NCBI GenBank assembly: GCA_017941705.1
Contig: JAGAVX010000032.1
Span: 1 to 51,753 of the forward strand
Direction of reading: 5' to 3'
Origin: Atopobiaceae bacterium
GTDB lineage: Bacteria > Actinomycetota > Coriobacteriia > Coriobacteriales > Atopobiaceae
DNA: 51,753 nucleotides
Position numbers and translations under genes: made by a program. Below the pieces are notes generated by a model. That model was not told the DNA's origin. It saw nothing but the letters and a program-made list of their open reading frames with translations, and made no database searches. Position 1 is the first letter of the stretch. Every line of letters starts with the position of its first letter. Shown here piece by piece: positions 1-51,753 of the stretch.

Positions 1-5
1 CGGCA

Positions 6-920
6 CTACAGGTACTTGCGCCAGTCCTCTTCCTCCTCGTCGTCGTCCTCTTCGACCTTCACCTCGACCTTGGGCTTCTCGGACGGCTTGACGTAGGCGG
101 CATCGTTCTTCTCGGGGAAGTTGACAAACGCATGCTCGAAGCGCGGGAGATTCTCGTCAAAGCGTGCGTGCGGGACGGCAAAGGTCACCTGCTTTGCCAC
201 ATGCTTGCCGCTGGCAAGCTCCTCGCGGAATAGCTCAGCCACAACGCTCGCATCCCAGCCAAAGACGCCACAGCCGTAGGCACCAAGGATAAGCTTCTCA
301 TGCCCCAGCGTGTCGGCGATGGCAAGCGCAAAGCGGATGCGGTCGCGCATGGCGGCGATCAGCGTGTCATCCTTGATGTGGTAGTTCTCGCGAGCGCGAC
401 GCGCATTGGGTGCCGCGACGACGATCACGTCGGCATAGCTGTGATAGTTCTCGCGCTCAAAGCGCACCTTGGGAACCACCAGACCGCGGTTGCGGTAGAG
501 CTCGCAGTTGAGGTTGCGGCTGCGGTTCTGCCCGTACCAGGCCTTCTGCTCGCGCAGCACGTTGAACAGGGTCGACTCGGCGCACAGCGCCTCCTCCTGC
601 GCCCAAGCGCCGCGATCGTAGCCGCCGCCGGGGTTCACGAACGAGGCAAAGTCGAGGATGGCGAGGTCACAGGCATTGGCAATGCCGCGCCCCTGCTCGA
701 GCACTGCGGTCGCGCCGTCCTGGTCGAGCACCTGCACCTGGGGCACGCAGCCCTCGGCCGCAACGGTCGGCATTCCCTCGAAGACCGTGATCTCCTCAAG
801 CGACCTGGCAATCTCCTTGCCAAAGCGTGCATCCATCTCGGCGATGTGCTTGGCCGCCTCGGCGGTGCGCTCCTTGCGACGGTCGGTGTTCCTGTTGCCA
901 TCGCGCCTCTCGTAAGCCAC
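6..920 (-). CDS. TIGR02452 / microbial PARG-like macrodomain protein
   Basis: A 304-residue protein of the microbial-type poly(ADP-ribose) glycohydrolase family (TIGR02452, DUF2263). The defining GGG-X7-QEE signature is visible at residues 98-110 (NPGGGYDRGAWAQEE); the last Glu is the expected catalytic residue. The second half keeps the macrodomain strands with VVAAPNAR and LGAYGCGVFGWD. Known relatives remove ADP-ribose from proteins; the substrate here is unknown. The extreme C-terminus (about residues 279-304) is a very acidic, charged tail unlike the domain and probably disordered. The gene is complete, its stop lying six bases from the window edge, and it is divergent from the acetyltransferase gene. 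No cytoplasmic export signal is seen. Confidence 0.85.
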   Translation of the reverse strand: MAYERRDGNRNTDRRKERTAEAAKHIAEMDARFGKEIARSLEEITVFEGMPTVAAEGCVPQVQVLDQDGATAVLEQGRGIANACDLAILDFASFVNPGGGYDRGAWAQEEALCAESTLFNVLREQKAWYGQNRSRNLNCELYRNRGLVVPKVRFERENYHSYADVIVVAAPNARRARENYHIKDDTLIAAMRDRIRFALAIADTLGHEKLILGAYGCGVFGWDASVVAELFREELASGKHVAKQVTFAVPHARFDENLPRFEHAFVNFPEKNDAAYVKPSEKPKVEVKVEEDDDEEEEDWRKYL

Positions 921-1135
921 GACGCATCACTCCCTCGTACGTTTGGCGCGCTCGTGCCACACGCCTCCAGCAGTTCAGATATGTTGATGATACTCGCACT
1001 TAACCCGCAGACCGGCCCGCAAACACATCTATTGTTGACCCATGTGTTACACGTCTCCGCCGCACTTTGACTATCATGGCTTGCCAACGGACCGCCCAGA
1101 CCACGTGCATCCATCATTCGCAGGGTTGGAGAGCC

Positions 1136-1669
1136 ATGTCACCATCCATCCGCATCGCCACCAAGCAAGACCTTGCCCTCGTCCTGACGTTCTACCACGA
1201 GCTCTGTGAGGCGGTCGAGGGAACGCCAAGCGACTGCTACTGGCGGCGCGACATGCACCCCTCAGACGACTTCATAGGCCGACTCGTGGCCGATAACAGC
1301 ATGTACCTTGTGACGTGCGATACCAAGATAGGCGCTGCCGCCGGTATCGACCATGACCTGGGCCATGACTACGCAAACGTCGGGTGGCAGGTGGACGCCA
1401 GCCCCCAGGAGACCGTGGTCATCCACCTCTTGGCAACCCATCCAAGCCATCGCGGGCAAGGCCTGGCACGCATGCTGCTCGACCGACTGGCCGAGGATGC
1501 CCGCGCGCAGGGAGCAAAGGCGCTCAGGCTCGACGCGACCGGCAACAACGCACCAGCCATCTCCCTGTACCAGAGTGAGGGCTTTGCCTGCGTGGGAACC
1601 GGCGAGCAGGACATCCATCCCGATGGCGGGGCTCCAGTCCCCTTCGTGGTCATGGAGCGCGTCCTGTAG
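1136..1669 (+). CDS. GNAT family N-acetyltransferase
   Basis: A 177-residue GNAT acetyltransferase. The acetyl-CoA loop is visible as HPSHRGQGLARMLLDRL (motif A, R/Q-x-x-G-x-A form), followed by the usual NNAPAISLYQSEGF segment of motif B where the protein curls around CoA. The reading frame opens further upstream at 1067, but the ATG at 1136 follows a GGAGAG ribosome site and begins exactly at the GNAT fold (SIRIATKQDL), so it is preferred. The acceptor substrate cannot be predicted. The gene is divergent from the PARG-like gene and convergent with the membrane protein gene, 18 bases away. Confidence 0.85.
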   Translation: MSPSIRIATKQDLALVLTFYHELCEAVEGTPSDCYWRRDMHPSDDFIGRLVADNSMYLVTCDTKIGAAAGIDHDLGHDYANVGWQVDASPQETVVIHLLATHPSHRGQGLARMLLDRLAEDARAQGAKALRLDATGNNAPAISLYQSEGFACVGTGEQDIHPDGGAPVPFVVMERVL

Positions 1670-1687
1670 CAGAGCGCGGCGGTACGC

Positions 1688-2590
1688 CTAGCGCATGCGG
1701 CGGCGCCTCATGGGAAGGTCGATGTCGATTCCCAAGACGAGCTTGGCAAGCCACAGGAAGAACACCAGCACCAGTATGGGGATGATGCACGAGGTGACGA
1801 TCATGACCGCAAGCGCCTCGATGAAGTTGTTCAGCGCGTTGCGCGCGGCATCCGTCAGCTTGTTGAGCTCCTCGGGGACCTGCAGCAAAAACGAGAGCGG
1901 GTTCGCTGCGTCAGCGGCCTCTCCCTCCTGTTGCGCGCTCCCCTCGATGGCATCGGTCGTTTGCTCGGCTGTCTGGATGGTCTCGTTGATCGAGGCCTCG
2001 TAGGTCCGCTCGATCATGCCCGACACCTTGATGCTAGCCGGCACGGCCACGAAGACAGCCAGGCCAAACACGATCAGCTTCAGCCCGAGCCGCCCAACCG
2101 ACGGGCCAAAGGTGAGCCGCCTGCTTCCCAGGAACATGATCGCAACCAGCACGAGGCCGATGGGCACCAAGAACTTGAATGCCGCGACCCCAAGTATCGT
2201 GAGCAGGTACTTCTCAAGATAGATCGCCGCAATCACGACCAAGAAGTCTGCACTCAGATCGACGAGCTTCTCCGCAATCGCCGAGCCCGCATCGCCTGGC
2301 AGAAGCGAGATGGCCGCCGACGACCCCGTCGAGGCGCCCACCAGGCTCATGACCGTGTCGCGCTTCTCGTCAAGCGCCGCCACCGTTCCGGCAAATGTCT
2401 GGGGATCGCTGAAGTACGCGGCCAGCGCGAAGAAGGAGATCACCGCGAGCACGAGCGCCGCAACGCCCATGCCGATCTCCCAACGCCTGCTGATCCCGTA
2501 GGCACCGAAGCCTTGGCGTGGGTCAAGGTCGTCGTGCGGCCCCAGGTCATGATGCTGCGAACCATCAACACGCTCAATCTCGTCAGCCAT
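1688..2590 (-). CDS. Multi-pass membrane protein of unknown function
   Basis: A 300-residue protein I do not recognise. It has a charged cytoplasmic-looking N-terminus, a hydrophobic segment at about residues 38-60, a cluster of two or three membrane segments at about 115-185, and one near 262-285 ending in a Arg-rich tail (MRRRRMR) that fits a cytoplasmic C-terminus by the positive-inside rule. Between the last segments lies a Glu/Gln/Ala-rich, likely helical stretch (about 195-250). A GGAGG site precedes the start. It lies 69 bases downstream of corA on the same strand and may be cotranscribed with it, but nothing in the sequence assigns it a role in ion transport. Confidence 0.7.
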   Translation of the reverse strand: MADEIERVDGSQHHDLGPHDDLDPRQGFGAYGISRRWEIGMGVAALVLAVISFFALAAYFSDPQTFAGTVAALDEKRDTVMSLVGASTGSSAAISLLPGDAGSAIAEKLVDLSADFLVVIAAIYLEKYLLTILGVAAFKFLVPIGLVLVAIMFLGSRRLTFGPSVGRLGLKLIVFGLAVFVAVPASIKVSGMIERTYEASINETIQTAEQTTDAIEGSAQQEGEAADAANPLSFLLQVPEELNKLTDAARNALNNFIEALAVMIVTSCIIPILVLVFFLWLAKLVLGIDIDLPMRRRRMR

Positions 2591-2659
2591 GTCAGTCCTC
2601 CAACCTAGCCATTGTCAGCAATGCCTGCAACGCCTGGCGGGATGGCCCCGCCCTATCTC

Positions 2660-3598
2660 CTAGAGCATCCTGCGGTTCTTGAGCATGATGGCGATGACCA
2701 CGCAGGCCGCCATCGTGATGAGGTTGATGATCATGAAGCCATGCGGCTCGTTTGAAAACGGCATCCACTCCCCTGCCACGTTCATGCCGTAGGCGCCCGA
2801 GATGACGGTAGGGATGGACAGGACGATGGTGATGGACGTCAGTCGCTCCATCACATTGTTCAGGCGAGAGTCCATGAGCGTGGAGACGAGTTCCCGCGTG
2901 CCGTCGATGATCTCACGGTAGATCTGGGCCATCTCGATGGCCTGCTGGTTCTCGATGATGGCGTCATCGAGGATGTCGCGGTCCTCGGGCTGCTGCAGAT
3001 GCCCGTAGCGCGTGAGACGACTGAGCACGCTGGCATTGCCACGCAGGGACGTCGCGAAGTACACCAGCGTGGACTCGAGCTCATGCAGGCGAATGAGGTC
3101 GCGCTCTCCACCGACCTGCTCGATGCGCTCCTCGAACTCCATGCGCGTATGGTCGATGTTGGCCAGAACCTGCTGGTAGCGCAGCGAGATGCGCAGCATG
3201 ATGCGATAGACGAAGGCGAGGCGGTTCTCCGTCGAGAGGTCCTTGGCGCGCATCGAGTGGAACGACTCGAGCACCGAGGTCTCCTCGGAGCAGACAGTGA
3301 TGACGTTGTCGCTGGTCAGGATGATGCCAAGAGGAATTGTGTTGTATGCCTGCTCGTGGTGGCGTTCCTCGCGTGCCGGCATGTCGACGACGATGAGGGT
3401 GTATTCGTCCTCGCTCTGGATGCGTGCCTTCTCCTCCGGGTCGATGGCGGCCAGCATGTCGTCCTGGTCGATGCCAAGGGTCTCGGCGATCTGATGCGCC
3501 TCTTCGGCCGTAGGACTGGTCAGCTCGGCCCATGTGCCCGGCGTAAGTGCGTCGACCCGACGCATCTCTCCCCCAAACGACTTGTAGAGCTCAATCAT
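2660..3598 (-). CDS. corA: CorA family divalent cation (magnesium) transporter
   Basis: A 312-residue CorA-family channel for Mg2+ or related divalent cations. The diagnostic GMN selectivity motif is present as YGMNVAGEW near residue 270, at the end of the pore helix TM1, and a second hydrophobic helix ends the protein (NLITMAACVVIAIML) followed by a short basic tail KNRRML. The long N-terminal part is the soluble acidic funnel, and the long helix with repeated Glu/Arg residues precedes TM1. The start has a GGGAGGGG ribosome site. The gene is divergent from the first GH32 gene, sharing a 160-base intergenic region that holds a sucrose-regulon operator. Confidence 0.92.
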   Translation of the reverse strand: MIELYKSFGGEMRRVDALTPGTWAELTSPTAEEAHQIAETLGIDQDDMLAAIDPEEKARIQSEDEYTLIVVDMPAREERHHEQAYNTIPLGIILTSDNVITVCSEETSVLESFHSMRAKDLSTENRLAFVYRIMLRISLRYQQVLANIDHTRMEFEERIEQVGGERDLIRLHELESTLVYFATSLRGNASVLSRLTRYGHLQQPEDRDILDDAIIENQQAIEMAQIYREIIDGTRELVSTLMDSRLNNVMERLTSITIVLSIPTVISGAYGMNVAGEWMPFSNEPHGFMIINLITMAACVVIAIMLKNRRML

Positions 3599-3673
3599 AC
3601 GGTCCCCTCCCTTGCAAGGCTTACCCTAGCATCCTAGCGCACCAAGGGCTTCCCGTTCCCCGAGTAAAGCGTA

Positions 3674-3687
3674 TGAAATCGTTCTCG
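3674..3687. promoter_or_regulatory. LacI-type operator upstream of first GH32 gene
   Basis: TGAAATCGTTCTCG, a 14-bp imperfect palindrome centred on CG. It matches the family of sites found before the other sucrose genes (best copy at 16825) and lies 71 bases upstream of the GH32 start. Site assignment is by sequence similarity only. Confidence 0.6.
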
Positions 3688-3758
3688 CACCATCCACTCG
3701 CGCGATTGGTGCCCTATCCTCAAACCACCTGCATACGCATCGCCCAATGGGAGGAACC

Positions 3759-5240
3759 ATGCCCAACAAGAGCTGGGAGGTCGGCTTTCACCTCCGCTCG
3801 CCACGTAACTGGCTCAACGACCCCAACGGTCTGTGCCAGTATCGTGGCACCTATCGCTTCTTCTACCAGTACGACCACGACTGGCCCACGGTCGACCAGA
3901 AGGCGTGGGGCCAGTTCTCGTCCCCCGACCTCGTGCATTGGACCTACGAGGGCGTGCCCATCGAGCCCTCCATCGACGAGGATCGCCACGGCGTCTTCTC
4001 GGGCTGCTCGTACGTGGAGCGCGGAGCGGCGCCTGACGGCGGCGACCTCATGCGCGTGTACTACACCGGCAACGTCGTGGCGCCCGTGCCCGGCCACAGC
4101 CCCAAGGACTTTGACTACGTCTACGCAGGGCGCGAGGGCAACACCATCACCGCGACCAGCGAGGACGGCGTGCACTTTGGCCCCAAGCAGGTGCTGCTGC
4201 GCAACAGCGACTATCCCGAGGAATGCAGCTGCCACGTGCGCGATCCCAAGGTGTGGGACCAGGACGGCAAGCGGCGCATGCTGCTGGGCGCCCGCCACAA
4301 GGACACGCGCGGCATGTGCCTGCTCTTTGAGTCCGACAACGGCATCGACTGGACCTTCAGCCATGCCATCAACTCCGAGTACGCATTTGGCTACGTGTGG
4401 GAATGCCCCAACATCGTGCAGCTTGACGGGCACGAGTACCTTGCCATCTCGCCGCAGGGCCTGCCACGCCTGCGCGACCGCTGGTTCAACCGCTGGACGC
4501 CGGGCTACTTTGAGCTCGAGGACGGCCAGAAAGTCATCGAGACGGAGGTCATCGACGAGCGCACCTTCCAGCAGTGGGACTTTGGTCACGACTTCTACGC
4601 GCCTCAGACCTTCGTGGACGACAGCGGTCGCAGCATCCTGGTCGGATGGATGGGCACCTTCGACGAGTACTACACCAGCGTGCCCGACGGGCTCGAATGG
4701 TGGCACTGCATGACCGTGCCCCGCGTGCTCACGCGTCGCGCCGATGGGCACATCCTGCAGAATCCCATACCCGAGCTCAAGGAGCTGCGAGGCGCCGGCA
4801 AGCCCTTTGACGAGGGTGACGAGATCACCATGCAGGGACGCCTCGCCGACATCGTGCTCACCGACATCACGGGCGAAGGCGTCCTCACCTTTGACGCCAG
4901 TTTCCAGGTCTTCTATGGCGACGGCCGCCTGGGCATCCGCTACTTGGACAAGGATGCCGCCGCAGGGCGCAAGGACCGCTCCATCCCACTGAAGGAGCTG
5001 CATGACCTGCGCATACTTGTGGACGGATCCGCAGTCGAGATCTACGCCAACGAAGGCGCGGAGGTGTTTGCCTCTCGCTGGTTCTGCCCGGAGCGTCCCA
5101 ACCTCAAGGTGTCCAGCAGCTTTGAGGCCAGCGGAACCGCCTACCCCATGGAAAACACCATGGCTGACATGTACGAGGATGCCGCATCAAAGGCACCCGA
5201 CCTCAAGATGCCCGGATGGAACGAGACCATCGCACGCTAG
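3759..5240 (+). CDS. scrB: GH32 sucrose(-6-phosphate) hydrolase / beta-fructosidase
   Basis: A 493-residue glycoside hydrolase family 32 enzyme that hydrolyses beta-fructosides such as sucrose or sucrose 6-phosphate. The three catalytic signatures are present: WLNDPNG with nucleophile Asp21, HVRDPKVW with transition-state stabiliser Asp162, and WECPN with acid/base Glu215. The C-terminal third is the usual beta-sandwich (ILVDGSAVEIYANEG). There is no signal peptide, so it acts inside the cell. The ATG at 3759 follows GGGAGGAACC; an in-frame ATG at 3747 lies before that ribosome site and is rejected. It is the first gene of a unit with the sucrose phosphorylase gene 76 bases downstream, under an operator at 3674. 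A second, divergent GH32 copy lies at 16876. Confidence 0.92.
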   Translation: MPNKSWEVGFHLRSPRNWLNDPNGLCQYRGTYRFFYQYDHDWPTVDQKAWGQFSSPDLVHWTYEGVPIEPSIDEDRHGVFSGCSYVERGAAPDGGDLMRVYYTGNVVAPVPGHSPKDFDYVYAGREGNTITATSEDGVHFGPKQVLLRNSDYPEECSCHVRDPKVWDQDGKRRMLLGARHKDTRGMCLLFESDNGIDWTFSHAINSEYAFGYVWECPNIVQLDGHEYLAISPQGLPRLRDRWFNRWTPGYFELEDGQKVIETEVIDERTFQQWDFGHDFYAPQTFVDDSGRSILVGWMGTFDEYYTSVPDGLEWWHCMTVPRVLTRRADGHILQNPIPELKELRGAGKPFDEGDEITMQGRLADIVLTDITGEGVLTFDASFQVFYGDGRLGIRYLDKDAAAGRKDRSIPLKELHDLRILVDGSAVEIYANEGAEVFASRWFCPERPNLKVSSSFEASGTAYPMENTMADMYEDAASKAPDLKMPGWNETIAR

Positions 5241-5316
5241 CCACACGGCACAGACCCGCACCGGGAACGCCCTGCGCGGTAGACAGGAATGACAGACGCA
5301 AGACAGGAGGAACCAC

Positions 5317-6738
5317 ATGAAGCTCACCAACAAGTGCATGCTCATCACCTACGCCGACAGCCTTGGCAAGAACCTGACCGACCTCAAGGAGGTGCTCGAC
5401 ACCCATCTCGACAAGGCCGTGGGCGGCGTCCACATCCTGCCCTTCTTCCCCAGCTCCGCAGACCGCGGCTTTGCCCCCATGCGCTACGACATCGTCGATC
5501 CCGACTTTGGCGACTGGTCCGACGTCAAGGCCATCGGAGATGACCGCTACCTGATGTTCGACTTCATGATCAACCACATCTCGCGCCAGAGCCCCTACTT
5601 CCAGGACTTCCTGGCCAAGAAGGACGACAGCGAGTTCGCGGACTTCTTCATCCGCTACAAGGACTTCTGGGCGGCGGAGGGCGGCTTCCCGACCGACGAG
5701 CAGGTCGACGCCATCTACAAGCGCAAGCCGCGCGCACCCTACGTCGAGGCCGAGTTCGCCGACGGCACCACCGAGAAGGTCTGGTGCACCTTTGGCGAGG
5801 AGCAGATCGACATCAACGTGAAGAGCGAGCGCGCGCAGCGCTTCTTCCGCGAGACGCTCGAGAACATGGCCGACAACGGCGCCTCGATCATCCGCCTGGA
5901 CGCCTTCGCCTATGCCTGCAAGCGTGCCGGCGGCAGCTGCTTCTTCGAGCAGCCCGACACGTCCAACCTGCTCAACGCCATGCAGGAGGTCCTGGGCGAC
6001 GACATCATGGTGCTGCCCGAGATCCACGAGCACTACACCATGCAGTTCAAGGTCTCCGAGATGGGCTACTGGGTGTACGACTTCGCGCTGCCCGTGCTGA
6101 CGCTTCACGCCCTGTACTCCGGCGACGGCCAGTACCTCAAGCGCTGGCTCGAGATGAGCCCCAAGCACCAGTTCACCACGCTGGACACCCATGACGGCCT
6201 GGGCATCGTCGACGTCAAGGACCTGCTGCCCGACGAGGCGACCGACTGGGTCAAGGAGAAGATGTTCTCGGAGGGCGCCAACGTCAAGAAGATCTACAAC
6301 ACCGAGGCCTACAACAACCTCGACATCTACCAGGTGAACACCACCTACTACAGCGCGCTGGGCAACGAGGACGCAGCCTATGACCTGGCCCGCGCCATCC
6401 AGATGTTCGCCAAGGGCATCCCCATGGTGTACTACGTGGGCCTGCTCGCCGGCAAGAACGACATCGAGCTGCTCGAGTCCACCAAGGAAGGACGCAACAT
6501 CAACCGCCACTATTACACGCGCGACGAGATCGCCGAGGAGGTCGAGCGTCCCGTGGTCAAGGAGCTGCTGCGCCTGATGGAGCTGCGCAACACCCATCCC
6601 GCCTTTGACATCGAGGGCGACCTCGAGGTCACCTGCGGCGAGGACGGCTCCTTCACCATGCGCCGCACCTCTGGCGACGCATGGGCCGAGCTCAACGCCA
6701 ACCTCAAGGACCACAGCTACGAAGTCACCTGCTCGTAG
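5317..6738 (+). CDS. gtfA: Sucrose phosphorylase (GH13 subfamily 18)
   Basis: A 473-residue GH13_18 enzyme that converts sucrose and phosphate to glucose 1-phosphate and fructose. The length and sequence closely follow streptococcal GtfA. Visible landmarks are FMINHIS, IIRLDAFAYA with nucleophile Asp195, MVLPEIHEHY with acid/base Glu235, and TTLDTHDG with Asp290. The segment NLDIYQVN carries a Tyr (residue 338) as in ordinary sucrose phosphorylases; this favours free sucrose over sucrose phosphate as substrate, an inference from recalled family alignments. It is intracellular (no signal peptide), has an AGGAGG ribosome site, and follows the GH32 gene in one unit, ended by a terminator at 6761. 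Confidence 0.92.
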   Translation: MKLTNKCMLITYADSLGKNLTDLKEVLDTHLDKAVGGVHILPFFPSSADRGFAPMRYDIVDPDFGDWSDVKAIGDDRYLMFDFMINHISRQSPYFQDFLAKKDDSEFADFFIRYKDFWAAEGGFPTDEQVDAIYKRKPRAPYVEAEFADGTTEKVWCTFGEEQIDINVKSERAQRFFRETLENMADNGASIIRLDAFAYACKRAGGSCFFEQPDTSNLLNAMQEVLGDDIMVLPEIHEHYTMQFKVSEMGYWVYDFALPVLTLHALYSGDGQYLKRWLEMSPKHQFTTLDTHDGLGIVDVKDLLPDEATDWVKEKMFSEGANVKKIYNTEAYNNLDIYQVNTTYYSALGNEDAAYDLARAIQMFAKGIPMVYYVGLLAGKNDIELLESTKEGRNINRHYYTRDEIAEEVERPVVKELLRLMELRNTHPAFDIEGDLEVTCGEDGSFTMRRTSGDAWAELNANLKDHSYEVTCS

Positions 6739-6760
6739 ACCGGCCAGCGCACCTGGGTAC

Positions 6761-6798
6761 GGCGGCAACCGAGGGCACTCCTCTCGGTTGCCGCCTTT
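6761..6798 (+). terminator. Rho-independent terminator after gtfA
   Basis: A perfect 13-bp stem (6761-6773 with 6783-6795, arm GGCGGCAACCGAG), 9-base loop, followed by TTTG. It starts 22 bases after the gtfA stop codon. Confidence 0.75.
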
Positions 6799-6818
6799 GT
6801 CATATGCTCGTTTATGTG

Positions 6819-6832
6819 CGAGAACGTTCCCA
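6819..6832. promoter_or_regulatory. LacI-type operator upstream of first LacI gene
   Basis: CGAGAACGTTCCCA, 14 bp centred on CG, same family as the site at 16825 (12 of 14 positions). It lies 106 bases before the regulator start and suggests autoregulation. Confidence 0.6.
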
Positions 6833-6938
6833 CAATATGCGTTTATCCTGCAATCGAGACCATCGTGAGACACCATGCGCCAATGCGCCGCACCGAACCA
6901 GCTACGATGATTCACGGGATCCTACAAGGGGCTGATTC

Positions 6939-7922
6939 ATGGACATAAACGAAATAGCACGCCTTGCCGGCGTATCGAGAGCCACCGTTTCGCGCTATCT
7001 CAACAATGGCTACGTCAGTCAGGAGAAGCGCAAGCTCATCAGCCGCGTCATCCAGGAGACGGGCTACGTTCCCTCCCAGTCGGCGCAACAGCTCCGTACC
7101 GGCAAGACCAACCTCGTGGGCATCATCATCCCCAAGATGAACTCGCAGTCGGTATCGCGCATGGTCTCCGGCATGACCGAGGGCTTCGTCGGAACCGACT
7201 ACCACACGCTCCTCTCCAACACCAACAACGACCCCGACGAGGAGGTGCGGTGCCTGCGCGTGCTTGCCGATCGACCCCGCGTCGACGGCGTCATCCTGCT
7301 TGCATCGGTCATCACCGACGAGCACATAGCGGCCTTGCGGGCACTCAAATTCCCCGTCGTCATCCTCGGTCAGCACGTCGACGGTTTCAGCTGCGTCTAT
7401 CACGACGACTACCGCGCCACCTTTGATGTCGCAAAGGTCGCCCTGAGGCACGCCAAGCACCCTGCGTTCATCGGTGTGCGCGACGATGACGTGTCAGCTG
7501 GCGCCATGCGCCACCGTGGCTTTCTCGACGCCTGCCACGCCGCCGGAATCGAGGTCGCAGACCAAGTCCAGATGCAGGGCGAATTCACGATAGAGTCCGG
7601 CTACCTGTGCTGCGAGCAGATCATGGACATAGCGCCCGAGACCGACGCCGTCATCTGCGCCACCGACAACATCGCATACGGCGCCATCACCTGCCTGCGG
7701 GAATACGGGCACCGCGTCCCGGATGACGTGCAGGTGACCGGCATCGGAGACTCGGAGCTCTCGCGCGTCATCGTCCCCTCGGTGACCAGCGCACACCTCT
7801 TCTTCAAGACCAGCGGGCTCGAAGCCAGCAAGATGCTCATCGCGGCCATGGACAACGGGGACGAGATTCCGCGTCAGCTCAAGATGGGCTACGAGATCTA
7901 CGGGCGCAACTCGACACGGTAG
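6939..7922 (+). CDS. LacI family transcriptional regulator (ScrR-like)
   Basis: A 327-residue LacI/GalR repressor. The N-terminal helix-turn-helix is MDINEIARLAGVSRATVSRYLNNG (split here: residues 1-12 and 13-24), followed by a hinge and the periplasmic-binding-protein-like sugar domain (about 62-320) with VDGVILLAS and AVICATDNIAYGA segments typical of the family. An AAGGGG ribosome site precedes the ATG. Placed between gtfA and the PTS genes and preceded by an operator of the sucrose family, it is the best candidate to control that regulon, responding to a sucrose-derived sugar. A second LacI regulator follows directly, so which protein binds which operator variant cannot be decided from sequence. 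Confidence 0.88.
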   Translation: MDINEIARLAGVSRATVSRYLNNGYVSQEKRKLISRVIQETGYVPSQSAQQLRTGKTNLVGIIIPKMNSQSVSRMVSGMTEGFVGTDYHTLLSNTNNDPDEEVRCLRVLADRPRVDGVILLASVITDEHIAALRALKFPVVILGQHVDGFSCVYHDDYRATFDVAKVALRHAKHPAFIGVRDDDVSAGAMRHRGFLDACHAAGIEVADQVQMQGEFTIESGYLCCEQIMDIAPETDAVICATDNIAYGAITCLREYGHRVPDDVQVTGIGDSELSRVIVPSVTSAHLFFKTSGLEASKMLIAAMDNGDEIPRQLKMGYEIYGRNSTR

Positions 7923-7969
7923 GCATCGCCGTCCTCGCCTTATCGCCGCCCACCCGCCCGTTCTAGCAC

Positions 7970-7995
7970 CCCACAACCCCTCTTTGTGGGCTTTC
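7970..7995 (+). terminator. Possible weak terminator between the two LacI genes
   Basis: Arms CCCACAA (7970-7976) and TTGTGGG (7984-7990), 7-base loop, followed by CTTTC. Short stem and no clear T run, so tentative. Confidence 0.35.
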
Positions 7996-8044
7996 ACGCT
8001 AAACTAGGAGAACTCACCACATCAGAGGACGGGCAGACCGGGGC

Positions 8045-9022
8045 ATGACCAACAAGGAAGTCGCAGAGCTTGCAGGCGTCTCGAGCGCAGCCGTGTCACG
8101 CTTTCTCAACGGAGGCTACCTCTCCGAGGAGAAGCGCGAGCGCATAGCCGCCGCCATCGAGCAGACGGGCTACGTGCCTTCTGCCAATGCCCGAATCCTC
8201 CGCCTCAAGAAGTCCGACACGGTGGGCATCATCCTCACCAAGAGCGACGAGAGCACCCTAAGTGGCGTCGCGACCGGCCTCGAGAAATACCTGTTTGCCG
8301 CCGGCTACGGGGCATCGCTTGCCTACGTTGGCGACGACGAGGGTGCCGACTTCAACGCCATGCGCTCCATGCTCGAACGCCAGATCGACGGCATCGTGCT
8401 CATCAGCTCCGCACCCGTCCCCGGCGACCTCGAGCTCTTCGAGCGAGCGCGCGTCCCCGTCGTCATCGTCGGCCAGCATGCACGCAACCGCAACTGCGTG
8501 CGCTTTGACAACTTTGGCGCTGCATACGACCTTGCCTCCTCGCTCGGTTGCACCATGGAGAGCCGCGTCGCCTACGTCGATGCCGGCAAGCGCTACCGCT
8601 CGTTTGGCAGCGACCGACGCAAGGGATTTCTCGCCGGCCTTGAGCGTGCCGGAGTGCCCTCCGACCGCATCACCGTCATCACTGGCGGGTTCTCGGTCGA
8701 CGAAGGCTACTACGCGGTCAAGAAGCTCTTTGCGACCAGGAACGACTACGACTTCATCTCTTGCGCGACCGACAGCATGGCCGCCGGCGCCATCAAGGCC
8801 ATCCGCGAGCAGTCTGGCTCGATTCGGCGCCACAAGCAGCCTCGCGTATCTGGCTTTGGGAACGACCCCATCCTGCAAGCGGTGGCCGGCCCCATCCCCA
8901 CTGTGCGCTTTGACTATGAGGAGTGCGGCATCAAGGCTGCCGAGATGATGGTCGACCTTCTCAAGGGCGAGGTGAAGAGCGTCGCAAGCATGGTGCTCGG
9001 CTACGAGGTAGTCGGCGCCTAA
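8045..9022 (+). CDS. LacI family transcriptional regulator, second copy
   Basis: A 325-residue LacI/GalR regulator, paralogous to the one just upstream. The DNA-binding helix is KEVAELAGVSSAAVSRFLN, then GYVPSANARILRLKKSDTVG as hinge, then the sugar-binding core with DGIVLISSAPVP and FISCATDSMAAGA. Its recognition helix differs from the first copy (SSAAVSRFLNGG against SRATVSRYLNNG), so the two may read different operator variants. Only a weak ribosome site (GGGG, 3 bases from the ATG) is seen and no operator of the sucrose family lies directly in front, suggesting read-through from the first regulator. It is followed by the first PTS gene after 234 bases. Confidence 0.87.
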   Translation: MTNKEVAELAGVSSAAVSRFLNGGYLSEEKRERIAAAIEQTGYVPSANARILRLKKSDTVGIILTKSDESTLSGVATGLEKYLFAAGYGASLAYVGDDEGADFNAMRSMLERQIDGIVLISSAPVPGDLELFERARVPVVIVGQHARNRNCVRFDNFGAAYDLASSLGCTMESRVAYVDAGKRYRSFGSDRRKGFLAGLERAGVPSDRITVITGGFSVDEGYYAVKKLFATRNDYDFISCATDSMAAGAIKAIREQSGSIRRHKQPRVSGFGNDPILQAVAGPIPTVRFDYEECGIKAAEMMVDLLKGEVKSVASMVLGYEVVGA

Positions 9023-9149
9023 AAAGCGCAGCACAGACTGCCCAGGCAATCAACGGCGGCGCATTCGCCGTGCGGGTCGGCGGCGGTACCCGTCACCACC
9101 TGTCACCTATCTCTTGGCGTCATTGCGCCTTTTTTCTTGCATATGAATG

Positions 9150-9163
9150 TGAAATCGATTACA
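9150..9163. promoter_or_regulatory. LacI-type operator upstream of first PTS gene
   Basis: TGAAATCGATTACA, 14 bp centred on CG, of the GAAATC half-site variety. It is the distal of two sites before this gene. Confidence 0.6.
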
Positions 9164-9182
9164 GTTTCGCATCAGTTAGGTG

Positions 9183-9207
9183 GAGTGTTTTTCCATGAAA
9201 AACACTC
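9183..9207. repeat. 25-bp perfect inverted repeat in PTS leader
   Basis: Arms GAGTGTTTTTC (9183-9193) and GAAAAACACTC (9197-9207) pair perfectly around a CAT loop. It sits between the two candidate operators and 50 bases before the PTS start. It may be an extra protein site or an RNA hairpin in the leader. It is followed by two tandem copies of ACTCTGAAAT (9204-9213, 9214-9223). Confidence 0.75.
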
Positions 9208-9217
9208 TGAAATACTC

Positions 9218-9231
9218 TGAAATTGATTTCA
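9218..9231. promoter_or_regulatory. Proximal LacI-type operator before first PTS gene
   Basis: TGAAATTGATTTCA, a near-perfect palindrome; the centre is TG instead of CG. With the site at 9150 it gives two operators 68 bp apart, a spacing compatible with looping. Confidence 0.5.
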
Positions 9232-9256
9232 CTCAGAAGGAAAGAAGGAGGGTACT

Positions 9257-11158
9257 ATGGCACTTGATGCCGCACAGGCAGCCAAAGAGATTCTGGCAGC
9301 CGTGGGTGGTCCCGAGAACGTCGTCTCGGCAGCCCACTGCGCAACCCGTCTGCGTCTCGTGATCGCAGATGACTCGAAGGTCGACAAGGACGCCGTCGAG
9401 GACGCCCTTGGCGCCAAGGGCAACTTCCAGGCCTCAGGCCAGCTGCAGATCATCTACGGTACCGGCACCGTCAACAAGGTCTACGAGGAGTTCTGCAAGC
9501 AGGGCAACATCTCCGCGGTCTCCAAGGAGGAGCTCAAGGACGTCGCCGCCGGCAACCAGAACAAGTTCATGGCCGCCATCAAGGTGCTCTCCGACGTCTT
9601 CGTCCCCATCATCCCGGCCATCGTCGCCTCCGGTATGCTCATGGGCATCATGGGTGCTCTCGAGTTCATGTCCAACTCGGGCATGATCGCCATCAACACC
9701 GAGGGCGTCTGGTGGCGCATTGCCGGCCTCATCAACGCCTGCGCACTTGCCAACCTGCAGATCCTGCTCGGCTTCTCTGCCGCGACCGTCTTTGGCGGCA
9801 ACCCCTACCTGGGCGCCTCGTTTGGCGCGCTGCTCATCAGCAGCAGCTTCATCAATGCCTACGCGGCGGCAGACGCCATCGCCAACGGCACCATGATCAC
9901 GCTTGACGTCATCCCCGGCCTCTACAGCATCGACTGGATCGGCTACCAGGGACACGTCATCCCCATTCTGGTAGGCGTCTGGATCATGTGCGCCATCGAG
10001 AAGAAGATGCACCAGATCGTGCCTGACATGTTCGACCTCTTCGTGACGCCGCTCGTGTCGGTCGCCGGTGCTGCCTACATCACCATCCTGTTCATCGGCC
10101 CGATCTTCGTCTGGCTCGAGAACGCCATCCTCGGCCTGCTCACCGCGCTGCTCTCCGTGCCGCTGGGCCTTGGCTACATCCTCATCGGCCTTATCTACTC
10201 TCCCTCCGTCGTCACCGGCCTGCACCAGATGTACACCACCATCGACGTCTCGATGCTCGGCCAGTATGGCGTGACCTACTGGCTGCCCATCGCCTCGGCC
10301 GCCAACATCGCCCAGGGCGGTGCCTGCCTGGCCGTCGCCCTCAAGACCAAGAGCGAGAAGACCAAGGCGCTCGCCATCCCCTCCGGCATCTCCTGCCTGC
10401 TCGGCATCACCGAGCCCGCCATCTTTGGTGTCAACCTGCCCAAGCTTAAGCCGTTCCTGGCTGGCATGGCCGGCGCAGCCGTAGGCGCCTTCATCTGCTC
10501 GCTTACCAAACTCGCGGCTTCCGGCACCGGCGTCACCGGCCTGTTTGGCATCCTGCTGTGCATCCAGCAGCCCGTTCAGTACATCATCATGTTCCTCGCC
10601 TCGTTCGGCGTGGCTTTTGCCCTCACCTGGATCCTCTACAGCGATGAGCCCGACAAGCAGCGCGCCCCCAAGGCAGTCGCTCCTGCCCACGTCGACGCCA
10701 TCGCCCAGGCTGGCGTGCTCGCCAGCCCCATGACCGGCAACGCCATCGCCATGTCCGACGCTCCCGACGCCGTCTTCGCCAGCCTCGCCATGGGCAACGG
10801 CGCTGTCGTCGAGCCGACCGCGGGCGAGGTCTACTCCCCCTGCGACGGCACCGTCACGATGCTGTTCGACACCAAGCACGCCGTGGGCCTGATGGCCGAC
10901 GACGGCACCGAGATCCTGATCCACATCGGCGTCGACACCGTCCAGCTCGAGGGCAAGCCCTTCGTGGCCCACGTCGCCGCTGGCGACAAGGTCAAGGCGG
11001 GCGACCTGCTGATCACCGCCGACCTCGACGAGATCGCGGCGGCCGGCAAGCCCACCGCGACCATGGTCATCGTCACCAACACCGACGACTACGCCTCCGT
11101 GACGCCCGAGCTCGGCGCTGTCAAGGCCGGCGAGAAGCTCGTCACCGTGGCCAAGTAA
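9257..11158 (+). CDS. PTS sucrose/beta-glucoside-type EIIBCA permease
   Basis: A 633-residue phosphotransferase permease that imports and phosphorylates a sugar, probably sucrose from its neighbours. Domain order is EIIB (residues 1-85, phospho-Cys28 in AAHCATRLRL), EIIC membrane domain (about 105-460, with SGISCLLGITEPAIFGVNLP), and EIIA (about 480-633, phospho-His556 in ILIHIGVDTVQL). The ATG follows AAGGAGGGTACT. Transcription is probably governed by operators at 9150 and 9218. The EIIA end and the EIIB end are strikingly similar in DNA to the next PTS gene while the EIIC part differs, which suggests gene conversion at the ends and a different transport specificity in the middle. Confidence 0.92.
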   Translation: MALDAAQAAKEILAAVGGPENVVSAAHCATRLRLVIADDSKVDKDAVEDALGAKGNFQASGQLQIIYGTGTVNKVYEEFCKQGNISAVSKEELKDVAAGNQNKFMAAIKVLSDVFVPIIPAIVASGMLMGIMGALEFMSNSGMIAINTEGVWWRIAGLINACALANLQILLGFSAATVFGGNPYLGASFGALLISSSFINAYAAADAIANGTMITLDVIPGLYSIDWIGYQGHVIPILVGVWIMCAIEKKMHQIVPDMFDLFVTPLVSVAGAAYITILFIGPIFVWLENAILGLLTALLSVPLGLGYILIGLIYSPSVVTGLHQMYTTIDVSMLGQYGVTYWLPIASAANIAQGGACLAVALKTKSEKTKALAIPSGISCLLGITEPAIFGVNLPKLKPFLAGMAGAAVGAFICSLTKLAASGTGVTGLFGILLCIQQPVQYIIMFLASFGVAFALTWILYSDEPDKQRAPKAVAPAHVDAIAQAGVLASPMTGNAIAMSDAPDAVFASLAMGNGAVVEPTAGEVYSPCDGTVTMLFDTKHAVGLMADDGTEILIHIGVDTVQLEGKPFVAHVAAGDKVKAGDLLITADLDEIAAAGKPTATMVIVTNTDDYASVTPELGAVKAGEKLVTVAK

Positions 11159-11252
11159 AGGTATCAAGCCAGACTCGTCCTGGTGGGTGACGTCCTGGAG
11201 GTAGTGCGGCCAACTCTTCCTTTTCCTACCGTTTCCACAAGACCCACCGCGA

Positions 11253-11286
11253 CGCGGTGCCCAGCCCCGGGCACCGCGCCTTTTTC
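11253..11286 (+). terminator. Rho-independent terminator after first PTS gene
   Basis: Arms CGCGGTGCCC (11253-11262) and GGGCACCGCG (11269-11278), 6-base loop, followed by CCTTTTTCG. A strong classical terminator, so the two PTS genes are mainly separate units. Confidence 0.85.
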
Positions 11287-11417
11287 GTATTGCCGCTGAA
11301 CAAATGAGTCGTTTTGTACAACTTGCCGCCATTGTCGCACTGATAGCGGTCACTTTCTTTATTTCTAGGTCATTTGTTGTTCACAAATCCTTCAAAAGAC
11401 GGTAGAATCAGTGCTTG

Positions 11418-11431
11418 TGGGAACGATTTCA
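11418..11431. promoter_or_regulatory. LacI-type operator upstream of second PTS gene
   Basis: TGGGAACGATTTCA, a hybrid of the two half-site types (TGGGAAC and GATTTCA) around the CG centre, 84 bases before the start. Confidence 0.65.
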
Positions 11432-11515
11432 CAGCTTGTTTGGCCGCAGCTGGTCTTTGTTCCCCGCGTAACGGTTTTGTGGAAACGGTAGGAACAACAC
11501 GAAAGGGAGGGTGTT

Positions 11516-13537
11516 ATGGCAGCTGAACACGCACAAGCAGCCAAGGAAATCCTCGCTGCAGTCGGTGGTCCCGAGAACGTCGTCTCGGCAGCTCACTGCG
11601 CAACCCGTCTGCGTCTCGTCATCGCAGACGACTCCAAGGTGGACATGGACGCCGTCGAGGACGCTACCCTTGCCAAGGGCAACTTCCAGGCCGCCGGTCA
11701 GCTCCAGGTCATCTACGGCACCGGTACCGTCAACAAGGTCTTCGATGAGTTCTGCGCTCAGGGCAACATCTCGGTGGGATCCACCGACGATGCCAAGGCT
11801 GCCGCAGCCGCCAAGGGCAACCCGATCCAGCGTGCCACCAAGGCACTGGGCGACGTCTTCGTCCCCATCATCCCGGCCATCGTCGCCTCCGGTCTGCTCA
11901 TGGGCCTCACCGAGGGCCTCAACAACGCAGTGGGCGGCACCCTCAGCATGAACAGCTGGTGGATCCTCATCCACGCGTTCTCCAACGCCTCGTTCGTCTT
12001 CCTGCAGATCCTCATCGGCTTCTCGGCCGCTCGCGTCTTTGGCGGCAACGAGTTCCTCGGTGGCGTCATCGGCATGATCATGAACCACACCGGCCTGCTC
12101 AACGCCTGGAGCATCCCGGGCGCAGTCGAGAAGTTCGGCAACGCCGCCTACCAGGTCGTCGGCTCCGAGACCGCAGCCCAGTGGCTGACCCAGGTCACCG
12201 GCTCCGCCGTCGACGCCGCCTCTGCCTCCGCTGACGCCATCATGGCTGCCGGTGGCATCCCCCAGGTCCAGCTCCTCGGCTTCCTCAACGTGACGCTGCA
12301 GGGCTACCAGGGCCACGTCATCCCCGTCGTGGTTGCCGTCTTCCTGATGTGCAAGCTCGAGCAGTGGCTGCACGCCCACGTGCCTGACATGTTCGACCTC
12401 TTCGTGACCCCGCTCGTGACCGTCCTGGTCACCGGCCTGGCCACCATGATCGTCATCGGCCCGATCTTCTCGATCTTCGAGGAGCTCGTGATGAACTTCT
12501 TCCAGTTCCTCCTGGGCATCCCGTTTGGCCTTGGTGGCGCGCTTGCCGGCGCCATCTACCCGGTGACGGTCGTCCTCGGCGTTCATCACATGTTCAACGC
12601 CCTCGAGGCTGGCCTCGTCGCTCAGGGCGCCGACGGATTCAACCCCATCATCTCTGCCGCTAACGTGGCTCAGGGTGCTGCCTGCCTGGCTGTCTTCCTG
12701 AAGACCGCCTCCGCCAAGAAGAAGGGCCTCGCCCTGCCTTCCGGCATCTCCTCGCTGCTCGGCATCACCGAGCCCGCCATCTACGGCGTCAACCTGCCTG
12801 CCCTCAAGCCGTTCATCGCCGCCATGTGCGGTGCTGCCGCTGGTGGCGCAGTCTCGTCGTTCCTCGGCCTGTACTCCATCGCTTACGGCATCACGGGCAT
12901 CTTTGGCTACCTGATCACCGCTGACGCCGTCAAGTACACGATCGTCATCGCCATCGCCTTTGCCGTCTCCTTCGCCGTCACCATGGTTCTCTACCAGGAC
13001 GACGAGAAGACCAAGGCCGCAGCCGCCCGCGAGGCCGCCAAGGCAGCTGCTCCTGCTACCCCTCAGCAGATTGACGCCGTCGCAGGCGCCGGCATCCTCG
13101 CCAGCCCCATGACCGGCAACGCCATCGCCATGTCCGACGCTCCCGACGCCGTCTTCGCCAGCCTCGCCATGGGCAACGGCGCTGTCGTCGAGCCGACCGA
13201 CGGTGCGGTCTACTCCCCCGTCAACGGCACCGTCACGATGTTGTTCGACACCAAGCACGCCGTGGGCCTGATGGCCGACGACGGCACCGAGATCCTGATC
13301 CACATCGGCGTCGACACCGTCCAGCTGGGCGGCGAGCCCTTCACCGCTCACGTTGCCGCTGGCGACGTCGTCAAGGCCGGCCAGCTCCTCATCGAGTCCG
13401 ACCTCGACGCCATCAAGGAGGCCGGCAAGCCGACCGCCACGATGGTCATCGTCACCAACACCGACGACTACGCCTCCGTGACGCCCGAGCTCGGCGCTGT
13501 CAAGGCCGGCGATAAGCTCGTCACCGTGGCCAAGTAG
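11516..13537 (+). CDS. PTS sucrose/beta-glucoside-type EIIBCA permease, second copy
   Basis: A 673-residue EIIBCA permease. EIIB has phospho-Cys28 (AAHCATRLRL), EIIC spans about residues 108-500, and EIIA carries phospho-His596 (ILIHIGVDTVQL). It is 40 residues longer than the tandem paralogue, mostly from an Ala-rich insertion in EIIC around residues 208-250. The start follows GAAAGGGAGG. An uninterrupted 103-base stretch of EIIA (13097-13199) is identical to 10718-10820 of the first gene, far above the similarity of the EIIC parts. Likely substrate is sucrose or a related beta-fructoside; two permeases with two GH32 enzymes suggest two related sugars. Confidence 0.92.
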   Translation: MAAEHAQAAKEILAAVGGPENVVSAAHCATRLRLVIADDSKVDMDAVEDATLAKGNFQAAGQLQVIYGTGTVNKVFDEFCAQGNISVGSTDDAKAAAAAKGNPIQRATKALGDVFVPIIPAIVASGLLMGLTEGLNNAVGGTLSMNSWWILIHAFSNASFVFLQILIGFSAARVFGGNEFLGGVIGMIMNHTGLLNAWSIPGAVEKFGNAAYQVVGSETAAQWLTQVTGSAVDAASASADAIMAAGGIPQVQLLGFLNVTLQGYQGHVIPVVVAVFLMCKLEQWLHAHVPDMFDLFVTPLVTVLVTGLATMIVIGPIFSIFEELVMNFFQFLLGIPFGLGGALAGAIYPVTVVLGVHHMFNALEAGLVAQGADGFNPIISAANVAQGAACLAVFLKTASAKKKGLALPSGISSLLGITEPAIYGVNLPALKPFIAAMCGAAAGGAVSSFLGLYSIAYGITGIFGYLITADAVKYTIVIAIAFAVSFAVTMVLYQDDEKTKAAAAREAAKAAAPATPQQIDAVAGAGILASPMTGNAIAMSDAPDAVFASLAMGNGAVVEPTDGAVYSPVNGTVTMLFDTKHAVGLMADDGTEILIHIGVDTVQLGGEPFTAHVAAGDVVKAGQLLIESDLDAIKEAGKPTATMVIVTNTDDYASVTPELGAVKAGDKLVTVAK

Positions 13538-13562
13538 CATCAGCTACAAACCAGCACTGCCG

Positions 13563-13599
13563 GCGGGCGGTCGCAGAAATGCGATCGCCCGCTTTCTTT
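13563..13599 (+). terminator. Rho-independent terminator after second PTS gene
   Basis: A 13-bp stem with one G-T pair (13563-13575 with 13580-13592), GAAA tetraloop, followed by TTTCTTT. It begins 25 bases past the stop codon. Confidence 0.85.
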
Positions 13600-13610
13600 C
13601 GTTGTAGACA

Positions 13611-13662
13611 AGCCTGTCCCCGATGCACGTCCGCGTGCATTGGTGCCTGTCCCCGGCGCACG
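13611..13662 (-). repeat. REP-like repeat doublet, locus 1
   Basis: Minus-strand doublet: a full 27-nt unit (13636-13662; ends GTGCGC and ATGCAC, core CGGGGACAGGCACCA), a 6-nt spacer (13630-13635), then a half unit ending in GGGGACAGGCTT (13611-13629). The period is 33 nt. It lies between the second PTS gene and the OPT gene. Confidence 0.8.
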
Positions 13663-13725
13663 GTTTCTCGTTTGGTCGGTGCAACGAGGGGCGTATCCCC
13701 CTGACGCACCCCTATTGTCCGTGTG

Positions 13726-15399
13726 CTATCCCATCAACCCCGTAACCACGGTCAACAGCGCGATGATCACACCCACTATGGACTCGCCGCCCAGCAGGCC
13801 CGATGCAACGATTATGCCGGTGTCATCGTGATTCAGCTCACCCTCTTGCTCCTTCTTGCCGGCAACCTTGTCGTAGACCAGCTTGACCAGCGCGCCGATC
13901 GGTGCAGAGAGGGACATGTAGAACGGCAGGTACACACCCAAGCCAAGCATCATGGACGGCAGACCAAGGCAGTAGAGGACGATGCCCGCGACGAGACCGA
14001 TCGCGAAGCCCGGCAGATTGGGAATGCCCGAGACCATCGTGGCCACCACAGACGCCTGGGCCGACACGAACTGCTGTCCCGGACCAAAGGCACCCGTACC
14101 ATACGCTCCCACAAGCGCAACCATCACGACTACGGACACGACTGTGCCGATCAGGGCACCAATAGCCTGCCCAATCCACATCTGACGGGGGTTGGTTCCA
14201 ATGATCTGCCCGGTCTTGAAGTCGCTCATCACGTCACCGCCAAGACCGCAGGCAACCGCGATGATGCCGGCCACAAAGAAGAGCTTTACCTGGTCATGCT
14301 CACCCAGCGCCGCGATGGCCAGAAGCACGATGAGGCCGAAGATCTCCATCGGGTCGATGCCGGTCTGACCAACCGACTGGGCACTCATGATGGTAGTGAC
14401 AAAGCCCAACAGCATGATGACGATGGTCGCGATCGGACCGAGCCCAAGTCCCAGGCAGACGAGCAGACTTGAGGCCACAACCAGCAGCGCGAGGAACCTG
14501 ACATCTCCACCGCGGATGTCGGTCATCGAACTCTCGTCACCCGATCCGCGCAGGTAGCCGAGAGCCTTGGGGGCGACATCGCGCACGACGACACCCAGGC
14601 CCGAGCCCATCATGAGACCCATGCCCAGGCTCGAGACGATTGCCTGCGCCGTTGCGACATCCCAGAGTCCCAGCGCCGTGCCGCCCGCGATGATGCCCAA
14701 ATTGGCAAACACAGCGCCGCCGAACCAGAACGCGACAGCCGCTCCCCCGACCAAAAAGCCGATGGAGAGCATCATCGGCGAGTTGTACAGGCCAAACGCC
14801 ACACCAGGTATCGGAAGCTGGCAGATCATGGCGGGAATGACGCCCAAGACGTCACGGGCAACGCTCCAGACTCCGGCAACCAGCATGGAGAGGGCAAGCT
14901 TGACGCCCGTTGCACCGCCTGCCTGACTAGCTTCGAGAGTCTCAGCAGCCGCCACACCAATGGGGTATTCGAGATTCGACTCCTCGACCAGGCGGCGACG
15001 AATGAGAGCGGTGCACACCAGTCCCAACAGCGTTCCGGCGAGCGCCACCATCAGCATCTCGATCCAGCTGACCTCGTCGGCCAAGCCGAGCATCCAGATG
15101 CCGGGGATGGTAAACGCCAGGCCACCAGCAACCATCGACCCAGCTGACATGATGATCTGCGTCACATTTGCCTCGTTGAGGCTCCGGTGCCCAAAGGCTC
15201 GCAGAAGCACGAGCGCGGTAATAGAGGTAAAGATGGTCGGCCACGGCAGCGCCCCCATCTTGAGAGCGGTGTAGACCGATGATGCCGTGATGATGATGCA
15301 GCCGATGACGCCGATGATGATGCCGAGGACGCTGATGCCATCACGGCTAGCCTCGTTGGCAACGTTCTGGTTGGTAGCCCTACTGTGCTTGTCTGCCAT
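13726..15399 (-). CDS. OPT family oligopeptide/metallophore transporter
   Basis: A 557-residue, very hydrophobic protein with about 14-16 membrane segments, matching the OPT superfamily of peptide and metal-chelate transporters. Typical pieces are ALKMGALPWPTIFTSITAL near the N-terminus, VEESNLEYPIGVAAAETL, and SDFKTGQIIGTNPRQMWIGQ in the second half. The ATG at 15399 follows CGGGAGGTCCTTC; an in-frame ATG nine codons upstream has no ribosome site. The gene runs against the flanking sucrose genes and splits PTS permeases from the fructokinase, so it is probably an unrelated insertion. The substrate cannot be told from sequence. Confidence 0.85.
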   Translation of the reverse strand: MADKHSRATNQNVANEASRDGISVLGIIIGVIGCIIITASSVYTALKMGALPWPTIFTSITALVLLRAFGHRSLNEANVTQIIMSAGSMVAGGLAFTIPGIWMLGLADEVSWIEMLMVALAGTLLGLVCTALIRRRLVEESNLEYPIGVAAAETLEASQAGGATGVKLALSMLVAGVWSVARDVLGVIPAMICQLPIPGVAFGLYNSPMMLSIGFLVGGAAVAFWFGGAVFANLGIIAGGTALGLWDVATAQAIVSSLGMGLMMGSGLGVVVRDVAPKALGYLRGSGDESSMTDIRGGDVRFLALLVVASSLLVCLGLGLGPIATIVIMLLGFVTTIMSAQSVGQTGIDPMEIFGLIVLLAIAALGEHDQVKLFFVAGIIAVACGLGGDVMSDFKTGQIIGTNPRQMWIGQAIGALIGTVVSVVVMVALVGAYGTGAFGPGQQFVSAQASVVATMVSGIPNLPGFAIGLVAGIVLYCLGLPSMMLGLGVYLPFYMSLSAPIGALVKLVYDKVAGKKEQEGELNHDDTGIIVASGLLGGESIVGVIIALLTVVTGLMG

Positions 15400-15677
15400 G
15401 AAGGACCTCCCGTTTCTCGTACGCACTGCATGGGATTGCCCATGCGGTGTGAGTTTGCCCCTTTTGCCCGGAAGTCATTCAGTCAAATGGGAGCATAAAA
15501 CAACAAATTAACTTTGAGCATGGCGCTCGGCGACAAACACGCAGGAACTTGCTGGTGATAGCTGCAGATTGTCGAGTCTTTTCATGCGTGCCCAAGGCAC
15601 TCACCTAGTGAATGCAGGCGGTCGCAAACACATCTGTCTGGGATGACAATTAGTGTCGTATCCTGTATCTATCTTTG

Positions 15678-15691
15678 TGGAATCGTTCCCA
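15678..15691. promoter_or_regulatory. LacI-type operator upstream of fructokinase gene
   Basis: TGGAATCGTTCCCA, 14 bp centred on CG, ending 16 bases before the GTG start of scrK. At this distance a bound repressor would block initiation or early elongation. Confidence 0.65.
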
Positions 15692-15707
15692 TCGAAAGGA
15701 GCTCACT

Positions 15708-16676
15708 GTGATTTCCGTTACCGCACTTGGCGAGGTACTGATCGACTTTACCGACGCCGGCACGTCCGCCTCTGGCCAGAAGCTCTTCGAGCGCAATCCC
15801 GGCGGCGCCCCCGCCAACGTGCTCGTCGCCCTCAAGAAGCTTGGCCACGACGTCGCCTTCATCGGCAAGGTCGGCAAGGACATGCACGGCGACTTCCTGC
15901 GCGAGACCCTCGAGAGCAACGGCATCGACTGCACTGGTCTGATCTCGGACCCCGACTTCTTCACCACGCTTGCCTTCGTCGCTCTCGACGAGAACGGAGA
16001 CCGCTCCTTCTCGTTTGCCCGCAAGCCCGGTGCCGACACCCAGCTCAAGGCCTCCGACCTGCCTCTCGACATCATCAAGGACAGCAAGGTCTTCCATGTG
16101 GGATCGCTCTCCCTCACCGACGAGCCCGCTCGCTCCGCCACCATCGCTGCCCTCGAGGCAGCCAAGCAGGCCGGCTGCGTCATGAGCTACGACCCCAACT
16201 ACCGTGACTCCCTCTGGACCAGCGCTGAGGCTGCCTCCGCCCAGATGCGCTCGCTCGTCAAGTACATGGACCTCATCAAGATCAGCGCTGAGGAGTGCCC
16301 GCTGCTCACCGACTTCACCGAGCCCGCCGAGGCCGCTGCCTCGCTGCTCGAGCAGGGTGCCAGCATCGTGGTCGTCACGCTCGACGCCGACGGTGCCTTC
16401 GTGGCCACCAAGGACGGCTCGCGCATGGTGCCGAGCTTCCGCGTTGACGCCGTTGACACGACCGGCGCCGGCGACTCGTTCTGGGGAGGCTTCCTCACCG
16501 CATTCATCGAGAGCGGCCTGGCTCCCACCGATGTCAGCATCGCACGCGCGGCTCAGTTCGTGCGCTTTGGCAACGCCGTGGCAAGCCTCTGCGTGCGCAA
16601 CCGCGGCGCCATCCCCGCGATGCCCGAGCGCAAGGACGTCGAGGAGGTCCTCGCCGCCGCAGCCGACCAGGAGTAA
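15708..16676 (+). CDS. scrK: Fructokinase, PfkB family
   Basis: A 322-residue ribokinase/PfkB-family sugar kinase, most likely the fructokinase that phosphorylates fructose released from sucrose. Visible features are GEVLIDFTDAG at the N-terminus, the PfkB signature 1 region NPGGAPANVLVALKKLG, and signature 2 DTTGAGDSFWGGF with the catalytic Asp. I chose the GTG at 15708 because AAAGGAG lies seven bases upstream and the fold begins at once; an ATG at 15675 would place the operator inside the gene. It is followed by a terminator and then the second GH32 gene. Substrate assignment rests on context as well as family. Confidence 0.9.
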   Translation: MISVTALGEVLIDFTDAGTSASGQKLFERNPGGAPANVLVALKKLGHDVAFIGKVGKDMHGDFLRETLESNGIDCTGLISDPDFFTTLAFVALDENGDRSFSFARKPGADTQLKASDLPLDIIKDSKVFHVGSLSLTDEPARSATIAALEAAKQAGCVMSYDPNYRDSLWTSAEAASAQMRSLVKYMDLIKISAEECPLLTDFTEPAEAAASLLEQGASIVVVTLDADGAFVATKDGSRMVPSFRVDAVDTTGAGDSFWGGFLTAFIESGLAPTDVSIARAAQFVRFGNAVASLCVRNRGAIPAMPERKDVEEVLAAAADQE

Positions 16677-16768
16677 CGGCGGCGGCTCGATCTGGCAGAA
16701 CGGCACGCCTGCCACCCTCCCGATCAGTCGGGGCGATGGCCCCGCAGACTGCTAGCACCGCCAACCGA

Positions 16769-16804
16769 GGGGGCGACCGCACATGCGGCCGTCCCCTCTT
16801 TTAC
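16769..16804 (+). terminator. Terminator after fructokinase gene
   Basis: Imperfect GC-rich stem (GGGGGCGACCGCA at 16769-16781 with TGCGGCCGTCCCC at 16784-16796) followed by TCTTTT. Confidence 0.6.
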
Positions 16805-16824
16805 GCTGGCGCACCATGCCATAC

Positions 16825-16838
16825 TGGGAACGTTCCCA
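16825..16838. promoter_or_regulatory. Perfect palindromic LacI-type operator before second GH32 gene
   Basis: TGGGAACGTTCCCA is a perfect 14-bp palindrome, 38 bases upstream of the GH32 start. It is the best copy of the site family and serves as the reference for the other six. Confidence 0.75.
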
Positions 16839-16875
16839 TCACATCCGAGCGGCATCACGCGAGAGGAGCACACCC

Positions 16876-18405
16876 ATGCAGATGCACGTCAACCTCGATT
16901 ACCGTCAGCACAACTGGAGGCTTGGCTTCCACCTGCAGACCGCAGTGGGTTGGCTCTCCGACCCCAACGGCCTGTGCCAGTTCAATGGCGAGTATCACAT
17001 CTTCCACCAGTATGCGCCGCGCTGGCCGTGGCCAGGCCACGGTTGGGGTCATTGGACGAGCAAGGATATGGTCACGTGGGAGTTCCATCGTGGGGCCATC
17101 ATCCCCGAGATGGAGCTGGACAAGAACGGCTCGTATTCCGGCTCGGCCGTCGTACGTGACGGTGAGATGTGGTGCTACTACACCGGCAACGTCCTCGAGC
17201 CCGGTCACGACAACTATGACTACGAGGGTCGTCAGGCCAACGAGACGCTCGTCACCAGCAAGGATGGACGTACCTTCTCGGACCGCAAGCTCGTCCTGGG
17301 CAACGACGGCTATCCCGACTACTGCAGCTGCCACGTGCGCGACCCCAAGGTCTGGTGGCAGAACGACACCTGGAACATGCTGCTGGGCGCCCGCACGATG
17401 GACGACCACCCCGCCATGCTGCTGTATCAGAGCCCCGACGGCGTCAACGACTGGAAGCTGGCCGGCAGCTGCACCACCATCAGCGGCAAGCCCTTTGGCT
17501 ACATGTGGGAGTGCCCCAACATCGTGACCCTCGGTGGTCGCGAGTTCTTCTTCGTGTGCCCGCAGGGCGTGCCCAGCCGCATGACCAAGTTCCAGAACAA
17601 CTTTAACAGCGGCTACTTCCCCGTGGAGGGAACCGTCATCGACCTGCTGTCTGGTGACAAGGGCCTCATGGATGCCGATGCCCCGTACGGTTGCATCGAC
17701 GAGGATACCTTCGTCGAGCTTGACTACGGCTTTGACTTCTACGCGCCCCAGGTCTTCACCGATGAGAAGGGTCGCCAGATCCTGGTGGGCTGGATGGGAC
17801 TGCCCGACATCGAGCTGCAGTACCAGGTGCCGACCTACGAGTGGCTGCACACCCTCACCTGGCTGCGCGAACTCTCGCTCAACGACGCCGGCAAGATCTG
17901 CCAGTGGCCCTGCGAGGAGTACAACGCCCTGCGTGGCAAGCGCATCGACTTCACCGCCGAGGGAGCCAAGGACTCCAACGGCAAGCTTGGCAGCTCGAAC
18001 TACGACGCCTTTGACATCGAGGGCGCCATCGGTGCGAAGTTTGCCAACGGTACCGCCGATGTGCGTCTGAAGGGTATCGAGGGCGAGGGCCGCATCCTGC
18101 TGAACGCCGACCTCGAGCTGGCTGTGATTGGCGACATGATCGAGCTTTCGTTCAAGGGCATCGCCGGTGGCTATCGCACCATGCGCCGCCTGCCTCTCTC
18201 CGAGCTCTCGGCCGGCAAGCTGGAGGACATCCGCATGGTCGTCGACACCTCCGCCATCGAGATCTACCTCAATGGCGGCGAGCACACGATGAGCACCCGC
18301 TGGTGGCCGCAGGAAATCACCAACCTCAACATCACCTCCACTTTCAAGGCAGCCGAGACCTACGCCTACGAGATGGGACGCTTCGAGTTCCTCAACGTCT
18401 GCTAG
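16876..18405 (+). CDS. scrB: GH32 sucrose(-6-phosphate) hydrolase, second copy
   Basis: A 509-residue family 32 hydrolase. Signatures: WLSDPNG with nucleophile Asp29 (Ser replaces the usual Asn before it), HVRDPKVW with Asp156, and MWECPN with acid/base Glu212; the C-terminal beta-sandwich holds VVDTSAIEIYLNGG. There is no signal peptide, so the enzyme is intracellular. The ATG at 16876 follows GAGAGGAG; the frame stays open upstream to 16783, across the operator, so the later start is preferred. It shares the CSCHVRDPKVW block with the copy at 3759 but differs over much of its length, so these are old paralogues that may act on different fructosides. A strong terminator follows. Confidence 0.92.
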   Translation: MQMHVNLDYRQHNWRLGFHLQTAVGWLSDPNGLCQFNGEYHIFHQYAPRWPWPGHGWGHWTSKDMVTWEFHRGAIIPEMELDKNGSYSGSAVVRDGEMWCYYTGNVLEPGHDNYDYEGRQANETLVTSKDGRTFSDRKLVLGNDGYPDYCSCHVRDPKVWWQNDTWNMLLGARTMDDHPAMLLYQSPDGVNDWKLAGSCTTISGKPFGYMWECPNIVTLGGREFFFVCPQGVPSRMTKFQNNFNSGYFPVEGTVIDLLSGDKGLMDADAPYGCIDEDTFVELDYGFDFYAPQVFTDEKGRQILVGWMGLPDIELQYQVPTYEWLHTLTWLRELSLNDAGKICQWPCEEYNALRGKRIDFTAEGAKDSNGKLGSSNYDAFDIEGAIGAKFANGTADVRLKGIEGEGRILLNADLELAVIGDMIELSFKGIAGGYRTMRRLPLSELSAGKLEDIRMVVDTSAIEIYLNGGEHTMSTRWWPQEITNLNITSTFKAAETYAYEMGRFEFLNVC

Positions 18406-18429
18406 GCGTCACGCACAGGCAAATCGTCA

Positions 18430-18466
18430 GCGGACCCTCCTGCTTCCGCGCAGGAGGGTCCGCTTT
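18430..18466 (+). terminator. Rho-independent terminator after second GH32 gene
   Basis: Perfect 13-bp stem (18430-18442 with 18451-18463, arm GCGGACCCTCCTG), 8-base loop, followed by TTT. Confidence 0.85.
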
Positions 18467-18467
18467 C

Positions 18468-18560
18468 GTGCATCGGGGACAGGCACCAATGCACACGGGC
18501 GTGCATCGGGGACAGGCACCAATGCACGCCGCCGTGCGCCGGGGACAGGCACCAGCGCAC
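18468..18560 (+). repeat. REP-like repeat triplet, 33-nt period, locus 2
   Basis: Three 27-nt units at 18468, 18501 and 18534, separated by 6-nt spacers (ACGGGC, GCCGCC). Each has the 15-nt core CGGGGACAGGCACCA flanked by inverted ends. Units 1 and 2 end GTGCAT/ATGCAC; unit 3 ends GTGCGC/GCGCAC, so both arms changed together and the 6-bp stem is kept. Confidence 0.9.
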
Positions 18561-18639
18561 GCCCCGGTGCACGTCCACATCACACGAAGCGGGTATACTC
18601 TCCCTGTCTGATATAACTCTTGTCCAACCCGAGGTTTAC

Positions 18640-19269
18640 ATGATCAAGTGCCTGCTCAGCCTGATAATCGGCTATTATTGCGGATCGTTTTTGACGGCCG
18701 AGATGGTTGCCCGCAAGGTTGCCGGCAAATCCATCTTTGAGATTGGCGACGGAAATCCAGGCATGGCAAACGTCGGCCACGAACTCGGTAGCAGGGCGGC
18801 GCTCGCCTGTCTCGTGGGTGACATCCTCAAGATTCTCATACCCGTGCTCGTGCTCAACGCACTCGTTGACACGCCGGGATGGCAGATCATTACCGCATGG
18901 ACGGGCCTCGGCGCTACGCTGGGGCACCTTTACCCCTTCTGGCATCACTTTAGGGGCGGCAAGGGCGTCACCACCATTGCCACGACCATCATCCTGATGA
19001 GCCCCCTATGGGGCATTCTCTCGGGCGTCGTGGGCGTGGCGGCCATCGTGCTCTCGGGATACCTCAGCGTGGCAGCCGTCGTGGCCATCGCCTTCTACAC
19101 CATCGCCATCTGTGCCGCTGGGCTACCGTTGGACTGCCGACTCGTCGCTCTGATCTTCGTGCTGCTCACCTGCAAGGCTCACTGGTCAAAGCTAATCGGC
19201 ATCCGCAACGGCACCACCCATCGCGCCAGCCTCTCCGTTATGTTCTGGAACAAGGTGCGCGGAGACTAG
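18640..19269 (+). CDS. plsY: Glycerol-3-phosphate acyltransferase PlsY
   Basis: A 209-residue integral membrane acyltransferase that moves an acyl group from acyl-phosphate to glycerol 3-phosphate, the first step of phospholipid synthesis. The motifs are visible: GSFLTAE near residue 15, GDGNPGMANVG (residues 36-46, usual form GSGNPGxTN), and GHLYPFWHHFRGGKGV around residue 94-109. About five hydrophobic segments are present. The second motif carries Asp and Met-Ala where Ser and Ala-Thr are common, so it is a divergent member. Its last 26 codons overlap the 3' end of the convergent HAD gene by 78 bases. Confidence 0.85.
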   Translation: MIKCLLSLIIGYYCGSFLTAEMVARKVAGKSIFEIGDGNPGMANVGHELGSRAALACLVGDILKILIPVLVLNALVDTPGWQIITAWTGLGATLGHLYPFWHHFRGGKGVTTIATTIILMSPLWGILSGVVGVAAIVLSGYLSVAAVVAIAFYTIAICAAGLPLDCRLVALIFVLLTCKAHWSKLIGIRNGTTHRASLSVMFWNKVRGD

Positions 19270-20193
19270 CTCGTAGAGTGCCTGCGAGGTCGGTTCTTGG
19301 TCGTCAGCCTCATCAGCGCACAGCGACTGTGGAGTCACCTGGTATTCCTCGCGCATGAAGCGTGGCGTTCCGCCGGTTCGAATGGCGTCGGCAAGCTCCT
19401 CGAGCGCCTGCGCGACCGCCTCGTCCCTGCTGTCGCCGATATGCCACTTGGCGGCTGCCGCCGCAGCCGGTGTCGCGTTGCTGACTGCCACCGAGTTCTC
19501 GACAGCGCCCAAAAGCGCCAGGTCGTTGTCGGCATCACCAAAGAAGAGCACCTCATCGCTGCTAATACCAAGCTCGCGCAGCAGCAGCGGCAGCGCCGTG
19601 CCTTTGTTGAGCCCTGACGGCAGCACGTCTACCCAATGCTCCGTTGGCTGTGCGTAGTCAAAGTCGGGGGCCACCACACGCGCCTGGGCGATGATCTCAT
19701 CCAGCTGCTGCTGAGTGCCCGCGCAGGCAATGGTTGCCGCGATGATCTCTTCGTCAGGTACGGTATCGCACAGCTCGCCGGTAAAGCCGATGTTCTGCTC
19801 GAACCACGTCATGTCGCCGCCACGGGCTCCAATGCACTTGTACGGCTCCCTCCCCCGCGGGTTGTCAAACGCGAGCGTGGTCACAAAGGCATTGGGGACC
19901 TCTTTCATCATGCGCGCCAATCGCGCCATCGCCCCATTGTCAATGAGCGAATAACTGCGCAGCTCGCCATCTACATAGACACGCTTGCCATTTGCGGCAA
20001 TGCCCGTCGCGTAGCAGTCACGCGCGCCAAAGAACATCCGGTCCAGCTCAAAGGTGTCGCGGCCGGTCGCAGGCCCAAACCTCACACCAAGGTCAATCAG
20101 ATCCCTGATGGCTGTGATGGCACGGTACGAGACGTGGTCTTGCCCTGCCGGAAGCAACGTGTTGTCCATATCGGTCAGTACGAGCTTTATCAT
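19192..20193 (-). CDS. HAD superfamily (Cof-type) hydrolase
   Basis: A 333-residue haloacid dehalogenase-type phosphatase, class IIB Cof style. Motif I is LVLTDMDNTLL (nucleophile Asp8 and Asp10), motif II lies in GPATGR, and motif IV is LFFGDADNDLALL; the cap sits between. Substrates of such enzymes are sugar phosphates or other small phosphates; none can be assigned. I start at the ATG 20193 (GAGGGG ribosome site) rather than ten codons upstream. The last roughly 65 residues, after the family's usual end, form an acidic tail that runs into the plsY gene on the other strand; this tail may be a recent extension. Confidence 0.83.
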   Translation of the reverse strand: MIKLVLTDMDNTLLPAGQDHVSYRAITAIRDLIDLGVRFGPATGRDTFELDRMFFGARDCYATGIAANGKRVYVDGELRSYSLIDNGAMARLARMMKEVPNAFVTTLAFDNPRGREPYKCIGARGGDMTWFEQNIGFTGELCDTVPDEEIIAATIACAGTQQQLDEIIAQARVVAPDFDYAQPTEHWVDVLPSGLNKGTALPLLLRELGISSDEVLFFGDADNDLALLGAVENSVAVSNATPAAAAAAKWHIGDSRDEAVAQALEELADAIRTGGTPRFMREEYQVTPQSLCADEADDQEPTSQALYELVSAHLVPEHNGEAGAMGGAVADAD

Positions 20194-20350
20194 AGGGTCC
20201 CCTCGGGTTGTCTGGTGAAACACTGTGCCCGCATGTCGGCTTTTCCCCGCACATTATAGAACCTTTCTTCCAATGTTCCGGCGCCCCATGCCCGCGCGCC
20301 TCAACATGCGATAGGGTTAACGTACGGACACCGAGCGAGGAGGGAACGAC

Positions 20351-21805
20351 ATGGTTCGTTGGGCAATCCTGGGGGCAGGTAACATTGCGCGTCGCTTTGC
20401 GGCAAGTCTTGACCACGTCGAGGGAGCACAGCTCGTGGCTGCAAGCTGCCGGTCGGCCGAGAAGGCCCGAGCCTTCCTTGATGCCGTTCCCTGTGCTGAG
20501 GGGGCTCAGGCCTATGGAAACTACGACGCTCTCCTTGCTGACGAGCGCATCGATGCCATCTACCTCGCGCTTCCCCACGAATACCATTACGAGTGGGCAA
20601 TCAAGGCGCTCCAGAGCGGCAAGGCCGTCCTATGCGAAAAGCCGGCCATGCTCTCCGCAGCCCAGATGGAGGAGGTCGCACGGGTTGCCCGTCAGACCAA
20701 GACGCTGTTCATGGAGGCTATGAAGCCTCGCTTCGTGCCCCTGTACGAGCGGGTCAGACAGGCATGCAGCCAGATAGGAGCCATCACGCGCATCGAGGTT
20801 ACCCTTTGCAACGATATGCTCGGCTTTGTAGAGGGCACGGGAACCTACCACATGACACCCGGCCCCGGTGCGGGAGTGCTTCTGGACTGCGGCATATACT
20901 GTGCCAGCTGGCTCGAGGACTTCCTTACCGGCGTACCCACGATCGTTGGCATCGCGGGCCAGAAGAAGGATGAGATCGACGTCTACGCTGATGCAAACTT
21001 TGCCTGTGACGGAATGACGGCTCGCCTCGAGTGCGCCTTCGACCGCGCCAAGTCGCGCACGGCCGCCATCATCGGCGAAAACGGTTTCATCGTGGTCGAC
21101 GAGCTTCACCGTCCGCAGCATGCGACGCTCCATTTGGCGGATGGCTCGATCGAAGAACTTGATGCACCGTATGTCGTGGATGACTTCTACGGCGAGGTCT
21201 CGCACTTCACGCAGCTCGTGGAGGAGGGATCCACTGAGAGCCCCCTCATGACACTGGACGACTCCATCGGATGCGCCAGGATCATCGACGCCGCACGCGC
21301 CTGCTTTTCCGTCACTCCCGCCGCACTCGACGTACTCGAGCGCCAGGAGCAGGACCTGCGCTACCCTGTGACATTTGGTGCCGACGAGGCACTTGAGCTT
21401 GGCTGCGCGATCGCAAGGCTTGCGCCCGAGTACGACCGGGGAATCACCGCTGTCATCACGCGCGAGGGCGATGGGATGCAGCTCTTTTCCTGGTCAATGG
21501 ATGACAAGGCCCCGCGCAACTACGGCTTTGCCGAGGGCAAGCGCCAGGCCTCTCTTGCCACCGGTCACGCCAGCGTATGGGGCTACCTCGACCATCAAGT
21601 AAACAGTCCTGACACACCGCTCTACACCGAGCAGACCGTGGGGCTTCCCGCGGCAGGAGCCTTCCCCATCTGCGTAGGTGACGAGCGCGTAGCCACCGTC
21701 TGCGTAAGCGGCCTTCACGAGGGGCGCGATCACGAGCTGGTGGTACGCGCGCTGCAGGAGGTCTTGGGCGTCACAGTGTCCGCACTGCCCTGCGTCGTCA
21801 TCTAG
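20351..21805 (+). CDS. Gfo/Idh/MocA oxidoreductase fused to UPF0303-like domain
   Basis: A 484-residue two-domain protein. Residues 1-325 are a Gfo/Idh/MocA NAD(P)-dependent oxidoreductase: nucleotide loop AILGAGNIARRFA, EKP motif at 96-98 (VLCEKPAMLS), and the alpha/beta substrate domain. Residues about 328-475 resemble UPF0303/HbpS-like proteins: ALELGCAIARLAPE, a QLFSWSMDD strand, GAFPI at 436-440, and TVCVSGLHEGRDHELVV. These modules are normally separate genes. The start has a GAGGAGGGAACGAC leader. It stands alone, ending before a bidirectional terminator. The joined domain may bind a ligand or a redox cofactor; that is inference. Substrate unknown. Confidence 0.85.
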   Translation: MVRWAILGAGNIARRFAASLDHVEGAQLVAASCRSAEKARAFLDAVPCAEGAQAYGNYDALLADERIDAIYLALPHEYHYEWAIKALQSGKAVLCEKPAMLSAAQMEEVARVARQTKTLFMEAMKPRFVPLYERVRQACSQIGAITRIEVTLCNDMLGFVEGTGTYHMTPGPGAGVLLDCGIYCASWLEDFLTGVPTIVGIAGQKKDEIDVYADANFACDGMTARLECAFDRAKSRTAAIIGENGFIVVDELHRPQHATLHLADGSIEELDAPYVVDDFYGEVSHFTQLVEEGSTESPLMTLDDSIGCARIIDAARACFSVTPAALDVLERQEQDLRYPVTFGADEALELGCAIARLAPEYDRGITAVITREGDGMQLFSWSMDDKAPRNYGFAEGKRQASLATGHASVWGYLDHQVNSPDTPLYTEQTVGLPAAGAFPICVGDERVATVCVSGLHEGRDHELVVRALQEVLGVTVSALPCVVI

Positions 21806-22131
21806 GTGGCGCCCTGAGCATGCATCTCATGACCCGATAGCCGGAGTCGAATCTTTGTCAGCGCTTTTTTCCGATGCCTTGAAAAAACGCACCTACAAGT
21901 AAGGTTGTAGGTGCGTTTTTGGCCTGAAATTGAGCGATGGATTCTGCTGATGCTCCAAAACCACATACAAAGCTTCCTGAGGTCTTAAATATCGCGATTT
22001 AAGCACCTACAAACTGGATTGTATGCACTTGCCTCAACAGGCATGTAATCGCCGGGCACCATATGTAAGAGGAGGCGATCGCGGGGCCGACCACAAGGCC
22101 GCGCACGCACGGCTTAGGACAAGATGGTAGC
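21806..22131. other. 326-bp intergenic region with two related hairpins
   Basis: AT-richer than its surroundings and without a convincing gene. It holds a strong bidirectional terminator (21883-21920), a second weaker hairpin with the same left arm GCACCTACAA (22003-22028), and TTAAAT/ATTTAA inverted ends around 21985-22002. Confidence 0.65.
21883..21920. terminator. Bidirectional rho-independent terminator
   Basis: Perfect 16-bp stem: AAAAACGCACCTACAA (21883-21898) with TTGTAGGTGCGTTTTT (21905-21920), 6-base loop. A and T runs on both sides let it serve the oxidoreductase gene on plus and the dlt-like operon on minus. Confidence 0.85.
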
Positions 22132-23088
22132 CTACAGCGCCTCCCACGACGCGTACGCGGAATCCCCGCGATGGTCAGGCAGGTCATACTCGTCGTCAAG
22201 CAGGGCACTCATGTAGTGCGAGAACTTCTCCGCCCCGCTGGCATTGAGGTGGTCTCCCCCATCCTTTGAGTCAGTGGACCAGTCCAGCCCAATCTCCTCA
22301 GTCGACAAGTTGAGGTCGAGGTAGGAGACGCCATGCTCCTTTGCCCAAGCCTCGACGGCATTGTGCCGTTCAGCGCTCCAGTCGACGACACTCGGCACGC
22401 TCACCAAAACAGGTATTGCCCCGGCCTCTTCACAGGCATCGACCATGCGGCCGAGGAAGAGATCGCCTTGAGTGTCAATCTCCTCTGCAGCGCTTGTCTC
22501 GTCGATTTGATCCAGATACTCATCGAGGTCTTCCCCATCAACGGCGTCCGTCTGGTTCTCGATGCGTGCGCCCTTATGCGGGTCAATCCACGTTGCCTCG
22601 GGTCGCGTAACGAGGTCACTGGGCTTGAACACGCGCCACCGGCTGTGATAACGAAGTATGGGAAGATGCATCTGCAGCTCATTGAGCAGGGCAAACTCCC
22701 AGGTAAATGGGACAAAGACATCGTGGGTCTCGATCAGCACGACCTTGGGCGACTGGTTCTTGAGGGCATTGCTGAGCATGGTATAGCCCTCGGGAAGCTT
22801 TTGCGCGAGTGACGAGCATACAAACAGGGTGTATCCGCGATCGCCCCAGAACTGCTTGGGCCAAAAGCTGTTGAGGGCGAGGCTGTCACCCACCACCACC
22901 ACGTCAATCGTGTCCTGTGGCTCGGCGGCTATGCCACTCGTCCCCGCGTCAAAAAGACCGAACTCGGAATTGTTGGTCTTGGGCTCAAACAGGCGTGACG
23001 CCACAAGCAGGGCGGCAAGCAGGGCTGCCGCCACGGCAAGGGCACGCAATGCGGCCTTGACACCCTGAGCTGTCTCGTTATCCGTCAT
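22132..23088 (-). CDS. SGNH/DltD-like membrane-anchored transferase or hydrolase
   Basis: A 318-residue protein with one N-terminal membrane segment (about residues 10-30) and an extracytoplasmic SGNH-type domain. The nucleophile block is VVVVGDSLALNSFW (Ser in GDS) and the C-terminal block is GGDHLNASGAEKF with the Asp-x-x-His-like pair (DH). This is the place and look of DltD or of SGNH proteins that pair with MBOAT enzymes to put acyl groups on surface polymers. It is the last gene of the five-gene operon, its ribosome site AGGAG overlapping the stop codon of the MBOAT gene nine bases away. The acceptor polymer is unknown. Confidence 0.78.
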   Translation of the reverse strand: MTDNETAQGVKAALRALAVAAALLAALLVASRLFEPKTNNSEFGLFDAGTSGIAAEPQDTIDVVVVGDSLALNSFWPKQFWGDRGYTLFVCSSLAQKLPEGYTMLSNALKNQSPKVVLIETHDVFVPFTWEFALLNELQMHLPILRYHSRWRVFKPSDLVTRPEATWIDPHKGARIENQTDAVDGEDLDEYLDQIDETSAAEEIDTQGDLFLGRMVDACEEAGAIPVLVSVPSVVDWSAERHNAVEAWAKEHGVSYLDLNLSTEEIGLDWSTDSKDGGDHLNASGAEKFSHYMSALLDDEYDLPDHRGDSAYASWEAL

Positions 23089-23097
23089 CGCTTGCTC

Positions 23098-24684
23098 CTA
23101 GTACTGCGCATACATGGGATCCACGGGAATATAGCCAATGCCATATGCTCCAAAGATCACCACTGTCATGACGATTGCGATCCAGATGGCCCAACGCACC
23201 ACAAAGCCCTTTTGCTCGATGAGGGAGCGCAGGTCATGCCCGCGCTCGTAGGCGAGGTCGTAGAGAAACACCAAGGGGATGAAGAGCAGCGATGCCGCAA
23301 AGTCCGCACGGCTCATGCAGGCAAACACCGTGCCGTCCGCGAATGAGCGCAGCGAAAAGCCGGTCAGGATGCGCGAGAACATGGCGATGCCGTCGCCCAG
23401 GCTGTTGGCCCTAAAGAACAGCTCGCCGACAAAGATCACCAATAGGGTGCGCACACCCCTCAGCACGCGATACCATCCGGCATCGCGGTCAATCCCATGC
23501 TCGGACGCCCATGCACGCGCAGAGGGCTCCACAAAGCCACCCAGCCAGATGACCACAAAGTAATACAGGCCAAAGAATAGATACTGTGAGCCGGCACCGT
23601 GCCACAACCCGTTGCCAAGCCAGACGCAGAACAGCGCGATGCCGCTCACCAGCAGCGGGCCGTAGCGGTTGCCAAAGCGCTTGCGGGCTATGGTGGTCAG
23701 GCGCTTGACCGGCTTGGAGAGCGACACGGGATAGTACACGTAGTCCTTGAACCACGCACCAAGCGTTATGTGCCAGCGCTGCCAGAACTCGGAAGCCGTC
23801 TTTGAGAAGAAGGGCTGGCGGAAGTTCTCGGGATAGTCAACGCCAAACAGCTGGCCCAGCCCGATCGACACGTCCATGCAGCCGGAGAAGTCGCAATACA
23901 GCTGGATGGTGTACAAGACGGCGCCAAGTGCGATGATGCCTCCGTCATAAGACTCGTAAGAGCCAAACACCGTCTTCACGTACAGGTTGAGGCGGTCCGC
24001 CACCAGCAGCTTCTTGGCAAAGCCGATGGCCATGCGCAGCATGCCACGATAGAGGGCCTTTCCGTCGATAGGCCTACCCTTCCAGAGCGACTCTGCCGTC
24101 TGGGAGTAGCGGGCGATGGGCCCCTCCATGATGTGTGGGAAGAAGCTGAGGAAGAGGGCAAGACGCCCAAAGTTGCCGTCAGCCGGCGTCGTCTCGCGAT
24201 ACACGTCGACCAGGTACGACACCGCCATCATCGTGTAGAAGGAGATGCCAATGGGGGCCCCGATCGACGGAACCGACACAGGCGTCTGCCAACCAAACAG
24301 ACCCAAGAGAGGAGACGCGAGCTCGCTGAAGAACCCAAGGTAGTTGAGCGCAATCAAGATGCCAAAGTTTGCCACGATTCCCGCGACCAGCAAACGCCTC
24401 GCACGCTGGGCATAGCTGGCCTTTATCGCACGCTTGCCCTTCTTGACCTTGGCGAGCTCCTCGTCGCGTTGGGCAAAGATCCTCTTGATGCCCAAGCCAA
24501 GCGCGTATACGCACACGGTGGTCACCAGCATGAAGCCCACCAAGGGCCCACTGATGATCCATGCGAACGCATAGCTGGCCAAAAGCAGCACATAGGCGCG
24601 CACGCGCTGCGGGACGACGGTATACGCCAGCAGCACGAGCGGGAGGAATATAAGAATGAAAATCAGAGTGAAATACGATGTCAT
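23098..24684 (-). CDS. MBOAT family O-acyltransferase (DltB/AlgI-like)
   Basis: A 528-residue polytopic membrane protein of the MBOAT family. The conserved block FWQRWHITLGAWFKDYVYYP (about residues 305-325) and the catalytic-His block NGLWHGAG are clear; the N-terminus LIFLPLVLLAYTVVP is typical for AlgI/DltB. In DltB such proteins move an acyl group from a carrier protein across the membrane. Here it lies between a carrier-protein gene and an SGNH gene, the order expected for an acyl-export pair, so its donor is probably the acyl form of the carrier at 24773. Its start is 88 bases after that gene. Confidence 0.88.
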   Translation of the reverse strand: MTSYFTLIFILIFLPLVLLAYTVVPQRVRAYVLLLASYAFAWIISGPLVGFMLVTTVCVYALGLGIKRIFAQRDEELAKVKKGKRAIKASYAQRARRLLVAGIVANFGILIALNYLGFFSELASPLLGLFGWQTPVSVPSIGAPIGISFYTMMAVSYLVDVYRETTPADGNFGRLALFLSFFPHIMEGPIARYSQTAESLWKGRPIDGKALYRGMLRMAIGFAKKLLVADRLNLYVKTVFGSYESYDGGIIALGAVLYTIQLYCDFSGCMDVSIGLGQLFGVDYPENFRQPFFSKTASEFWQRWHITLGAWFKDYVYYPVSLSKPVKRLTTIARKRFGNRYGPLLVSGIALFCVWLGNGLWHGAGSQYLFFGLYYFVVIWLGGFVEPSARAWASEHGIDRDAGWYRVLRGVRTLLVIFVGELFFRANSLGDGIAMFSRILTGFSLRSFADGTVFACMSRADFAASLLFIPLVFLYDLAYERGHDLRSLIEQKGFVVRWAIWIAIVMTVVIFGAYGIGYIPVDPMYAQY

Positions 24685-24772
24685 GGCAATTCAGTCAACG
24701 CGTCCATCAGGACTTCCGACGCCTGCCGGGCAGGTTCGGTCCGACAGGGCTTGTTGGGAAGCCGCTGAGCCG

Positions 24773-25012
24773 CTAGTCGAGATCGTCCTCGGCGAGCCTC
24801 TCCACGAGAGCCGTAATGGCATCGACAGAATTGAAGTTCTCCGCGACAACCTCCACAGCGGGAATGGTTATGTCGAACTCGTCCTCGAGCTCGGCCACCA
24901 GCGACACCATGCCCAACGACTCGATGTGGCGGTCATCGATGAGGGTGGTGCAGGTGTCGTAGTCGACGTCGGGGTTGATGTCCTCGAGAATCTCGATGAT
25001 CTGGTCTCTCAC
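24773..25012 (-). CDS. Acyl/aminoacyl carrier protein (DltC-like)
   Basis: A 79-residue acidic carrier protein. The phosphopantetheine site is Ser32 in HIESLGMVSLVAELEDEF, with Glu-Ser-Leu in place of the common Asp-Ser-Leu; the following helix ELEDEFDI is typical. It starts at a GTG; the ribosome site TAGGAG overlaps the stop of the decarboxylase gene nine bases upstream, so the two are coupled. It should receive the amino acid activated by the adenylation enzyme of the same operon. It could instead be a general acyl carrier protein, but placement argues for a dedicated one. Confidence 0.88.
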   Translation of the reverse strand: MRDQIIEILEDINPDVDYDTCTTLIDDRHIESLGMVSLVAELEDEFDITIPAVEVVAENFNSVDAITALVERLAEDDLD

Positions 25013-25021
25013 TTGAAACTC

Positions 25022-26236
25022 CTATTCAGAAAGCTCTATCTGTCCGTTAACGATTGTAGGGCTATTGAGCGACCAGGATTCCAGTCGCTTTCGCACCAAC
25101 CTGAGATTTCCCTCCGTATCGCACATAACGACTGCCGGAAGATCGCGACTCAGGAAGAGCGAGATGCCCTCGGTCATGCAATATGCCCCCGCGCGGCCAA
25201 AGCACAGCACGTCACCGACACGCGGCTCGCAGACTTCGAGCTGCTTGACCATGATATCGGTGACCGTACAGAGCGACCCGCAGATGTTCCATGGCGCGGG
25301 CGTGCCATCGATACGCTCCGGAATCAGCGCGCAGGGAGGCTGGCGCATCGACATGGCGTTGCCATAGTAGACGAACTGGTGCTTGCCGCCGTCCACGATG
25401 GCATAGTTGCCCGTCTCGTTGCTCTTGGTGTCGACGATGCCGGTCGCATAGGTGCCACAGCTTGCCACCATACCCCTGCCCAGCTCGAGCGCCACCTTAC
25501 CGTCGAAGTCCATATCAGCCAGCAGCCCATCAAGCGCGGCGATGAGCTCGTCCTGCTCGGCGCGGGCGACCTCGGCAGGCTCGTAGTACGAGACAGGAAG
25601 CCCCGGGCCATACTCAAGCTCGGCCACCCTCACGCCGCACTCCTCCCAAAGGCGTGCGATGAGGCGATCGATGCCTCGCAGCTCTCGGCCGATACGCTTT
25701 GACGAGGTCTTCTGGGTGCCCGAGTAATGCTGGATGCCACAGAACTCGACCAGTGGCTCTTCCTTGCAGCGCCGCGCGAGCTCCACCACCTCGTCGGCAG
25801 CGATGCCAAACTGGTTGCCGCTCGTCAGGCGCATGAGGATGCTGATTGGCCGTCCCGCCTCGTGCGCCGCCTGGCAGAGCAGGTCAAACTGGGCACGCGA
25901 CTCGACGGTGTAGCGGGCGATGCCGGGGTGCGCGCAGACCGTCTCGCCAATGAATGCCACATCTTTGTGCACGCCCGAGATGACGATCTTCTCGTCGGGT
26001 ATACCCAGCTCAAAGCAGGTATAGGCCTCACCAGGCGAGCAGACCTCAATGCGCTCCACATCACGGGCAGCCTGCTGCAGCACAAACGAGTTGGCCTTCA
26101 TGGCATAGCAGAGCTCGATCTGGGGCGAGAGCAGCGAGCGCAGGTGCGCCACCTGACGATGGAGCTCTCCCTCGTCAAAGAGGTAGAAAGGGGTGGGATA
26201 CTGGTCGATCGCCCTTAGCAGCACGTCCCCGCTCAT
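25022..26236 (-). CDS. PLP-dependent decarboxylase, DAP/ornithine decarboxylase fold (type III)
   Basis: A 404-residue fold-type III PLP enzyme of the DapDC/LysA family. The PLP lysine lies in CYAMKANS (about residue 47); other landmarks are GIQHYSGTQ (usual HIGSQ), the glycine block EYGPGLPVSYY, the EPGR-like ELGRGMVASCGTY, the active-site Cys block ICGSLCTVTD (usual GPVCESGD), and the PLP-binding Tyr in RAGAYC. These Cys and Tyr features mark decarboxylases rather than alanine racemases. It is divergent from true LysA. Its ATG overlaps the TGA of the adenylation gene (ATGA) and its stop abuts the carrier gene, so it belongs to that pathway. BtrK of butirosin synthesis, which decarboxylates a carrier-bound glutamyl group, is a known parallel. 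Confidence 0.88.
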   Translation of the reverse strand: MSGDVLLRAIDQYPTPFYLFDEGELHRQVAHLRSLLSPQIELCYAMKANSFVLQQAARDVERIEVCSPGEAYTCFELGIPDEKIVISGVHKDVAFIGETVCAHPGIARYTVESRAQFDLLCQAAHEAGRPISILMRLTSGNQFGIAADEVVELARRCKEEPLVEFCGIQHYSGTQKTSSKRIGRELRGIDRLIARLWEECGVRVAELEYGPGLPVSYYEPAEVARAEQDELIAALDGLLADMDFDGKVALELGRGMVASCGTYATGIVDTKSNETGNYAIVDGGKHQFVYYGNAMSMRQPPCALIPERIDGTPAPWNICGSLCTVTDIMVKQLEVCEPRVGDVLCFGRAGAYCMTEGISLFLSRDLPAVVMCDTEGNLRLVRKRLESWSLNSPTIVNGQIELSE

Positions 26237-27783
26237 CGCGTACCACCAGCCCTTCTCTCGCGGCGCAGCCTCTTCCAGGTCTCGACCAGCTGCTTGCGGT
26301 CGACCTTTCCGTGCTTGTTGAGCGGCATGTCGTCGAGCCTCTCGATGCTCGACGGCCGCATGTGACTGGGAAGCTGGTCCTTGGCGAGGTCAAGCAGCTC
26401 CTGTCGCTCGGCCGTACCCTCATAGAACGCACGGAGACGCTTGCTCTTCTCGTCAAAGACGCAACGACAGCGCGTGACACCCTCAAAACGCTCGAACGCG
26501 AGGTCAATCTCCTCGAGCTCGATGCGGTGCCCCTGGTACTTGATCTGGTTGTCGGCACGTCCCGCAAAGAAGAGCTCTCCCTGGTCGGAGTAGACGCCAA
26601 GGTCGCCAGAGCGGTACACGAGCTCGGGAAACACGTGATTGAGGGGATTCTGCACGAACGCGGCCTGCGTCACTTCTGGCATGCCCAGATACCCAAGCGA
26701 GAGCGAGGGGCCGCTCACCGCAATCTCACCCTTCTCCCCCGCCTCCTGTACCTGCGAGCCGTCCGCTGACAGCAGGTACACGTTGCAGTGCGCGAACGAC
26801 TCGCCCAGCGGAATGCCCTCGTCATAGGAGCGGTCGGGATCGAGCACGTGGTACAGGCAGTTGCAGGTGATCTCGGTCGGGCCATACAGGTTGACGAACG
26901 TTGCCTGCGGGAGATGCGAGCGCCAGTCGGCAAGGTGCCTGCGGGGCATGACCTCGCCGCTAAAGAGCGCCATACGAATGGTGTCAAGCCGTGCGCCCTC
27001 GAGCGCATGGTAGGTGCTCACGATACCCATTGCCGCAACGGCCCAGATGAGCACCGTCACGCTATGCTGCCCAAGGTATTCGACAAGCGCAACGGGCTGC
27101 ATGAACAGCTCGCGAGGGATGATGACCAAGGTGGCACCCAGCGAGAGCGCGCTGTAGATGTCCTTGGTCGAGACGTCAAAGTCAAAGGGCGCCTGATTGC
27201 CAAAGCGATCCTGTGACGTAAAGCCAAAGGTCGTGGTGAACGACTCGATGAACGAGGCGATGGCGTGGTGCGAGATGGTCACGCCCTTGGGCTCGCCGGT
27301 CGAGCCAGAGGTGAACAAGACGTATGCGGGATCAGTCTCGAGCGTGTTCGCGCGGGCAGTGGTCAGAGCAGCTTCGTCGACGTCAGCCGCAAAGAGCTCG
27401 TCCGGGCTCATAACACGTAGCGTCACCGCGTCGCCCAAGTCGGAGACTATCGTCTGGTCGTCGGTCACGATCACCGACGCGCCAAGGCGCGCGACGATCT
27501 GCCCAAGGCGCGAGGATGGCATGTGCGGGTCGACAGGCACATAGAACGCCCCTGCAAAGAGCGTCCCCATCATCACGGCGAGCATCTTCGCGCTCTTCTC
27601 GAGAGCAATGACGACGCCTTGCCGGGCAACGTTCGCATGCGCGAGAGCCGTGCCCGCGCGCTTGCTACGCTCCAGCAGCTCAGCATACGTAAGAGACTCC
27701 GACGCATCCTCAACGGCGGTTGCCTGGGGTGTGCGCTCGGCACTCGCCTCAAGGTATCCGACCACGTTCTTCTGTAGATGCAT
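26233..27783 (-). CDS. Amino acid adenylation enzyme (DltA/NRPS A-domain-like)
   Basis: A 516-residue stand-alone adenylation enzyme that activates an amino acid with ATP and loads it on a carrier protein. Core motifs are clear: YVLFTSGSTGEPKGV (A3), NLYGPTEIT (A5), YRSGDLG (A7), GRADNQIKYQGHRIE (A8) and PLNKHGKVDR with the catalytic Lys (A10). The GEVMP segment recalls DltA GEVLP. In the A4 region APFDFDVSTKDIY, the Asp that holds the alpha-amino group is kept, but the position occupied by Met in DltA (239 in GrsA numbering) is Lys. The ATG at 27783 follows GGGGGACTTTG. First gene of the five-gene operon. Confidence 0.88.
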   Translation of the reverse strand: MHLQKNVVGYLEASAERTPQATAVEDASESLTYAELLERSKRAGTALAHANVARQGVVIALEKSAKMLAVMMGTLFAGAFYVPVDPHMPSSRLGQIVARLGASVIVTDDQTIVSDLGDAVTLRVMSPDELFAADVDEAALTTARANTLETDPAYVLFTSGSTGEPKGVTISHHAIASFIESFTTTFGFTSQDRFGNQAPFDFDVSTKDIYSALSLGATLVIIPRELFMQPVALVEYLGQHSVTVLIWAVAAMGIVSTYHALEGARLDTIRMALFSGEVMPRRHLADWRSHLPQATFVNLYGPTEITCNCLYHVLDPDRSYDEGIPLGESFAHCNVYLLSADGSQVQEAGEKGEIAVSGPSLSLGYLGMPEVTQAAFVQNPLNHVFPELVYRSGDLGVYSDQGELFFAGRADNQIKYQGHRIELEEIDLAFERFEGVTRCRCVFDEKSKRLRAFYEGTAERQELLDLAKDQLPSHMRPSSIERLDDMPLNKHGKVDRKQLVETWKRLRRERRAGGTR

Positions 27784-27922
27784 CAAAGTCCCCCACGACA
27801 TTAGTCTTTTAATCAATGCGCCAAAGCGCCACTAAAGACATACTTATACCACCAAGAGCTCACGTACGCTTGAAGATTTGGTAAGGGTCTGGCCATGGAT
27901 CGACCATGAACCTACCGCGGCG

Positions 27923-28819
27923 CTACGAGGCATCAGCGTCCATCTCGAGCAGCTCGCTCGCGAGCGTCGACCCAAGGATGAGCACGGCACCCACCGTGGC
28001 CAGCGGCGTCAGGCGCTCGCCAAACACAAGGGCTGACACCAAGAGGGCAACGGCCGGGTCGATGTAGTTGAAGATCGCAACCTTTTGCGCCGACAGCTCA
28101 TGGAGCGACGAGAACCATAGGATGAAGGCAACGCCGGTATGCACGAGACACACGATCATGAGAAGCAGCCACTCGCGGGGCCCCAGCGAAAGCCAGCCCA
28201 CCTCCCCTGCGACTGCGAGGCGCGGCACCAGCGCCAGACCCGCGACGCCTAGCTGCACGGCAGTCTTGGTCAGAGGCTCGACGCTTCCCAAAAACTGGTT
28301 GAGCACCATGACAGATGCGTAGAAGCATGCCGCCACCAGGCCCAGGGCAACACCCTCGATCGTGACACCGACCGTTGCTCCCGGCTCCAGAACTCCCGAG
28401 ACCGCAACGATGCCCGCCAGCGCCAGACAGAGGCAGACTTTGCGCGTGCCGGTCAGGTGCTCGTTCAGAACGAAAGGAGACACTGCCATCACGATGACCG
28501 GTGCCATCTCGTAGGCGAGCTCGGCCGTGGCAAGTGTCGTCAGGCGATATGCCTCAAATAGAAAGGCCCAGTTAAGCGTCAGGCACACGCCCGAGACGAG
28601 CAACAGGGCCATGGTCCGACGCCTTTGCGGAAGCTCGAGCCGAAGCCCTCGCAACCGCATGAACACCAGCAGGAACAGCGCGCCAAGAATGCCGCGTGAC
28701 GCAGCCAGGGCCTCGGACGAGAGCGGGATCAGACGCACGAACAGACCAAGCGTGCCAAAGATGACCTCACTTGCCACAAGCCTGAGTGTTGCACTCGATT
28801 CCGTCCAACGCTCTGTCAT
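27923..28819 (-). CDS. EamA/DMT superfamily transporter
   Basis: A 298-residue member of the drug/metabolite transporter superfamily with ten predicted membrane helices in two repeated EamA halves. Recognisable pieces are SEVIFGTLGLFVRLIPLSS at the start of the first half and YIDPAVALLVSALVFGERLTP at the end of the second (the PVxAxLxGxxxLGE-like signature). Such carriers export amino acids or metabolites. The ATG at 28819 follows AAGGGGGAG; the frame opens 24 codons earlier without support. It is on the same strand as the dlt-like operon, 139 bases upstream of it, and could be a metabolic partner, but a separate unit is equally possible. Confidence 0.85.
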   Translation of the reverse strand: MTERWTESSATLRLVASEVIFGTLGLFVRLIPLSSEALAASRGILGALFLLVFMRLRGLRLELPQRRRTMALLLVSGVCLTLNWAFLFEAYRLTTLATAELAYEMAPVIVMAVSPFVLNEHLTGTRKVCLCLALAGIVAVSGVLEPGATVGVTIEGVALGLVAACFYASVMVLNQFLGSVEPLTKTAVQLGVAGLALVPRLAVAGEVGWLSLGPREWLLLMIVCLVHTGVAFILWFSSLHELSAQKVAIFNYIDPAVALLVSALVFGERLTPLATVGAVLILGSTLASELLEMDADAS

Positions 28820-28939
28820 GTCTCCCCCTTCGCAAATGCGAGTTAACAGGGTACGACATTGGCAGGCCAAGGTGGGCGAGCGGGCCCTCATTGTCAGAAT
28901 GCCCGCAAATCACACCTCACGCAGATAGGGTACGCAGGT

Positions 28940-29500
28940 CTACACCGTTGACCCGGCAAGCCCCTCTATGACTTCGGCGGAGAGCCCTTCGTCAGCATCG
29001 ATGGCATACGAGAAGCCGTCGCGTGTCCAGGTTGCCACGTAGACCAGGTCGTCCTTGCCCTTCTCGGTGACTTCCGCATCCCTAACTGTCGTGGTCTTGA
29101 CCTGTGGATACTCGTTGTAGTCACCGCTGACGTCATCGCTGCCCTTTGCCTTGCGTATGAGGACGGAGACGTCTCCCTGGCGATAGAAGCACTGGATCAT
29201 CTCGCCCTCGACCGCCTGGTAGACGCGCTCGGAGTAGCCCGGCACGGCCTCGGGGAAGGTCACGCCAAAGCCTGCAATCTGCGCCGCCTCGGATGCCGAG
29301 GAGCAGTCCACAAAGGGATTGGCCATGCCTGTCTGACCCTCGGCCTCAGCGCTGGCCTCCTCGGCCTCGGGGGCCTTCTCCTCGACAGGCTGCTGCTGTG
29401 ACTGGTCGTTGCTCTCCGAGGTGCTCGACCCGCACGCAGCAAGTGGCGCCACCGCAAGTGCCATCGTAAGCATCAGAACGAGTCTGGTACGAGTGTTCAT
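28940..29500 (-). CDS. Secreted lipoprotein, DUF4367-like
   Basis: A 186-residue lipoprotein: signal peptide MNTRTRLVLMLTMALAV then lipobox LAAC with lipid-bearing Cys23. A Gln/Glu/Ala-rich linker (about 25-60) leads to a small C-terminal domain (about 65-186) of alternating strands, GFGVTFPEAVPGY and VSVLIRKAKGSDDVSG, reminiscent of DUF4367. Function unknown. I start at 29500 where GGAGG stands nine bases before the ATG; the open frame upstream runs through a REP-like repeat and is not coding. Confidence 0.78.
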   Translation of the reverse strand: MNTRTRLVLMLTMALAVAPLAACGSSTSESNDQSQQQPVEEKAPEAEEASAEAEGQTGMANPFVDCSSASEAAQIAGFGVTFPEAVPGYSERVYQAVEGEMIQCFYRQGDVSVLIRKAKGSDDVSGDYNEYPQVKTTTVRDAEVTEKGKDDLVYVATWTRDGFSYAIDADEGLSAEVIEGLAGSTV

Positions 29501-29594
29501 TTGAGGACCTCCATGAGTCACGCTGCGTCCGAGCACTGACGCATGCCATAAGCAGATAGGTCTAGTTTGCCCATTTTGCACGCGGATAACACGC

Positions 29595-29654
29595 GTGCAT
29601 CGGGGACAGGCACCAATGCACATCGGCGTGCATCGGGGACAGGCTTGAAGCACC
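29595..29654 (+). repeat. REP-like repeat doublet, locus 3
   Basis: Full 27-nt unit 29595-29621 (GTGCAT, 15-nt core, ATGCAC), 6-nt spacer ATCGGC, then a second unit at 29628 that follows the consensus up to GGGGACAGGCTT and then diverges. The period is 33 nt, and the structure matches loci 1 and 4. It lies between divergent genes. Confidence 0.85.
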
Positions 29655-29783
29655 GCCGGCAGTTTTAGGATACTCATCAATCCTTAATGTTTGCCCAAGG
29701 AGCGGTTAATCTTGGTTGGGCATCATACTAGGCAACGAACGGAGCAAGTAACCGTCCCAAAACCGCAAAAGGGAGTGTTGATC

Positions 29784-30344
29784 ATGGAGATGCTCGAAAA
29801 GGTCGAACTGGTTCGTGAGAAGACCGGCGTTAACTACCAGGACGCCAAGGAAGCCCTCGAGGCCTGCGAGTACGACGTACTCGACGCAATCATCTGGCTT
29901 GAGAACAACGGCAAGGCCGACACGAAGACGGCCAGCTACGAGACGACTGGAACCACGACCACGCAGGTCACCTCGGCCGAGATGAAGGAGGCGCAGGAGG
30001 AGTACCAGCGCACAAGCAAGAAGGCCAAGATCGGCGAGGCCTGGTCGGGATTCTGCAACCAGTGCAGGAAGATCCTTCGCGCAGGCCTTGACATGACCTT
30101 CATCGCCGAGCGCGAGGGCCAGCGCGTGGTCGCCGTCCCGCTGCTGTTCGTGGTCGCGGGGATCTTGTTCTGGGGTGCCTCGCTGTGGCTGCTCATCCTT
30201 GGGCTGTTCTTTGGGTTCCGCTACCGCGTCGACGGAGCCAGCGCCGTCACCATCGACGTGAACGACGCGATGAACAAGGCCGCTGACGCAGCCGAGAACA
30301 TCAAGAACGACTTCACCAAGGACGACTCGGACAGCGACGAGTAG
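29784..30344 (+). CDS. DUF4342 protein with UBA-like N-terminal domain
   Basis: A 186-residue protein. Residues 1-45 (KVELVREKTGVNYQDAKEALEACEYDVLDAIIWL) form a UBA/EF-Ts-like three-helix domain; residues about 95-150 hold a hydrophobic pair of segments preceded by TFIAEREGQRVVAVPL as in DUF4342; the end is an acidic tail (DDSDSDE). The combination is known in actinobacteria and clostridia with no proven role; a membrane-stress or regulatory role is a guess. The ATG at 29784 follows AAAGGGAG. It precedes the two-component pair by 129 bases. Confidence 0.82.
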   Translation: MEMLEKVELVREKTGVNYQDAKEALEACEYDVLDAIIWLENNGKADTKTASYETTGTTTTQVTSAEMKEAQEEYQRTSKKAKIGEAWSGFCNQCRKILRAGLDMTFIAEREGQRVVAVPLLFVVAGILFWGASLWLLILGLFFGFRYRVDGASAVTIDVNDAMNKAADAAENIKNDFTKDDSDSDE

Positions 30345-30473
30345 CGAACCGCACCATCCCCTTGCTGCTTCCCCGTACCGCATGAACGCAATCGCGTGTC
30401 ATACTGGGAGCAGCAAGGGGATTTTTGTCTGGCGACGAGCGTCCGCCAGCCACCACGTACGCGAGGAGCACAG

Positions 30474-31181
30474 ATGGCCAGGATTCTGATAGTCGAGGAC
30501 GAGGCGAAGATCGCCCGATTCATCGAGCTCGAGCTTATCCACGAGGGCTACGAGGTGGACAAGGCAGCCGATGGCCGAACTGGCGTCGAGATGGCCTTGG
30601 AAGGCGACTACGACCTGATCCTGCTGGACGTCCTGCTCCCCCAGCTCAACGGCATGGAGGTGCTTCGGCGCATACGGCGCGAGAGCGACGTTCCCGTCAT
30701 CATGCTCACCGCGCGCGACGCCGTCATGGACAAGGTGGCCGGCCTCGACGCGGGAGCCGACGACTACATCACCAAGCCCTTCGCCATCGAGGAGCTGCTC
30801 GCGCGCATCCGCGTAGCACTCAAACGCCACGAAGCCACCGCGGCCACGCCAGTGGCAGCCGCTAGCCCGGAGCCCGATCACCACGTGCTGACCATCAACG
30901 GCGTCTCGCTCGACGTGGAGCGGCACGAGGTGAAGGTCGGCGACGACCCCATCGAGCTCACCAATCGCGAGTTCGAGGTGCTCAAGGCCCTCATGGAGAA
31001 CCGCAATGTCGTCATGACGCGCGACCGCCTGGTGCAGCTGGCATGCGGCTATGACTTTGTGGGCGAGACCAACATCATCGATGTCTACGTTCGCCATCTG
31101 CGCTCAAAGATTGACGACCGCTATGGCATCAAGCTCATAACCACCGTTCGTGGAGTCGGATATGTCATCAGGGAGAACTAG
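30474..31181 (+). CDS. OmpR/PhoB family response regulator
   Basis: A 235-residue response regulator. The receiver domain has the acidic pair Glu8-Asp9 in IVEDEAK, phospho-acceptor Asp52 in LILLDVLLP, the Thr/Ser in MLTARD and Lys101 in YITKPF. The C-terminal winged helix (about 140-235) has LTNREFEVLKALMEN and VYVRHLRSKID. The ATG at 30474 follows GCGAGGAGCACAG. It overlaps the kinase gene by 20 bases, showing translational coupling. The signal and target genes are not evident from the sequence. Confidence 0.93.
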   Translation: MARILIVEDEAKIARFIELELIHEGYEVDKAADGRTGVEMALEGDYDLILLDVLLPQLNGMEVLRRIRRESDVPVIMLTARDAVMDKVAGLDAGADDYITKPFAIEELLARIRVALKRHEATAATPVAAASPEPDHHVLTINGVSLDVERHEVKVGDDPIELTNREFEVLKALMENRNVVMTRDRLVQLACGYDFVGETNIIDVYVRHLRSKIDDRYGIKLITTVRGVGYVIREN

Positions 31182-32511
31182 CGACAGCCGCGTACGACTG
31201 AGCGCATCGCGCCCGACCGCATCGATCGCACGCTCGATAAGCTGGGGCTTCACCTGGCGCAAGCTGACGCGCTGGCTGTTTCAGGATGTGCTGGTGGTTT
31301 CGCTTCTGATCTGCGCCTTCGTATGGCACTGCACGGCGGCGCTGCCCGCGGCGGCAGCCGACGGCATCACCGAAAACGTTCTGGGAACGCCCATCGTCGC
31401 GCCATCCCATTGCGCTTTCACCGGCAGTGGAACAGACATCACGACGTGGTCGTTCACCATCCACGGAGGCGACGGGATCGAGTACGTGACCATGGTGGAA
31501 CCCTACCTGCGACTTCTCATGCCACCAGTGGCCTTCATGCTCTTCTGCCAGGTGCTCGACCTGTTTGACTTCTTCAGTGACACGCGACGCGTGCGTCGCA
31601 AGCTCCAACCCCTCAACGACCTCGCCGTCGCCGCCGAGGCCATCGGTCAGGTGACCGCCGGCACCGATCCCATGGCAAACGACAGCAAGATGGCAACCCT
31701 CGAGCAGGCCATCGAGCGCGCGACCGTCGACTCGCCCACCGTCTCGACGGGCGACAAGGACCTGCGCAGCATCGAGGTCGCCCTCAACGGCCTGCTGCGC
31801 CAGATGCAGGAGGCAAAGCTCCAGCAGATGCGCTTTGTCAGCGATGCCAGCCACGAGCTGCGCACACCCATCGCCGTTATCCAGGGGTACGTGAACATGC
31901 TCGACCGCTGGGGCAAGACTGACGAGGAGGTGCTGGATGAGTCCATCGAGGCGCTCAAGGCCGAGTCGGACCACATGAAGGACCTCGTCGAGGCACTGCT
32001 GTTCTTGGCGCGCGGCGACTCGGGTCGCAACGCACTCGAGTTTGCGGACGTCAATATGGCCCAGGTGGTCCACGAGGTCTGGGAGGAGTCCTGCATGATC
32101 GACGAATCGCACGTATACTCGTGCTCGCTGCAGGAGGCCGACCTCGACGACCCGCGCTTTGCGACTACTGGCGACTTGGGAATGCTCAAGCAGTCGCTGC
32201 GCATCATCGTGCAGAATGCCGAGAAGTACTCCCCCGACGGCTCGACCATCACGCTGTCGGCACGCCGCGAGGGCAAGTACGTCTCGTACACGGTGCAGGA
32301 CGAGGGCATCGGCATGACGGACGCCGAGGTCAAGCACATCTTTGAGCGCTTCTATCGCGCCGATGGCGCACGTGACGGCAAGAGCGACGGATCGGGTCTT
32401 GGACTTTCCATAGCAAAATGGATTATCGACGCGCATGGCGGTACTATCGAGGTCCTGTCACGCGAGGGTGTGGGCACACGCTTTACCGTGCGCCTCAAGG
32501 CCAACGCCTAG
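31162..32511 (+). CDS. Sensor histidine kinase
   Basis: A 449-residue membrane histidine kinase. Two membrane helices (about 42-62 and 118-138) enclose a short 55-residue extracellular loop; a HAMP-like linker follows; the HisKA block is VSDASHELRTPIAVIQGY with phospho-His231; the ATPase has the N box NAEKYSPDG, G1 DEGIGM and G2 GSGLGLSIAKWIIDAHGG. The short loop suggests sensing within or near the membrane. I prefer the ATG at 31162 (GGAG upstream) over an in-frame GTG at 31150. It is encoded directly after its response regulator. Confidence 0.92.
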   Translation: MSSGRTSDSRVRLSASRPTASIARSISWGFTWRKLTRWLFQDVLVVSLLICAFVWHCTAALPAAAADGITENVLGTPIVAPSHCAFTGSGTDITTWSFTIHGGDGIEYVTMVEPYLRLLMPPVAFMLFCQVLDLFDFFSDTRRVRRKLQPLNDLAVAAEAIGQVTAGTDPMANDSKMATLEQAIERATVDSPTVSTGDKDLRSIEVALNGLLRQMQEAKLQQMRFVSDASHELRTPIAVIQGYVNMLDRWGKTDEEVLDESIEALKAESDHMKDLVEALLFLARGDSGRNALEFADVNMAQVVHEVWEESCMIDESHVYSCSLQEADLDDPRFATTGDLGMLKQSLRIIVQNAEKYSPDGSTITLSARREGKYVSYTVQDEGIGMTDAEVKHIFERFYRADGARDGKSDGSGLGLSIAKWIIDAHGGTIEVLSREGVGTRFTVRLKANA

Positions 32512-32587
32512 CAGCCCCATACCAGTTAGCCGACCCCGCGTCTCGTCATCGTCGGTGGCACCAAACAGCCGAGAGAGTCACCTGCAC

Positions 32588-33076
32588 ATGCAACAACGAA
32601 CCATCATTCCCGCTGGTGCGGATATCGTCGACATCATCTTCGAGCACGGCTCGGACATCCTCGCATCCCCTGGCATGCAACTGTCCGACACCTTCATGCA
32701 GCACGGGACCACGAGCGTCCTTGTCCACTCGCTACGCGTGACGTCGCTTGCACTTGCCCTGGCGCGCAACTTTGCCATTGCCGTAAACGTGCGCGCCCTC
32801 ACGCGCGGGGCTCTACTGCACGACTACTTTCTGTACGACTGGCACAAGCCCCATCGCGACAACGTGCTGCATGGCTTCACGCACCCGTTTACCGCCTGCC
32901 GCAACGCCGTGCGCGACCACGCAATCGGAAAGCTCGAGCAGCACATGATCAAGACCCACATGTTCCCACTGGTGCCGCTGGTGCCCACCGGCCGCGAGGC
33001 TGCGCTCCTTTGCCTCGCTGACAAGATCATCGCAACGCGCGAGACGGCAGAGGGCAAGCGCGGGCACCTCGGCTAG
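32588..33076 (+). CDS. HD domain protein (putative phosphohydrolase)
   Basis: A 162-residue HD-superfamily protein. Metal-binding residues are visible as HSLRVTSLALALA (first His), GALLHDYFLYDW (His-Asp pair) and later HPFTACRNA and LADKI. Such proteins hydrolyse phosphate esters, often nucleotides. The ATG at 32588 is chosen because the fold starts there; the frame remains open upstream to 32435 inside the kinase gene. It is downstream of the two-component genes by 76 bases and convergent with dppC. The substrate is unknown. Confidence 0.8.
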   Translation: MQQRTIIPAGADIVDIIFEHGSDILASPGMQLSDTFMQHGTTSVLVHSLRVTSLALALARNFAIAVNVRALTRGALLHDYFLYDWHKPHRDNVLHGFTHPFTACRNAVRDHAIGKLEQHMIKTHMFPLVPLVPTGREAALLCLADKIIATRETAEGKRGHLG

Positions 33077-33112
33077 GGCCCACTGACACCCCATGTAACA
33101 TGGTGGCGAGGA

Positions 33113-34087
33113 TCACCCGCCCTGTCGCTCAGCCCGTGGGTCGAAAGCGTCCCGAACGGCGTCGCCCAGCATGTTGAGCGCAAGCACGATGCCCATGATC
33201 GCAGCTCCCGGAGCAATCGAGTACCAAGGACAGGTGACGAGGTAAGGCTGGGCTGTGGCTATCATCTGACCCAGGGACGCCATGGGTGGCTGCACGCCAA
33301 GGCCAAGGAACGAGAGCGATGCCTCGCAGAGGATGGCGTTGGGTATGCCCAACGTCACGCAAAGCACGAGCGTGGGAAGGCAGTTGGGAAAGAGATGCCG
33401 AGCGATGACGCGCATGCGACTGCCGCCCGACACGACGCACGCCATCACATACTCCTGGCTTCGAAGCCTGAGCACCTCCGCGCGGACGAGGCGCGCCGTG
33501 GTCGTCCACATGAGCAAGCCCAGCGCGACAAAGAGATTGGTCAGTCCAGGACCCAAGGCATACATCGTGACCAGCGCAAACAGGATGAGGGGAAAGCTCG
33601 AGAAGCCCTGGATGACAAAGCTGAGAACCGAGTCGACCACGTCGCCCAGGTAGCCGGCCGACGCACCGATCGCAAAGCCGATGACAACGGCAAGTGCCTG
33701 CGAGCACACTCCCACGGCAAGTGACACGCGGCAACCGTAAATGACGCGAGAGAGGATGTCACGCCCAAGCTCGTCGGTACCGAGCAGATGGGTGGGACCC
33801 GGCTGTAGGAGCCGCTCTCGGAGGCTCTGGGCATAGGGATCGCATGGCGCGATCAGCGGGGCACAGATGGCAACGATAGCCAAGGCAACCAGCACCGCAA
33901 GACACACCATGCCCACCCGGTCGCGCCTGAGGGCATCCCATGACGCTCGCCAGTGACCTCGAAAACCACGCGTCTCCCCCACCGCCGCCTCACGGTCCTG
34001 CGGAAGGAGGCGTTCGAAGGACTCGAGCGAGATGCGCTCGGTCGCCTCCCTTCTGGACCCTTCCGTCTGTGCATCCAAACGTGTCAC
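33113..34087 (-). CDS. dppC: ABC transporter permease, DppC/OppC type
   Basis: A 324-residue permease of a peptide/nickel-type ABC importer. After a cytoplasmic N-terminus comes VGMVCLAVLVALAIVAICAPLIAP (TM1; written in two parts, VGMVCLAVLVAL and AIVAICAPLIAP), then LLGTDELGRDILSRVIYGCR, the hallmark of DppC/OppC proteins, and the EAA loop around LRSQEYVMACVVSGGS. The GTG start overlaps the dppB stop as GTGA. No ATPase gene follows; the next gene is convergent. Substrate class (peptide, nickel or other) is not fixed by sequence. Confidence 0.87.
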   Translation of the reverse strand: MTRLDAQTEGSRREATERISLESFERLLPQDREAAVGETRGFRGHWRASWDALRRDRVGMVCLAVLVALAIVAICAPLIAPCDPYAQSLRERLLQPGPTHLLGTDELGRDILSRVIYGCRVSLAVGVCSQALAVVIGFAIGASAGYLGDVVDSVLSFVIQGFSSFPLILFALVTMYALGPGLTNLFVALGLLMWTTTARLVRAEVLRLRSQEYVMACVVSGGSRMRVIARHLFPNCLPTLVLCVTLGIPNAILCEASLSFLGLGVQPPMASLGQMIATAQPYLVTCPWYSIAPGAAIMGIVLALNMLGDAVRDAFDPRAERQGG

Positions 34088-35022
34088 CAGGAGGTCGACC
34101 TCCCTCCAAGGCGCACACGAGGATCCACGAGCGCATAGAGCAGGTCGCTCATCAGATATGCCGCGACGCAGGCGAATGCGACGTACATCACGCACCCCTC
34201 GATGAGCGGCAGGTCGCGCTGGCCGATGGCCTTGACCAGCAGGCTTCCCACGCCAGGAATGCCAAACACCGTCTCGACGATGATCGACCCGGCAAATATG
34301 TCCCCCAGCTGTGCGCCACAGATGGCGATGATGGGCACGAGCGCATTGCGCATGCCATGACGCAGCAGCGCCGTCCGCCGCCCCAGCCCCTTTGCCACGG
34401 CTGTGCGCAGGTAGTCGGAGCCCGTCTGCTCGAGCAGGGCACTGCGCGTCACACGTGCGATGGATGCCGCCTGTCGCGTGCCAAGCGCCACGATCGGCAG
34501 CGCATAGGCACCCCCGCCGGAGGTGCCCGACAACGGAAACCATCCCAGATGGAGGGAGAACACAAGCTGCAGGGCAATGGCCATCCAGAAGGCGGGGGCA
34601 GAGATGCCGGCAACCGCAAGCGTCATGAGGCCCCTGTCGAGCCAGGACCCCCGCGCGAGCGCCGCAACCGTTCCTGTCACGACACCCAGCAGCAGTGCGA
34701 GGCCAAACGCCCCCACAGCCAGGCGTGCCGTGTGGCTCACGGCGGCCGTGACCAGCTCGGCGACGGGTCGACGCTGCGCGTACGACACTCCCAGCTCGCC
34801 GCGGAGCAAGTCTCCCAGCCAGCTTGCGTACTGCTCTGGCACGGGGCGGTCCAGACCCATCTGATGACGGACCTGCTCGACCGCCTGCTCGCTCGCCCGA
34901 TCTCCCAGCATGACGCGCACGGGGTCTCCCGGTACGATGTTGAGGACGAAGAACGTGAGCGTCGCCACTGCCAGCATGACGCCAAGTGCCTGCGTCAGAC
35001 GCCCCACCAGATAGCGTGACAT
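34084..35022 (-). CDS. dppB: ABC transporter permease, DppB/OppB type
   Basis: A 312-residue permease with six predicted membrane helices. The N-terminus LVGRLTQALGVMLAVATLTF and the segment PGDPVRVMLGDRAS are typical of DppB/OppB, and the EAA loop reads YLRTAVAKGLGRRTALLRH. It sits 13 bases after dppA and overlaps dppC by four bases, so the three form one unit for uptake of an oligopeptide-like substrate. Confidence 0.88.
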   Translation of the reverse strand: MSRYLVGRLTQALGVMLAVATLTFFVLNIVPGDPVRVMLGDRASEQAVEQVRHQMGLDRPVPEQYASWLGDLLRGELGVSYAQRRPVAELVTAAVSHTARLAVGAFGLALLLGVVTGTVAALARGSWLDRGLMTLAVAGISAPAFWMAIALQLVFSLHLGWFPLSGTSGGGAYALPIVALGTRQAASIARVTRSALLEQTGSDYLRTAVAKGLGRRTALLRHGMRNALVPIIAICGAQLGDIFAGSIIVETVFGIPGVGSLLVKAIGQRDLPLIEGCVMYVAFACVAAYLMSDLLYALVDPRVRLGGRSTSW

Positions 35023-35035
35023 GTCAGGCCTGCCG

Positions 35036-36652
35036 TCAACCCTGGTAGGTTTGGTCGGTGGTGTCTATGTCCACATTGGCAATGTGGAAGCTCATGTTAC
35101 CCACCTTGTGCCCCTTCACATAGGGTTTTGCCGCATAGTTGTAGTGAGGATAGAGGATGGGCAACATGGCGTAGTCCTGGCGTGCGACGATGTCGTCGGC
35201 CTGGCGGTACAGGTCGGCCTGCGCACCTTCGTCAAGCTCGACACGCGCCCTCTGCATGAGAGCGTCAAACTCCTCGTTGGCATAGAAGCAGCCGTGGTGC
35301 TGGGCGTTCTCGGTCTCAAAGTACGAGAGCAGGCCGTCGCCGGTGGGATAGTCGGCAAACCAGCCATTGACCAGTATCTGGAGGTTGCCCGCCGCCCAGT
35401 CCTCCATGAAGATGCCGTTGTCCATCTCCTGTAGCCTCACATCGACGCCTATCGCTTGCCAATATCCCTGCAGGGCCTCTGCCACCGTAGAAAAGAGCGC
35501 ACGCGTCCTGAAGTCGAGCGAGAGCCCATCCGGGCACGCCTCGTCAAGAAGCTTCTTGGCCTGCACCGGATCGTATGCAAATGCCTCCTCCGCCTCGTCA
35601 AAGCCGGGGATTTGCGGAGTGAGGAAGCCCGAGGCAGCCTGGCCCTGACCGTCCATGACGGTGTCCACGAGCTCCTGACGATCGATGGCAAGTGAGAGCG
35701 CCTGGCGAACACGCACGTCCGACAGCTTAGGATCCTTGAGATTGAGGTTCACGAACTGCAGACCAAGGGGAAGGTAGGGATAGGCATTGCCCGCGTAGTC
35801 GGGATCATCCTTGTACTGGCCATAGAGCGAGAAGCCAATGTCGCACCAGTCGATGTCACCCTTCTTGAAGGCGAGCAGCTTGGTGTTCGCGTCGTCGTAA
35901 TACACAACACGCGCCCCGTCAAGCGCCGCCGGTTCGCCATGGTAGTCCTCGAAGCGCTCGAACACCGCCTCGGTCGCGTCATCGTTCGAGACAAGCCGGA
36001 ACTTTCCCGTACCGACGACATTGGCGCCGACGCCCCACGAGTCGCCCGCAGCTGCGCAGGCCTCGTGAGGGAAGATGTGCGCATAGCTGACGCCCAGGCT
36101 CGGGACGAAGGTGGCACTCGGCTCTTCGAGCACGAACGAGAAGTGCGTGTCGTCGGTGATCAGGACGCCTTCGTCCAGGTTGTCACGCTTTCCGGCAAGC
36201 ATGTCGCGTGCACCCTTGATCTGCAGGTAATTGGCATAGTTGCCCGCTCCCGTAGCGGGGTCGAACATGCGCTCGAAGGTGAACTTGACATCGGCGGAGG
36301 TCAGCACGGAGCCGTCATGGAACTTGACGCCCTCCACAAGCTCGCAGGGAAGCGTCACGCCGTCATCGTCAAATACGGGGATGTCGGTAAGCAGCGTCGG
36401 CACCAGCTCAAGGTCATCAGTCCAAGTGAGCAGACCCTCAAAGATGGAGTCGGTCAGCGTCCCCGCCACGCTCATGCCGTTCTTCTGCATGTCGAGCGGA
36501 GCCCCGAGGGCTCCCATGCCAAAGCGCACCACCTTCTTGGAGCTGTCCGTGTCGCCGACTTCGGATTGCGCGTTGCCTCCGCAGGCTGTGAGCGTAACAG
36601 TGCTCGCTGCCGCAGCTCCCAAAAATGCGCGACGTGTCAGATTGTTGCCCAT
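35036..36652 (-). CDS. dppA: ABC transporter substrate-binding lipoprotein, DppA/OppA type
   Basis: A 538-residue SBP family 5 protein. The N-terminus carries both a twin-arginine motif (TRRAFLG, Arg7-Arg8) and a lipobox LTAC with Cys24, so it is probably a Tat-exported lipoprotein. The mature domain shows the family patterns LEGLLTWTDDLELVPTLL and VKFHDGSVLTSADVKFTFER. It binds the substrate outside the membrane for DppB and DppC. The ATG at 36652 follows GGGAGAGAACC; an upstream ATG at 36673 touches the previous gene. It lies 24 bases after the oxidoreductase gene and is probably cotranscribed. Confidence 0.9.
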   Translation of the reverse strand: MGNNLTRRAFLGAAAASTVTLTACGGNAQSEVGDTDSSKKVVRFGMGALGAPLDMQKNGMSVAGTLTDSIFEGLLTWTDDLELVPTLLTDIPVFDDDGVTLPCELVEGVKFHDGSVLTSADVKFTFERMFDPATGAGNYANYLQIKGARDMLAGKRDNLDEGVLITDDTHFSFVLEEPSATFVPSLGVSYAHIFPHEACAAAGDSWGVGANVVGTGKFRLVSNDDATEAVFERFEDYHGEPAALDGARVVYYDDANTKLLAFKKGDIDWCDIGFSLYGQYKDDPDYAGNAYPYLPLGLQFVNLNLKDPKLSDVRVRQALSLAIDRQELVDTVMDGQGQAASGFLTPQIPGFDEAEEAFAYDPVQAKKLLDEACPDGLSLDFRTRALFSTVAEALQGYWQAIGVDVRLQEMDNGIFMEDWAAGNLQILVNGWFADYPTGDGLLSYFETENAQHHGCFYANEEFDALMQRARVELDEGAQADLYRQADDIVARQDYAMLPILYPHYNYAAKPYVKGHKVGNMSFHIANVDIDTTDQTYQG

Positions 36653-36676
36653 GGTTCTCTCCCGTTTCGTCATAGC

Positions 36677-37657
36677 CTAACTCTCGTTCGTTATCACGAG
36701 CTTGCCCTGAAAACCGCCCCCGTCCTGCATGGCAAGTGCGTCGACCAGATGGTCAAAGTCAAAGACCTTGGCCACGAAGGGCTCGATATCCCTCTCGGCC
36801 ACGAAGGCGAAGATCTCGCTCATTACCTCTTGCGTCGGATAATTTGAGAAGAAGCCCGTAAGATAGCGGCCGTTGGGGATCTCCTTGATGGGGTCGAACC
36901 CGTCGAGGGTAAACTCCCCTCCCAAGATTCCCGTGTTGCAGCAGATCCCGCCATCGCGAAGGCACCGGAGGGAGTCCCTGAGGGTCTTGGGTCCGCTCAG
37001 CTCCAGGACCTTGTCGGCACGCACACCCTTGTCGGCGAGGGACCCGTCATCAAGCACCAGCTCGTCGGCACCAAAGCGCTCGAGCAGCCCAAAGTACTTC
37101 TCGCGATGCGTGGTTGCCACCACACGCACGCCGAGCGCCTTTGCAATCTGCATGGACGCATAGCCAAGCCCGCAGCTGGCAGCCCGGATGAGCAGCGTGT
37201 CGGTCGCCTTTAGCTGAAGGCACTCGAAGAGCGAGCCCCAAGCCGTGAAGAAGGTCTCGGGAACGGCGGCCAGCGTTGCCCATGACAGGTCACCCGCCGC
37301 CTCTGGGATTGAAAAGAGGTGATCGGCGCGCACAAGGCAGTACTCGGCATAGCTTCCATCCCACATGCGGCCCATGCCGCCCATGAGCATGCAGACCTTC
37401 TGGCCAATCTCGATGTCCTGGTCGGATGGATCGACCACCTCACCCACACCCTCGATTCCCGGGATGATGGGATGTGTGATGTAGCTCTCGCGAATCTCGT
37501 CATGGCGCAGCTCCCACTCAGAGTGGTTCAGGCCAATGCCGCGCACGCGCACCAGCACCCAGCCAGGTTTGGCCTTGGGAATGGGAACGTTGACAAGGGC
37601 AGCCTCACTTGCCGGCGTTACGTCACTGATCTGCAGGGCACGCATGGTCTCACTCAT
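36677..37657 (-). CDS. MDR-type NAD(P)-dependent oxidoreductase (quinone oxidoreductase-like)
   Basis: A 326-residue medium-chain dehydrogenase/reductase. The GroES-like N-terminal half (VRVRGIGLNHSEWELRH) lacks the zinc-binding Cys, so it is of the zinc-free quinone-oxidoreductase type. The nucleotide-binding part is AASCGLGYASMQIAKALGVR, an altered glycine motif (usual AAxGGVG). The ATG at 37657 follows AAGGAG. It lies between a nitroreductase gene and dppA on the same strand; together with the nitroreductase it suggests reduction of a xenobiotic or of an imported compound. The substrate is unknown. Confidence 0.85.
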   Translation of the reverse strand: MSETMRALQISDVTPASEAALVNVPIPKAKPGWVLVRVRGIGLNHSEWELRHDEIRESYITHPIIPGIEGVGEVVDPSDQDIEIGQKVCMLMGGMGRMWDGSYAEYCLVRADHLFSIPEAAGDLSWATLAAVPETFFTAWGSLFECLQLKATDTLLIRAASCGLGYASMQIAKALGVRVVATTHREKYFGLLERFGADELVLDDGSLADKGVRADKVLELSGPKTLRDSLRCLRDGGICCNTGILGGEFTLDGFDPIKEIPNGRYLTGFFSNYPTQEVMSEIFAFVAERDIEPFVAKVFDFDHLVDALAMQDGGGFQGKLVITNES

Positions 37658-37739
37658 CGCCCGGCTCCTTCCAACGTCGTCTTTATGTGGCTTATGATCT
37701 TGGCGGTAACGTCCCAAGCCTCACGAGTGGTGCCCATGG

Positions 37740-38351
37740 TCAGACCACGCGATCCGTGGTCGGCACACGATCAAAAAAGCAGGTATCAGCGAGCGGGCAG
37801 CGCGTACCCGACGCATGAGCCGGCCGTTCCCCAGCCGAAGGGTAGCCGAGGTACAGCATGCTGCAGACCTCCCAATCGGCTGGTATGTCAAGCAGCGCAC
37901 GCGCCTTGTCCTTGTCAAAGTAGCTGATCCAGGCGCTGCCGAGACCCTGTGCCGTGGCCTCGAGCATCATGTGGGTCGCCACGATGGTGGCGTCGATCGG
38001 GCCGCTCGTTTCGCCGCTCTCGGGATGCGACCAGCAGGCGGTGCGGTCGTAGCACACCACGAGCACCACCGGCGCCCCGTAGTAAAGGCTGATGTGCTTG
38101 GTCCCAGGCAAGTCGAAGTCCTTTGCCAAGCTCACGTTGCTGCCCTCGCGCCCATAGGTGCAAAACTCGCGCACCTTATCCAGGGAGTCTGGCTCACGCA
38201 GCACCAGAATGCGTTGGGGCTGCGCGTTGACGGCGGTGGGCGCCCAGCGCGCCGCCTCAAGCACCGCAAGGAGCTTCTCGTCCTCCACCGGTCTCTGGTC
38301 AAAGGAGCGGACCGTATGGCGGCGTCGCATGAGGTCAGTGAAGTCTGACAT
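37740..38351 (-). CDS. Nitroreductase family protein
   Basis: A 203-residue FMN-dependent nitroreductase-fold protein. The flavin-binding N-terminus is MRRRHTVRSFDQRPVE, then AARWAPTAVNAQPQRILV (usual PSxxNxQP) and, near the C-terminus, LYLGYPSAGERP (usual GYP). It ends 82 bases before the MDR gene and starts (GGGGAGG ribosome site) across a 121-base region from the LysR gene, the classical arrangement of a LysR-controlled divergent target. The natural substrate is unknown. Confidence 0.88.
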   Translation of the reverse strand: MSDFTDLMRRRHTVRSFDQRPVEDEKLLAVLEAARWAPTAVNAQPQRILVLREPDSLDKVREFCTYGREGSNVSLAKDFDLPGTKHISLYYGAPVVLVVCYDRTACWSHPESGETSGPIDATIVATHMMLEATAQGLGSAWISYFDKDKARALLDIPADWEVCSMLYLGYPSAGERPAHASGTRCPLADTCFFDRVPTTDRVV

Positions 38352-38371
38352 GGCACCTCCCCGAACTGGCA

Positions 38372-38384
38372 TTCTCTCAGAGAA
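38372..38384. promoter_or_regulatory. Candidate LysR box
   Basis: TTCTCTCAGAGAA, a 13-bp perfect palindrome of T-N11-A form, in the divergent region between the nitroreductase and LysR genes, 20 bases before the nitroreductase start. Confidence 0.5.
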
Positions 38385-38472
38385 AGCATCTCATTCACCC
38401 ATGCGCGAGAGAAGTAGAATGTTTCTATCAGTGATTCCTGTTTGGCAATAATCCGTCGCATGGGAGGCCACC

Positions 38473-39384
38473 GTGAACACCGGCCAGCTCGAATGCTTTG
38501 TCCAAGTCGCGCTCAACCTGAGCTTCCGTCGCGCTGCGGAGGAGCTTCACCTCTCGCAACCAACCGTGTCCAAGCAGATCTCGTCGCTAGAGGCCGAGCT
38601 GGGCGGGGCCCTCTTCGTGCGAACCACCCGTCAGGTTCTGCTCACGGCGCTCGGAGAATCCTTCCTTCACGATGCGCAGGAGATCCTGCGCCTGACGTAT
38701 GTGGCTGAGGAGCGGGCTCGACGCCAGTCGAGCGGCAACGACCTGATCATCGCCTACTCTGACTCCAATGAGCTCATGCGCCTGGCGCCCGTGCTCGACG
38801 CGCTTCGCAAGGAGCACGAGGGTCTGCATGTGCTGCTTCAGCAGGGGCCCCGCGACAACAACGTGACGCGCCTCGCACGCGAGCAGGTCGACGTGGTAAT
38901 GGGGTTCGAGTCAAAGCCCCTGGCAACGGGCGGCATCCGCTTTACCAGCCTCATCGACAGCGGACTGAGCTGCATCGTCAGGGTCGACTCTCCGCTGGCC
39001 TCGCACGACAGCCTCGGCGTCGAGGACGTGGAGGGGCTGCCGCAGGTGCTTTGCCTGCCGCCGAGCGTGCGCCGGCACGGCAGCGCAGCCACGTCCGACA
39101 TTCCCGCGACCGACGCCTCGCACACCATACGCTGCTCAAATTCCTCGGAAGCATACGTGCTTGTCGATGCAGGGTTTGGCTACGCGCTCATCCCCTCGCT
39201 CTATACCATGCCCGACCCGTTTCACAAGGTGATTGCCTGGCAGGGACGCGCCAGCGCCGCATATGGGCTCTATCATCGTGATGCGAGCAGAGGAGGCGTC
39301 GTTCCGGACTTCATCCGCTTGGCGTCCGAGTTCTTTGGCGAACCCGCTTACGACCGCCCGCTGCCGGAGACCTGGAACCTGTGA
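38473..39384 (+). CDS. LysR family transcriptional regulator
   Basis: A 303-residue LysR-type regulator. The winged helix-turn-helix (residues 1-60) is typical: LECFVQVALNLSFRRAAEEL, then SQPTVSKQISSLEAELGGALF. The rest is a two-lobed ligand-binding domain. It starts with GTG after GGGAGG. It is divergent from the nitroreductase gene and probably regulates the nitroreductase, MDR and dppABC genes; a palindromic T-N11-A site lies between. Confidence 0.9.
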   Translation: MNTGQLECFVQVALNLSFRRAAEELHLSQPTVSKQISSLEAELGGALFVRTTRQVLLTALGESFLHDAQEILRLTYVAEERARRQSSGNDLIIAYSDSNELMRLAPVLDALRKEHEGLHVLLQQGPRDNNVTRLAREQVDVVMGFESKPLATGGIRFTSLIDSGLSCIVRVDSPLASHDSLGVEDVEGLPQVLCLPPSVRRHGSAATSDIPATDASHTIRCSNSSEAYVLVDAGFGYALIPSLYTMPDPFHKVIAWQGRASAAYGLYHRDASRGGVVPDFIRLASEFFGEPAYDRPLPETWNL

Positions 39385-39419
39385 CAGGCCAAGATCAAGG
39401 AGTTGCCGCCAAAAGCCAA

Positions 39420-39449
39420 GTGGGGCGGGACCACCTGCGATGGCCCCAC
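39420..39449. terminator. Possible hairpin terminator between convergent genes
   Basis: Arms GTGGGGC (39420-39426) and GCCCCAC (39443-39449) with a 16-base loop; no T run follows, so tentative. Confidence 0.3.
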
Positions 39450-39490
39450 CCCCGAGCGTCATCTGCGTGAGACGCCTTCTCCCATAGGCT

Positions 39491-41149
39491 TTACTTCGCG
39501 AGATACGCCGTCCAGAAGGCAGCCCTGTCGTCGGCCATGGTCCGCTCGGCCACCTCGTCGCCCAGCTCCATGTAGACGTAGCCTCCGTCAGCCTTGCCAT
39601 ACTCCGTCCAAGTGGGGACGTCAGAGCCGTTCACGTCACCAGAGGTTGCGAAGTTGACCAGGTAGTTGCTCATGGTATCGCCCAGGGCATAGTCGACGTC
39701 AGTCCAGTAGTTGGCGCGCGCCTCGGAGAAGTGATTGAACCAGTAGGGGACGTCCGCGGTGTGGAAGGCGCCCATCGCCTCGGCCTCGGGACCAGGCATC
39801 ACGTGCGTGAACAGGTACACGAACACGTTGGCGGCGCCGTTCTGCTTGCGAAGCGCCGCGTTGGCAAACTGCTGCACCGTGTTGGCGTCCACATTGCTCT
39901 GGGCGATCGCTGCGGCGACATCGTCATCCGTAGCCGCAGGATAGGCAGCTAGGAACTGGTCGGCCAGATCGCCGAGCTTCTCCTTTGCGAGCTTCTCGTA
40001 CTCCTTCGCGGTGGTGGGATCGGTTGCCGCGGGGTTCAGCGCCGACGCACCCGAGAGGAACGACCCAAACAGCATGCTGTCGCCCGTGACCATGCCGGTC
40101 ACCACGTTGACATCGAGCCCCTTGCCCGAGCTCAGCACCTCGTCGTAGTTGCCCGTCACGTACTTGCCGTCGACGTTGTACGAGGCCACCGCAGTGGCGA
40201 GGTCCGAACCGGACAGCTCCTGCACCTCGTCCTGCGAAAGCGCACGCATCTCCTCGAGCGTCTTGTCGCCAAAGATGGCGTCACCCTCGGCCTCCTTGTC
40301 GGCAAGCGTCACGTATTGCGAGCCAACGAGGTTGTAGCTCATCGTGACGGCATTGCCAAACAGGCCCTTTGCCTCGGGGCAGAGCGTAAGCTGGTTCACG
40401 TTCTGCGATCCTGCCGACTGGCCAGCTATGGTGACGTTGTTGGGGTCGCCGCCAAAGGTGGCGATGTTGTCCTGAATCCACTGCAGCGCAGCAATGAGGT
40501 CCTTGATGGCATAGTTGCCCGAGATGCCATCGGGATCCTCGGCCGAAAGCTCGGTCGAGGCGAGGAAGCCAAAGATGCCCACGCGATAGTTCGTGTCGAC
40601 GTACACGACACCCTTCTTGGCCATGGCCTCGCCGTCATACACATCGCAGGAGGCGCCGCCCGAGGTGTTGCCACCGCCATGGATGAACAGGATGACCGGG
40701 GCATCGCCCTTGAGGTCTGCGGGCGCCCAGACGTTGAGGTAGAGGCAGTCCTCCGAGTAGCCCTTGGAGGTGTCGATGATGAACTCCTCGGACCACATCA
40801 TGAAGGGAGCCTGCTCGGGCTGCACGGCAGCGGCAGAGTACTCGGTGCATGCGCGCACGCCATCCCATGGCTCGACCGGCTGCGGGGCCTTCCAGCGAAG
40901 GTCGCCCACCGGAGGGGCTGCAAAGGGGATGCCCTTGTAGATGATCACGTCACCGTCAGCGTTGGTGGCGCCACTGATGGTGCCGCCAGTCACCGCAAGC
41001 TCGGGAGCCGTTGCCACGTTTGCCTCCTCGGTCGTATCAGCGTCGGTCGCCGCGTCGGTACCCTGTGAGCAGGCTGCAAGCAAGGTTGCAGTCGCCAGGC
41101 CGGTTCCGGCGACAAAGTTCCTTCTCGACATTGTTGCATACGTACTCAT
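39491..41149 (-). CDS. Exported carboxylesterase (type B / PnbA-like)
   Basis: A 552-residue alpha/beta-hydrolase of carboxylesterase type B. The N-terminus has a twin-arginine motif (SRRNFVAGTG) and lipobox LAAC with Cys27, so it is likely a Tat-exported lipoprotein acting outside the cell. The family signature EDCLYLNVWAP, the oxyanion HGGG block and the nucleophile Ser245 in IAGQSAGSQN are present. A GGGAGGAG site precedes the ATG. It is divergent from a TetR regulator. Possible substrates are esterified plant or diet compounds; this is inference. Confidence 0.9.
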   Translation of the reverse strand: MSTYATMSRRNFVAGTGLATATLLAACSQGTDAATDADTTEEANVATAPELAVTGGTISGATNADGDVIIYKGIPFAAPPVGDLRWKAPQPVEPWDGVRACTEYSAAAVQPEQAPFMMWSEEFIIDTSKGYSEDCLYLNVWAPADLKGDAPVILFIHGGGNTSGGASCDVYDGEAMAKKGVVYVDTNYRVGIFGFLASTELSAEDPDGISGNYAIKDLIAALQWIQDNIATFGGDPNNVTIAGQSAGSQNVNQLTLCPEAKGLFGNAVTMSYNLVGSQYVTLADKEAEGDAIFGDKTLEEMRALSQDEVQELSGSDLATAVASYNVDGKYVTGNYDEVLSSGKGLDVNVVTGMVTGDSMLFGSFLSGASALNPAATDPTTAKEYEKLAKEKLGDLADQFLAAYPAATDDDVAAAIAQSNVDANTVQQFANAALRKQNGAANVFVYLFTHVMPGPEAEAMGAFHTADVPYWFNHFSEARANYWTDVDYALGDTMSNYLVNFATSGDVNGSDVPTWTEYGKADGGYVYMELGDEVAERTMADDRAAFWTAYLAK

Positions 41150-41403
41150 GCGATCTCCTCCCAGAATGTCTCACTGACACTGCAAACGCGAAACGCCACA
41201 CACGAGCCTGCGATGACGGCCGACCATCACCAACAGTCATCGGCTTTGCCGCTCTTCCTACTACTGACGTTTTTCCGACAACTGTTTGTTTTTGCTTGAA
41301 TGTAGTGTATAAAGTCTATAGCTGGTATTTCAATCACCAGAACAGCCAATGATTGTGTGTTTTGCAACAGAGTAGACACTTTGTGTTGGATATTGGAGCA
41401 GAA

Positions 41404-41934
41404 GTGACGGAAAAGGCACGGTACCGCAATTCGATACGATCCGAGCGACTGCTCAAGGACGCCTTCGTGGCGCTCGCGGCCAATGGCGAACGCATCAGCG
41501 TGAGCGCCTTGTGTAGGCAGGCAGACCTCAATCGATCCACCTTCTATGCGCACTACGACAGCGTGGATGACCTGGAAGCGCGGCTGGTCGAGGACCTCAT
41601 GGACGGCCTGGCAAAGGTGTTGAAGGACACGCTGGCCAATGCCTTTCGCGACAACCCCCGCCCTGCCCTCGAGGCAATTGGCTCTTATGTCGCAAGCAAT
41701 CAGGCACTCCTCAAGCTACTCCTTACCTCAAACGCCTCGTTTGACTTTGGAGACAGGTTGCGCAGGGAGCTTCTTGTGACTGTCGGACACGCGAGACTCG
41801 AGGATGAGATTCGCTTTGACTACGTGGCTGGTGGACTGTCAAGCGTGTTTCGTACCTGGGTGCTCGAGCAGTACGGTAGCATACCCATGCGGGACGTTGT
41901 CGAGCCTGCGGTGCGCTGCGTGCAAAATGCCTGA
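41404..41934 (+). CDS. TetR family transcriptional regulator
   Basis: A 176-residue TetR-type regulator. The N-terminal helix-turn-helix reads SVSALCRQADLNRSTFYAHY, followed by a mostly helical ligand/dimer domain with the C-terminal pattern VAGGLSSVFRTWVLEQYG common in this family. I choose the GTG at 41404 with GGAG six bases upstream; the frame is open to 41353. It is divergent from the carboxylesterase gene with a 254-base AT-rich region between, so it probably controls the esterase. Confidence 0.83.
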   Translation: MTEKARYRNSIRSERLLKDAFVALAANGERISVSALCRQADLNRSTFYAHYDSVDDLEARLVEDLMDGLAKVLKDTLANAFRDNPRPALEAIGSYVASNQALLKLLLTSNASFDFGDRLRRELLVTVGHARLEDEIRFDYVAGGLSSVFRTWVLEQYGSIPMRDVVEPAVRCVQNA

Positions 41935-42100
41935 TATGAGCAGCCAGACCATCGGTGCCGTCACATAGGCCCAGGCCAAAGTCCATGCGACCCGATTGAT
42001 TCCCTTTTCCTATCACCGATTTAATCAATGAGAGGCTTGGCTGTGACACCAACGAGTATCATAAAGAAGTGACAGGTTTTGAACCCGAGGAGGAACCGCC

Positions 42101-42724
42101 ATGATTGACAGCATCACCTTTCAAGACCAGCAGTTTGTGCCCGTAGGCGTCGACGCGGGACTCTCCGTGTGCGAGAGCGAAGGCACCCTTCGCGTCATCA
42201 AACCTGAGGACAACATGGAGCCCGACGTTCCCACCTACGCGCGCCTCGTGGGATCCGACTTCCACAACGGCACGATCGAGGTCGACGTGAGGGCCCGACT
42301 CAGCGCTTGGTCGGACATCGACTGTCGTGGGTTCATTGGCATCGTGTTTCGTGCAAGCGAGGACGATGATCGCTTTGAGGGATTCTACGTGCGGCCCCGC
42401 AACGGCCGCAGCTGCACCGAACCCCAGCGCCGCATCCACACCATGCAGTACTTCTCGTACCCCGGCTACACCTTTGCGTACTTCCGCGAGCGCGGCATTG
42501 CCGACTACGAGGCAAAGGCTGACATCGACATGGATGAGTGGGTGCATCTCAAAGCCGAAGTCGAAGGCGCTAGCGCGCGCTTCTTCGTAGACAACATGGA
42601 CGAGCCGGCGCTGGTTGTCGACGAGATGTTTGCCGGAGCGAACGCCCGCGGTGGTGTGGGACTCTATGTGGACAACGGAACTGACGGATTGTTCCGCAAC
42701 CTCAAGGTTGTCTGCACTGACTAG
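42101..42724 (+). CDS. DUF1080-like concanavalin A-fold protein
   Basis: A 207-residue beta-rich protein resembling DUF1080/LamG-like jelly-roll domains: FHNGTIEVDVRARL, FIGIVFRASEDDDRFEGFYVRP, WVHLKAEVEGASARFFVD and GGVGLYVDNGTDGLFRNLKV follow the strand pattern of 3-keto-glycoside hydrolase or carbohydrate-binding modules. There is no signal peptide, so it stays in the cytoplasm unless exported otherwise. A GAGGAGG site stands before the ATG. It is a single-gene unit followed by a long palindrome. The role is unknown. Confidence 0.72.
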   Translation: MIDSITFQDQQFVPVGVDAGLSVCESEGTLRVIKPEDNMEPDVPTYARLVGSDFHNGTIEVDVRARLSAWSDIDCRGFIGIVFRASEDDDRFEGFYVRPRNGRSCTEPQRRIHTMQYFSYPGYTFAYFRERGIADYEAKADIDMDEWVHLKAEVEGASARFFVDNMDEPALVVDEMFAGANARGGVGLYVDNGTDGLFRNLKVVCTD

Positions 42725-42806
42725 CCACGAGCTAGCGTTTTTCGTTTGTCCGGAAGCACATCCTACAGTCGAACTGACATTTCCTGACCGTTCTTGAAGC
42801 TCTTAT

Positions 42807-42913
42807 GCCCGGGTATTTCCCCGAGGTACCTAAAAAGACGTCGAACGAGAGAATCATCCCACGATTCATTCTCGTTCGGCGTCTTTTTAGGTACCTCGGG
42901 GAAATACCCGGGC
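42807..42913. repeat. 107-bp foldback palindrome
   Basis: The outer arms 42807-42840 and 42880-42913 are perfect inverted repeats of 34 bp (begin GCCCGGGTATTTCCCC). After one G-T pair, 9 more base pairs follow (42842-42850 with 42870-42878), leaving about 19 bases in the loop. Inner A5 and T5 runs would let the inner part act as a bidirectional terminator; the outer arms are not needed for that. Confidence 0.9.
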
Positions 42914-43018
42914 GGGATATCGGTTCAACTTAAGGCGAATTGCGTGAATTTGACCGGTTCTGACTGTTCTGGTCACTCATTGCGCCATCAGGCCGTCATC
43001 TGAAAGAAATCCCACTCG

Positions 43019-43447
43019 CTAGGCATCGCTCTCGTCATCCGACACCCCTCGAATCATCCTGACATGTACGGGCCCCGTCGTTATCAGAACGGATTCCTGA
43101 TGAAAGTCAGCGCAGAGATCCTGGGCGATCTCGTCGATGATCTCCTTTTCGACATCAATGAACGTAAGCACGATGGTGTTCTCTTCCGTGTACTCACCGT
43201 CGTCGTGAATGTACCCTCCATTAATGACGTCAAAGGAGAACGGAACCCCGTGCTCCACACAGACACGCTTGAGAACAGAAATGTAGCTGCTGGTATCGTG
43301 CTCCTGCCGTTTGGTGTCCGCGTCGTTCAGCCCGATATACACCTTTGTCTCGGAAAGGACGGTGGTAAACGCGCGGTTTACCGCCGCGATGGTCTTTTGC
43401 GTCTTAACAACGTTCTGGACATAGCGCTTAATCAGAGCATTCGCCAT
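43019..43447 (-). CDS. Small protein, possibly DUF3574-like
   Basis: A 142-residue protein without a firm family. The pattern ETKVYIGLNDAD, then GVPFSFDVINGGYIHDDGEY, NTIVLTFIDV and DLCADFHQESVLIT resembles the DUF3574 fold (strand KLYFGL, G-W-W, and QESVL). The N-terminal 30 residues are basic and helical. It follows the AbiH-like gene on the same strand by 54 bases, in a stretch with lower GC and different codon use than the surroundings, so it may have been acquired with it. No function is proposed. Confidence 0.55.
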   Translation of the reverse strand: MANALIKRYVQNVVKTQKTIAAVNRAFTTVLSETKVYIGLNDADTKRQEHDTSSYISVLKRVCVEHGVPFSFDVINGGYIHDDGEYTEENTIVLTFIDVEKEIIDEIAQDLCADFHQESVLITTGPVHVRMIRGVSDDESDA

Positions 43448-43501
43448 GTTGGCACCCGTCTTTCAGTCGTCTTTTTGAGCGCAGCTCGGTAGGCCTGTTG
43501 C

Positions 43502-44874
43502 CTAGACCGGCAGCCCTCTGATGATCAGCCGTCCCTCAAGCAGCAGCTTGTGCATGAGATTCTTTCCATGGTCCTTGTTGTCCATGGTCGCGCCATAGTT
43601 CACCAGCAGACCGTTGATCAGGTTGGCAAGCTCGGTCCGCCACCACCTATTTGCCGCGTTGCCGTCGCGCGAGCTGTCAAAGGGATAATAGAACACCAGC
43701 ATGACCTTGCTCTCGTAAAGATTGATACTGTCAAATATGGACTGGAAATACGAGTAGTCCGCCTTGCCCAGTGAATGCCCATAGTACTTGATTATGTTAA
43801 TGGCATTGCCAAGGTTGGCGATATTTGCGGTAGACACGACATTTGCCGTGCTTATGAGCCTGTCTGTTTGCGAGCCTCCTCGCTGCATGAGGCGGTACGT
43901 CTTTGTGAACGAAACGGCATTGGCATTGTCCATGCAGTCCTTGCCGTCGATGCCAAAGATGATCTCGCCGCCCAGCCTTCCGTGGATATTCACGCACGCC
44001 CCAGACTTGCCGCCATCAAAGAACTCTGCGATCTGGTCGGTATAGTTAAAGCTGAGGACGGACGTTGAGACTGCAAAGCTTTCGTTGCGCTTCTCGCCAT
44101 CTTGCGCAATCATCTGGTATAGCTTTTCGCACTTTTCGCGATAGTGCTCATTGGTGGCGACCTCATACGAGAGATACGCGTCAAAGGCGCATTCGAGCTT
44201 GAAGATCTCCTCTTTCATAAACGCCAGAAGGAGCTCTCGGCTGACCCCATCGGTGGCAACCTCAGGATGAATCGTCCACGCATATCGAGCTATGTTCCCA
44301 AACATACGCTCCCCGAATGCGCCCCCATCCTCAACGGGCTTTACGTCAGGCGAGTCTGCGTCATCGGAAAACGGGCAGATCTTAATGCTCTCAATCGCTC
44401 TGCTGGAAGGATAGGTCGCTGAGGTTCCGGGGCTGCCAACCGAAAGCACCCATTCTTGGATAGCCGCCTCGATGTCACACCAAAGCGACTCCTTGTTCGC
44501 CTCGACTACGAAGTCCCAGAAAGTGAGATCGGTTTTATCCACCAGCTCTTTCCAAGTCTCACGACTGTTGTCGGGAATGTTGGCATGATATCAAAGCGCC
44601 GCTTGAAGCAATCCCAGTACTGCGACTTAAGCCCGCACTGAAGGTCAAAGCCATTGCCGATGACGATGAGCTGTCTCCAGTCGATGGCCATATCTTCCAC
44701 GATTTTACTGAGATCGGAGGCGGCATTGACGTGTGGCAGACGCATCCGCACGTCATGGAGAGATGCCATCCTCTCCATCGTCCGCTCGGCACGTACCCTC
44801 GCATCCTCAAGAGCCCCTTTGTACCAGTCCTCATCTTGAGTTTCAATGACCGGCGTCTGCTCGACGTTGTCCAT
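43502..44874 (-). pseudogene. AbiH-like phage abortive-infection protein, frameshifted
   Basis: AbiH-family gene in two frames. The upstream frame (start about 44874) has the family's N-terminal motif QLIVIGNGFDLQCGLKSQYW; the downstream frame (43502-44542) has SFNYTDQIAEFF and VNIHGRLGGEIIFGIDG plus RRTELANLING-like C-terminal parts. The frames must join near 44580-44592 (around GATATCATGCC on minus): the downstream frame meets a TGA just before this point and the upstream frame runs 24 codons of non-family sequence. No slippery run is seen, so a one-base indel or sequencing error is likelier than programmed shifting. The N-terminus before the motif is also about 60 residues longer than usual. 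Confidence 0.72.
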
Positions 44875-45002
44875 GCATCCCCACTCACCCGATAAGTTAT
44901 GCGTGCCTACATCAAAAATGTTCGCGATCATTATAGTGGCGCCCGTTGCGCGATTGGCACGCAAGACTCAGAGCCCAATGTCACTTAGTTAGCGTTTCCG
45001 TC

Positions 45003-45049
45003 TGCCGACCCGCGCCCGCCATGGCACCGCTGGCGGGCGCGGGTCGGCA
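45003..45049. repeat. GC-rich 18-bp perfect hairpin
   Basis: Arms 45003-45020 (TGCCGACCCGCGCCCGCC) and 45032-45049 are exact inverted repeats with an 11-base loop. There is no T run on either side, so it is not a classical terminator. It lies 49 bases beyond the stop of the small secreted ORF. Confidence 0.85.
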
Positions 45050-45097
45050 CCGGGGCCTCCTACGTCGCTCGAAGTGCAGCATCACCCGACTGGCCGG

Positions 45098-45340
45098 TCA
45101 TCTCGGGGGCGCCCGCGACAGAGCCCAGACGGCAGACGATAGCCCGCCCTCTACATAGTCGCCCGAAGAGATGAGGCTGCGCACTATCTGGTCTATCTCG
45201 CTTTCGGAACGCCCTGCGGCAGTCAAAGCCATGTCAGAACTGTCGGCATTTATCCCCATTGCTTGGTTAGGAACGCAGGCAGACCCAATCACAAGGGCAT
45301 ACGTAAGGACCAGAGAGGCGAGACTTCTCAGAAGAGACAT
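45098..45340 (-). CDS. Putative small secreted peptide
   Basis: An 80-residue ORF with an N-terminal signal-like segment (SLLRSLASLVLTYALVIGS then Ala-Cys) and a 50-residue remainder containing SESEIDQIVRSLISSGDYV. It has no clear ribosome site, and the start could also be 45349. No family is recognised. It may be a lipoprotein (a weak lipobox GSAC) or a chance ORF. It lies between the AbiH remnant and the HipA-like gene. Confidence 0.4.
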   Translation of the reverse strand: MSLLRSLASLVLTYALVIGSACVPNQAMGINADSSDMALTAAGRSESEIDQIVRSLISSGDYVEGGLSSAVWALSRAPPR

Positions 45341-45549
45341 CTTAGGCATATAGCGCGAACCCCTTATTCATGTGTGCACTGAGGCACATCGCGCTGCGCT
45401 TTAGGCATGTTGTTCACACGCACCTGATACTGGCACAAGTTATGAGCGGTTCCCCTACCATAGCCATCTTGAGCTGCGGTAATTCGACGAGATGGCTGCT
45501 GCTTGCGGACAGGTCGGCTGACGGACGAAAGCGCCTTCAAAGTTATCTA

Positions 45550-46740
45550 TTACCTTGGGGACCCTGCAATACGATTCACGTAGGCGCGTTGCTTTACAAA
45601 CAGGCCAGCCATCAGCTCGGCATATCCCTTGGGAAGCGACTCCACGGCAGACAACGACTCGGCAATCACGTCCTCGAAGCCGTCGAGCGCATGGGGGTCG
45701 TACCAGGAGTAATCCCACGAGGGGTCGAGGCGGCTAAAGTAAAGCCCCAGAATCAGGTCGGCAACTTTAGGCGTACGGCATATGATCTCGAACTTGTCCC
45801 TCATAAAGAGGAAGGCCCGCCCATGGTCGTAGAATGGGGCCAGGCGCAGGCTGCACGTCTCCACGTCACGAATGAGGCCAAGGTTGGCAGGGTGCGTGTC
45901 AAAATCGAGCACAAGCGTTGCCATGACAAACATCTTAGCCATCGCCTGCCGCGGCTCAGGCACTCCGTTGCGCTCGAGCGCCTGCATGTACGTGTTCACG
46001 TAGCCCTCAAAGTCCCGAACACCGGCCTGAGCGTCTAGCTCGCTAATATCTACGCCCTCCTTGGTGAGAATCTGGCTGCCAGTTACAAGCTCTTCGCCTT
46101 TTCCCACCATGACAGGAGATGACGAGTAGATCTCGCCACCAAACATCATTGGCTCGTAGTGAACATGGCCGTACTTCCCCACCAGGCGATCGAGCATGCA
46201 TGATGCCAAGGTCTCGCAATGGATGCCCGCTTCGCCGTCGCGTGGCGCAGTCTTGAGGAGGCGAGGTCCACCATCGGTCAGCACCCAAGCCTTGCGACAG
46301 AAACCCCCAAGTGTCATGTCAGGGGTGTGGAACGAGGCGCGGGAAAGGGTGTCGTAGTCTTGACTCAGGACGGCCTCGCCAAACGCTGGGTCCCATGCGT
46401 TGTCAAAGAAGTTGGAGTCCTCCCAGGTAAGCGATGAGCCCTCAGGCCGATACCAGTACTGATCCGAAAGCGAGAAGCCTCCAGAGATCAGCGCGAGCTC
46501 GACTGCGCTGCTTGCTCCCACCGCATCGAGGATTTGGGGGAGGTCGTCGCGTACGGGACATATGGCACGCTGCCCGAGAAGGTGATCGAGCGACGAAACA
46601 GGATTGTGCCCGTCAGTCGGCATGTCAAAGGGAGCCCAGGCTGCACCTTCGAGCATCCTCACGTCACTGACCGTCTGCGAGCCTGGATCGTACGAGAAGT
46701 CGAGCACCTCGTGTTCCTGATTCATCAGCGTGTAGCGCAT
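45550..46740 (-). CDS. HipA-like kinase-fold protein
   Basis: A 396-residue protein with a HipA/phosphatidylinositol-kinase-like C-terminal part. Key pieces are CRKAWVLTDGGPRLLKTAP (strand and Lys of the ATP site), LASCMLDRLVG, the catalytic-like LDFDTHPANLGLIRD and metal-binding-like LRLAPFYDHGRAF (in HipA, D-x-x-x-x-N and LAPxYD). The N-terminal 140 residues differ from HipA. No HipB-type antitoxin gene is adjacent. The frame also begins at a TTG at 46749, but the ATG at 46740 has the better spacing to AGGGCGG. Role unknown; a lone regulatory kinase is possible. Confidence 0.7.
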   Translation of the reverse strand: MRYTLMNQEHEVLDFSYDPGSQTVSDVRMLEGAAWAPFDMPTDGHNPVSSLDHLLGQRAICPVRDDLPQILDAVGASSAVELALISGGFSLSDQYWYRPEGSSLTWEDSNFFDNAWDPAFGEAVLSQDYDTLSRASFHTPDMTLGGFCRKAWVLTDGGPRLLKTAPRDGEAGIHCETLASCMLDRLVGKYGHVHYEPMMFGGEIYSSSPVMVGKGEELVTGSQILTKEGVDISELDAQAGVRDFEGYVNTYMQALERNGVPEPRQAMAKMFVMATLVLDFDTHPANLGLIRDVETCSLRLAPFYDHGRAFLFMRDKFEIICRTPKVADLILGLYFSRLDPSWDYSWYDPHALDGFEDVIAESLSAVESLPKGYAELMAGLFVKQRAYVNRIAGSPR

Positions 46741-46786
46741 GGCACACAACCGCCCTGTTCAAACGTGACCTACCGCCTATAGGCGT

Positions 46787-46821
46787 GCCGACCTGCATGC
46801 AAGACGCACATGCAGGCCGGC
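46787..46821. repeat. Hairpin in intergenic region
   Basis: Arms 46787-46799 and 46809-46821 (CCTGCATG core, one mismatch) with a 9-base loop; next to it is the 12-bp palindrome CGCCTATAGGCG (46774-46785). It may end the aarF transcript, but no T run is present. Confidence 0.5.
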
Positions 46822-46880
46822 TGATTATCACCAATCAAAACCATGAGTCCCAAGTTGACGTCAGGTCATGCGCCATTGCG

Positions 46881-48515
46881 CTACTTGTCGTTCTTCACCG
46901 TGAAGAAGACATACACCATGAGCGCAAATCCGACGGTCCCAAAGACGTAACCGGCGTTGACCAGCACATCCTTGCTCGCAGCAGCACCCGAAGCACACAG
47001 CACGCAGGCGCCCAGGAAGAGTGCCATCGCCAACATGGCAAGCACGATGTTGCGCACGAGATAGTTGACCGCCTTGACGGTCTTGGGCTCGAGGCCAAAG
47101 TCGCCACCCAGCTTGAGCTGGCTCTTTTGGAGCATATCCAGCGTCTCCACAGCCTTGGTGGGCAGCCCCGCCAGGTCATCGGCTCCCTGCACGCCCTTCA
47201 TCACGAAGGCCTCGACCATGCGCTCAAGGCTCTCGGGGTCAAAGCCCAGGTTGATGTGGCGCGTCATGCACTCCATGATGTTCACGCTCGGGGAGAGCGC
47301 CTTCACCGTGCCTTCGACGGTGATGAGACCGCGTCCGAGGTTGGTGAGGAACGGCTCGATGTCGTAGCCCTCGTTCTCGAGGTTGGTCGTGAGGGTGGAG
47401 ATGAGCTCACCTGTGTCAAAGCTCGCCAAGTCGGAGTCGGCAAACTGAGAGGTCATCTGCTCGCACATGTCGAGCAGCGCGCCGTGGTCGATGGGGCCAC
47501 GCGGATGGGCGACCTGAAGCACGCAGTTCTTGAGACTGTAGTAGTCGCGCTTGACGAGGGCCGTGACGAGGTCGAGCAGCGTCTGGCGCTGCTTGGAGCT
47601 CAGGTAGCCCATCATGCCAAAGTCGATCCACTCGATGCCGTCATCCACCAGCAGAACATTGCCGGAATGCGGGTCGGCGTGATGGAAGCCGTCAGTAAGG
47701 ATCTGCTCGACATAGTTGTCAACGAGCAGGTTTGCCAAGCGGTCGCGCTCCTCGTCGGGAAGCAACTCCACATACTCGGTATCACCCACCTCGGGTCCCG
47801 AGACGAAGTCCTCGGTGAGGATTGCGTCATTGCTGTAGTCCTCATAGCACTGAGGGGACGTGACGCCCTCGCGGTCCTCGTTGTTCTGGTAGAAGCGGAT
47901 GAGATTGCGAGCCTCGTTGGTAAAGTCGAGCTCCACCTTGGAGGTTTCCTCGAGCTCCTTGATCATGGTCATGAGGTCGATGCCGCCCTCCTTGGCGGGA
48001 GCCAGCTTGTCCGCCGCGCCCAGGATCTTCTCAATGAGGGCAAAATCCTGTGCGACCGTTTCGACGACACCCGGGCGGCGTACCTTGACAGCCACCAGAG
48101 TGCCATCCGCGAGCTCTGCCTTATGTACTTGCCCGATGGAGGCGGAGCCCAGAGGCTTGTCGTCAAAGAAGTTGAAGGTCTCTTCGACAGGCCTGCCCAA
48201 GTGCTTCTCAATCTGAGCGTGGACGGTCTCGGTATCCATGGGAGCGACGTTCGAACGCAGCGCTGCGAGCGCGTCGCAATACTCCTGCGGAATCATGTCG
48301 GTATGGGTCGAAGCGATCTGACCCAGTTTCACGAAGGTCGGGCCAAGGTCCTGCAGGATGTCCACAGTCATCTCGGGCGTAAGGCCTTCGCTGTAGTCAT
48401 ACTTCTTGAGGATGCTCAGGATTTCCTTGCCGCGCGTGCCATAGTCAACGTTGTCCTTGGTCTTCTTGCGCGCATTCCTGAGAGCCTGCATGAAACCAGC
48501 CATCAAACAATCCAT
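46881..48515 (-). CDS. AarF/ABC1/UbiB kinase family protein
   Basis: A 544-residue atypical kinase of the ABC1/AarF/UbiB family. The diagnostic KxGQ motif is FVKLGQ (residues 61-66), then GSASIGQVHKA (Ala-rich loop), VAVKVRRPG (Lys144), the catalytic HADPHSGNVLL and the metal-binding WIDFGMMG. Two C-terminal membrane helices (about 480-500 and 510-535) anchor it. Family members support quinone or lipid metabolism by an ATPase activity. Several starts are possible (48527 GTG, 48515, 48503); I use 48515, downstream of GGGTGG. A truncated paralogue follows upstream at 48905. Confidence 0.9.
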   Translation of the reverse strand: MDCLMAGFMQALRNARKKTKDNVDYGTRGKEILSILKKYDYSEGLTPEMTVDILQDLGPTFVKLGQIASTHTDMIPQEYCDALAALRSNVAPMDTETVHAQIEKHLGRPVEETFNFFDDKPLGSASIGQVHKAELADGTLVAVKVRRPGVVETVAQDFALIEKILGAADKLAPAKEGGIDLMTMIKELEETSKVELDFTNEARNLIRFYQNNEDREGVTSPQCYEDYSNDAILTEDFVSGPEVGDTEYVELLPDEERDRLANLLVDNYVEQILTDGFHHADPHSGNVLLVDDGIEWIDFGMMGYLSSKQRQTLLDLVTALVKRDYYSLKNCVLQVAHPRGPIDHGALLDMCEQMTSQFADSDLASFDTGELISTLTTNLENEGYDIEPFLTNLGRGLITVEGTVKALSPSVNIMECMTRHINLGFDPESLERMVEAFVMKGVQGADDLAGLPTKAVETLDMLQKSQLKLGGDFGLEPKTVKAVNYLVRNIVLAMLAMALFLGACVLCASGAAASKDVLVNAGYVFGTVGFALMVYVFFTVKNDK

Positions 48516-48617
48516 TCTGTCTACCACCCGCAGACTGCCGCCGCATCATTCGCGCAGCTGCACCATGGCAGTTTTCGCCTGATGCATGCGCATGTGACAA
48601 GAAAGGCGAGCAGCATC

Positions 48618-48646
48618 CGAATAAACACATGAAGAATTATTAACAA
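48618..48646 (-). promoter_or_regulatory. Candidate sigma-70 promoter for aarF gene
   Basis: On minus, TTGTTA (48646-48641) and TATTCG (48623-48618) with 17-base spacing, about 95 bases before the aarF start. Confidence 0.35.
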
Positions 48647-48721
48647 ACATCATGAGGATATACCCCTGCATATCGAAATCTAATGCAATTCGTCGCTCAA
48701 CCGCAGCAACACCAAAGCGTT

Positions 48722-48773
48722 GTGCATCGGGGACAGGCACCAATGCACACGGGCGTGCATCGGGGACAAGCTT
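48722..48773 (+). repeat. REP-like repeat doublet, locus 4
   Basis: Full 27-nt unit 48722-48748, 6-nt spacer ACGGGC, half unit from 48755 ending GGGGACAAGCTT. Same full-plus-half design and 33-nt period as loci 1 and 3. Confidence 0.85.
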
Positions 48774-48904
48774 CCGCATCAACTGCGGCAATCTCGAGGT
48801 TCGACGAGATCTATCCAGAGCTCAGGTGTGTTGATAAAAGCATTGAGGCAGGTCGTCTGACCATGCCCCCTTGGCTCAGGTTTGCCTATCAGCAGCTCGC
48901 CGAA

Positions 48905-50185
48905 CTACTTCTTGTTCATATCGCCACGCAGGCGGTAGGCAAAGAACACGCCAACGACGAAGCCAATGGAACCCAGAATCGGGAAGGCGATCAGGAACGG
49001 CGTGGTGCCTGCAGCGTCCAGGGGAACCGTGCACAGCAGGCAGGATCCGACGATGATTGCGGCGATAAGAACCACACAGATGGCGTACTCGAGCAGCTGG
49101 GTGATCGACTTCAGAGTCCTATGCTCAAGACCAAGGTCAGTGTGCGCCGTGATCTGGCTCTTCTCGAGCATGTAGAGGGTCTCGACAGTCTTCTCCGTCG
49201 ACCTCGAGACGCTGTCGAAGAACTTCAGCAGCTCCAGGGCAATCGGTCCGTTGAGCTGCGCTAGGTCATCGGAGTCGAGACTGCTGAAGTCAAAGTCGAT
49301 TCCACCACCCACGTCAACCTTGTCGATGAAGTAGTTCAGGATGTTGATATTCGGGCTGAGCGCCTTGATGGTTCCCTCCATCGCGACGATGCCACGTGCT
49401 AGGTTGGTCAGGAACGGCTCGATCTCGTAGCTCTCCTCCTGGAGACCGCCGACGATGGAGCCCAAAAGGTCGCCGAGGTCAAAGTCGCCGAGGTCAGCCC
49501 CCGTATAGAGACCACACATGTTCTCGCACATTTCGAGCATGGCACCGTGGTCGATCTCACCCTTGGGATGGGCGGCCTTCAGCACCGCACGCTTGAGGCT
49601 GTAGGCGTCCTGCATCACGACTGATGAGACGAGGTCAACCAGAATCTGGCGCTGCTGGGCGTCGAGAAGGCCCGTCATGCCAAAGTCGATCCATTCGATG
49701 GAGTGTGCAAGCAGCTGCTGCTCGTCGGCAGGCGTCTCCACGGCGGTCTCGGAAGCATGCTTGGACCCTGCTGCAGACGCCAGCTCCTTGACCAGCACGT
49801 TGCCCGAATGAGGGTCGACGTGGTAGAAGCCATCGACGAGAAACTGCGAGGCATAGTTGTCGGCCGCGAGTGCGGCGATGCGTTCGCGCTCGTCGGCATC
49901 GAGCGTACTGACATACTCGGTGTCACCAACCTCATGCCCCGTAACGAAGTCCTCGGTGAGGATGGCCTCGTTGGTATACTCGCGGTAGCACTTGGGGCTC
50001 TCCACATAGTCGCACCCAGAGTTGTTGTCCCAGAAGCGCTCGAGGTTAACCGCCTCGCTAGTAAAGTCGAGTTCAGTCTTGGACGTTTTCTCGAGCTCGA
50101 CGATGAAGCCCTTAATGTCAAAGCCGTCGGCATCATCCTTGACGAACGAGTCGAGCATCTTCTCGATGAGGGCGCAGTCGCGCAT
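48905..50185 (-). pseudogene. AarF/ABC1 kinase paralogue, 5'-truncated
   Basis: A 426-residue ORF homologous to the C-terminal three quarters of the AarF protein at 46881: ALIEKML, KTELDFTSEAVNLERFW, YHVDPHSGNVL, IEWIDFGMTG and two C-terminal membrane helices. The KxGQ motif, the Ala-rich loop and the Lys-bearing strand (about 150 residues) are missing. Homology begins at its second codon; the TGA just upstream and the switch to Fic-gene sequence at 50186 show a junction rather than a short natural start. It also carries a roughly 30-residue insertion between the HxDPHxGN loop and the DFG motif. Likely non-functional as a kinase. Confidence 0.8.
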
Positions 50186-51074
50186 TCAGAGCTACTACGA
50201 AGAGCGAGCCGACCGCCGGGAGGCAGGGGCAGAAGATACCCAGGAAGGCGATGTTGTCTCGAGTCGTATCGCCCAACTGCTCGGGGAGCGTGCGTTCACC
50301 TTCTCGCCTGCACAGCTCAGGGCCATTCACCGTCGGCTGTTTGACGGACTTCTCGCAACAGCGGGAGAGTACCGCCCCTACAACATCACAAAGAAGGGGT
50401 GGGTGCTCAAGGGCGACACCGTCTTCTACGCCTCAGCCGACAGCATCGAGACGACCCTCGATTACGACTTCTCGCAGGAGCGAGGATTTACCTACCGAGG
50501 CCTCACCAAGGAACAGTCGGTCAGGCACATCGCGTCCTTCATATCGGACGTCTGGCAGATACACCCCTTCTGCGAGGGCAACACGCGCACGACAGCAGTC
50601 TTTGCGATCAAATACCTGGGCTCACTGGGATATGAGGTTGACAACAAACCCTTCAAGGCACACTCATGGTACTTCCGAAACGCCCTGGTGCGGGCAAACT
50701 ACGAGAATCTCGAGACCGGGATACACGCCACGAGACAGTATCTCGATCGGTTCTTTGACAATCTCTTGCTGGGCGGACATCACGAGCTGAAGAATCGTTA
50801 CCTGCATGTTGATTGGCAAGAGGAAGCAATCACGAGTAGTACAGCCGCAACCGATCAAGTCACTGACCAAGTCACCGACCAAGTCACGGCGCTACTTGAC
50901 GTACTTGGTGACTCCGAGCTATCGGCCGTTGAGATCATGACAGGACTTGGGCTGTCACATAGACCCACGTTCCGGCAGAACTATCTCAACCCGGCACTAG
51001 AGGCGGGACTCGTGGAGCGGACCATACCCGACAAGCCTACAAGTAGGCTGCAGAAGTACCGGAGGGGTGCATAG
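50184..51074 (+). CDS. Fic domain AMPylase-like protein, 5' end probably lost
   Basis: About 296 residues of Fic-family protein. The domain starts SYYEERADRREAGAEDTQ, has AQLLGERAFTFSPAQLRAIH and the active-site motif HPFCEGNTRT (usual HPFxxGNGR); a linker with three tandem TDQV repeats leads to a winged-helix-like C-terminus. Fic enzymes AMPylate target proteins. No start codon with a ribosome site is seen near; in frame an ATG at 50166 lies inside the truncated aarF sequence. The N-terminus, and any inhibitory helix there, appear lost at the junction with the aarF copy. The C-terminal part is intact to the stop. Confidence 0.72.
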   Translation: MQSYYEERADRREAGAEDTQEGDVVSSRIAQLLGERAFTFSPAQLRAIHRRLFDGLLATAGEYRPYNITKKGWVLKGDTVFYASADSIETTLDYDFSQERGFTYRGLTKEQSVRHIASFISDVWQIHPFCEGNTRTTAVFAIKYLGSLGYEVDNKPFKAHSWYFRNALVRANYENLETGIHATRQYLDRFFDNLLLGGHHELKNRYLHVDWQEEAITSSTAATDQVTDQVTDQVTALLDVLGDSELSAVEIMTGLGLSHRPTFRQNYLNPALEAGLVERTIPDKPTSRLQKYRRGA

Positions 51075-51222
51075 ACGGACCGGTGATCTGAACCGTACCA
51101 GTCGCTGGCCCGTCCGCCCGAAACGGTCTCCCGGTGGCCGGGGAAGCCGGATCGTGCGTACTGGTTGTCGACATGTCCGGTACATCGAGGGGACTGTCCC
51201 TTAGGCGCACCTCACAGAACGA

Positions 51223-51284
51223 GCCGCTGCGCCGCAGGCTGCCCGATTTGTACCACAATCGAACCAGACTGCAGGCGCAGCGGC
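51223..51284. repeat. Inverted repeat downstream of GH1 gene
   Basis: Arms GCCGCTGCGCC (51223-51233) and GGCGCAGCGGC (51274-51284) around a 40-base loop, located 32 bases after the GH1 stop on minus. Possibly a terminator-like structure; no T run. Confidence 0.4.
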
Positions 51285-51316
51285 CTTAACATCAACATTT
51301 CCGCAGGTCAAAAGCC

Positions 51317-51753
<437 letters not shown>

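Follow-up and report, generated by a model that had tools for sequence, protein, structure and literature searches.

A Dlt-like operon with an added decarboxylase, conserved in gut and rumen bacteria, points to an undescribed cell-envelope modification

Introduction

D-alanylation sets the surface charge and the resistance to cationic peptides of Gram-positive bacteria. In the canonical system, dltABCD/X, a stand-alone adenylation enzyme, a carrier protein, an MBOAT protein and an SGNH protein are encoded in one operon, the donor is a carrier thioester and the acyl group is shuttled by a tyrosine hexapeptide placed on DltX. In PatA/PatB and AlgI-type systems an FXYXXF-type hexapeptide is fused to an MBOAT that has an SGNH partner, but the donor is acyl-CoA and there is no carrier protein; the acyl-shuttle mechanism of the hexapeptide has been described for DltX and PatA (PMC12148441).

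Decarboxylation of carrier-bound amino acids has been studied separately, in antibiotic synthesis. In the butirosin system (BtrJ/BtrK/BtrI), BtrK acts on carrier-bound glutamate; BtrJ is not an adenylation domain, and the system makes an antibiotic side chain without an MBOAT-SGNH partner. A ligase (TIGR03098) adjoins a decarboxylase (TIGR03099) in exosortase-A-associated surface-polysaccharide loci, for instance in S. meliloti (L149), where no MBOAT-SGNH pair was seen; to our knowledge the function of this pair is uncharacterised. The VinN/VinO/VinL, FlvN, BolO/BolN/BolC and AfcQ/AfcP/AfcK modules combine an adenylation enzyme, a PLP fold-III decarboxylase and a free-standing carrier, decarboxylate carrier-bound aspartate or methylaspartate and feed polyketides or lipopeptides; for AfcQ/AfcP/AfcK the logic of decarboxylation on the carrier has been proven in vitro (PMC12186527). 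The operon described here appears to unite carrier-bound decarboxylation with tyrosine-shuttle polymer acylation.

Results

Organization of the operon

The minus strand between positions 22132 and 27783 of the window, that is, of the whole 51,753-nucleotide stretch of DNA analysed, carries one operon encoding an adenylation enzyme (A), a PLP fold-III decarboxylase, a carrier protein, an MBOAT protein and an SGNH protein (Table 1). A sequence-only reading had assigned five minus-strand genes to these families; all five open reading frames are present and the assignments stand, that of SGNH weakly. The ATGA overlap that it described between the A and decarboxylase genes is there, and the ribosome sites of the carrier and SGNH genes do lie on the preceding stop codons, AGGAG overlapping TAG in both. 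Its picture of a tight gene order fits the other junctions but not that between the carrier and MBOAT genes, which stand 88 bases apart, and the operon is therefore not uniformly tight. Besides its ATG, the A gene has an in-frame TTG at 27816.

Table 1. Coordinates of the genes and features of the operon
Feature	Position	Strand	Remarks
Adenylation enzyme (A) gene	26233..27783	-	516 aa; ATG at 27783
Decarboxylase gene	25022..26236	-	404 aa
Carrier protein gene	24773..25012	-	79 aa, GTG start
Carrier-MBOAT gap	24685..24772	-	88 bases; sole non-tight junction in the operon (coordinates, sequence)
MBOAT gene	23098..24684	-	528 aa
MBOAT C-terminal hexapeptide PMYAQY	23101..23118	-	Tyr525 is the third position; counterpart of FXYXXF of DltX and PatA
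SGNH gene	22132..23088	-	318 aa, membrane-anchored acyltransferase-like protein

The operon is a second system beside canonical dltABCD

The Dlt-type gene complement of carrier, adenylation enzyme, MBOAT and SGNH is all there, and the earlier description of the operon as Dlt-like holds as far as component families go. It does not extend to the individual proteins, all four of which fail the Dlt equivalog models: A scored 288.1 bits against the DltA model TIGR01734 (cut-off 559.85), the carrier 34.2 bits against the DltC model (cut-off 68) and the PatA-like MBOAT 139.6 bits against the DltB model TIGR04091 (cut-off 375), and SGNH gave no match to the DltD model. The canonical DltA of the same genome, at 441 bits, is also below its cut-off; the canonical DltB, at 412 bits, is above. 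The operon further differs from dltABCD/X in its extra decarboxylase, in gene order and in the shuttle motif, which is fused to the MBOAT instead of lying on DltX, and the pocket code of the genome's own DltA is DVTFLAGDLK as against DVKALSLCNK in the window A.

Because the source genome already has a complete canonical dltABCD (DltC and DltD at C23), the window operon is a second system and its identity with canonical dlt is ruled out. Nor do genomes bearing the operon follow a fixed rule by which it replaces canonical Dlt: DltD is also present in 6 of the 33 operon-bearing genomes of the source's order, and in none of the 8 genomes reached via named loci is DltD above cut-off.

The five-gene set recurs in two phyla

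A decarboxylase orthologue is present in about one sixth of the genomes of the source's order (33 of 199) and in about one fifth of those of the family of [Clostridium] citroniae (46 of 250). Among the 107 loci read, A adjoins the orthologous decarboxylase in 98 and the carrier does so in 94; an MBOAT lies within 9 kb in 90 and an SGNH gene in 82, and all four partners occur in 74. The source genome has only three MBOAT genes in 2.8 Mb. The five-gene association is well beyond chance, and the neighbourhood that the sequence-only reading had drawn from a single locus thus recurs in Actinomycetota and Bacillota; viral contigs gave no match. Four Lachnospiraceae-type loci carry the A-decarboxylase-carrier module without MBOAT next to a sugar aminotransferase; in L094 its surroundings are an entire amino-sugar pathway that includes a hexapeptide acyltransferase. 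The module therefore behaves as a movable acyl-donor module.

The decarboxylase is distinct from LysA

The decarboxylase scored above the cut-offs of the Pfam models for Orn/DAP/Arg decarboxylases (PF02784/PF00278) and below those of the LysA model TIGR01048 (154.7 bits; cut-off 297.9) and of TIGR03099 (161.3 bits; cut-off 478.45). The signature of carrier-bound decarboxylases is complete, with PLP Lys47 and catalytic Cys323 followed by Thr324; Asp327 lies close by. The residue after the catalytic cysteine is Thr or Ser in 105/105 orthologues versus Glu in 11/11 LysA proteins, and Cys-Thr is common to BtrK, exosortase-associated and BolN-like decarboxylases.

The sequence-only reading would have failed had the enzyme grouped with LysA or had the genome held no other gene for lysine synthesis. 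In our tree the decarboxylase and its orthologues form their own clade apart from the LysA group (support 100/100), the best PDB profile match is BtrK (1.1e-61), and a separate LysA was found in the genome (279.8 bits, also just below the TIGR01048 cut-off). A LysA origin is rejected on the strength of the tree, of Cys-Thr/Ser instead of Cys-Glu and of this separate LysA. The tree, with a deep support of 87/56, does not gather the window enzyme and the carrier-acting decarboxylases sampled into one clade: the carrier group needs two changes on it, and the BolN-like relatives sampled fall outside the window enzyme's clade. Structure comparison of the predicted model (pLDDT 93.4) gave no separation, with Z 40.7 for BtrK versus Z 40.9 for DAP decarboxylase-type chains.

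The pocket of the adenylation enzyme suggests an acidic substrate

A is above the cut-off of the AMP-binding Pfam model and of TIGR01733 (342.3 bits; cut-off 317.4), and far below that of TIGR03098 (203.8; cut-off 592). Its pocket code is made up of D203, V204, K207, A251, L273, S275, L299, C307, N308 and K493; among orthologues DVKA[L/M]SLCNK is near-invariant, together with Asp235, Lys239 and Ser301. Comparison of the AlphaFold2 structure (pLDDT 91.7) did not tell DltA apart from NRPS domains. Taken with Asp235 and Lys239, this code suggests that the substrate is an acidic amino acid; a basic one (Lys, Orn, DAP) is disfavoured by Lys239 and by the lack of an acid after Cys323 of the decarboxylase. 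The equivalent of VinN Asp230, which binds the amino group, is D203, invariant in class 1 operons. Of the VinN residues for the alpha-carboxylate, Ser299 is matched by Ser275 at the same spacing, whereas Arg331 is replaced by Asn308 (VinN itself was not in the alignment); the VinN-like enzymes of three loci (L146-L148) have Arg there, and Arg331 belongs to the adenylation enzymes of the VinN, FlvN, BolO and AfcQ modules. By this alignment A is not of VinN type, and since Arg331 is lacking, loading of aspartate through its side chain rests mainly on Lys239, a residue that also occurs in alpha-activating glutamate domains.

Carrier, MBOAT and SGNH retain their functional residues

The carrier matches PF00550 (23.6 bits, above 20.8) and has its phosphopantetheine serine at Ser32 (IESLGM), invariant in 99/99. 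The MBOAT matches PF03062 (49.1 bits, above 27), with catalytic His362 (NGLWHG) kept in 87/89. The tyrosine of the shuttle hexapeptide is found at the C-terminus of 88/90 MBOATs of the window type, and the last residue is Phe or Tyr in 88/90; the window motif differs from FXYXXF at both outer Phe positions. Going by these features, the MBOAT is classed as PatA-type with a fused shuttle motif. SGNH matches PF13472 weakly (26.9 bits; cut-off 32.9) and carries Ser69 (GDS) and Asp279-His280 (DHLN) in conserved GDS and D-H-L-N blocks, G, S and H-x-N-x-x-G being invariant in 49/49 aligned orthologues. Both proteins thus retain acyl-transfer residues; that they catalyse such transfer is inferred.

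Discussion

Together, the data lead us to favour, with some confidence, a decarboxylating, carrier-dependent envelope acylation, likely from aspartate to a beta-alanyl group on the carrier, in which chemistry, substrate and acceptor are all inferred. The computational checks proposed with the sequence-only reading came out in favour of its interpretation. A would adenylate an acidic amino acid, L-aspartate via its beta-carboxyl being the likeliest, and load the carrier. The decarboxylase, judged by its kinship to BtrK and AfcP and by pocket residues, would then take off the alpha-carboxyl; what stays on the carrier would be a beta-amino acyl group, of which beta-alanyl is the most probable. 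The amino acid is thus probably decarboxylated while carrier-bound and before export, aspartate to beta-alanine being our best guess. By analogy with PatA and DltX, the MBOAT would move the group from the carrier to its own C-terminal tyrosine and across the membrane, and SGNH may pass it to a polymer outside. With the carboxylate removed in the cell, the product would bear a positive charge only, unlike an exported aspartyl ester. Biochemistry was not found for any member of the operon family. The open literature searched likewise gave no account of dlt operons that include a decarboxylase, of teichoic acid bearing beta-alanine or of dlt-like gene sets with an MBOAT from Lachnospiraceae.

The same pathway might run on another dicarboxylic amino acid; with glutamate, the group formed would be GABA, as happens in butirosin synthesis. 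In favour of this, the nearest relative of solved structure, BtrK, uses a glutamyl-carrier, Lys239 occurs in known glutamate codes and A lacks the VinN arginine. The invariant Asp235, however, suits an amino group in the alpha or beta position relative to the activated carboxyl and not one in the gamma position. Thioesters of GABA are also prone to cyclisation, and in the butirosin system a protecting group is required, for which no gene was seen in the operon; we hold a substrate other than aspartate to be unlikely. Somewhat less likely still is that the decarboxylase yields a free amine or free beta-alanine that A then activates and loads. This route is biochemically simple, the genes lie in one operon, and a source of free beta-alanine would be useful to a genome without PanD, the only aspartate decarboxylase covered, which is absent from the source genome and from 12 of 13 other operon-bearing genomes; we count the same absence in favour of the main reading, too. 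Against the free route, the nearest enzyme of solved structure works on a carrier-bound substrate, beta-alanine would offer nothing for the conserved Lys239 to pair with, and the adenylation enzymes of the AfcQ and VinN systems reject the decarboxylated product (PMC12186527, PMC11284099).

Doubt of about the same order as for another acidic substrate attaches to an acceptor that is not a cell-wall polymer but a capsule sugar, a membrane lipid or a secreted small molecule. The modules without MBOAT in sugar clusters would agree with such an acceptor, as would the service of related decarboxylases in siderophore, polyketide and lipopeptide synthesis, but the genes next to the window operon include none of polyketide, NRPS or glycosyltransferase type, and known MBOAT-SGNH pairs with a shuttle tyrosine acylate envelope polysaccharides (PMC12148441). 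That a dlt operon merely captured a duplicated biosynthetic LysA, without a role there, we consider very improbable: the fold is shared and the LysA-model score is clear though sub-threshold, but the separate clade, the Cys-Thr/Ser, the fixed operon place in two phyla and the genome's separate LysA all speak against it.

Shared as it is by many bacteria of the gut and rumen, the conserved gene set points to a modification of the cell envelope that has not been described. We put forward only tentatively that this is an envelope chemistry widespread among Coriobacteriia and Clostridia of these habitats. In it, an amino-acyl group, beta-alanyl or another decarboxylated one, would arise by loss of the carboxyl while on the carrier, a PatA-type MBOAT that uses a carrier thioester and not acyl-CoA would export it, and it would end up in esters on a surface polymer, beside or instead of D-alanylation. 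If so, the surfaces of many gut bacteria bear an amino-acyl group that has not yet been looked for. Such operons also risk being misannotated as 'D-alanine ligase' and 'diaminopimelate decarboxylase'. The two-component system of the window at 30396-32511 was considered as a dedicated regulator and is not supported: in many relatives the response regulator-histidine kinase (RR-HK) genes immediately upstream of A belong to another family, only 26-31% identical to it.

Organization and distribution of the operon

Examining the minus strand, we found the five genes exactly at the positions assigned by the sequence-only reading, together with the ATGA overlap of the adenylation enzyme (A) and decarboxylase genes and, ahead of both the carrier gene and the SGNH gene, an AGGAG site that overlaps the stop of the gene before it. 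The tight gene order claimed there holds at these junctions and not between carrier and MBOAT, which are separated by an 88-base gap. A, decarboxylase, carrier and MBOAT were all named by Pfam above cut-off; the GDSL match of the SGNH protein was weak, yet its catalytic blocks are conserved.

An orthologous decarboxylase was present in 33 of the 199 genomes of the order, the window's own included, at 34-100% identity, clearly separate from the LysA matches of the same search (only 23-30%). A search for the same five-gene neighbourhood, as the earlier reading had proposed, revealed that the operon recurs (107 loci; order orthologues and ~75 more found by scanning species genomes). A is adjacent to the decarboxylase in 98/107 loci and the carrier in 94/107, while MBOAT lies nearby in 90/107 and SGNH in 82/107; all four were found in 74/107. 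The commonest order is A-decarboxylase-carrier-MBOAT-SGNH (exactly so in 41 loci), and rearranged orders such as MBOAT-SGNH-A-decarboxylase-carrier occur. The loci come from Coriobacteriia (Collinsella, Enorma, Olsenella, Tractidigestivibacter) and from Bacillota (Oscillospiraceae, Lachnospiraceae, Erysipelotrichaceae, Agathobaculum, Cuneatibacter, [Clostridium] citroniae). Within the family to which [C.] citroniae belongs, 46 of 250 genomes carry the decarboxylase at E <= 1e-80. In five Olsenella/Tractidigestivibacter loci (L056, L060, L061, L122, L123) a single A-decarboxylase-carrier trio is surrounded by two MBOAT genes and as many as three SGNH genes, and the donor made there may be shared among several acceptors.

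Most Coriobacteriia loci have, close to the operon and often directly upstream of A, a response regulator-kinase pair belonging to a single family (kinase of that family in 28 loci), an arrangement reminiscent of dlt regulation. The window's own regulator-kinase pair is not of this conserved upstream family.

Coordinates of the features discussed (L, loci read for neighbourhoods; G000, the window's own genome; C, contigs)
Feature	Location	Strand	Basis or remark
Operon under study	window 22132-27783	-	
Window's own regulator-kinase pair	window 30396-32511		
Conserved response regulator-histidine kinase pair	L048 4626-7047 and equivalents in about 25 loci		upstream of operon, mainly Coriobacteriia
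Complete canonical dltABCD	L173 (G000:C23:34000-50000), about 6018-10385	+	profile matches; window's genome
Third acylation locus	L172 (G000:C23:1-20000), 2908-9328	+	gene content; function unknown
Exosortase-style ligase and decarboxylase, S. meliloti pSymB	L149 4313-7128		amid glycosyltransferases
Two genes with starts like glycoside hydrolase family 32 (e.g. WLNDPNG)	window 3747-5240, 16783-18405	+	sequence

The decarboxylase is separate from LysA

The proposed comparison with LysA set the decarboxylase apart: in a maximum-likelihood tree of 77 proteins the operon decarboxylases stand behind one 100/100 branch and LysA behind another. The catalytic Cys is followed by Thr/Ser in 105/105 operon decarboxylases versus Glu in 11/11 LysA, and Thr at this position is common to BtrK, exosortase-associated and BolN-like enzymes. 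In fold-III decarboxylases an acid at this position makes contact with the distal amine of the substrate (Lys, Orn or DAP); because Thr/Ser replaces it here, a basic substrate is unlikely. The tree, this residue and a separate LysA gene in the window's genome (G000:C118) rule out LysA identity; membership in TIGR03099 failed its test. A profile search against the PDB gave BtrK as top match (1.1e-61), ahead of SbnH by about 20 bits and of the top-scoring chain annotated as DAP decarboxylase by 31. The AlphaFold2 model was confident (pLDDT 93.4), and fold comparison does not decide between BtrK (Z 40.7) and DAP-decarboxylase-type chains (Z 40.9) because the scores are nearly equal.

Substrate and proposed route

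Alignment on GrsA positions gave A the pocket code DVKALSLCNK, which over about 85 loci varies only at position 299 and a few others. Asp235 is the usual anchor for the amino group, and, judged from the code, the presence of Lys239 in a pocket that is neutral elsewhere implies a carboxylate on the substrate. The code is unlike that of the genome's own DltA (DVTFLAGDLK), so that D-alanine is not an obvious candidate substrate. VinN-type enzymes load aspartate or methylaspartate by the side chain with Arg331 (PMC7756342, PMC12186527), whereas A has Asn at 331, does not meet VinN-type membership and, if it side-chain-loads aspartate, must therefore use a different residue. The pSymB ligase has both Asp235 and Arg331, as VinN-type enzymes do. 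In Ruminococcus-like genomes a second operon class (L109, L110, L113, L115, L116, L125, L126, L133, L140) has the order A-carrier-decarboxylase-MBOAT-SGNH and the code IAR[G/A]xSQASK, without the anchor Asp235; these operons may differ in substrate or in mode of binding.

Gene content, conservation, catalytic residues and separation from LysA are observed. From these we infer that A would load aspartate on the carrier via the beta-carboxyl, that the carrier-bound aspartate would be decarboxylated to a beta-alanyl group, and that this would move to Tyr525 of MBOAT, then to the SGNH Ser and finally to a surface polymer. We favour this overall route, with considerable reservation; on beta-alanine as the product we are about evenly divided. 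Loading and on-carrier decarboxylation have been seen in vitro for AfcQ/AfcP/AfcK, with beta-alanine itself rejected by AfcQ (PMC12186527). PanD is missing in the window's genome and in 12 of 13 other carriers, so that no ready source of free beta-alanine is evident, other aspartate decarboxylases being outside this search. The group could instead be GABA, made from glutamate, which is less likely because a GABA thioester cyclises easily. Four loci (L094, L095, L101, L108) have the A-decarboxylase-carrier module without MBOAT, next to a DegT sugar aminotransferase; L094 adds genes for a UDP-sugar dehydrogenase, a Gfo/Idh oxidoreductase, a hexapeptide acyltransferase and a 2-epimerase, a whole UDP-diaminouronate-like pathway. 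This suggests that in these loci the loaded carrier would serve to N-acylate an amino sugar with the same acyl group. Since it is paired with two unrelated kinds of acyltransferase, the A-decarboxylase-carrier module is best explained as making a carrier-bound acyl donor.

A proposed export system additional to Dlt

In PatA, the Tyr of a C-terminal FXYXXF hexapeptide is acylated and hands the group to an SGNH partner, a purpose DltX is reported to fill within Dlt (PMC12148441). The window MBOAT ends in PMYAQY; within its family the hexapeptide Tyr and a terminal Phe or Tyr are each present in 88/90. Conservation extends to the MBOAT His, the SGNH Ser and His and the carrier Ser, and the operon passes the membership tests for an MBOAT-SGNH pair. 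With a carrier protein as donor, as in Dlt, and the MBOAT architecture of PatA, the system is therefore a hybrid. The operon itself failed the Dlt membership tests. A complete dlt set lies on C23 (DltB 412 bits; DltC and DltD over cut-off; DltA 441 bits, below its cut-off), followed downstream by a DltX-like frame ending FIYNQF, and the window operon is therefore an additional system. DltD co-occurs in only 6 of the 33 decarboxylase carriers of the order, and none was over cut-off in the 8 genomes behind the named loci (0/8).

Each half of the system, taken separately, is already known, and the operon is inferred to work like a carrier-bound decarboxylation module; the literature searched, which left out most subscription papers, gave no account of the union of carrier-bound decarboxylation with MBOAT-SGNH export, of its distribution or of its consistency.

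The third acylation locus encodes a 777-aa ILEI-domain protein, an acyl-ligase without Asp235, a 75-aa carrier, an MBOAT ending FIYMQY and an alpha/beta hydrolase. LacI-like regulators lie near the two GH32-like genes of the window.
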